Position numbers and translations under genes: made by a program
Notes under the pieces: model-generated
Databases searched by the model: none
Told to the model about the DNA's origin: nothing
The model's input: the letters and a program-made list of their open reading frames with translations, nothing else
Origin: Roseivirga sp. UBA6061
Lineage (GTDB): Bacteria > Bacteroidota > Bacteroidia > Cytophagales > Cyclobacteriaceae
Length of the DNA: 37,049 nt
Reading direction: 5' to 3'
Assembly (NCBI GenBank): GCA_002427745.1
Contig: DIYF01000109.1
Coordinates: forward strand, 1 to 37,049
In this document: one piece after another, positions 1 to 37,049 of the stretch
Layout: every line of letters begins with the position of its first letter
Numbering within the stretch: the first letter of the stretch is position 1

Positions 1-1381
1 GGCTGAGCTGCTGATCAAACCTGAGTATGAGTTCCTCTAACTGATTCACGATTTCGGGATACTGTTCTGCAAGGTTTTGTGCCTCACTGATATCTTCTTC
101 AAGATTAAAGAGAGATGGACTAAAAGGCTGGTCTCGTGGAAAACCGCGACTCTTGGCCACATGGAGCTTCCATTTACCCAACCGAACCGCCTCTGCCATT
201 CCGTTGGTAGCATAATAGAAAATGGGTTCATCTTCCAGCCCGGCCAAAGGCTTTCTGAGAAAATCGGCAATGTTCCTTCCATCGATTTTTCTGTCTGCCG
301 GTAATGGAGCCCCTGTAATTGTAGCCAGCGTAGGCATCAGGTCCATGGTGGTAACCGGCTCATTAGATACAAAGCCAGAGGGTATTTGCCGGGGCCATGT
401 AATGATTCCCGGTACCCGTTGCCCTCCCTCCCAGGTCTGGGTCTTCCAGCCTCTGAGCGGCTTTGCTGAACCCTCGTTTTCTGCGCGGTGAGGTCCGTTA
501 TCTGAGCTAAAGACAATGATGGTGTTTTCATACAACCCCTCCTTTTTCAGAAAGTCGATGAGCCTGCCAACATTCCAGTCTATTTCTGTGATCACATCAC
601 CATAGAGACCATAACCTGTACTGCCTTTAAATTCTTCGGAGGCATGCAGAGGTATATGAGGCATAACATGGGCCAGATAAAGAAAGAAGGGGCCTTCTCT
701 TCGGCCTTTGATATAATCTATGGCCGCATCGGTAAAGCGTCTGGTGAGAAGACTCTGGTCAGGGCCGGCTTCTACCTGTGTCTCATTTTCATACAGGGGC
801 AGCGGGGGTGATTGAAAATCCACACCGCGATAGTAGTACGAGTCCATGTCGTTGGAATAGGGCACACCAAAGAAGTAATCGAAGCCCTGATTGTTGGGCA
901 TGAACTCTGGCTGATGTCCGAGGTGCCACTTGCCCACACAGGCTGTCTGGTATCCAACCTGCCCAAGCATTTCGGCCATGGTAAACTCTTCTGGTGAAAG
1001 CCCCGTGGTGGAGAATGGTCTCAAAACGGACTCGTGCAGACCTACTCGCTTTGGATAGCTGCCCGTTAGCAAGGCCGCCCGGGAAGGGGTACAAACGGTA
1101 GCCGCTACATAGAAATCGGTAAAGCGGATGCCATCGGCCGCCAGCTGGTCAATATTCGGGGTCTGATAGGCTGTGGCTCCATAGCTACTCAGGTCGGCAT
1201 AGCCCTGATCGTCTGTGAATATGATGATGACATTGGGCCGGCCGGCTTCTTTCTCATCTGATGCGGTTTGACAGGCCACAACACAGAGGATCATTATCAA
1301 AAAAACCAGGAAAAGGCTGTGCCTCTTCGACCTGTTAATTGCGCTTGCCTTTGTGCTCTGATTCCGGTAGACTTTCCTCAT
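1..1381 (-). CDS. Arylsulfatase (S1 family), lipoprotein, 3' end outside window
   Basis: Formylglycine-dependent sulfatase that would remove sulfate esters from a glycan. The reading frame is open from an ATG at 1381 to the window edge (460 codons), so the C-terminus is missing, probably only slightly since family members are about 460-520 residues. A hydrophobic stretch ending in VVAC suggests a lipoprotein signal peptide. Seen directly: the metal-binding start VIIIFTDDQGYAD, the maturation motif C97-T-P-S-R101 (Cys type), GKWHLGH and a GFDYFFG segment like that of arylsulfatase A. The start overlaps the stop of the upstream sulfatase by ATGA, so the two are probably translationally coupled. 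A Cys-type sulfatase needs an anSME or FGE maturase, which is not in this window. The exact substrate is unknown; context suggests a fucosylated sulfated glycan. Confidence 0.9.
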   Translation of the reverse strand, partial: MRKVYRNQSTKASAINRSKRHSLFLVFLIMILCVVACQTASDEKEAGRPNVIIIFTDDQGYADLSSYGATAYQTPNIDQLAADGIRFTDFYVAATVCTPSRAALLTGSYPKRVGLHESVLRPFSTTGLSPEEFTMAEMLGQVGYQTACVGKWHLGHQPEFMPNNQGFDYFFGVPYSNDMDSYYYRGVDFQSPPLPLYENETQVEAGPDQSLLTRRFTDAAIDYIKGRREGPFFLYLAHVMPHIPLHASEEFKGSTGYGLYGDVITEIDWNVGRLIDFLKKEGLYENTIIVFSSDNGPHRAENEGSAKPLRGWKTQTWEGGQRVPGIITWPRQIPSGFVSNEPVTTMDLMPTLATITGAPLPADRKIDGRNIADFLRKPLAGLEDEPIFYYATNGMAEAVRLGKWKLHVAKSRGFPRDQPFSPSLFNLEEDISEAQNLAEQYPEIVNQLEELILRFDQQLS

Positions 1382-2835
1382 TCTGTGCTCCCGTAATCCT
1401 TCCCTAAATCATTGGTTCTTACTGCTGAGAGTTTTTCTCTGAGCCGTTTCTGAAAGATTCTTACAAGCTCTGCATGTTCAGGGTCGCCTGCCAGATTGGT
1501 ATACTGTCCGGGGTCCTTCTTCATATCAAACAGCTCTATTCCCTGTGAGGCGTCTTCACCATATTGGATATAGGCCCACTCGTCTGTTCTCAGCAGAAAT
1601 GTATTGCCCCCCTGCGTCACAGAAAATGCCATATCACGTACGGAATAAGCGGGGTCATCCAGTGTTTTGGTCAGGCTTTTTCCCTGTAAATGCTCCGAAT
1701 ACGAAAGTCCGGCCAGTTCGGCCACGGTAGGATACAGGTCAATCAACTCTACAAATGAGTGGCAGACTGCGGGTGCTTTTCCCGGTACCTTGATGATCAA
1801 CGGAACCCGTGCAGATTCTTCTTTTACACTCACCTTCATCCAGAATTCATGTTCCCCTAAATGAAAGCCATGGTCAGAAGTAAAAACAATAATGGTATTA
1901 TCCTCCAGCCCTTCTTCTCTCAATGTTTGCAACACCTTGCCCACTTGTCTGTCCATATAAGACACCGATGCATAGTAGGCCGCAATGGCCTTCTTTTTTT
2001 GCTCAGTAGTCATCTGAGCATTTTTGCTGGTTACATAATTGATCCCTCTTTTGGGGATGTCATCCCAGTCTCCTTCAAAATTAGGAGGCAGGCTCATTTC
2101 TTCATGGGGATAGGGGGCAAAGTCAACCTCAGGTGCCACGAAAGGCACATGTGGCCTTACAAAGCCCACTGCCAGAAAAAAGGGCTCCTCCTTATGTGTC
2201 CTGATGAGTTCTGAGGCCTTCGCGGCTGTTTTACCATCGGAATGCACCATATCATCGCCATCTGCCTTCACAATGGTCATCACATTACCTCCTTTGATGG
2301 GTTCTGTACCATCAGGGTTTCCCTGTACCAGCTCACCGGCTCCGGGGGCTGTCCATTCCGGACCCTGACTATTGAATCGCTCCGTCCAGGAGGCCTCGTC
2401 ATCGGTACCATTAGAACCTTTCTCGATATCGCCAGGCACTCCCATATGATAAATCTTGCTGACTCTTGCAGTATAATAACCGTTATTCCTGAACAGCTGA
2501 GGCCAGGTATTACGGTCAGGACCTATATTCTTACGTCCACTTACATAGCCAAAAGTCTGGGTAGCATTGGGGTAGTACCCTGACAGAAAGGAAGCCCTGG
2601 AAGGTCCACAGACGGGATATTGGCAGTATGCCCTGGTATACCGGATACCTGTGGCTGCAAGTGCATCAATGTGAGGGGTCTGAGACACTTCATTTTCGTA
2701 AGAAGAGACCGCTGTTGTCGTGAGATCATCAGCAATGATGAAAAGCACATTCATCTTTTTTTCAGGCTGACCACTCCCTGCACAAGTCGTAAGAATTGCA
2801 CATGCAGCCACCAGAAGAATCACCTTTTTTAACAT
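1378..2835 (-). CDS. Sulfatase, iduronate-2-sulfatase-like (S1 family), lipoprotein
   Basis: Complete 485-residue sulfatase. It begins with a lipoprotein-type signal (AILTTC, Cys18), then the metal-binding segment NVLFIIADDL and the maturation motif C76-G-P-S-R80, where Cys becomes formylglycine. The region after the motif (Tyr-rich, with a TWPQLFRNNGYYTARVSKIYH stretch at about residues 108-128) and the C-terminal TSDHGFHLGEH segment resemble iduronate-2-sulfatase-type enzymes rather than arylsulfatase A, so the two neighbouring sulfatases are likely to attack different sulfate positions. It lies 38 bases or more downstream of the GH29 gene and overlaps the next sulfatase by four bases. The exact sulfate position cannot be read from sequence alone. 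Confidence 0.92.
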   Translation of the reverse strand: MLKKVILLVAACAILTTCAGSGQPEKKMNVLFIIADDLTTTAVSSYENEVSQTPHIDALAATGIRYTRAYCQYPVCGPSRASFLSGYYPNATQTFGYVSGRKNIGPDRNTWPQLFRNNGYYTARVSKIYHMGVPGDIEKGSNGTDDEASWTERFNSQGPEWTAPGAGELVQGNPDGTEPIKGGNVMTIVKADGDDMVHSDGKTAAKASELIRTHKEEPFFLAVGFVRPHVPFVAPEVDFAPYPHEEMSLPPNFEGDWDDIPKRGINYVTSKNAQMTTEQKKKAIAAYYASVSYMDRQVGKVLQTLREEGLEDNTIIVFTSDHGFHLGEHEFWMKVSVKEESARVPLIIKVPGKAPAVCHSFVELIDLYPTVAELAGLSYSEHLQGKSLTKTLDDPAYSVRDMAFSVTQGGNTFLLRTDEWAYIQYGEDASQGIELFDMKKDPGQYTNLAGDPEHAELVRIFQKRLREKLSAVRTNDLGKDYGSTE

Positions 2836-2873
2836 AATTTCGAAGGTTATATTCTCAAAATGAAGACTTTATA

Positions 2874-4394
2874 CTACTCATTTATATCGGTAACCCTGAG
2901 CACAAAAGCATAATAATCTTCAGGCCGGTATTGCTGGGGATCAAAGTCCGGCATATTCACAATAATATCTTTACCTGATTTTCGATAGCTCAGCTCCTGC
3001 CCTGTGGCGAGCAGGGTAATCTTGGTTTCCCTTGAAGTCTTCAGGTTTTTGATGCGCAGCTTTTTACCCGGCCATTGCGGTGTAATGGCATAAATGTCCT
3101 TTCCTTTTGAAGTAAAGAAAAGCTCCTTTACAGCTTTGCCCGGCTGCTGATCAATGGTTTGCTTTAAGATATAGTCGCCTTCTACATAAGAATGACCTTC
3201 CTTCAGAAGCTTGAAATTTCGATCTCCTGAAGACCACTGGTATGACCTCTGCCATTTTCTGGTGCCATAAATTGCTTCTCCGTTAACTTCCAGCCACTTA
3301 CCTATCTGCATTAATCTTTCCTGCATGATCACAGGGATTTTCCCGGCTGCCGTAGGACCAACATTGATACAGAGGTTTCCTCCCTGACTTACGATATCGG
3401 CAAGCATCAGAATCAGCATCTGAGGAGAATTATAATCCTCGATATCTTCATTGCGGTTATAACCAAAGGAGAGGCCCATCCCCCTGATCTCCTCCCAGGG
3501 TTTATTAAAGTTTACCTCTTCTCTCAAATACTCCGTTGTGTAGTAACCTCCATGCTTGTGGCGTTGCCCTCCTACCCAGCGGTCGTTGATGACCACATCG
3601 TCCTTAACGGGTGATTCATTAAATAGCCAGGCCAGGAGCTCTTTGCTCCTCCAATAGTCATCTCCCTTTTCCCATTCTCCATCAGCATAGAGTATATCAG
3701 GTTTGTATCGGGTCACCAGGTCTTTGAACTGAGGGTGATAGTAATCCGTCACAAACTTATCCAGCCCGGCCTGATACCAGGGATGGTACCATTCGTACAG
3801 AGAGTAGTAGAGCCCTGCTTTCAGGCCTGCATCTTTCATGGCTTTTACATAGTCTCCCACCAGGTCACGCTTTGGTCCTGTCTCGGTACTACTCCATAAA
3901 TAGCCCCTTGATTTGGTGGAATGCTCATTGGGCCAAAGTGTAAAACCATCGTGGTGCTTGGAGGTCATAACCACATACTTTGCCCCGGATTTCTTAAAGA
4001 TCTCAGCCCATTTTTCAGGGTCATATAACTCTGCTTTCCATCTTTTAGCAAAGTCAATATAGTTGAAATCTTCACCATAGGTCTTCTTATGAAATTCAGG
4101 AATTTCCTGCCCTGTAAATTTGCCGTTGCCAAAGACGCTCTGTGACTGAAACCAGGTTTGGTACCATTCTTCATAGGTGCCCTTGGGTGACCAGGAAGGT
4201 ACAGAGTACGGCCCCCAGTGAATGAAAATGCCAAACTTGGCGTCCTCAAACCAACCGGCTACCGGCCTTTGGTCCAAAGACTCCCAGTCTGCCATGTACT
4301 TTTTGTCCTGGGCACCGGCCCATGTTGTGCTCAAGGCAAGGCCGATAAACATCGACAGAATTCTCGAAAAAACCGGAGTATACGATTGCTTCAT
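2874..4394 (-). CDS. GH29 alpha-L-fucosidase, secreted
   Basis: Removes terminal alpha-L-fucose from glycans by a retaining mechanism. I chose the ATG at 4394 over an upstream one at 4433 because it starts directly with a Sec signal peptide (MKQSYTP... ending AGAQ); this gives 506 residues. GH29 hallmarks are present: FGIFIHWGPYSVPSW, YVVMTSKHHDGFTLWP, and ILYADGEWE, whose Asp (about residue 238) sits where the GH29 nucleophile lies. A C-terminal beta-sandwich domain follows. It stands between the GH20 hexosaminidase and two sulfatases on the same strand, and close to a fucose uptake operon, so released fucose would be used by the cell. Linkage preference (1,2/1,3/1,4/1,6) is not predictable here. 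Confidence 0.93.
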   Translation of the reverse strand: MKQSYTPVFSRILSMFIGLALSTTWAGAQDKKYMADWESLDQRPVAGWFEDAKFGIFIHWGPYSVPSWSPKGTYEEWYQTWFQSQSVFGNGKFTGQEIPEFHKKTYGEDFNYIDFAKRWKAELYDPEKWAEIFKKSGAKYVVMTSKHHDGFTLWPNEHSTKSRGYLWSSTETGPKRDLVGDYVKAMKDAGLKAGLYYSLYEWYHPWYQAGLDKFVTDYYHPQFKDLVTRYKPDILYADGEWEKGDDYWRSKELLAWLFNESPVKDDVVINDRWVGGQRHKHGGYYTTEYLREEVNFNKPWEEIRGMGLSFGYNRNEDIEDYNSPQMLILMLADIVSQGGNLCINVGPTAAGKIPVIMQERLMQIGKWLEVNGEAIYGTRKWQRSYQWSSGDRNFKLLKEGHSYVEGDYILKQTIDQQPGKAVKELFFTSKGKDIYAITPQWPGKKLRIKNLKTSRETKITLLATGQELSYRKSGKDIIVNMPDFDPQQYRPEDYYAFVLRVTDINE

Positions 4395-4603
4395 ATTCAA
4401 AAAGTAAAAGTTGTTAAGCCGGAGTAAAAACATCAGTCGATGTCTTTTTCCAACTTGTGATTTCTTGCTTACACATGGCAGAGAGTAACATTTTTGTGCC
4501 TGTTGTCATTTTCTCCCAGGCACAATATGGGGGACAAATACATTGCGTTTTTCAAAGCGAAAGGTAGAGAGAAGCTTAGTCCGACATCGCATAAACAACC
4601 TGC

Positions 4604-6913
4604 TCATTGCTTGTAGAGGTACTTGCTCAACCCTTGTTTGTCCTTACCTGGTGTTTCTACATTTACTCTCAGTACGTTTCCACCACCAAGTTCGAAGTAC
4701 ACCACCTTTATAGGGTGTAAACCTGCTCTTAAAAAGACCTGGCCAAACTTCTCCTGTTCGCCATGGAGACCGTCATTATCAACCACCAGTTCATCACCAA
4801 TATACAAGACACTACCATCATCCGAAGCCGTGGAGAAAGTGTACAGTCCGTCTTCCTCTGCCTTAAAATAGCCCTCAAAGCGAATAGCAAACTGATCTTC
4901 ATTTACATCATCAGGAAAGCTAAAGTCGGTAGGTGAATAGGTACTTTTTTTATCAGACTCTTTGATCTGATCGGTGTTGCGGTAGCTACCCTCATAATAA
5001 GTGGCATCGAGACCATGCTGCCTAAGCTCAAGGTTCAGAGCATTCTTATAAGATTTCTTTGAAAAATCTGCGCGGTATTGTTTTAGCACATTACCCTTTT
5101 TTCCTATCGCAGCGATTCTGAATTGGGTGTCTTCGGTCACTGTAACAGGGCCGGTATAAGAGGTGGAGCTTATACCTGGCTCGCTGCCATCGGTGGTAAT
5201 ATAAACACTGGCCCCTTCTATAGGGTTGTCAATCTCTAAAACTCCCTGATCTACGAAGGCATTGTTCTCTCTGAATCCCGTCAAATCAGGATAATGCACA
5301 AAATAATTGTACTCCAATTCATCGTAGCGCAGATACTGCTTCTTGAGTTTTTCCTGAAATCTCTCCCAATCCCGACTCTTTGCAGAGCTCCATAATACTT
5401 CAGACAAAGCGGTCATACGGGGCAAAATCATGTATTCTACGTGCTCCTGTGTTTTCATGTATTCGGTCCAGACATTGCCCTGTGCACCCAACACATGCTT
5501 TGCTTCAGCTGGTGTAAGCTCTTTGGGTACCGGTTCATAATGATACACTTTTTCAAGAGGTGTAAACCCACCTATAGCCAGTGGTTCTCCCGGGCTTCTC
5601 GATTGATAGAAGTCGAAATAACAGTGACTTCCCGGGGTCATTACCACATCATGACCTTCTTTAGCGGCCTCAATGCCTCCGGCCTCACCTCTCCATGACA
5701 TCACCGTGGCGTTGGGAGCCAGGCCTCCTTCAAGAATCTCATCCCAGCCAATAATTCTTCTGCCTTTGCTGTTCAGGAATTTCTCGATGCGCTGGATAAA
5801 ATAGCTTTGTAATTCGAATTCATCTTTCAGACCTTCCTTTCTGATTACATCTTGGGCCACCCTGCTCGCTTTCCATCGACTTTTCGGAGCTTCATCCCCT
5901 CCAATGTGGATGTATTTACCCGGGAAGAGCGCCATTACTTCAGTGAGTACATCTTCCAGAAAGGAGAAGGTCTCTTCTTTAGGACAGTAGATATCTTCGA
6001 AAACGCCCCAATGCTGTGCTACCGCAAACGGACCTGCTGTACAGCCCAGCCCGGGATAGGCAGCCAGGGCAGCAAGTGAATGGCCTGGTAGTTCAATTTC
6101 AGGGATTACCGTAACATGGCGTTCAGCCGCATAGGCTACAATTTCTTTTACCTCTTCCTGTGTATAAAAACCTCCATATCGTTCTCCATCATACTTTCTC
6201 GGGTTATTGCCCAGGTGACCAATGAGTGTTCCATCCCGCCAGGCGCCTACCTCGGTCAGTCTGGGGTACTTTTTGATCTCAATGCGCCAACCCTGATCTT
6301 CCGTAAGGTGCCAGTGGAAGGTATTCATCTTGTGCATGGCGATGAGATCGATGTACTCTTTGATGAATTCAGGAGGGAAAAAATGGCGCCCTACATCCAG
6401 ATGCATACCCCTGTAGCTAAAACGAGGTTCATCTTCTATTTCTACAGCCGGAATATACCAATCAACGTTTTCTGACCCCTCTCCTTCTATTTGATAGGGA
6501 AGTAGCTGACGCAGGGTTTGTACTCCGTAGAACAGCCCTGCGGAACTTCCGGCAGTGAGTAATACTTTATCAGGACTTACCGACAGTTGATAAGCTTCGG
6601 GATGGGTTATGCTTTGGTCTAGTTTGAATTCAATATCCGCATTTCCTGCTTCTTCCAGATTGAAGCCGGTGGCTGCAGAAATCAGCCCCTTGAAATAACG
6701 TTTTACTTCGGCTACTCCAGGTTCGTTGGTGGCCAAGATGCTGGTTTCGGCAGACAGCTCAAAAACTCCTGGCCGGGCCATCAGGTTCGCTGGCTCTGGC
6801 ATGATGGTATAGGCCTCTTCCGGGTTTTCTTTGGGAGAGCCACAGGCCATTACCAGGGCAAAGGCCAGGAAAGAGACGAACCGAAGGGTTTGAGTAGGTA
6901 TGTTCTTATTCAT
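4604..6913 (-). CDS. GH20 beta-N-acetylhexosaminidase with PA14 domain, lipoprotein
   Basis: Exo-acting hexosaminidase using substrate-assisted catalysis on terminal GlcNAc or GalNAc. Layout of the 769 residues: lipoprotein signal with lipobox VMAC (Cys24); GH20b N-terminal domain about 33-163; catalytic barrel about 165-510 beginning RGMHLDVGRHF, with FHWHLTEDQGWR and the catalytic pair D340-E341 in HIGGDEAPKSRW; a chitobiase-like beta domain about 545-620; and a PA14 carbohydrate-binding-type domain at 634-769 (YFKAEEDGLYTF, then SDDGS). It is first in a minus-strand run with GH29 and two sulfatases, separated from GH29 by about 209 bases. With these neighbours it probably trims a sulfated, fucosylated glycan containing N-acetylhexosamine. 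Confidence 0.95.
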   Translation of the reverse strand: MNKNIPTQTLRFVSFLAFALVMACGSPKENPEEAYTIMPEPANLMARPGVFELSAETSILATNEPGVAEVKRYFKGLISAATGFNLEEAGNADIEFKLDQSITHPEAYQLSVSPDKVLLTAGSSAGLFYGVQTLRQLLPYQIEGEGSENVDWYIPAVEIEDEPRFSYRGMHLDVGRHFFPPEFIKEYIDLIAMHKMNTFHWHLTEDQGWRIEIKKYPRLTEVGAWRDGTLIGHLGNNPRKYDGERYGGFYTQEEVKEIVAYAAERHVTVIPEIELPGHSLAALAAYPGLGCTAGPFAVAQHWGVFEDIYCPKEETFSFLEDVLTEVMALFPGKYIHIGGDEAPKSRWKASRVAQDVIRKEGLKDEFELQSYFIQRIEKFLNSKGRRIIGWDEILEGGLAPNATVMSWRGEAGGIEAAKEGHDVVMTPGSHCYFDFYQSRSPGEPLAIGGFTPLEKVYHYEPVPKELTPAEAKHVLGAQGNVWTEYMKTQEHVEYMILPRMTALSEVLWSSAKSRDWERFQEKLKKQYLRYDELEYNYFVHYPDLTGFRENNAFVDQGVLEIDNPIEGASVYITTDGSEPGISSTSYTGPVTVTEDTQFRIAAIGKKGNVLKQYRADFSKKSYKNALNLELRQHGLDATYYEGSYRNTDQIKESDKKSTYSPTDFSFPDDVNEDQFAIRFEGYFKAEEDGLYTFSTASDDGSVLYIGDELVVDNDGLHGEQEKFGQVFLRAGLHPIKVVYFELGGGNVLRVNVETPGKDKQGLSKYLYKQ

Positions 6914-7250
6914 TTATACACCATTTTTATTCTTTTGGGGGTATTTGAGAAAGCTGAATAATACCAACCCACAAGCAGGAGACTATATCTATTCCTCATT
7001 CCTACTAGCCTGACTGTATTCTTTGAAGAAGTATTCAGACATAACTGCTTACCATGCCTTCGTCAAGTCATCACACAATCCGGCATATTGAATTCCGGGT
7101 TTAAAGAACGCAGTTTCCGGGCTGTTTAGATAGCAACCCGTTCACCAATACCCATACTGAATTTGCTTTCGACTGTAAGTCAATTTCGGGAAGGCGTGTG
7201 GTAACTTTGGGTTAAGAGAGTTTTTGACTTAGGTCTAAACTTGCGAACTA
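6914..7250. other. Intergenic region upstream of the GH20 gene
   Basis: 337 bases between the GH20 start and the end of the lactate dehydrogenase gene. Both strands were read. There is no convincing ORF, tRNA or strong hairpin. The 7-base direct repeat TTCCGGG occurs at 7094 and 7115. A TAACTTTG box at 7202-7209 matches the Bacteroidota -7 element on the plus strand, but no plus-strand gene follows. The minus-strand promoter of the GH20 operon should lie here but I could not identify it. Confidence 0.5.
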
Positions 7251-8402
7251 TCAGGCTTTGAGCCTGTCCACAAGACTACTGACATCTTCACAGCACAACT
7301 GCTCTAATACCTGCTGTAACTGGGCTTTGAGTATAGATACGGTGTGATTGCCTCCTTTATTACCCAATGCGCCTACCCCATACATAAAAGTACGCCCGAG
7401 GAAAGTAAACTCTGCCCCACTTGCTACAGCCCTGGCCACATCAGGCCCCGAACGCAGGCCACTGTCTATCATAATCCTGATCTGACCTTTATAGTTGTCT
7501 ACAATTCTGCTCAGGGGTTTTATGGTAGATTCTCCGGCATCCAACTGACGACCACCGTGATTGGATACAATGATACCATCCAGCCCCAGTTCTATGGCCA
7601 TTCGCGTATCCGCTTCACTGGCCACTCCCTTCAATACCAGGTTACCCTTCCATTGATCGCGGATTCCGGCAATCTTATCTCTGTCCAGGCGACCCTCAAA
7701 CATCTGATTCATAAAGGCACCCAGGCCTTTCAGGTTCAGATTAGAAGGCATATAGGGTTTTAAAGTGGCGAAATCAGGCTGTCCGTGTTTCAATGTTCCC
7801 AGTGCCCAACGCGGGTTCAGTAAAATCTGAACCATATTGGCCAGAGTCATTTTGGGAGGCATGGACAGTCCGTTTCTGATATCGCGAGGCCTGAAACCAA
7901 AGGTAGGTACATCACAGAGGAGCACCAGTGTCTTATAACCGCTGTCGGCTGCTCTTTTCAGAATATCATCACGATGACTGAGGTCAGCCGGGTGATAGAG
8001 CTGAAACCAGGCTTTTCCTTCCGTAAGCTCAGCTACACGTTCCAGACTGCTGGTAGCCACAGTGCTGAGTATAAAGGGCACATTATGCTCAAAGGCGGCC
8101 CTGGCCAGTATTTCTGTGGCATTGGGCCAGATAAGCCCCTGAAGGCCGATAGGTGCTATGCCGAAGGGAGCATCGTAGACCTCTCCAAAAAGTTCGGTTT
8201 TTAATGAGCTACTGCTATAAGGTACCAGGTACTCGGGTATCAGGGTAACCTCCCGTAATTCCCTGGCATTTCGGTCGAGATTCACGTCCTCATTACAGCC
8301 TCCATCAAGGTATTCAAAGGCAAATTTTGGCATGCGTCTCCTGGCTCTCTGACGCAAGTCTTCAATGGCCGGAAATCTTCGATCAAAAGCTGGCTGACTC
8401 AT
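7251..8402 (-). CDS. lldD: FMN-dependent alpha-hydroxy-acid dehydrogenase, probably L-lactate dehydrogenase
   Basis: Flavoenzyme of the glycolate oxidase/L-lactate dehydrogenase family (383 residues, usual length) oxidising an L-2-hydroxy acid, most likely L-lactate to pyruvate. The family signature S-N-H-G-G-R-Q occurs at 280-286, with catalytic His282; the FMN-binding Lys258 (VLKG) and the phosphate-binding end segment (IDSGLRSGPDVARA, FLGRTFMYG) are present. No signal peptide; probably cytosolic or peripherally bound. It starts three bases after the mutarotase stop, making it the last gene of a four-gene operon. In oxidative L-fucose degradation one end product is L-lactate, which fits this position. 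Glycolate or mandelate oxidation cannot be excluded from sequence. Confidence 0.88.
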   Translation of the reverse strand: MSQPAFDRRFPAIEDLRQRARRRMPKFAFEYLDGGCNEDVNLDRNARELREVTLIPEYLVPYSSSSLKTELFGEVYDAPFGIAPIGLQGLIWPNATEILARAAFEHNVPFILSTVATSSLERVAELTEGKAWFQLYHPADLSHRDDILKRAADSGYKTLVLLCDVPTFGFRPRDIRNGLSMPPKMTLANMVQILLNPRWALGTLKHGQPDFATLKPYMPSNLNLKGLGAFMNQMFEGRLDRDKIAGIRDQWKGNLVLKGVASEADTRMAIELGLDGIIVSNHGGRQLDAGESTIKPLSRIVDNYKGQIRIMIDSGLRSGPDVARAVASGAEFTFLGRTFMYGVGALGNKGGNHTVSILKAQLQQVLEQLCCEDVSSLVDRLKA

Positions 8403-8405
8403 GCT

Positions 8406-8736
8406 TTATCCGTTTAAGTCAAATATTTTCTCCATGAGCATCCATTTTTCCCCGGATTTGGACTGGGGTAAAGCCTGCTGATATTTCCACATCGACTCTT
8501 CCCACTCCCTGACCTTAGGGTTGGCTTCATCCATCTTGTTTTTACGCTCGAAGCTGAATGAATCATCGGCTATAATCTGCATCATCAGCCGGTTATCCAG
8601 CAGATAAATCCTCATTTGCTCAATTCCCGTATCTCTGATACTGGCTTCAACTTCAGGCCAGACCTGTTCATGATGACGCTTGTATTCTGCTATCAATACC
8701 GGATCATCTTTGAGATCCAGGGTCAGTACATATTCC

Positions 8737-8744
<8 letters not shown>
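8406..8744 (-). CDS. RhaM-family L-rhamnose/L-fucose mutarotase
   Basis: Small (112 residues) dimeric alpha/beta-barrel type protein of the RhaM (former DUF718) family, which interconverts alpha and beta anomers of 6-deoxyhexoses. Visible features are the start YVLTLDLKDDPVLIAEYKRHH, then VWPEV, IYLLDNRLMM and the C-terminal WMLMEKIFDL. I chose the ATG at 8744 (MPKEYVL) because it overlaps the permease stop by only eight bases (ATGCCTAA); the longer start at 8765 would overlap by 29. Placed between a FucP-type permease and a lactate dehydrogenase, it likely works on L-fucose, although the family name is based on rhamnose. Confidence 0.88.
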
Positions 8745-11175
<2,431 letters not shown>

Positions 11176-11898
11176 TTAAAGGTCAAAAACAAAGCCACCT
11201 TCTTTTAGCTGAAGATAGACGCCCCGATCAAATTTATGCAGAAAGGCAGCTCGGTGAGGTACTCCCTGTTGCTGTTCGCTTAGCTTAATAAGCAATCCCA
11301 TTTTCAATAGCTTCTTTCTGAAATTGCGCGTATCAAGTTCGGTATCAAGTATGCTTTCGTAGAGCCTCTGGAGAGAGGTTAGTGTAAACTTAGAAGGCAG
11401 CAACTCAAATCCTATAGGTTCCTGTCTCACTTTTCTTTTAAGCTTCTTCATGGCCGCCTGAAGAATATCAGCATGATCAAAAACCAGTCTGGGAAGGGCT
11501 TTAATGCTAACCCAGCGTGCGTCCCTGGCATCCTTTCCCAGTTTTAGTTTTTGGCTTCGGGGGTTGATTAATGCATAATAGGCCGTGGTAATCACTCTTG
11601 CTCCCGGATAGCGATCAGCCTTTCCAAAGGTTCTCACCTGCTCCATATACACGTCATGAAAGCCGGTAACCTGATTCAATACCCTGACCGCAGCGGCATC
11701 CAGATCTTCATTCATTTTTACAAAGCCTCCGGGCAACGCCCAGTGACTGAAGCCCGGCTCATCTTCCATACCACGCTCATATAATAAGACTTTCAGCTCA
11801 TCCTGTTCAAAACCAATAATAACGCAGTCTACCGACATGGTAGAAATAAGATCTCTCTCTTTCTGAATAGATTTTGCAGCGGTAGTAGATTCTATCAT
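11176..11898 (-). CDS. NrtR/AraR-like transcriptional regulator (Nudix-fold sensor plus winged helix)
   Basis: 240 residues: an N-terminal Nudix fold (about 20-150) and a C-terminal winged-helix DNA-binding domain (about 160-235, SKFTLTSLQRLYESIL then TRNFRKKLLKMG), the NrtR-family architecture. The Nudix box keeps the first Gly and Glu (GGFVKMNE) and the Arg, but the catalytic R-E-U-x-E-E core reads RVLNQV, so hydrolysis is very unlikely and the domain should serve as a ligand sensor, as in the sugar-responsive AraR of Bacteroides. The gene is divergent from the GH3 operon and upstream of the fucose-type operon, so it could control either. A canonical promoter lies only a few bases before the ATG, so a near-leaderless transcript, or a later start at 11838 (MSVDCVI), is possible. 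Confidence 0.87.
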   Translation of the reverse strand: MIESTTAAKSIQKERDLISTMSVDCVIIGFEQDELKVLLYERGMEDEPGFSHWALPGGFVKMNEDLDAAAVRVLNQVTGFHDVYMEQVRTFGKADRYPGARVITTAYYALINPRSQKLKLGKDARDARWVSIKALPRLVFDHADILQAAMKKLKRKVRQEPIGFELLPSKFTLTSLQRLYESILDTELDTRNFRKKLLKMGLLIKLSEQQQGVPHRAAFLHKFDRGVYLQLKEGGFVFDL

Positions 11899-11910
11899 AA
11901 CTGGAAGTCA

Positions 11911-11942
11911 CAAAAATATCCACATTGCTTTAACTCCACAAA
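11911..11942 (-). promoter_or_regulatory. Promoter of the Nudix-type regulator gene
   Basis: On the minus strand, TTTG at 11942-11939 and TATTTTTG at 11918-11911 are separated by 20 bases, matching the Bacteroidota primary sigma pattern TTTG-N19/21-TAnnTTTG. The predicted start of transcription falls about six bases before the ATG at 11898. Confidence 0.65.
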
Positions 11943-11986
11943 AGAGATGGCTGTCATCTCAATAAGGTTATCTTTAGGTGTTTTAC

Positions 11987-12007
11987 TTATTGTAATTTAT
12001 ACATATA
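11987..12007. promoter_or_regulatory. Operator-like palindrome 1 (imperfect)
   Basis: TTATTGTA at 11987-11994, a five-base spacer, then TACATATA at 12000-12007, an imperfect inverted repeat. Its left arm and the two bases before it (ACTTATTGTA) are identical to palindrome 2, 110 bases away. It lies in the intergenic region between two divergent promoters and is a candidate site for the adjacent regulator. Confidence 0.5.
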
Positions 12008-12063
12008 TATAATTCATTCATTTTCAAAGCTAATCAGAACCCTGCTGACAAAAAAAGCCAGTA

Positions 12064-12094
12064 TTTGTAATGCTGTTTTAAAGTATTATTTTTG
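12064..12094 (+). promoter_or_regulatory. Promoter of the GH3-led operon
   Basis: TTTG at 12064-12067 and TATTTTTG at 12087-12094 separated by 19 bases, an exact fit to the Bacteroidota -33/-7 pattern. Predicted transcription start is near 12100, about 25 bases before the GH3 ATG and inside palindrome 2. Confidence 0.75.
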
Positions 12095-12096
12095 AC

Positions 12097-12117
12097 TTAT
12101 TGTACTAATTACAATAA
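12097..12117. promoter_or_regulatory. Operator-like palindrome 2 (perfect)
   Basis: Perfect inverted repeat of 8-base arms: TTATTGTA at 12097-12104, spacer CTAAT, TACAATAA at 12110-12117. It overlaps the predicted transcription start of the GH3 operon directly downstream of the -7 box, where bound protein would block transcription. Together with palindrome 1 it is the best candidate binding site for the divergently encoded NrtR/AraR-like regulator. Confidence 0.6.
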
Positions 12118-12126
12118 TATATTCCT

Positions 12127-14460
12127 ATGCTACGTAAGCGATTTTCAGCCTTCCTGCTCCTTTGTTCTGCGGCCCTTGTTACCTGGTGCTGTGAAAGCGG
12201 GAATCAATCGGGAGTACCGCTCTACAAGAATGCACAAGCCAGTGTAGAAAAACGGACAGAGGACCTTTTGTCCCGCATGACCCTTAAGGAAAAAGTAGCA
12301 CAAGTCATGTGCTTGTGGAACCAGAAGTCTTCCTTTCTCGATGAGGAAGGACATTTTTCATCCACAAAAGCAGATTCAGTTTTTCAATATGGCCTGGGAC
12401 AAATAGGACGGCCCAGTGAAAAGCGTAACGCCCATGAAATGGCTGAATTTACTAATGAGATTCAAAAGTACTTTCTGGAAAAAACCAGGCTTGGCATACC
12501 TGTGATATTTCACGAAGAATGCCTCCACGGACATGCAGCCCCTGATGGCACTCACTACCCGCAACCTATTGGTCTGGCCAGTACCTGGGACAGAGAGCTG
12601 GTACAGCAAATCTTCACAGCGACAGCCAGAGAGGCTCGTTTGAGAGGGGCTTCGCAGGCACTTACCCCCGTGGTAGATGTGGCCAGAGACCCCAGGTGGG
12701 GACGGGTGGAAGAAACCTATGGTGAAGACCCTTATCTGGTTGCTGAAATGGGACTTGCAGCCGTCAAAGGGTTTCAGGGAAAAGGGCCAGACATCGACAA
12801 GGAGCATGTGATTGCCACACTCAAGCATTTTGCCGCTCATGGTCAGCCAGAGTCAGGAAACAACATCGCCCCTGTGAATATTTCTGAGAGAACCCTCCGG
12901 GAAACGTTCTTTTTCCCTTTTAAAAAGTCTGTAGAACAAGGAGGGGTTATGAGTATTATGGCTTCGTACAATGAGATAGACGGGGTACCCTCTCACGCCA
13001 ATGACTGGTTGCTGAATAGGGTGTTGAGGCAGGAATGGGGTTTTGACGGAGTTGTAGTTTCTGACTATTTCGCTATTGGAGAACTGTTAAGCAGACATCA
13101 TATCGTACAGGACATGTCTGCGGCAGGGTCACTGGCACTGAAGTCGGGAGTGGATATAGAATTACCAGACCCACTGGCATTCCTTTCACTGGAAGAAAGC
13201 ATACTTAACGGGTCTCTTGATATAGCCTATCTGGATCAGGCCGTGAAGAGAATCCTCAGGCATAAATTTAAGGCCGGACTGTTTGATGACCCCTATGTAG
13301 ATCCTGAACTGGCCGATAAAGTGGTTGGTTCTGATGAGCACCGTGCACTAGCACTCAAAGCTGCCCAAAAAACCATTACTCTTCTTCAAAACAGGGAGAA
13401 CACAGCTCCTTTGGATCGCTCATCGTTGAAAACAATTGCTGTCATCGGCCCCAATGCCGACCGGCAGTTGCTTGGTGGTTATAGCGATCAGCCTAAACAG
13501 TTTGTAACGGTACTGCAGGGTATCAAAGAAAGAGCAGGTAAGGGCATTAATATTCTTTATGCCGAGGGTTGTAAAATCACTGAAGCCGGCAGCTGGTATG
13601 AAGACCCTGTTGAAAAGAGTGATCCGGAAGAAGATCTTAAAAGGATTAAAGAAGCTGTGGCTATCGCCCGGAAGGCCGATGTTGTTGTACTTGCCATAGG
13701 TGGCAATGAACTTACCTCCCGTGAAGGCTGGTCTGAGTCACATTTAGGAGACCGGACCGATTTGCAGATGGTAGGCCTGCAGGATGAGCTGGTAGATGCA
13801 CTGGCCAAAACCGGTAAGCCCATCATAGCTTTTCTCTTCAACGGGAAACCGTTGGCCATCAATAATGTCAGAGAAAAAGTACCTGTGATTTTTGAATCCT
13901 GGTATCTCGGTCAGGAGACCGGCTATGCCGTGGCAGATGTATTGTTCGGAGATATAAACCCCGGAGGCAAACTGCCCATATCCTTTCCGCGTTCCGTAGG
14001 CCATATTCCTGCTTATTACAATTATAAACCCACAGCAAGGCGTGGCTACCTTTTTGATGAGGTTTCTCCCCTGTTTTCATTCGGCTATGGTCTTAGCTAT
14101 ACCACTTTTGATATTTCAGATCCTGAACTAAAAGACAAACGCATTGGTCGCCAGGATACTACTCAACTTTCGGTGAGAGTGACCAATACCGGAGAAAGGG
14201 CAGGTGATGAAGTGGTACAGGTTTACCTCAGAGATAAAGTGAGTTCTGTGACAAGACCTGTCAAGGAGCTTAAAGAATTCAAACGCGTCACCCTAAACCC
14301 GGGAGAAACGAAACAGGTCAGCTTTCTGATTACTCCGGAGATGCTCTCATTCTATGATATCAACTTCGCATATACCGTTGAACCCGGAGACTTTGAAATC
14401 ATGGTGGGGTCTTCTTCAAGAGACCAGGATCTTAAAACTGTGACACTTACTGTACAATAA
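12127..14460 (+). CDS. GH3 beta-glucosidase, lipoprotein
   Basis: Retaining exo-glycosidase of 777 residues, probably releasing glucose from beta-glucan oligosaccharides. An N-terminal lipoprotein signal ends in VTWCC (Cys21/22). The barrel domain carries IFHEECLHG, WGRVEETYGEDPYL, KHFAAHG (K233-H234) and the nucleophile D313 in GVVVSDYFAIG. The alpha/beta sandwich (about 420-640) contains IGGNELTSREGWSE with the expected acid/base region, and a fibronectin-like domain (about 690-775, DEVVQVYLRD) closes the protein. It opens the plus-strand operon behind a canonical promoter and a palindromic operator, and its stop codon directly abuts the next ATG. The GH3 family also contains xylosidases; GH16 and GH30 in this locus favour glucan. 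Confidence 0.93.
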   Translation: MLRKRFSAFLLLCSAALVTWCCESGNQSGVPLYKNAQASVEKRTEDLLSRMTLKEKVAQVMCLWNQKSSFLDEEGHFSSTKADSVFQYGLGQIGRPSEKRNAHEMAEFTNEIQKYFLEKTRLGIPVIFHEECLHGHAAPDGTHYPQPIGLASTWDRELVQQIFTATAREARLRGASQALTPVVDVARDPRWGRVEETYGEDPYLVAEMGLAAVKGFQGKGPDIDKEHVIATLKHFAAHGQPESGNNIAPVNISERTLRETFFFPFKKSVEQGGVMSIMASYNEIDGVPSHANDWLLNRVLRQEWGFDGVVVSDYFAIGELLSRHHIVQDMSAAGSLALKSGVDIELPDPLAFLSLEESILNGSLDIAYLDQAVKRILRHKFKAGLFDDPYVDPELADKVVGSDEHRALALKAAQKTITLLQNRENTAPLDRSSLKTIAVIGPNADRQLLGGYSDQPKQFVTVLQGIKERAGKGINILYAEGCKITEAGSWYEDPVEKSDPEEDLKRIKEAVAIARKADVVVLAIGGNELTSREGWSESHLGDRTDLQMVGLQDELVDALAKTGKPIIAFLFNGKPLAINNVREKVPVIFESWYLGQETGYAVADVLFGDINPGGKLPISFPRSVGHIPAYYNYKPTARRGYLFDEVSPLFSFGYGLSYTTFDISDPELKDKRIGRQDTTQLSVRVTNTGERAGDEVVQVYLRDKVSSVTRPVKELKEFKRVTLNPGETKQVSFLITPEMLSFYDINFAYTVEPGDFEIMVGSSSRDQDLKTVTLTVQ

Positions 14461-16500
14461 ATGAATAGTCAAGCTATGAATCGAATGAAGTCAACATTGG
14501 CGATGCTTTGCTTAATTTCTACTTGTGCCGTTGCCCAGACCTCACATACCGGCATCAGAGATATTACCGCACTGGAAGTAACGGCTGAAATGGGGCCGGG
14601 AGCCAACCTCTGGAATACGCTGGATGCGAATTGCGGCTCACAGGAAGGGCTGGATAGTGAAACATGCTGGGGTAACCCCGTCACTACACCTGAGATGATT
14701 GCGGATATTAAAAACAGAGGCTTCAAAACACTAAGAATTCCGGTCACCTGGTACAACCACATGGGAGATGGTCCTGATTATCAAATTGATCAGACATGGA
14801 TGAATCGGGTTGAGCAAGTAGCAAACTATGCATTTGACAATGATATGTATGTAATTCTCAATATCCACCATGACGACTACGATGTTGAGAAGCCGGGAAC
14901 GTGGCTAAGCCCTACTGATTCAAGAAAAGCCGCCAGTATCGATCAGCTTGAAAAAGTATGGCTCCAAATTGCTAATCGCTTTAAAGAATATGGAGACTAT
15001 CTCATCTTTGAAACCATGAATGAACCACGTGCTGTCGGTACTCCTGAAGAGTGGAGTGGAGGCAGTGCGGAACACCGGGCTGTCGTTAATGAATTCAACC
15101 TCGCGGCTGTCAATGCCATTCGTAGTACCGGAGGGAATAATGCCGACAGATTCATCATGATACCTCAGGTAGGTGCTACCGGCCATGGTGCCATACAGGA
15201 CCTGTCTATCCCCAATGATGATGAAAAGATTATTGTATCTATTCACAACTACGGTCCTTTCTCATTTACACTGGAAGATCCCGGAACCAATCAATGGGGT
15301 ACGCCTCAGGAAGTAGAAAATCTGCAAAACGATATCAAATCCTATTACGATGCCTTTATAAGTAAGGGACGTGCGGTGGTTATAGGAGAATGGGGTGCTG
15401 CCGATAAAAATAACCTCGCCCACCGGGTAAAGTACTATGAAGTTTTTACCCAGGCCTGTATAGATAACCAAATCCCTCCTATCAACTGGATTTATTCTTA
15501 TGACCGGGCAACACGCACCTGGACGAACCCTGTCTTGGAAGATGCTATGTTCAGTTTATACAACCCTGAAGAGTTTAACAGCTACCCGGACCTCGCTTTT
15601 AAGGGAATTGATCTGGAAGAACTGGCTATTGCCGGTTCAGATGTCTCTTTTGAATTAGATGCTTCTGATCCCGATGGAGAAATCACCCATGTCGACCTCT
15701 ATATCAACAATCAGCTGGTGAGTCGCAAGACCTCAGCACCTTATCTCTGGAATGGCCAGGGAGAGGAGTCCGGGCTTAATAATCTGAGCAACGGGAGCTA
15801 TACAATAAGAGCAGAGGCCACAGACAACGACAACCAGACGAGCATCAAAGTAGTGGCCCTCAAGGTGATTCAGCCCACATCAGTCCCGACTAAAATGGAA
15901 GCAGAAAACTTCATCAGGCAATCGGGAGTTCAATCAGAATCTACAACAGATACCGGAGGAGGACAGAACATTGGTTTCATTGAAAATAGTGACTGGTCTG
16001 AATACTTTATCTACAACGATGAAGAGGGCATGCTGGAATTCACTGCGCGTGTTGCCTCAGCCAATGAAGGAGGCTTTATAGATATTCTCATAGACGGAAG
16101 TGAAGCCGAAACACTCGAGGTGGACGGAGACCAGACGAATGGCTGGCAAGACTGGTATACCACAGAAAGCATCCAGATTGAGTTAAGTGAGGGCAACCAC
16201 ACACTGACCCTGAACTATCGGGGGGGTAGTGGATTTCTGTTCAATTTGAACTGGCTGAATGTTGTGAAACCTATCATTCTCAATACAGAGGAAGACTTCG
16301 CTGAGAAAGACAAGGGCCTCTTTCCCAACCCCAGCTCTGAGGTGATCAACCTCACTCAGCCTGGCGAATGGAGTATATATACACCTGGTGGTGCCCTGCT
16401 CATTCATGGGACAGACCATACCATCAATGTTTCTCACCTTAAACGAGGTATATACGTACTCAGGCAAGGTCTGAATAGCTTTAAATTCATTAAAAATTAG
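14461..16500 (+). CDS. Secreted GH5 endoglucanase with Ig-like, CBM6 and T9SS sorting domains
   Basis: Multidomain endo-acting enzyme of 679 residues. A signal peptide (ending VAQ, residue 26; M9 could also start) precedes a GH5 barrel at about 35-368 with GFKTLRIPVTW, NIHHDD, acid/base E188 in ETMNEPR and nucleophile E310 in VVIGEWGA. An Ig-like domain follows at about 385-470 (SDPDGEITHVDLYINN), then CBM6 at about 476-603 (MEAENF, then GFIENSDW), and a type IX secretion C-terminal domain from about 615 (FPNPSSEVINL, ending KRGIYVLRQGLNSFKFIKN). It is therefore exported and probably surface-attached, unlike its lipoprotein neighbours. The ATG follows the GH3 stop with no gap. Beta-1,4- or mixed-linkage glucan are possible substrates; CBM6 fits beta-glucan or xylan binding. 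Confidence 0.93.
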   Translation: MNSQAMNRMKSTLAMLCLISTCAVAQTSHTGIRDITALEVTAEMGPGANLWNTLDANCGSQEGLDSETCWGNPVTTPEMIADIKNRGFKTLRIPVTWYNHMGDGPDYQIDQTWMNRVEQVANYAFDNDMYVILNIHHDDYDVEKPGTWLSPTDSRKAASIDQLEKVWLQIANRFKEYGDYLIFETMNEPRAVGTPEEWSGGSAEHRAVVNEFNLAAVNAIRSTGGNNADRFIMIPQVGATGHGAIQDLSIPNDDEKIIVSIHNYGPFSFTLEDPGTNQWGTPQEVENLQNDIKSYYDAFISKGRAVVIGEWGAADKNNLAHRVKYYEVFTQACIDNQIPPINWIYSYDRATRTWTNPVLEDAMFSLYNPEEFNSYPDLAFKGIDLEELAIAGSDVSFELDASDPDGEITHVDLYINNQLVSRKTSAPYLWNGQGEESGLNNLSNGSYTIRAEATDNDNQTSIKVVALKVIQPTSVPTKMEAENFIRQSGVQSESTTDTGGGQNIGFIENSDWSEYFIYNDEEGMLEFTARVASANEGGFIDILIDGSEAETLEVDGDQTNGWQDWYTTESIQIELSEGNHTLTLNYRGGSGFLFNLNWLNVVKPIILNTEEDFAEKDKGLFPNPSSEVINLTQPGEWSIYTPGGALLIHGTDHTINVSHLKRGIYVLRQGLNSFKFIKN

Positions 16501-16530
16501 TCATATCTATCAACCCTGTTCTGCTATAGC

Positions 16531-17376
16531 ATGAAGAAATTAGTGATTATCGGAGTATTTCTGGGCTTTTTGATAACAGCCTGTGCATCGTTAAACAGCT
16601 CAAAAACAAATGTATTAGGTCACTTTAACCCGAAAAAAGACCTGCTCCTGGTACAGTTTGATTGTAAAACCGATGTGGATGATCTGCACTCCGTGGCGGG
16701 TCTGGCCACTTTGCTGAATAACAAACGTTTCAAAGGAGTAAACTATCATGCCGTGGCAGGAAGTTACGGTGTACAGGGAGGACTGTACGTACCCGCCAAT
16801 GAGCTTTTCCAGCACACATTTGACAACCGCTGGTCAGATGCACATACTAATAGGGACAAAGCACTGACCGAGGTAACAGAACTTGTAACGCAGGTATTAA
16901 AACAAGGCGGACATATCTGGATAGCAGAAGCCGGACAATCTGACTTCTCGGCTGACATGGTCAGAAACATTCAATCTTCCATGCCCGACATGAATACAAA
17001 AGAGTTAATTCATATAGTTCAGCACAGTGACTGGAATGAGGAAGTAACCGGCAAAGAGTCTCTCGACTTTGTCAAAACCAATACGGAATATCACAAAATT
17101 GCGGATGGCAATGCAGCCAATAATGGCACGCCTCAGCTCAGATCAGACGGTCCTTTTGACTGGCAATCATACGTGAGTAACGCCCGACTTACAAAAAGCT
17201 GGAACATGGCCATTGACCTTGGCAATCAATACAATGGAAAAGAGGGAAGATATGAAAACAAGAGTATTACCAACGGTGGCCTTGATTTCTCTGATATCTC
17301 TGAAGTGTGCTGGATTTTTGGGTTTGAGCATTTGAAAGACTACAGTTCGTTTTTTCAGGAGTTTAGCGCAAAGTAA
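16531..17376 (+). CDS. Nucleoside-hydrolase-like lipoprotein, function unknown
   Basis: 281-residue lipoprotein (lipobox ITAC, Cys18). After the signal, VQFDCKTDVDDLHSVAGL (41-58) resembles the metal-binding start of the inosine/uridine nucleoside hydrolase fold, normally DxDxGxDD; here the second Asp is replaced by Lys46 while D44, D50 and D51 remain. A later segment, GGHIWIAEAGQSDFSADMVR, resembles the fold's second conserved block. The canonical Ca2+ site is thus altered and ribosidase activity is doubtful. It lies 30 bases after the GH5 gene, inside a glycan operon, so a role on a saccharide is more likely than on nucleosides. I do not recognise an exact family; the similarity is by motif only. 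Confidence 0.7.
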   Translation: MKKLVIIGVFLGFLITACASLNSSKTNVLGHFNPKKDLLLVQFDCKTDVDDLHSVAGLATLLNNKRFKGVNYHAVAGSYGVQGGLYVPANELFQHTFDNRWSDAHTNRDKALTEVTELVTQVLKQGGHIWIAEAGQSDFSADMVRNIQSSMPDMNTKELIHIVQHSDWNEEVTGKESLDFVKTNTEYHKIADGNAANNGTPQLRSDGPFDWQSYVSNARLTKSWNMAIDLGNQYNGKEGRYENKSITNGGLDFSDISEVCWIFGFEHLKDYSSFFQEFSAK

Positions 17377-17606
17377 GGTCTCCGGTTGCCTTCAAATCGC
17401 TTTCCAATAGAAAACAGAACACCACCTACTTCCTGATTATACAGGAATGCCGAGCACCTCAAAAATGACATAAAGTGCGCCATATGCAACGTCTGACACA
17501 CTTTGCAACATTCTTGGCACTTATTGCTTGATTTGTTTAATCTGCTTGCAGAACCCCTGGCTACTTTTAGAGGCTCCGTTTTTGACTTCGTTAGAAACCC
17601 GTCAAA

Positions 17607-20600
17607 GTGCCCAGATTTTTATTCTACATATTCTTTTCCCTCTTATCCAATTCAGTCATTGCGCAATCGTTTGAAAGAATCGAATCGCTGGCAGGCTTTG
17701 ATATCCTGTCTGAAAACAGTGGTGTAGCAGTGGCCGACTATGACGGGGACCTGGACCTGGACATCTTTGTTATGGCGAAAGCCAAAGACTCCCCTGACCG
17801 GCCTAAAACCATTAGCCGCCTTTTTCGCAATAATGATAACGGTACTTTCACCGATGTTACCTCTGAATCAGGTCTGACAAACCTGCTAGGTGAAAATGAA
17901 TTCGGAGAAACCTTTCTGGGCCTGAGCGGCTTCAAATACGGGGTGTCCTGGGGAGACTATGACAATGATGGCTTTCCGGATTTATTCCTGACACACGTTT
18001 CCAAAGTGCAGCTTTTTCACAACGAAGGGGATGGTACTTTTCGGGAGACTACAGCACAATCAGGACTCCATGTGGATCAGACGTGTAAAAACACCAGTGC
18101 CACCTGGTTTGATTACAATCGTGACGGATGGCTGGATCTCTACATTAATGATTGGGGAGGCTGCCGTGAAAACTCACTATACCGGAATAACGGAGATGGT
18201 ACTTTCCAGATCATTACAGGCATTATCGGTCCGGTAAAGGCTGATGGCAGCAGTTTACAGAGTTACATGATGTTGCCGTTTGATGTCAACGGTGACGGGT
18301 GGCAGGATATGTACGTCACCAATGATTTCAGAGAGCCCAATACCTTGTTTATCAATGAAGGAGGCACGGGTTTCCGTGAAGCTGCTGCCGAGTACGGCCT
18401 GGATAACCGGTTCGATGATATGGGTGTAACTCTGGGTGATTTTGACCAGGACGGAACCTTTGATCTGTTCATCACGGGTATCAGAGAAAACCGGTTATTC
18501 TCACGGAATGATGAAGGAGGCTATACAGACAAGTCTCACGAACTGGGACTAACTGAAACAGGCTGGGGCTGGGGTGCTCTTTTTGCCGATTTTGACCATG
18601 ATACTGATGAAGATTTGTACATGGTGAATGGTTTCAGCGTAGCCGACTTATCAGAACAAAACATTTATTTCAGGAATCTTCATAAGGAAGGCACCGGAGG
18701 TTTTGAAAAAGCTAGCTCTGTCACTGGCCTGAGTGCCGCAACCATGAGTACTGAGGCAATTCCGTTTGACTATGACAATGACGGGGACCTGGATTTGTTT
18801 GTCTCCAATTCAGACCAGCCTTCATTCTTTTACGAAAACAAGGTTATCAATGAACAGACTTCAGGAAGCAACAGCTGGCTGAAACTCTCGCTAACAGGAA
18901 CCGGCTCAAATATAAATGGTGTCGGGAGTCGAATCACGGCCATACTTGATGACGGGACCATTCTTCTGAGAAGCTATTCGGGGACTGGTTTTCTGTCTCA
19001 AAGTATTCAACCTGTTCATTTTGGTTGGCAGGGCACACAAAAAATAAGGGAGCTTCGGGTAGAATGGCCTTCAGGAATAACTGATACCTATCAGAATATA
19101 TCAGCCAATCAATGGCTCAACGCAAAAGAAGACCTCAACTATGAGCCACTCTCAAAAACACCCAGCATAAAGACAGCCGGATGTACCGACCCCAGAGCCT
19201 GTAACTATAATCCGCTGGCCACCAAGAGTAATCTCAGCTGCCGGTATCTGGCTGGTTCAACTGATGTTTTTGGCAAGATGCGTTCAGGCTATCACCAACT
19301 GGAGACTTACACTTATCTGAATAATACCGATTCAGAAGTAATCTGGGAGGTTGAAGGAGGAGAGATCATATCCGGCCAGGGGACTCAGTCCATACAGGTA
19401 AGATGGGGTTTTGGAGAGAAAGGAACGGTAAGCTGGCATGAAAGAAACGGGGATTGTGAAAGTCTCACCAGCTTTCTGGAGGTAGAACTCAGCTTTTCAG
19501 AAGTGGACCTGAATACCCTGTCTGTCGCCAGGATATGGAACGAAGCACTCTTGCAGGCCATCCGTACCGACCTGGCAAGGCCCAACGTACATGCACGTAA
19601 TCTTTTCCATGCATCCATTGCCACCTATGATACCTGGGCCATTTTTTCAAACAATGCCCGCCCCTATCTGGTTGGTCAGACGCTGAATAATTTCAGCAGC
19701 GACTTTCAGGGCTTTACTGCTATCGATAACAGCAGAGAGTCGATCGATAAAGCTATAAGCTTTGCCAGTTACCGTTTGCTTAGTCACCGTTTTGCCCATG
19801 CACCCGCCTCAGACGAAAAGCAGCAATTCTTCAGGCGGATCATGGAAGAACTGGGCCACGACCCTGATTTCAATTCCATGGATTATAGTGACGGGAACCC
19901 TGCTGCGCTTGGCAACTTCATCGGTCAGACGATTATAGATTATGGGCTACAGGATGGTGCTCGCGAGGCTACTGATTATGATAACGGAAGTTATGAGCCT
20001 GTCAATTCGCCATTGAACCTATCTGACCCGGGAGTAAGCCAGACAATAGATCCCAACCGATGGCAACCCTTACAATTCAGAACCTTTGTAGACCAGAGTG
20101 GCAACCTCTTTGATGAGGCCACTCCGGGCTTTTTAGGGCCTGAGTGGGGCTCAGTGCTGCCTTTCGCCATGACTGATAATCACCTGAGTACTTATGTAAG
20201 AAACAACCACAACTACCCTGTCTATCATGACCCGGGTAGTCCTCCGCACCTGGATACAGAAGCCAGTCATATTTCAAGCCGGCAATATCAATGGAATTTT
20301 GCGCTTGTGGCTCTATGGAGCGGGCAGCTAAGTCCTCATGATGAGGTGTCCTGGGATATCTCTCCAGGCAATATGGGCAACATTACTGTCAGTGAATTCC
20401 CGACTTCTTTTGATGAGTTTAAAAGCTTTTATGCAAGGACTGAGCAGGGAATTATCGGAGAAGGACATGCCGTCAATCCGATTACAGGCAGGCCTTACGA
20501 GCCTCAGTTTGTACCAAGAGGAGACTTCACCCGAGTGCTTGCCGAATTTTGGGCAGACGGACCCGATAGTGAAACCCCACCAGGCCACTGGTTTACTATT

Positions 20601-21626
20601 CTGAATTATGTAAATGATCACCCTGAATTCAGCAGAAAATTTGAGGGCCAGGGCTCTCCCCTTTCCACTTTGGAATGGGATGTTAAAGCCTATTTTGCCC
20701 TGGGAGGCGCCATGCACGATGCTGCTGTAGCTGCATGGGGCATCAAAGGCTGGTACGACTATGTTCGCCCGATCACGGCCATACGTTTCATGAGTGGCCT
20801 CGGGCAAAGCTCAGACCCTGATTTACCCAACTATCATGTTGGTGGCATTCCCTTGTCACCGGGACATATTGAATTAGTCGGGACGGAAGATCCTCTGCGC
20901 GGTTTTGAAAATGAGCATGTCGGAAAAATTAAGCTATTCTCCTGGCTCGGGCATGAGCGCATTACCAATCCTGATACGGATGAAGCAGGTGTTGGCTGGA
21001 TTCTGGCCGAAAATTGGTGGCCATACCAGCGTCCCTCTTTTGTAACTCCGCCCTTCGCAGGTTATGTATCCGGCCATTCTACCTATTCACGTGCCGCAGC
21101 AGAGGTGCTCACCCTCCTGACAGGCAGTGCTTTTTTCCCCGGAGGTCTTGGCGAATTTACCGCCAGGAAAAATGAATTCCTGGTATTTGAAAAGGGGCCT
21201 TCTACGGATGTTGTGCTTCAGTGGGCTACCTACCGCGATGCTTCAGACCAGACCAGCCTTTCCCGGATCTGGGGAGGTATTCACCCTCCTGTAGATGATA
21301 TACCGGGCAGGCGCATAGGAGAAAAGGTAGGCACCGATGCCTATGCTCATGCCAGAAGCTATTTCAATCTGTCAGACGAGCCATCGGAAGAATCGGATGA
21401 TTTTCAGGTTTACCCCAATCCTACATCAGACAGAGTACTTTTTGTTACCAATACCACAGTTAATGACTCCTTTTCACTATTCGGAACTTTCAGTAAACAG
21501 ATTCCGATTTCGGTGACATTTGATGCCACCACCAGAACTTCACAAGTCAGATTCTCCGAGGCCATAAGCAGTGGCCTCTACATACTCTCAAAAAACAATA
21601 AAACGAAAAAAATAATCATTGAGTGA
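17607..21626 (+). CDS. FG-GAP/ASPIC - vanadium haloperoxidase fusion with T9SS tail
   Basis: 1339 residues. A GTG start at 17607 is the only start in frame, since a stop lies at 17592-17594, and it leads straight into a signal peptide ending VIAQ (residue 20). Seven FG-GAP/VCBS-type Asp-rich loops (near 44, 118, 169, 226, 278, 328 and 388, for example DYDNDGFPDLF) suggest a seven-bladed propeller; an ASPIC/UnbV domain follows at about 430-508, then a short Cys-containing linker (526-545). A PAP2-fold vanadium haloperoxidase domain spans about 635-1253 with all three vanadate motifs: K1047-x6-R1054-P1055, S1155-G1156-H1157, and S-R1220-x5-H1226-x3-D1230. A T9SS tail runs from about 1267 (VYPNPTSDRV). 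It probably acts outside the cell, oxidising halide with hydrogen peroxide, though phosphatase activity is a known alternative for this fold. Confidence 0.9.
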   Translation: MPRFLFYIFFSLLSNSVIAQSFERIESLAGFDILSENSGVAVADYDGDLDLDIFVMAKAKDSPDRPKTISRLFRNNDNGTFTDVTSESGLTNLLGENEFGETFLGLSGFKYGVSWGDYDNDGFPDLFLTHVSKVQLFHNEGDGTFRETTAQSGLHVDQTCKNTSATWFDYNRDGWLDLYINDWGGCRENSLYRNNGDGTFQIITGIIGPVKADGSSLQSYMMLPFDVNGDGWQDMYVTNDFREPNTLFINEGGTGFREAAAEYGLDNRFDDMGVTLGDFDQDGTFDLFITGIRENRLFSRNDEGGYTDKSHELGLTETGWGWGALFADFDHDTDEDLYMVNGFSVADLSEQNIYFRNLHKEGTGGFEKASSVTGLSAATMSTEAIPFDYDNDGDLDLFVSNSDQPSFFYENKVINEQTSGSNSWLKLSLTGTGSNINGVGSRITAILDDGTILLRSYSGTGFLSQSIQPVHFGWQGTQKIRELRVEWPSGITDTYQNISANQWLNAKEDLNYEPLSKTPSIKTAGCTDPRACNYNPLATKSNLSCRYLAGSTDVFGKMRSGYHQLETYTYLNNTDSEVIWEVEGGEIISGQGTQSIQVRWGFGEKGTVSWHERNGDCESLTSFLEVELSFSEVDLNTLSVARIWNEALLQAIRTDLARPNVHARNLFHASIATYDTWAIFSNNARPYLVGQTLNNFSSDFQGFTAIDNSRESIDKAISFASYRLLSHRFAHAPASDEKQQFFRRIMEELGHDPDFNSMDYSDGNPAALGNFIGQTIIDYGLQDGAREATDYDNGSYEPVNSPLNLSDPGVSQTIDPNRWQPLQFRTFVDQSGNLFDEATPGFLGPEWGSVLPFAMTDNHLSTYVRNNHNYPVYHDPGSPPHLDTEASHISSRQYQWNFALVALWSGQLSPHDEVSWDISPGNMGNITVSEFPTSFDEFKSFYARTEQGIIGEGHAVNPITGRPYEPQFVPRGDFTRVLAEFWADGPDSETPPGHWFTILNYVNDHPEFSRKFEGQGSPLSTLEWDVKAYFALGGAMHDAAVAAWGIKGWYDYVRPITAIRFMSGLGQSSDPDLPNYHVGGIPLSPGHIELVGTEDPLRGFENEHVGKIKLFSWLGHERITNPDTDEAGVGWILAENWWPYQRPSFVTPPFAGYVSGHSTYSRAAAEVLTLLTGSAFFPGGLGEFTARKNEFLVFEKGPSTDVVLQWATYRDASDQTSLSRIWGGIHPPVDDIPGRRIGEKVGTDAYAHARSYFNLSDEPSEESDDFQVYPNPTSDRVLFVTNTTVNDSFSLFGTFSKQIPISVTFDATTRTSQVRFSEAISSGLYILSKNNKTKKIIIE

Positions 21627-21664
21627 CGACCTACCATAGTCACAGAACAAACAAAATTCCAAGG

Positions 21665-23071
21665 ATGAACAAAATTACCCTATTATCTCTCGCACTACTA
21701 TTCTGTTCGGGTTGTACCAGGCCTTCAAAAAATGTTGAATGGATTTCAAGTACAGATCAGGCCCCATGGAAATCCGAAATGGTAACATCAGGCACCGGAA
21801 CTTCGGAAGGTGATGTCATCACCATATTTCCCGAAAAGCTCCAGCAGGAAATAGACGGATTTGGAGGCTGTTTCAACGAGCTGGGCTGGGAGGCGCTACG
21901 CGTTTTGGATGAGCCTGCCAGAAAGAAGGTAATGACTTCATTGTTTCATCCTACAGACGGTACGCACTTTAACACATTCAGAATGCCGCTGGGAGCCAAC
22001 GACTATGCTGTAGACTGGTACAGTCACAACGAGACGGCAGGTGACTTTGAAATGAAGCACTTCAATATTGAAAGAGACCAGCAAAGACTGATCCCTTACA
22101 TCAAAGAAGCACAAGCTTTTAATAAGCATATAAAGGTATGGGCTTCTCCCTGGGCGCCTCCATCATGGATGAAATCAAATAATCACTATGCCTGTCGCCC
22201 CAATGTGGTAAACGACCTGTCTCCCGATAAAGCCGGAGAAGAAATGGTCACTCAGTTTATGATGGAGAAGGAATACCTGGACGCTTACGCTCTGTACTTC
22301 TCCAAATTTATCCAGGCCTATCAGCAGGAAGGTATTGATATCTATGCAGTCCACGTGCAAAATGAGCCCAACTCCTGTCAGAATTTCCCCTCATCTGTCT
22401 GGACTCCTGAAGATCTTGGTACTTTCATAGGAAAGCATCTGGGCCCCAAACTGGCAGAGGAAGCCCCTGAAACAGAAATATGGCTCGGCACCGTTGAGCG
22501 ACCACATATTGACAGGATAGACCCTATACTCACTGATGCGGATGCCGGAAAATATATCGCTGGAGTAGGCTTCCAATGGGCCGGAAAAGGAGCTATCCCG
22601 GAGGTGCATAAAAAATATCCTGACATAAGACTGATGCAGACGGAAACGGAGTGCGGTGATGGATCAAACGACTGGAAAGCGGCAGAGTACACTTTCAACT
22701 TAATGAAGCATTATTTTAATAATGGTGCCAATTCCTACATGTACTGGAATATGGTTCTGAATGAAACAGGAAAAAGTCAGTGGGGGTGGAAGCAAAACTC
22801 CATGATCACGATAGACAGCCAATCAAAGGCTGTGACTTATAATCCTGAATTCTATCTGATGAAACACTTCAGCAACTTTATTAAAGCCGGGGCTCATAAA
22901 GTAGAAAGCTCTGATGAGAATTGTCTGGCTTTCAAAGATAATGAGCAGCTCACCCTGATCTATTACAATGCAGGTAATAATACCTCTAAAACCTTTCACT
23001 TTGGTGAACAGTCATTCGATGTGACACTGGCGGCAAAATCGTTCAACACATTTGTGGTTCCTCTTAGCTGA
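21665..23071 (+). CDS. GH30 beta-glucanase/glucosidase, lipoprotein
   Basis: 468 residues from the ATG at 21665, which is followed by a clear lipoprotein signal (lipobox FCSGC, Cys17). A GTG at 21623, overlapping the haloperoxidase stop, would add 14 residues ahead of that signal and is disfavoured. GH30 features: the start IDGFGGCFNELGWEAL, FRMPLGANDYAVDWYS, WASPWAPPSWMK, acid/base Glu234 in VQNEPN, the nucleophile region MQTETECGDG (probably Glu327), YMYWNM, and a C-terminal beta-sandwich with YLMKHFSNFIKAGA. GH30 contains beta-1,6-glucanases and beta-glucosidases; with GH16 and GH3 nearby, beta-1,6-linked side chains of a laminarin-type glucan are the likely target. Subfamily not determined. 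Confidence 0.92.
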   Translation: MNKITLLSLALLFCSGCTRPSKNVEWISSTDQAPWKSEMVTSGTGTSEGDVITIFPEKLQQEIDGFGGCFNELGWEALRVLDEPARKKVMTSLFHPTDGTHFNTFRMPLGANDYAVDWYSHNETAGDFEMKHFNIERDQQRLIPYIKEAQAFNKHIKVWASPWAPPSWMKSNNHYACRPNVVNDLSPDKAGEEMVTQFMMEKEYLDAYALYFSKFIQAYQQEGIDIYAVHVQNEPNSCQNFPSSVWTPEDLGTFIGKHLGPKLAEEAPETEIWLGTVERPHIDRIDPILTDADAGKYIAGVGFQWAGKGAIPEVHKKYPDIRLMQTETECGDGSNDWKAAEYTFNLMKHYFNNGANSYMYWNMVLNETGKSQWGWKQNSMITIDSQSKAVTYNPEFYLMKHFSNFIKAGAHKVESSDENCLAFKDNEQLTLIYYNAGNNTSKTFHFGEQSFDVTLAAKSFNTFVVPLS

Positions 23072-23080
23072 TTACCTGCC

Positions 23081-24823
23081 ATGACTTTAAAGAAGATACT
23101 TTACACAGCGGTCGCAGCTGTATCTCTTGCAGGTTGCAGTTCCCAAATGACCGAGCCTGTGACGGATGGGTTTGTGACCGTTTGCAACCCAATGGACCTG
23201 AGCTACCGCTTCAGACCGGAAACGAATGAGGTTTCAAGAAGAGAAGCTGCAGACCCTTCAGTAATTCGTTTTAAGGATCGCTATTTCCTCTTTGCCTCCA
23301 AGTCAGGAGGGTACTGGCATTCGAAAGACCTGCACCAATGGCAGTTTATCCGCAGTACAGAAATACCTACAGAAGAATATGCACCAACGGCCATTGTCCT
23401 GAATGATGCTGTTTATTTTCTGGCTTCATCCAGGGAGAAGAGCACCATTTATAAATCCAGCGATCCTATGACCGGAAAGTGGAGTGTAGTGAGTGATCTG
23501 GAAATACCCGTCTGGGACCCTGCGTTTCACCTGGAAGAGGCTACCAATGAGCTCTATCTCTATTGGGGTTGCTCTAACGAAACACCCATTTATGGTGTAA
23601 AACTGGACCCTCAGCATGACTTTTCTTTCATAGACACTCCAAAAGAGCTGATTCATCAGCAGCCTGAGCTACTGGGCTGGGAAGTACCCGGAGATTACAA
23701 TGAACGCAAAGGGGTAAAGCCCTGGATAGAAGGGGCCTGGATGAACAAACACAAGGGTACCTACTACCTGCAGTATTCAGGGCCCGGTACAGAGTTTAAG
23801 TCTTATGCTGACGGGGTCTATACATCTGATAATCCTCTCGGTCCTTTTCAGCTGGCCACGCATAATCCTATGGCCTACAAACCGGAAGGGTTTGCTGCCG
23901 GAGCAGGCCATGGCAGCACTTTTACGGATGATTATGGCAACTACTGGCATCTGGGTACCATTACTATTTCAGGTAAGCACATCTTTGAAAGAAGGCTGGG
24001 TTTTTACCCTTCCTTTTTTGATGAGGAGGGCACGCTTCATACTACCACAAAATATGGTGACTGGCCTGTTATAGTGCCAGATAGTAAGATCAGCACATTT
24101 GAAGAGATATTTCCGGGCTGGATGCTGCTCTCTTACGGCAAAAAAATCATGGTTTCTTCAGAAGCAGAAAAGCAGCCTGCGCAAAACATGGCCGATGAAG
24201 ACATACGTACCTACTGGGCTGCCACCAGTGGCAAAGCAAGTGAGTGGGCTGTGATGGACCTGGGAAAGTCTTATGATGTCTATGCGCTTCAGATCAATTT
24301 TGCCGAGCATAACACTCAGGTTTATGATCGTAAGGAAGGCCTCTTCCACCAATACCTCATCGAGTACTCCACGGACAATCGTGAATGGATACCTCTTATC
24401 GATAACTCAGCAAATCAAACAGACAACACGCATGTCTATCAGCAACTGGACAACAAAGTACGCTGCCGCTATTTGCGGATTAAAAACCGGGCAGTACCTG
24501 ACGGTAACTTTGCCATTAGCGATTTGCGCGTATTCGGAAAAGGTGATGGAAGCAGACCCGGCCAGGTTAAAGACTTACAGCTTACCCGCTCTGCTGAAGA
24601 CAGACGCACCCTGTCACTAACCTGGTCACCTGTGGAAAAAGCCGTGGGCTACAACATATCTTATGGTACTTCCCGGGACAAACTCTACCATAATTACATG
24701 GTTTATGACACAACCATGCTCACTATCAACAGTCTGAATAGTAATCAGACCTACTATTTCAGCATTGAAGCTTTCAATGAAAACGGTATTGGAGATACGG
24801 CCTTAGTCAAAAAAGCAGATTAA
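23081..24823 (+). CDS. GH43-like glycosidase with CBM32 (F5/8) and FN3 domains, lipoprotein
   Basis: 580-residue lipoprotein (lipobox SLAGC, Cys19). A five-bladed GH43-type propeller covers about 35-365; candidate catalytic acids are D58 in ADPSVIRF, D146 in VWDPAFHL and E217 in WIEGAW, matching the Asp-Asp-Glu triad of GH43. A F5/8 type C (CBM32-like) domain lies at about 370-497 (SGKASEWAVMDLGKSYDVYALQINF) and a fibronectin type III domain at about 500-578 (LTWSPVEKAVGYNISYGT). It starts nine bases after the GH30 stop and is last in the operon. GH43 is best known for arabinosidases and xylosidases, with some galactanases; in a beta-glucan locus the actual specificity is open. Confidence 0.85.
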   Translation: MTLKKILYTAVAAVSLAGCSSQMTEPVTDGFVTVCNPMDLSYRFRPETNEVSRREAADPSVIRFKDRYFLFASKSGGYWHSKDLHQWQFIRSTEIPTEEYAPTAIVLNDAVYFLASSREKSTIYKSSDPMTGKWSVVSDLEIPVWDPAFHLEEATNELYLYWGCSNETPIYGVKLDPQHDFSFIDTPKELIHQQPELLGWEVPGDYNERKGVKPWIEGAWMNKHKGTYYLQYSGPGTEFKSYADGVYTSDNPLGPFQLATHNPMAYKPEGFAAGAGHGSTFTDDYGNYWHLGTITISGKHIFERRLGFYPSFFDEEGTLHTTTKYGDWPVIVPDSKISTFEEIFPGWMLLSYGKKIMVSSEAEKQPAQNMADEDIRTYWAATSGKASEWAVMDLGKSYDVYALQINFAEHNTQVYDRKEGLFHQYLIEYSTDNREWIPLIDNSANQTDNTHVYQQLDNKVRCRYLRIKNRAVPDGNFAISDLRVFGKGDGSRPGQVKDLQLTRSAEDRRTLSLTWSPVEKAVGYNISYGTSRDKLYHNYMVYDTTMLTINSLNSNQTYYFSIEAFNENGIGDTALVKKAD

Positions 24824-24916
24824 GCAATAGTACGAAGAGTTCCTGTATGACCGAAGCCATAGCAAACGCATATCTTTTTCAGAGTTTATACAGAACAGAA
24901 ATTGTAATATACCCGC

Positions 24917-24942
24917 AAGTGCCCCCCTTTTTGGGGGCACTT
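24917..24942. terminator. Strong hairpin between convergent operons
   Basis: Perfect 10-base stem AAGTGCCCCC (24917-24926) and GGGGGCACTT (24933-24942) with a six-base CTTTTT loop, 94 bases after the GH43 stop. No T-tract follows on either strand, so it may be a 3'-end stabilising or rho-assisted structure rather than a classical intrinsic terminator. Confidence 0.5.
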
Positions 24943-24960
24943 CACAGGCTCGCGCTATTG

Positions 24961-24990
24961 AAAAAACACACCTCCGTTTTCCCGGAAGTG
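24961..24990 (-). terminator. Intrinsic terminator of the SusC-SusD-GH16 operon
   Basis: Read on the minus strand, CACTTCCG and CGGAGGTG (plus coordinates 24983-24990 and 24969-24976) form an 8-base stem with one mismatch and a six-base loop, followed after two bases by six T residues. It lies 46 bases past the GH16 stop. Confidence 0.65.
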
Positions 24991-25035
24991 CGATATTCTT
25001 GTGACTGACCATAAGCCTGGTAGCCTTGTAAACTT

Positions 25036-26151
25036 TTATTGGTAAACACGCACATAGTCTACTTCCATAGAGCTCTGTTCAAATTCCGGGTCAATGTTGA
25101 ACCAATCGCCTCCCATGGCCACATTTAACAGAATGAACTGATCTGCTGTGAATGGCCAGTTTTCAGTCGTTTTAGTAGCCGGCTTATACTTATACCTGAA
25201 CTCATCGTCTATGTAAAAACGAATTTCGTTTTCAGTCCAGACGGTTGAATAAATATGGAATTCGGTATCAAAGTCTGAAACGGTTGTTTCTCCAACCGCT
25301 GCATCACAGTTGTTGGCACCGGAACAAGCCACCGTGTGAATTGCGCTTGACACTTTAGTAGGATTGTGCCCCCAGTGTTCCATAATGTCTATTTCGCCAC
25401 AGGCGGGCCAGCCTACCGTAGTAATATTTGAACCCAGGGTCCAGATGGCAGGCCAGGTTCCCTCCCCTGCCGGCAATTTGGCCTTGACATCAACCCTTCC
25501 ATATGTAAAAGAGAAGCGTGAGTTGAGCCTGGCTGAAGTGTAGCTCAAAGTAATTCCGCTACTGCTGAATTGCTCTTTACGGGCCATTATTTTCAGCGTC
25601 CCGTCAGATACAAATGAGTTTTCAATGCGGTCAGTGTAGTGCTGTTCTTCACCATTCCACCACCTCCCCCCATTGGGGCCCTGTGTTTCGTGAATCCACT
25701 TAGTGTTATCTACAGCGCCATCACCCTCGAATTCATCAGACCAGACCAGATCAGTGAAACTGACAGGGCTCACATAAACCGTTACATTTTCTGAAGTACT
25801 TATGGCGTTATCCGTATCAGAATACGCAGTGACTCTTATACGGTAGAGGTTATCTCCCTCCAGCTTGTATGTGTGCTCTGCCATTCCCGTACTGCTGTCA
25901 ACCTTGTCTTCAGGACCAAAGTCAAATTCGTATCTGACGGCATCATTGGCGGTAGCTACACATCTCACCAGCCCGGAACCATCTCCGTTCGGGTTTTGTG
26001 CATCACTCCCCACGATGGTAGTCGCCAATGTCAGATTGGTAGGAGTCACTTCTGAGGGGCCTCCTTCACCAGAATCCTTACATGATAAACTGATGAGGGC
26101 TATGAAAACGCAAAGGACTAATTTGAAAGAGCTGTTATAACAACTTCGCAT
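25036..26151 (-). CDS. GH16 laminarinase-like endo-beta-1,3-glucanase with PKD-type domain, lipoprotein
   Basis: 371 residues: lipoprotein signal ending LSC (Cys24), a PKD/Ig-like domain at about 35-130 (VRYEFDFGPEDK, then AEHTYKLEGDNLYRI), and a GH16 beta-jelly-roll catalytic domain at about 131-371. The catalytic motif E253-I-D255-I-M-E258 sits in GEIDIMEHWG, and the surrounding segments WPAIWTLG, RWWNGEEQHYT and FHIYSTVWTENEIRFYIDD are typical of bacterial laminarinases. It is the last gene of the minus-strand SusC-SusD operon. A hairpin with a T-rich tail in the 80 bases upstream may reduce its expression relative to SusC and SusD. The family also includes lichenases and agarases, but the motif spacing favours beta-1,3-glucan. 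Confidence 0.94.
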   Translation of the reverse strand: MRSCYNSSFKLVLCVFIALISLSCKDSGEGGPSEVTPTNLTLATTIVGSDAQNPNGDGSGLVRCVATANDAVRYEFDFGPEDKVDSSTGMAEHTYKLEGDNLYRIRVTAYSDTDNAISTSENVTVYVSPVSFTDLVWSDEFEGDGAVDNTKWIHETQGPNGGRWWNGEEQHYTDRIENSFVSDGTLKIMARKEQFSSSGITLSYTSARLNSRFSFTYGRVDVKAKLPAGEGTWPAIWTLGSNITTVGWPACGEIDIMEHWGHNPTKVSSAIHTVACSGANNCDAAVGETTVSDFDTEFHIYSTVWTENEIRFYIDDEFRYKYKPATKTTENWPFTADQFILLNVAMGGDWFNIDPEFEQSSMEVDYVRVYQ

Positions 26152-26170
26152 GGTCTGGTGATTTCGGTTT

Positions 26171-26201
26171 AAAAAAGAAAAACGAGTTTTGACACCCGTT
26201 T
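26171..26201 (-). terminator. Possible attenuating terminator between SGBP and GH16
   Basis: On the minus strand AAACGGGT and ACTCGTTT (plus coordinates 26201-26194 and 26187-26180) pair over eight bases including one G-U, with a six-base loop, and are followed by a T-rich run (TTTCTTTTTT). It lies between two genes of one operon, so partial termination is possible. Confidence 0.45.
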
Positions 26202-26231
26202 CTCTCGATTAAAAAAAAAGAGCTGACTGTA

Positions 26232-27023
26232 TTACTCTGGTCTAAATATGTAAGTCCATCCTGAATCGCCTGCATTTGAGCGATCGGCATAAAGTATCAT
26301 CTGATCTTCTGTAAGGGAAACTATCCTGTACTGTCCTGAGGAAACCCCTCTGTCTCCATGTCCGCCCAGAATATTAGAACCAACAATGGTAAGTGTCTGA
26401 TTCTCGATATCAAGCGCAAAAGACGCATTGACTGGTGTAGAAGAGTCATTTTCCCAATAAGTGAAATTGGCTCCACCATTCAGGTCAAATTTCATTTTTC
26501 CGTTGGCATCTGAGGGAGCACAACACTCCGCGGCATTCCACCAAACACCCGCCCAGGAGGCAGCATCGTCAGGTGGGGACATATACCACCAAAGATTGTC
26601 GTTTTCTTTATGAAAAACCCAGGTCTTCCCGGCATCAGTGCTTCGGCTTACCAGGTCATACCAGTCCTGCTCCAGTTCAGTATCCAATACATCGATGGTA
26701 ACATCAATGGTTTTTGAGAAGAACTCAGCCCCCAGATTACCATTGAAGGTAAAAGTTGAAGTACCCGGGATTGGATATACGAAATCCACACGATCTGTAA
26801 ATGCGCGCCCGATACCATAGTCCCACTCTCCGATAATACCGGGTGTGGTCATCCTGAGGCTCAATGAATTACCCCTGGCGGCATTTTGAACTACTTCCAA
26901 CACTACGTCATCAACGGTTGCATTATTTTTAAGCTCAAACTCCTCATCTATAATAGGATCACAAGCCCATACTACCAGTAGCATGGCGATTGCCCAGATC
27001 CATTTTGTTTTATTTGTCTTCAT
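26232..27023 (-). CDS. Probable surface glycan-binding lipoprotein (SusE/F-position)
   Basis: 263 residues from the ATG at 27023, which directly precedes a lipoprotein signal (lipobox VWAC, Cys21); the upstream ATG at 27050 would overlap the SusD gene. No enzyme motif is seen. The mature protein has a short N-terminal PKD/Ig-like part (DDVVLEVVQNAARGNSLSLRM) and a C-terminal beta-rich region unusually dense in Trp (WVFHKENDNLWWYM, then WAGVWWNAAECC), as expected for a carbohydrate-binding face. Its place directly after SusD and before GH16 is where surface glycan-binding proteins lie in polysaccharide utilization loci. Function is inferred mainly from position and composition; I do not assign a family. 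Confidence 0.75.
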   Translation of the reverse strand: MKTNKTKWIWAIAMLLVVWACDPIIDEEFELKNNATVDDVVLEVVQNAARGNSLSLRMTTPGIIGEWDYGIGRAFTDRVDFVYPIPGTSTFTFNGNLGAEFFSKTIDVTIDVLDTELEQDWYDLVSRSTDAGKTWVFHKENDNLWWYMSPPDDAASWAGVWWNAAECCAPSDANGKMKFDLNGGANFTYWENDSSTPVNASFALDIENQTLTIVGSNILGGHGDRGVSSGQYRIVSLTEDQMILYADRSNAGDSGWTYIFRPE

Positions 27024-27040
27024 GATTTTTTCTTTTTTGA

Positions 27041-28759
27041 CTAGTTCCAACCCGGGTTTTGTGTAAGCACTCCATTAGACAGCCTGATATCTGTTTGAGG
27101 GAATGGCATCAGACCCTTTATTTCCGGGCGATAGGTAGCATTATATACTCCATCGACACCCAGGTTTCTTACATTGATAACATCTGTAAAAGCAGTGTTT
27201 ACATCACCCCAACGTACAAGATCAAACCATCTTAAGCCTTCAAAAGCCAGCTCATGAAGACGTTCTTGTTTCAGGGCATCCACTGAATAACCCACAGCGG
27301 GAAGTCCGGCACGCGCTCTCACTGTGTTGATTCCTGTAGCTGTCTGCGTGATTTCCGAGTGCATGAGGAGCACATCTGCCATACGCATTAAAATCATATC
27401 CTGAGAATGCCAGAGTTGCATATCTGTATTCGGGTTGTTGTACAGGTAGGCAAACATGGCTATTACACCTCTCGCACCATCGTGTTGAACAGAGGTATAC
27501 TTTTTATTAAAAAAGCCGGTATTATGATCGCCTTCTCCGGACTGGTCATAATTCTGAGTACCCTGATCAGGGTTACCAATCTCTATGATCGATCCCTGCT
27601 TTCTCGGGTCAGCATCGTCCCATTGATTCCAAAGCTTTGGGTTAACTGGTCCCCAACCCCAACCTTGTCCAAAAGGAACCAGGCTATTGCCTCTGATTGA
27701 GAAAAACAGCGCAACGCGATTATTGATTTTCTGACCACCAAAATTCCAGTCAGCGGATGAATGCCTTACAGAGAAAATAGTTTCTGCATTGCCGGTACCA
27801 ATTGTAGGGAAAAGTCCGTCCTGACCTACCCAGGCCAGTCCCTCATTATCTGCCCATGGAAGCGTAGCATTACCGGCAGACTGATTTACATGTGCATATG
27901 GCCAGAGGTTTCTGAAATCAGTTGCTAGTGCATGACCACTGTTGGCAATCAAATCATTCAGGTAACCTTCGATATCAGTCGCAGTCACACTACCACCATC
28001 CGTCAGAGGCAACTCACTGGTAGCCTGCCCTTCCATATTGGTCATGTAACCGGTATAATAAAGATAGGCACGGGCCATAAAGGCCTCTGCTACCCACTTG
28101 TTGGCATGCCCGTAACGATTACCCGGAATTTGTGAAATAGGTACAGCCGGCATGGTTTCGATGGCCTTCTTAAAGTCGGAGGCTATTTGAGCATAAGTTT
28201 CAGGGATAGTACTTCTGCCGGTGGTAAAGCGATCCTGTCCGGTTTCTAAGATCAGCGGCAGGCCTCCGAAAAACTTAGCAGCTCTGAGGTAGAAGAAACC
28301 TCTCATGAAATAGGCTTCTCCAATCGCCTGATTTACGAAGTCAATCGCATCTTGCTCATTATCGAAAAACTGAGTGAAATCAAACCTTTCAATGTTCTCG
28401 ATAATGCCATTAGACCGGTTTACACCGTCATAGGTTTTTCTTAAAAGGTCACGAAATACATCTTCCCGCGTTTCACGGAATGCATCGATTTCCTTTGCCA
28501 CGGCATCATCTGTGCCTCCTCCTGCCAACATCATGTCTGATAACAGGTTGGCTATGATAATCTCGTGAGAAACGGGGTCATCGGTGTAAAGCGCATGATA
28601 TACACCACCAAATGCCTCATCTATCTCTGTAGGAGTAGAATAAAAACCTTCAAGGTCTCTTTCAAAAGGGTTGACCTCTGTTAGAAAGTCATCTGTATCA
28701 CAAGCAATAGCGAATCCCAAGAGAGCTATTATCAACAAATATTGTATTGATCTTTTCAT
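27041..28759 (-). CDS. SusD/RagB-family nutrient-binding outer membrane lipoprotein
   Basis: 572 residues from the ATG at 28759, which leads into a lipoprotein signal (lipobox AIAC, Cys20, followed by Asp residues as in surface-exposed lipoproteins: DTDDFLTEVNP). SusD-like features include the N-terminal TPR-type helices (DAIDFVNQAIGEAYFMRGFFYLRAAKFFGGLPLI), the C-terminal RMADVLLMHSEITQ and VRARAGLPAV, and the closing ERLHELAFEGLRWFDLVRWG. It acts as the lid of the SusC transporter and captures oligosaccharides at the cell surface. The gene follows susC after 22 bases and precedes the Trp-rich binding protein. The chosen start avoids the upstream ATG at 28795, which lies inside the SusC gene. 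Confidence 0.95.
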   Translation of the reverse strand: MKRSIQYLLIIALLGFAIACDTDDFLTEVNPFERDLEGFYSTPTEIDEAFGGVYHALYTDDPVSHEIIIANLLSDMMLAGGGTDDAVAKEIDAFRETREDVFRDLLRKTYDGVNRSNGIIENIERFDFTQFFDNEQDAIDFVNQAIGEAYFMRGFFYLRAAKFFGGLPLILETGQDRFTTGRSTIPETYAQIASDFKKAIETMPAVPISQIPGNRYGHANKWVAEAFMARAYLYYTGYMTNMEGQATSELPLTDGGSVTATDIEGYLNDLIANSGHALATDFRNLWPYAHVNQSAGNATLPWADNEGLAWVGQDGLFPTIGTGNAETIFSVRHSSADWNFGGQKINNRVALFFSIRGNSLVPFGQGWGWGPVNPKLWNQWDDADPRKQGSIIEIGNPDQGTQNYDQSGEGDHNTGFFNKKYTSVQHDGARGVIAMFAYLYNNPNTDMQLWHSQDMILMRMADVLLMHSEITQTATGINTVRARAGLPAVGYSVDALKQERLHELAFEGLRWFDLVRWGDVNTAFTDVINVRNLGVDGVYNATYRPEIKGLMPFPQTDIRLSNGVLTQNPGWN

Positions 28760-28781
28760 GTTTCGTCTTTTAGAATAAGTA

Positions 28782-31700
28782 TTAGAATGAAGCATTGATA
28801 CCGAATATTACTGTTCTTGGCAGTGGGTAAAGGCCAAGATCCACACCGGAAGCCCAGGGAGCTCCACCACCATACCCCACTTCAGGGTCCATACCATGAT
28901 AGCCGGTAAACGTGTGGAGATTAGTCACCTGAACATAGAACTTCAGGTCATCAAAGAAGTCGAGGCCATTCAGTAAGTCTTTAAAATTATATCCTACTGT
29001 CAGGTTTTGTATTCTTACATAATCTGCATCATACACATATATATCAGAGATAAAATTGGCGTTTCTATTGGGGCTTGCACTCAGACGAGGCATTCTGTTG
29101 GACGTGCCCTCTCCATGCCAGCGCTGTAAATCAAAGGAGGTATAGTTCTGCATAGTGGGTCCATTAAAGTCCCTGTAGGAATTCATTACCTGCATACCGA
29201 ATTTACCCACCAGCGTAGAGTTCATATAGAAGTTCTTCCAGCCGAGGTTCAGTTGAAGTCCCATCTCAAAATCGGGAGTAGGATTACCAATGATGGTTTT
29301 GTCTTCTTCGTTAATCACTCCGTCACCATTGAGGTCGACAAAGCGTACGTCACCGGGTCGTTGATCTGGAAAATAGGGTGCTCCTTCACTATTTACATAA
29401 GCATCAACTTCGTCCTGATTTTGAAGGATACCGTCTGTTCGGTAGCCATAGAATACTCCTATTGGCGAACCGACACGAGCTATTGATATAGCGGGTGTGT
29501 TCGTTGAAAAGAAGTTAGTAGGACCTTCAAACTCCTGCGCATCATTTTCGATTCTTGTTACTTCATTGTCATTGAAAGCAGAGCTCAACGTGATGCCATA
29601 ATCAATATCTCCTATCTCATCCTGCCAATCGAGCATGATTTCGAAACCACTGTTTTCAATCTCACCACCGTTAATTACCGGAGGAGCAGCACCTAATAAA
29701 GCAAAGTCAGGCGCAGTCACTAACCAGTCACGTGTCGTCTTTTTGTACCAGTCGAAAGTAAAAGCCAGTCTTGAGTCATATAATAGTGCGTCAAATCCAA
29801 CATTGATTTGTTCTGAAGTTTCCCATGAGATATTGGGGTTGGGCACTCTGTTTATTACCGTACCGGGAGAGGATACCGGTTTGTTATTTCCAAAGAAATA
29901 AGCCGGTGCTATGTTACCCACGGTGGCTGAATACAGGAAAGAACCAACGCTGTTATTACCATTCTGCCCCCAGCTAGCCCTCAGCTTCAATGAGTTTAAT
30001 TGCTTTGGTGCTGCAGCCATAAAGTCTTCATTACTTATCAGCCATCCTGCTGAGAAAGACGGGAAGACACCAAATCGGAAACCATCGGCAAAGTTGGAAG
30101 AACCATCTCTTCTGACGGTAGCATCAAAGAGGTACTTCTCTTTGTAGTTGTAGCTTAATCTTGTCAGGATTCCCTGAATTCCACCACCAATAGCTGCCCA
30201 GTCACGGCCCCATGCCTGAATCTGGGTAATGTCCTGGGGTGGAAAGGTATTATCGAGGAAAGCCTCATCGGGATCATTTGATATGGTATTCAGCCTGTTC
30301 GCTCCAACATTGGTATTCAATACGGGGTAGTTTCTCTCAAAACCCACCACAGCTGATAAGTTATGATCGCCAAAAGACCTGTTGTAGGAGGCGGTATGCT
30401 GTACGGTATACCATGTATTGAGCCATTGACTCTGGCTGGCCGCACTTACACTGTTGAGTTGCCTTTGTCCCAAACCAAATGTAGGAGAGAATCCCCTGCT
30501 GTGCCCAAAGCCCAGGTTGACCCCCAGCTTCGACTGAATCACGAGGTTTTCGATAGGCTCGATGCTCAGATAGACATTACCGTTAACGGAATGACCTGTG
30601 CCCCAGCCAAAGTTGTTTGTATAAAAGAGGCTGGCTGCCGGGTTGGACTGTCCCGGGTCTACCCCATCGAGGTTGGGAGCAAACCCGAACTCGTTATTAA
30701 AACCATTCCAACGTACCGGTTGCAGTGGGTTTTGTACAATGGCATTGTGCAGGTCATTCCAGTATACGTTACCGGTTCTGACATTTCTTGTGCGGTTGGA
30801 GGTATAGGTAATCCGTTCACCAAATTTTATGATGTCCCGATCTGCGTTTTTAACAATGGTGGCTTCGGAGTTTAACCTGACCGTGAGCCTTTTCAAGCCG
30901 GCACCGATGAGGTCTCCACCTATAATACCTTCCTGGTCTAAATAAGATACCGCTGCAGAATAGGTGATGTTCTCGCCACTTCCTGTAATGTTTACACTGT
31001 TGAATTGCTGAGCCGCATTTCTGTTGGTAATGGCATCAATCCAGTTAGTTCCCTGCCAGCCGTTCTGAAGCTGGTTCCACACGTAGTCTCCATACTCGCC
31101 TCCCAGTCCTGGCTGTTGCAGGTCAAGCCATAAATTGTTTCTCAGGGTTGTTTCCCAATCCAATAACGGAAGGCCATCATTAAAACGTCCTTCATTGATC
31201 AGCTGCATATACTCCTGAGCATTGAGCGGATCAACATTCTTATATACATTCTGGAAACCGTAGTAAGAGTCAAAATAGACCTTCATAGGGGCACCCTTTC
31301 TGCCACTCTTTGTCGTGACCAAAATCACCCCGTTCGCAGCTCTTGCACCATATATCGCAGCCGAGGCAGCGTCTTTCAGTACAGACACAGACTCAATATC
31401 TGTGGGAGACAGGTAATCAATACTACCTACATAGACACCGTCTACTACATACAGAGGGTTGGAATTTCCGTTGGTACCGATACCCCTGATTCTGACACGG
31501 GTTCCCGCTCCGGGTGCTCCATTGTTTCGTGTGATACTTACACCCGGGGCTATCCCCTGAAGGCCTTCCATCACAGAAGGAGTGTTGAGCTCCTTAATTT
31601 TATCCCCTTTCACATCAAGGTTCGCACCTGTAAGGAGTTTCTTCTTTTGTGTGCCATACCCCACTACCACTACTTCTTCGAGCAGGGAAATCTTGGGCAC

Positions 31701-31982
31701 CATCGAAACGTTGATGCTCTCATTATTCGCAATGACAATCGTTTGCGGCTCGTAGCCTAAAAAAGAGAGAACCAGTGTTTCTCCTACTTCAGCGGGTACG
31801 GAAAAATCCCCCAAAGCATTTGTAATAGCTCCTCTGTCAGTGCCTTTCACCATCACAGACACGCCTGGTAAGGGGGCTCCCAGCTCGTCTTTCACATTGC
31901 CCTTGATTGTGCCGGACTGTGAAAAGACCGTATGAGACAATGCTAAAAGCATTACCAAACATGCGATTTTAAGTTTTACCAT
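28782..31982 (-). CDS. SusC/RagA-family TonB-dependent outer membrane transporter
   Basis: 1066 residues from the ATG at 31982, which is followed directly by a signal peptide ending VFSQ; the farther ATG at 32054 adds 24 residues before that signal. Order: a carboxypeptidase-regulatory-like domain (GTIKGNVKDELGAPLPGVSVMVKGT, ending at about residue 95), a TonB-box-like EEVVVVGYGTQKKK, a plug domain with SVLKDAASAAIYGARAANGVILVTTKSG, the SusC signature, and a 22-strand-type barrel ending in the usual Phe (INASF). It imports oligosaccharides with SusD using TonB energy. The locus enzymes suggest beta-glucan oligosaccharides. The upstream HTCS gene is on the same strand 389 bases away, so susC probably has its own HTCS-dependent promoter. 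Confidence 0.96.
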   Translation of the reverse strand: MVKLKIACLVMLLALSHTVFSQSGTIKGNVKDELGAPLPGVSVMVKGTDRGAITNALGDFSVPAEVGETLVLSFLGYEPQTIVIANNESINVSMVPKISLLEEVVVVGYGTQKKKLLTGANLDVKGDKIKELNTPSVMEGLQGIAPGVSITRNNGAPGAGTRVRIRGIGTNGNSNPLYVVDGVYVGSIDYLSPTDIESVSVLKDAASAAIYGARAANGVILVTTKSGRKGAPMKVYFDSYYGFQNVYKNVDPLNAQEYMQLINEGRFNDGLPLLDWETTLRNNLWLDLQQPGLGGEYGDYVWNQLQNGWQGTNWIDAITNRNAAQQFNSVNITGSGENITYSAAVSYLDQEGIIGGDLIGAGLKRLTVRLNSEATIVKNADRDIIKFGERITYTSNRTRNVRTGNVYWNDLHNAIVQNPLQPVRWNGFNNEFGFAPNLDGVDPGQSNPAASLFYTNNFGWGTGHSVNGNVYLSIEPIENLVIQSKLGVNLGFGHSRGFSPTFGLGQRQLNSVSAASQSQWLNTWYTVQHTASYNRSFGDHNLSAVVGFERNYPVLNTNVGANRLNTISNDPDEAFLDNTFPPQDITQIQAWGRDWAAIGGGIQGILTRLSYNYKEKYLFDATVRRDGSSNFADGFRFGVFPSFSAGWLISNEDFMAAAPKQLNSLKLRASWGQNGNNSVGSFLYSATVGNIAPAYFFGNNKPVSSPGTVINRVPNPNISWETSEQINVGFDALLYDSRLAFTFDWYKKTTRDWLVTAPDFALLGAAPPVINGGEIENSGFEIMLDWQDEIGDIDYGITLSSAFNDNEVTRIENDAQEFEGPTNFFSTNTPAISIARVGSPIGVFYGYRTDGILQNQDEVDAYVNSEGAPYFPDQRPGDVRFVDLNGDGVINEEDKTIIGNPTPDFEMGLQLNLGWKNFYMNSTLVGKFGMQVMNSYRDFNGPTMQNYTSFDLQRWHGEGTSNRMPRLSASPNRNANFISDIYVYDADYVRIQNLTVGYNFKDLLNGLDFFDDLKFYVQVTNLHTFTGYHGMDPEVGYGGGAPWASGVDLGLYPLPRTVIFGINASF

Positions 31983-32371
31983 AAGATTAAAGTTGTTTTC
32001 ATACAAGTCATACTCTTTGAAAAATCTAGAAGAACATATTGAGCAAGAGCACACACAACAAAAAAATCACCGTGACAAGAGCCAGGTCTACAAGTGTGAT
32101 ATGCTTGGTGAATTTGCGCTTCATTAAGACTTATCAATCTCAATGATAGGCATTGACTTAAGAGACTTCAGGGAGATATAAGGCAAAGAATATGAAATTT
32201 GAAGCTATGCAATCGTTTTACCCAGCGCATGCAACATTTGTTAAACAGCATGCTACATCCTTGATATTAACCTGATAATTTGACGCGAGGAATTGAACAG
32301 AGAAAGTCAAATAGCCTGTCAGGAACCCTATTTCGAGCACTATCAAGTGCATTCGATTGCCGGAGAGTGGC
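31983..32371. other. Intergenic region between HTCS and susC
   Basis: 389 bases that should hold the susC promoter and the HTCS binding site. No ORF of note. On the minus strand a TTG at 32212-32210 and a TAttcTTTG box at 32192-32184 resemble a promoter, but the -7 element has one base too many. GCATGC occurs twice (32227 and 32248) in an arrangement able to pair, enclosing a small AACA/TGTT repeat. I could not identify a clear HTCS direct-repeat site by eye. Confidence 0.4.
32309..32333 (-). terminator. Possible terminator after the HTCS gene
   Basis: On the minus strand AAATAG (32333-32328) pairs with CTATTT (32314-32309), with an inner CCT/AGG pairing and a bulge, followed by a T-rich but interrupted stretch. 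It begins about 40 bases after the HTCS stop. Weak. Confidence 0.3.
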
Positions 32372-35300
32372 TTAATTCAACAGTGAATCTCGTTGAGAGC
32401 TGGCAAGTTGAGTAGGAGATACCCCAAATTCATTTTTGAAGCACTTAGAGAAGTAGGACGGAGAGGAGAAGCCGACTTCATAGCAGACATCATTGATCTT
32501 CTTGTGGCCATCCTCTATGAGCTTTCTGGCTTTTTGTAGTCGAACAGATCTGACAAACTCAACTGCCGTCTTATTAGTGAGTGATTTGATTTTTCGATAA
32601 AACTGACTGCGGCTTAAGTTTAACTCAGATGCCAGCACATCAACACTCAGGTTTGGATCCGCCATATTATCGTTGATATAACTCAAGACCTTTTGAATAA
32701 ACTGCTTGTCTAATGAACTGACATTTTCCTCAGTATTGGAAATAGCACTGAAGTATTTGGCAAACAGAAGCTGACGATTTTTAGCCAGTTGCCCCATCGT
32801 AGCCTTTAATTCTCTCATATCAAAGGGCTTACTCAAATACGCATCAGCCCCCATATCCAGACCCCTCACTCTGTCTTCAACCGTTCCTTTAGCTGTTAGC
32901 ATCAACAAGGGAATATGGCTCGTTTGAATCTTCTCTTTGATGTTTCTGCAAAACTCAAAGCCATCCATAAGGGGCATCACCACGTCTGTTATGATCAGGT
33001 CCGGAGACTTTTCAATTGCAAGCTCCAAGCCCTCTTTGCCATTGGTAGCCACTATTACCTTATATTCCTTCATTAATTCCTGCTTCACATAAAGCAGCAA
33101 CTCCTGGTTGTCTTCCACCACCAGAACGGTTTGTGTGTCCTGCTTGTGATTCGTTTCTTCAGTTACCGGTGGTTGCTCGGATGTACTCTCTTCTTCATTA
33201 ACAGTAAAATGAGAGCCCGGCTCTTCTCTTAACAACTGATCGTCTCGAAATACAGACCTGTTCACAGGCAGGCTGATCGTAAATTCGGTCCATTTACTCA
33301 GCTCACTGTTAATCTCTATTGTTCCATGATGTAACTCAACAAAGCCTTTGACCATCGCCAACCCGACCCCTGAGCTTCCATAATAACTCTTGTTGCGTTG
33401 ACCAACCTGGTAGAAGCGATTGAAGATTTGTTTGTAGTCTTTCTGATCAATACCCGGGCCCGTATCTCTGATAGCCAATACAAAATGATCGATGAGCTCC
33501 TTTTCTGAGGTTACAGGATTAAGCAGCTCCTTTTTAGTCTCTCTGGCAGTAACGGTAATCGTACCACTTTCTGGTGTGACCTTGAAGGCATTGGAAAGTA
33601 TATTGAAGAGTATTTTTTCAAACATCCCCTGATCTACCCAACCCACCAAAGACTTCACTTCAGATACAAAGTCCAGTGAAATATGCCTCCGTTGTGCTTC
33701 TTCATAAAAATAACTCAGAACATCATGAGTCTTTTGAACAAACTCCAGTTCTCCCACTTTGAGTTCAATCTTGTTTGTCTCAAGTTTTCTGAAATCCATC
33801 AGCTCATTGATCAGCCGCGACAGCCTGTCTGAGTTTTTCCTGATGGTGTTTAATTTCCCTGCAACTGCCTGGGGAAGCTGATTTTGATAACCTTTAATAA
33901 TATCTCTGACCGGGTTCATGATAAGTGTCAGAGGGGTTCTGAACTCGTGAGATATATTGGTAAAAAAGACCAGCTTGGCCTGATGAAGATCCTCTTCCTG
34001 TTGTCTTCTTTCTTTTTCTAACAACAGTGCCTGTGTCTCTCTGAATCTTCGTCTCGAAAAAGAGGCTATGCCAAAAACAGCTACCAGTAAGACAATAAAA
34101 TAGCTCAGGTAAGCTAACTGGTGTTTCCACCAGGGCGGAAATACCGTGATTTTAAGTTCTAAGATCTGATCACTCCAAACACCATCATTATTGGCCACTT
34201 TTACCTTAAAGGTATAATCGCCCGGCTTTAGGTTTGTGTACGTAGCTGACCTGATATTACCCACATAATTCCATTCCTGATCAAAGCCTTCCATTTGATA
34301 TGCATATACATTTTTTTCAGGTCTGGTGTGGCTGATGCCCATATACTCCAGCGTAAATACCGACTGGTGATGTCTCAACTCTATTTCTTTCGTTTCAGAA
34401 ATTACAGCATCCAGCGGTGAGTCATCTGATGTAGGAGAAACAGGTTTATTGAATAATTTCAATCCGGTAAAATAAAGGGAGGGCCGGTTTTCGTTGACCT
34501 TTATTTTTTCAGGAATAATAGAGTTAATTCCTTTATAGCTACCGAAATAGATTTCACCATCCTCACCCATCTCAATAGCCCCAATATTGAAGTAATCGGA
34601 AAGCAAGCCATCCGCTGTAGTAAACTGTCTGACGGCTTTTGTCTTTGGATCAACGCTGAATACTCCGGACTCTCCACCCAGCCAGAGTATACCCATTTTA
34701 TCTTCAATGATAGAAGAAACGGTTCCATTATTCAGGCTCGGGTGATCGCTGAATACGCTGTACTGTTTAAGGTTATCATCATACACCATCAGGCCTGCCC
34801 CTTTAGAACCCAACCACAGTGTCCCATCTTCTGATTCAAAAACACAGGTGATTCTATTGGTGCTCGGATGCCCGTTAGCCGATGCATTCAGGGTAGAAGT
34901 GATATGCTTAACGCTGAAGTTATCGTCTGCGTCATAGCTGACTTTAAACAGACCAAAGCTGGTTCCGGCCCAGATACTGCCCTTCGAATCTGCCATTACA
35001 TAACCAACATCCGCTGTGGTCAGGCTGTTGAGCAGAAAAGGGCTGCTATCGCAATGCATAAACTCCTTTTTTTCAGGGTCATAATATTGAAGCCCTTTTA
35101 AGAATGAGGCCATCCAGACCCTCCCCTTCTTATCTTCAGCAAAGCTTAAAAGAGAGTTGGTGACCAGCTCACCGTTTGTATTTTCTCTGGTGTAATTAAC
35201 GAATTCACTTTTTCCGTTTTCCAGAAAATACAGCCCATTGTCCCATGTACCAAGCCACACATTTCCCTTACTGTCAATAAATATGGTTTCACCACTGATG

Positions 35301-36526
35301 CTGTTTTCAAAAGTTCCCTCTTCGTTTTTCTGACCCATTTTGACATGGTCAATAACGCCTCTCCTTGTGTCAAGTACATCCACTCCGCTTTCCAAACTAA
35401 TCCACAGTCTTCCGGAAGCATCCTTATCAATGCCCGTAACCATATTGGTCTGAAGTGAATTTTTATCATAGGGGATTGTTTCCAGGGATTCGAACTTATT
35501 GAAGGAGTCATCATGGACTTCTACACCGGCATTATAGGAGCCCATCCAAATGCGACCCTGGGCATCCTCGTATAGCGTCCATATTGAATTTGAGCCAATA
35601 CTCTTTTCGTCCGACTGGTTATACCAATAGTGTTTTAACAAGCTCCCATCCTGATTTAGCACAACCAGCCCCTCGTTTTCCGTGCCAACCAAAACAACGC
35701 CCTCAATAGTGAGTAATGACAGCACTTTCTTTTTTGTAACAGGAAGATTAACACCTTTTACCAGGCCATCGGGTGCATATTCGAGTTTGACCAGCCCTGT
35801 TTCCAATGTCCCAACCCACAGATTATCTGAGGTGTCGGTTTTTAAGGTTTGCACATTCTTTCCCCGGGTCAGGTTGAACTCTTCCCCGGCAATAAGCCCA
35901 CCATCAACTAATTCCAGAACACCTATGGACGTACCAATGTAGACTCGTCCTTTTGAACTCAGGTCGATATCATTGATTACGAAACCTGAAGGTGTATCTA
36001 TCTTAACAGGCATTCGCTCCACGGTTAATTTTTCAGGGTCTATACGAATCAGGCCAAATCTGTAGGTAACGGCATAGAAAACATCGTCATCTGCCTGTAC
36101 TAATTCCCGGATGTTGTATTGACCACCCAGGTTAAAATCAGCGGTTAATTGTATGGGCTCAAACTTGTCCAGTTTCTTATCATACCTACTTAATCCCGTA
36201 TCAGTACCTGCCCATACCTCACCACTTCGGTCTAATAAAAGGCAATAAATCAAATTGCTGTTCAGAGAGCTGGTATCCCTCCATTTGTGTGTGTAGGAAA
36301 CGTAATTGATACCATCAAAACGATATAAACCACCGCCAAAGGTACCAATCCAGGTCATACCGGAGCTTTCCTGCACAATGGAGGAGATTGCTTGCCGGGA
36401 GGTAATCCCTTCTTTGGTTATGAAATGAAGATTATTAAAATCGATTTGAGACTCTGCACGATTGACAAGTATTAAAACTAATATCAGACAAATCAGATTT
36501 CGTCTTTCCTTAATAAATCTCGTCAT
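32372..36526 (-). CDS. Hybrid two-component sensor/regulator (HTCS) of the glucan locus
   Basis: 1384-residue single-chain signalling protein. A signal peptide or first membrane segment (about 10-26) is followed by a periplasmic double-propeller region of repeated Reg_prop motifs (GMTWIGTFGGGLYRFDG, GRIWMGSYNAG, GTLWLGSKGAGL; about 28-700), a Y_Y_Y domain (about 710-795, with YAYQMEGFDQEWNYVG), and a membrane helix at about 803-825. In the cytoplasm come HisKA with phosphoacceptor H860 in SHEFRTPLTL, HATPase_c (DTGPGIDQKDYKQIFNRFYQ, GSSGVGLAM), a receiver domain with phosphorylated D1181 in ITDVVMP and LSKPF, and a C-terminal AraC-type helix-turn-helix (about 1280-1375, ending FKNEFGVSPTQ). 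Such proteins bind oligosaccharides in the periplasm and switch on the neighbouring susC/susD operon. Confidence 0.96.
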   Translation of the reverse strand: MTRFIKERRNLICLILVLILVNRAESQIDFNNLHFITKEGITSRQAISSIVQESSGMTWIGTFGGGLYRFDGINYVSYTHKWRDTSSLNSNLIYCLLLDRSGEVWAGTDTGLSRYDKKLDKFEPIQLTADFNLGGQYNIRELVQADDDVFYAVTYRFGLIRIDPEKLTVERMPVKIDTPSGFVINDIDLSSKGRVYIGTSIGVLELVDGGLIAGEEFNLTRGKNVQTLKTDTSDNLWVGTLETGLVKLEYAPDGLVKGVNLPVTKKKVLSLLTIEGVVLVGTENEGLVVLNQDGSLLKHYWYNQSDEKSIGSNSIWTLYEDAQGRIWMGSYNAGVEVHDDSFNKFESLETIPYDKNSLQTNMVTGIDKDASGRLWISLESGVDVLDTRRGVIDHVKMGQKNEEGTFENSISGETIFIDSKGNVWLGTWDNGLYFLENGKSEFVNYTRENTNGELVTNSLLSFAEDKKGRVWMASFLKGLQYYDPEKKEFMHCDSSPFLLNSLTTADVGYVMADSKGSIWAGTSFGLFKVSYDADDNFSVKHITSTLNASANGHPSTNRITCVFESEDGTLWLGSKGAGLMVYDDNLKQYSVFSDHPSLNNGTVSSIIEDKMGILWLGGESGVFSVDPKTKAVRQFTTADGLLSDYFNIGAIEMGEDGEIYFGSYKGINSIIPEKIKVNENRPSLYFTGLKLFNKPVSPTSDDSPLDAVISETKEIELRHHQSVFTLEYMGISHTRPEKNVYAYQMEGFDQEWNYVGNIRSATYTNLKPGDYTFKVKVANNDGVWSDQILELKITVFPPWWKHQLAYLSYFIVLLVAVFGIASFSRRRFRETQALLLEKERRQQEEDLHQAKLVFFTNISHEFRTPLTLIMNPVRDIIKGYQNQLPQAVAGKLNTIRKNSDRLSRLINELMDFRKLETNKIELKVGELEFVQKTHDVLSYFYEEAQRRHISLDFVSEVKSLVGWVDQGMFEKILFNILSNAFKVTPESGTITVTARETKKELLNPVTSEKELIDHFVLAIRDTGPGIDQKDYKQIFNRFYQVGQRNKSYYGSSGVGLAMVKGFVELHHGTIEINSELSKWTEFTISLPVNRSVFRDDQLLREEPGSHFTVNEEESTSEQPPVTEETNHKQDTQTVLVVEDNQELLLYVKQELMKEYKVIVATNGKEGLELAIEKSPDLIITDVVMPLMDGFEFCRNIKEKIQTSHIPLLMLTAKGTVEDRVRGLDMGADAYLSKPFDMRELKATMGQLAKNRQLLFAKYFSAISNTEENVSSLDKQFIQKVLSYINDNMADPNLSVDVLASELNLSRSQFYRKIKSLTNKTAVEFVRSVRLQKARKLIEDGHKKINDVCYEVGFSSPSYFSKCFKNEFGVSPTQLASSQRDSLLN

Positions 36527-36932
36527 AGCTCGTTTCCCAACTTATCCGGGGATAATTCATCTTTTTCCGATTCTTCTTATCCACCCTAAGGTTTAATCTA
36601 GTAAAGAAAACTTAAAGTCAGAAATGCCTTCAGAGTGAATTTAAATGCTTTCTCAGGATTAGTATGAGCCATTATTTCAATTACTGATTGTCAGGGCTTA
36701 GTTCAGTCAAAAACCCAATTCTGAGGGCATAGTACGGCCCGTTCCCTTTGAAGAGTTGGTTTGAGATATACTTATCAAAAGAGATGATTGTTGTATGACT
36801 TAATTCAAGGTCATACAGTCAGAATATGCTGCCTTCTTCAATGCATATGTCCATAAACCAAGAAACCCTCAGGGTCCTGTCAGGGTTTAAACCAGCCTTC
36901 GACACCTCCGTGACCGGTTAATACATTGATAC
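36527..36932. other. Intergenic region between tRNA-Leu and the HTCS gene
   Basis: 406 bases without a credible gene. An inverted repeat AAACCCT (36863-36869) and AGGGTTT (36882-36888), with CAGG/CCTG between the arms, is the only structure noted; its role is unknown. No full Bacteroidota-type promoter was found for the HTCS gene. No integrase fragment or repeat of the tRNA 3' end was seen. Confidence 0.45.
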
Positions 36933-36970
36933 AAAAAAATAAGCCCTTCCGATTTCTCAGAAGGGCTTAT
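36933..36970 (-). terminator. Intrinsic terminator of tRNA-Leu
   Basis: Perfect 11-base stem ATAAGCCCTTC (36939-36949) and GAAGGGCTTAT (36960-36970) with a ten-base loop; on the minus strand it is followed by a run of T residues (plus-strand A run 36933-36939). It starts one base after the tRNA 3' end. Confidence 0.85.
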
Positions 36971-36971
36971 G

Positions 36972-37049
36972 TACCAGAGATGGGACTTGAACCCATACGC
37001 TCAGAAGAGCACAAGATTTTAAGTCTTGCGTGTCTACCAATTCCACCAC
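36972..37049 (-). tRNA. tRNA-Leu (anticodon UAA), 5' end outside window
   Basis: Class II tRNA reading codon UUA. Seen on the minus strand: D-arm GTGGAATTGGTAGACAC, anticodon stem CAAGA/TCTTG with loop CTTAAAA (anticodon TAA, plus coordinates 37019-37021), a long variable arm (GCTC/GAGC), a T-arm ATGGG-TTCAAGT-CCCAT, and the 3' acceptor strand CTCTGGT plus discriminator A. Only the first six acceptor bases fall beyond the window. CCA is not encoded. Confidence 0.93.

Follow-up and report, generated by a model that had tools for sequence, protein, structure and literature searches.

The locus raises the question of why one gene should join an FG-GAP/ASPIC beta-propeller to a vanadium haloperoxidase (VHPO), and whether its place among glycoside hydrolases tells what the product is for. 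It lies on contig DIYF01000109.1 of Roseivirga sp. UBA6061, analysed here over a stretch of 37,049 nucleotides (the window). With somewhat better than even confidence, we favour an exported two-module enzyme, probably a non-selective VHPO placed by an exchangeable propeller.

One open frame encodes a propeller and a peroxidase

The initial annotation had described a single 1339-residue gene carrying seven Asp-rich FG-GAP loops, an ASPIC/UnbV domain and a haloperoxidase, and this architecture was borne out by one open frame with Pfam domains of both halves. The stop-to-stop frame measures 1343 codons, so that the start of the gene is well bounded. Its features are as follows.

17607..21626, +, fused gene, 1339 aa (open reading frame, GTG start)
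17607..17666, +, putative N-terminal signal peptide, residues 1-20 (by-eye reading of the sequence)
17706..18866, +, FG-GAP beta-propeller with seven Asp loops (Pfam, structure model, loop pattern)
18918..19115, +, ASPIC/UnbV domain, residues 438-503 (Pfam)
19179..19241, +, Cys-rich hinge GCTDP..CNYNP, residues ~525-545 (alignment with relatives)
19242..19511, +, PKD-like spacer (PF19408 matches in some relatives, none in the window protein)
19524..21386, +, VHPO domain, residues ~640-1260 (Pfam, sequence and fold matches)
20745..20768, +, K1047 to R1054, K-x6-R-P motif (VHPO alignment)
21069..21077, +, S1155-G1156-H1157 (VHPO alignment)
21264..21284, +, R1220 and H1226, the latter the presumed vanadate ligand His (VHPO alignment)
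21408..21620, +, T9SS C-terminal sorting domain, residues 1268-1338 (weak match)

In the N-terminal half, FG-GAP_3 matched over 6 stretches (134.8 bits), and pattern matching gave seven Asp loops in this calcium-loop propeller, at residues 44, 117, 169, 226, 278, 328 and 388. FG-GAP repeats followed by ASPIC/UnbV are also the arrangement of the CRTAC1/ASPIC-UnbV propeller proteins (9etn), whose fold the fused protein shares by Foldseek. The model of this half was good (mean pLDDT 88.9), and its best PDB match was mouse CRTAC1 (E 1.8e-25, TMq 0.64), followed by integrin, fungal propeller lectins and Bacteroides sensor domains at E values of about 1e-10 to 1e-9. The propeller half may bind sugar. 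The Cys-rich hinge behind it was present in the window protein and in 16/16 aligned fused relatives of the main clade, and was missing in one other fused locus, L063.

Export by the type IX secretion system (T9SS), which had been read from the C-terminal tail, stands as likely in view of the machinery protein SprA (2434.9 bits) and the many T9SS tails that a genome scan detected in the same genome. The tail itself has to be graded as weak, because Por_Secre_tail scored just below its cut-off (22.9 against 27 bits) and TIGR04183 (cut-off 23) reached 21.1 bits when the whole protein was scanned and 26.7 bits when the genome was, which leaves the tail under the cut-off in two of three scans.

The fusion is common among relatives

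A contig scan gave 494 candidates encoding a relative, of which the best 80 were taken. At 54 of these 80 fetched named loci the peroxidase was fused to an FG-GAP/ASPIC half, and the other 26 held a VHPO frame without a propeller. Together with the window, the fused genes occupied 55 loci and 57 ORFs, with tandem copies in L010 and L036. Of 7997 proteins scored in a protein search, 6119 were related to the peroxidase half at E <= 1e-30, and UnbV_ASPIC was found in 111 of the 119 relatives listed besides the window protein; this share is inflated, since the search admitted only lengths between 0.55 and 1.75 times that of the query and thus dropped short stand-alone VHPOs. The fusion is therefore real and common among relatives, and an origin by assembly error, which was considered as its explanation, is ruled out by the 54/80 loci and the 111/119 listed relatives.

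The relatives listed bore names such as FG-GAP-like repeat, VCBS repeat, ASPIC and UnbV, T9SS-sorted, secreted, DUF6851 or hypothetical protein, and "haloperoxidase" appeared in none of the names shown (names were partly displayed and many rows nameless). Among 59 genomes (that of the window and 58 relatives, with at most 10 candidates scored in each), 18 had a match at E <= 1e-60. Both halves lay in one frame in G000, G011, G024, G025 (three copies) and G034. Judged by identity of domains or agreement of coordinates, G011 is very likely the Roseivirga MAG OFTM338, of the same genus as the window genome, and G025 and G034 are very likely Marinoscillum furvescens and Splendidivirga corallicola.

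The peroxidase half keeps every vanadate-site residue

The vanadate-site residues named by the initial annotation (K1047, R1054, S1155-G1156-H1157, R1220 and H1226) were confirmed in position and did not vary in 83/83 aligned VHPO domains; the alignment held 83 of the 85 VHPO ORFs, the two dropped being fragments of L075. All three vanadate-site motifs, K-x6-R-P, S-G-H and S-R-x5-H, are present. Pfam placed DUF6851 at residues 672-821 and gave VCPO_2nd 25.2 bits, just below the cut-off of 27. In fold comparisons the VHPO fold was found in the C-terminal half with 332-408 aligned residues across the 13 best entries, and the predicted fold agrees with that of vanadate-bound VHPOs. The model of this half was built from 20 sequences and had a mean pLDDT of 65.5; the blocks holding the site residues averaged 44-50, so that the pocket geometry is of low confidence.

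Descent from VHPOs is no proof of halide oxidation, because NapH3, which is among the closest folds, is described in its entry title as a VHPO homologue catalysing a rearrangement. The fused protein could accordingly be a non-oxidative relative of the NapH3 kind that acts on one substrate. We consider this unlikely, although it is the best placed of the alternatives: SGH is kept in 83/83 domains of the family, its His occupying the acid-base position, whereas the best VHPO sequence match, 9l8x, has SGS there. A preprint ties selective VHPO enzymes to a catalytic Lys and Ser, which also argues against a NapH3-like enzyme if, as we infer, that Ser is the third position of SGH/SGS.

A prediction of the halide from W1044 and F1150 was dropped, since the same W and F positions occur in the aligned Zobellia iodoperoxidase and since halide specificity of VHPOs is placed in outer shells around the site by a 2025 paper (PMC11871015).

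The glucan setting appears local

The window genes around the fused gene are the following.

12127..14460, +, GH3 (Pfam, NCBIfam)
14461..16500, +, endoglucanase-like GH5 carrying CBM6 and a T9SS tail (nearest to cellulases and endoglucanases)
21623..23071, +, GH30 (closest solved relative 5ngk; 4-base overlap with the end of the fused gene)
23081..24823, +, GH43 with F5/8-type domain (weak match)
25036..26151, -, GH16 (closest to GH16 endo-1,3-beta-glucanases, i.e. laminarinases)
27041..28795, -, SusD
28782..32054, -, SusC-like TonB-dependent receptor
32372..36526, -, hybrid two-component sensor/regulator

The fused gene thus lies among SusC/SusD, a sensor and glucan hydrolases, and its reported placement between glycoside hydrolases was confirmed, with GH5 upstream and GH30/GH43 downstream. 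The nearest structure to GH30, 5ngk, was deposited as a glucosylceramidase, and the best NCBIfam model for the window GH30 was endo-1,6-beta-glucanase (166 bits, far under the cut-off of 700). Because GH30 overlaps the fused gene by 4 bases and GH43 begins 9 bases past GH30, the three genes are probably on one transcript, and a transcript shared with these members of a beta-glucan locus means that the fused gene may be co-induced on glucan.

This arrangement would suit a member of the glucan pathway, as the initial annotation had suggested, in which halide oxidation or an oxidative loosening of the algal matrix would form one step in using laminarin, or serve as a defence linked to that use. 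The fused gene is flanked by GH5 and the overlapping GH30, the window GH16 is nearest to laminarinases, and PMC9296495 reports upregulation of a Zobellia iodoperoxidase on one brown alga. Further points in its favour come from the other fused loci. SusD was found at 9 of the 54, against an expectation of 2.84 (P 0.0015, a mild enrichment) or, with the whole locus length, of 3.34 (P 0.0046), where placement is assumed to be random and six genomes with capped scoring entered with their first-look candidate number; it was found at 1 of the 26 stand-alone named loci. A loose tie of fused genes to polysaccharide loci is apparent from these counts. Homologues of the window hybrid sensor occurred at three fused loci (L018, L047, L055) and at two others, and GH2 and pectate-lyase-like genes, each 3 of 106 scanned neighbours, adjoin some fused genes. 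At four fused loci (L037, L039, L043, L063), SusC was detected without SusD by profile.

Against membership in a glucan pathway stands the lack of conservation. Searches at E <= 1e-15 over the loci from L009 onward found no homologue of the window GH3, GH5, GH30 or GH43, so that no conserved association with these glucan genes was seen in relatives; GH16 had homologues at L057, which is fused, and at the stand-alone loci L075 and L083. The neighbours were mixed (106 scanned, 25 of 140 families listed): T9SS-tailed genes 9, epimerases 7, SprT-like 7, RecX 5, RNase E/G 4 and redoxins 4, in clusters that are lineage-bound. SpoU was also among the neighbours, and like RecX, SprT-like and RNase E/G it counts against a glucan role. 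Neither a constant gene partner nor an H2O2 source was found adjoining the fused gene among the 106 neighbours, four of which were redoxin-like. Taken together, these findings make a glucan-pathway role improbable, and the glucan link looks local to the window genome. Of the glucan setting originally proposed, a probable beta-glucan locus stands; a general tie to glucan use is not supported, as the window GH3, GH5, GH30 and GH43 were not found near relatives.

Propeller and peroxidase are paired repeatedly

A tree was built from 95 VHPO domains, 61 of them fused and 34 alone, with near-copies kept in. It requires two changes of the fused label, both of them forced by starred branches. The main fused group comprises 59 domains including that of the window (support 88, not starred). 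The fused domain of L063/G011 sits among stand-alone domains and lacks the hinge, for which a second, separate fusion is the simplest reading. In the other part of the tree, the window genome's own stand-alone VHPO paralogue is placed with a copy from the same genus.

The propeller tree comprises 95 sequences (44 fused, 5 adjacent and 46 free, the fused ones and 42 of the 46 free ones being our selection) and needs six changes of the fused label, every one forced by starred branches. The propellers of L041 and L053 nest within free-standing ones, that of L041 being 59-60% identical to its best free-standing match, although the peroxidases of both loci branch well inside the main fused group. 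Two further propeller types occur, one in L052 and one in L032/L039/L043. Since the hinge is retained in L041 and L032, the differing propellers of the fused clade are most simply explained by a swap of the part upstream of the hinge. The two trees were built by a quick method and carry only SH-aLRT support; some branches of the propeller tree are long, and the label changes are unpolarised.

Moreover, an FG-GAP/ASPIC gene directly adjoins a stand-alone VHPO at 5 of 40 distinct loci (38 genomes), at a gap of 4 to 155 bases by frame ends; the pairs are convergent in L073 and L109, on the same strand in L083 and L113, and divergent in L102. UnbV_ASPIC was detected in all five adjoining genes. 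The other 35 loci had no adjoining propeller gene, which weighs against the two-module reading; in L062, L075, L079 and L081 an FG-GAP match lay farther off. With 412 ASPIC matches counted over 234 Mb, and assuming a density of 0.9 genes per kb and two neighbours for each gene, ~0.15 such pairs would be expected (Poisson-binomial P ~4e-7), a statistic that ignores relatedness and was calculated after the first cases had been seen, with short flanks at some of the 40 loci. The second fusion, the differing propeller types and the adjacency suggest that the two modules probably function jointly. This coupling is stronger than the glucan link.

Proposed function of the fused protein

We propose that the T9SS tail would carry the fused protein out of the cell, where the propeller, as an exchangeable placing module, would fix the peroxidase at a surface, be it the cell envelope, a glycan matrix or another cell. 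H1226 would bind vanadate, with K1047, R1054, S1155, G1156 and R1220 holding it in place and H1157 serving as acid-base residue. In the C-terminal half, H2O2 would then oxidise halide to hypohalous acid, probably without substrate selectivity. We further raise the possibility, tentatively and with less than even confidence, that ASPIC/FG-GAP propellers are general, interchangeable partners of VHPOs, the same peroxidase being paired by fusion, replacement or adjacency with differing propellers in differing lineages, so that the propeller type would set the site of hypohalous acid production.

The motifs K-x6-R-P, SGH and S-R-x5-H-x3-D are common to acid phosphatases and VHPOs, and the vanadate-site motif by itself does not tell a haloperoxidase from a PAP2 phosphatase; what carries the VHPO reading is the match of the whole domain in fold and sequence. 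A phosphatase or phosphotransferase of the PAP2 type, collecting phosphate from organic matter, with the propeller as binding module, would share these motifs and suits the presence of 3bb0, an apo-chloroperoxidase trapped in dephosphorylation, among the fold matches, but it is the least probable of the alternatives in view of the extended VHPO fold, the VHPO matches by sequence, DUF6851 and sub-threshold VCPO_2nd, and Pfam matches that include no phosphatase family; no phosphatase was among the fold matches listed for this half either, an absence that excludes nothing.

Should the fused proteins be active, extracellular hypohalous acid and halogenated organic compounds would have a source that has been overlooked. 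The repeated pairing is a testable clue to the role of ASPIC propellers and, if these are interchangeable VHPO partners, would offer a way into the function of the whole ASPIC/CRTAC1 family. The fused protein is a conserved union of two known families, and no description of it or its setting was found among openly licensed PMC papers by title and start of abstract; PMC12188728 names haloperoxidase in its reference list only.

Its fold and vanadate-site elements are common to the solved VHPOs (Zobellia iodoperoxidase 4cit/4usz, NapH1 3w35/3w36, XhnO11 9l8x and Curvularia chloroperoxidase 1vni), with 13-20% identity in structural alignment. Those chains have 410-576 residues, whereas the domain here is one half of a protein that also carries the propeller and a T9SS tail. 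Unlike the listed free-standing ASPIC propellers, which commonly stop after ASPIC and are often T9SS-tailed, the fused protein continues with hinge and peroxidase. Stand-alone T9SS-tailed VHPOs without a propeller occur in same-genus genomes, and the paralogue G000:C173:11449-13593 (737 aa, likewise without propeller) is 57% identical to the fused protein across VHPO and tail.

Neighbours and copy number of the fused gene

Redoxin/thioredoxin-like genes, all belonging to one cluster, lie immediately downstream of the fused gene at four loci of the contig scan (L029, L041, L052 and L054) and are arranged in tandem at the first three. These neighbours raise the possibility of a thiol or peroxide link. 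The fused gene itself is duplicated in tandem at L010 and L036. Stops interrupt the vanadium haloperoxidase (VHPO) frame at two sites:

L075:3287-5521, VHPO frame broken by stops
G023:C101:22977-24869, VHPO frame broken by stops

Further genes in the window

The window carries a second sugar module:

1378-11898, minus strand, second sugar module

It encodes a sulfatase, an alpha-L-fucosidase, GH20, an FMN-dependent dehydrogenase, a mutarotase, an MFS transporter, an SDR and an NrtR/AraR-like regulator. Two frames adjoining the glucan genes, of 281 aa (16531-17376) and 272 aa (26232-27050), had no match in Pfam.

Other VHPO architectures and the genomes compared

A different fusion was found at one locus:

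L069:6651-10142, VHPO, leucine-rich repeat and Ig domains and a T9SS tail in one fusion

The VHPO frames at L067, L072, L081 and L085 are likewise longer. The protein-search relative P0002 (2103 aa) carries three tandem VHPO domains in a single protein, each scoring 351-358 bits. L022 and L034, from records titled Algicola sp., a name implying Pseudoalteromonadaceae, were placed within Flavobacteriaceae by the VHPO-domain and propeller trees alike. The window's genome (8.2 Mb) and G008 (8.6 Mb) compare with 2.1-5.8 Mb in the 17 other listed genomes of the same genus.
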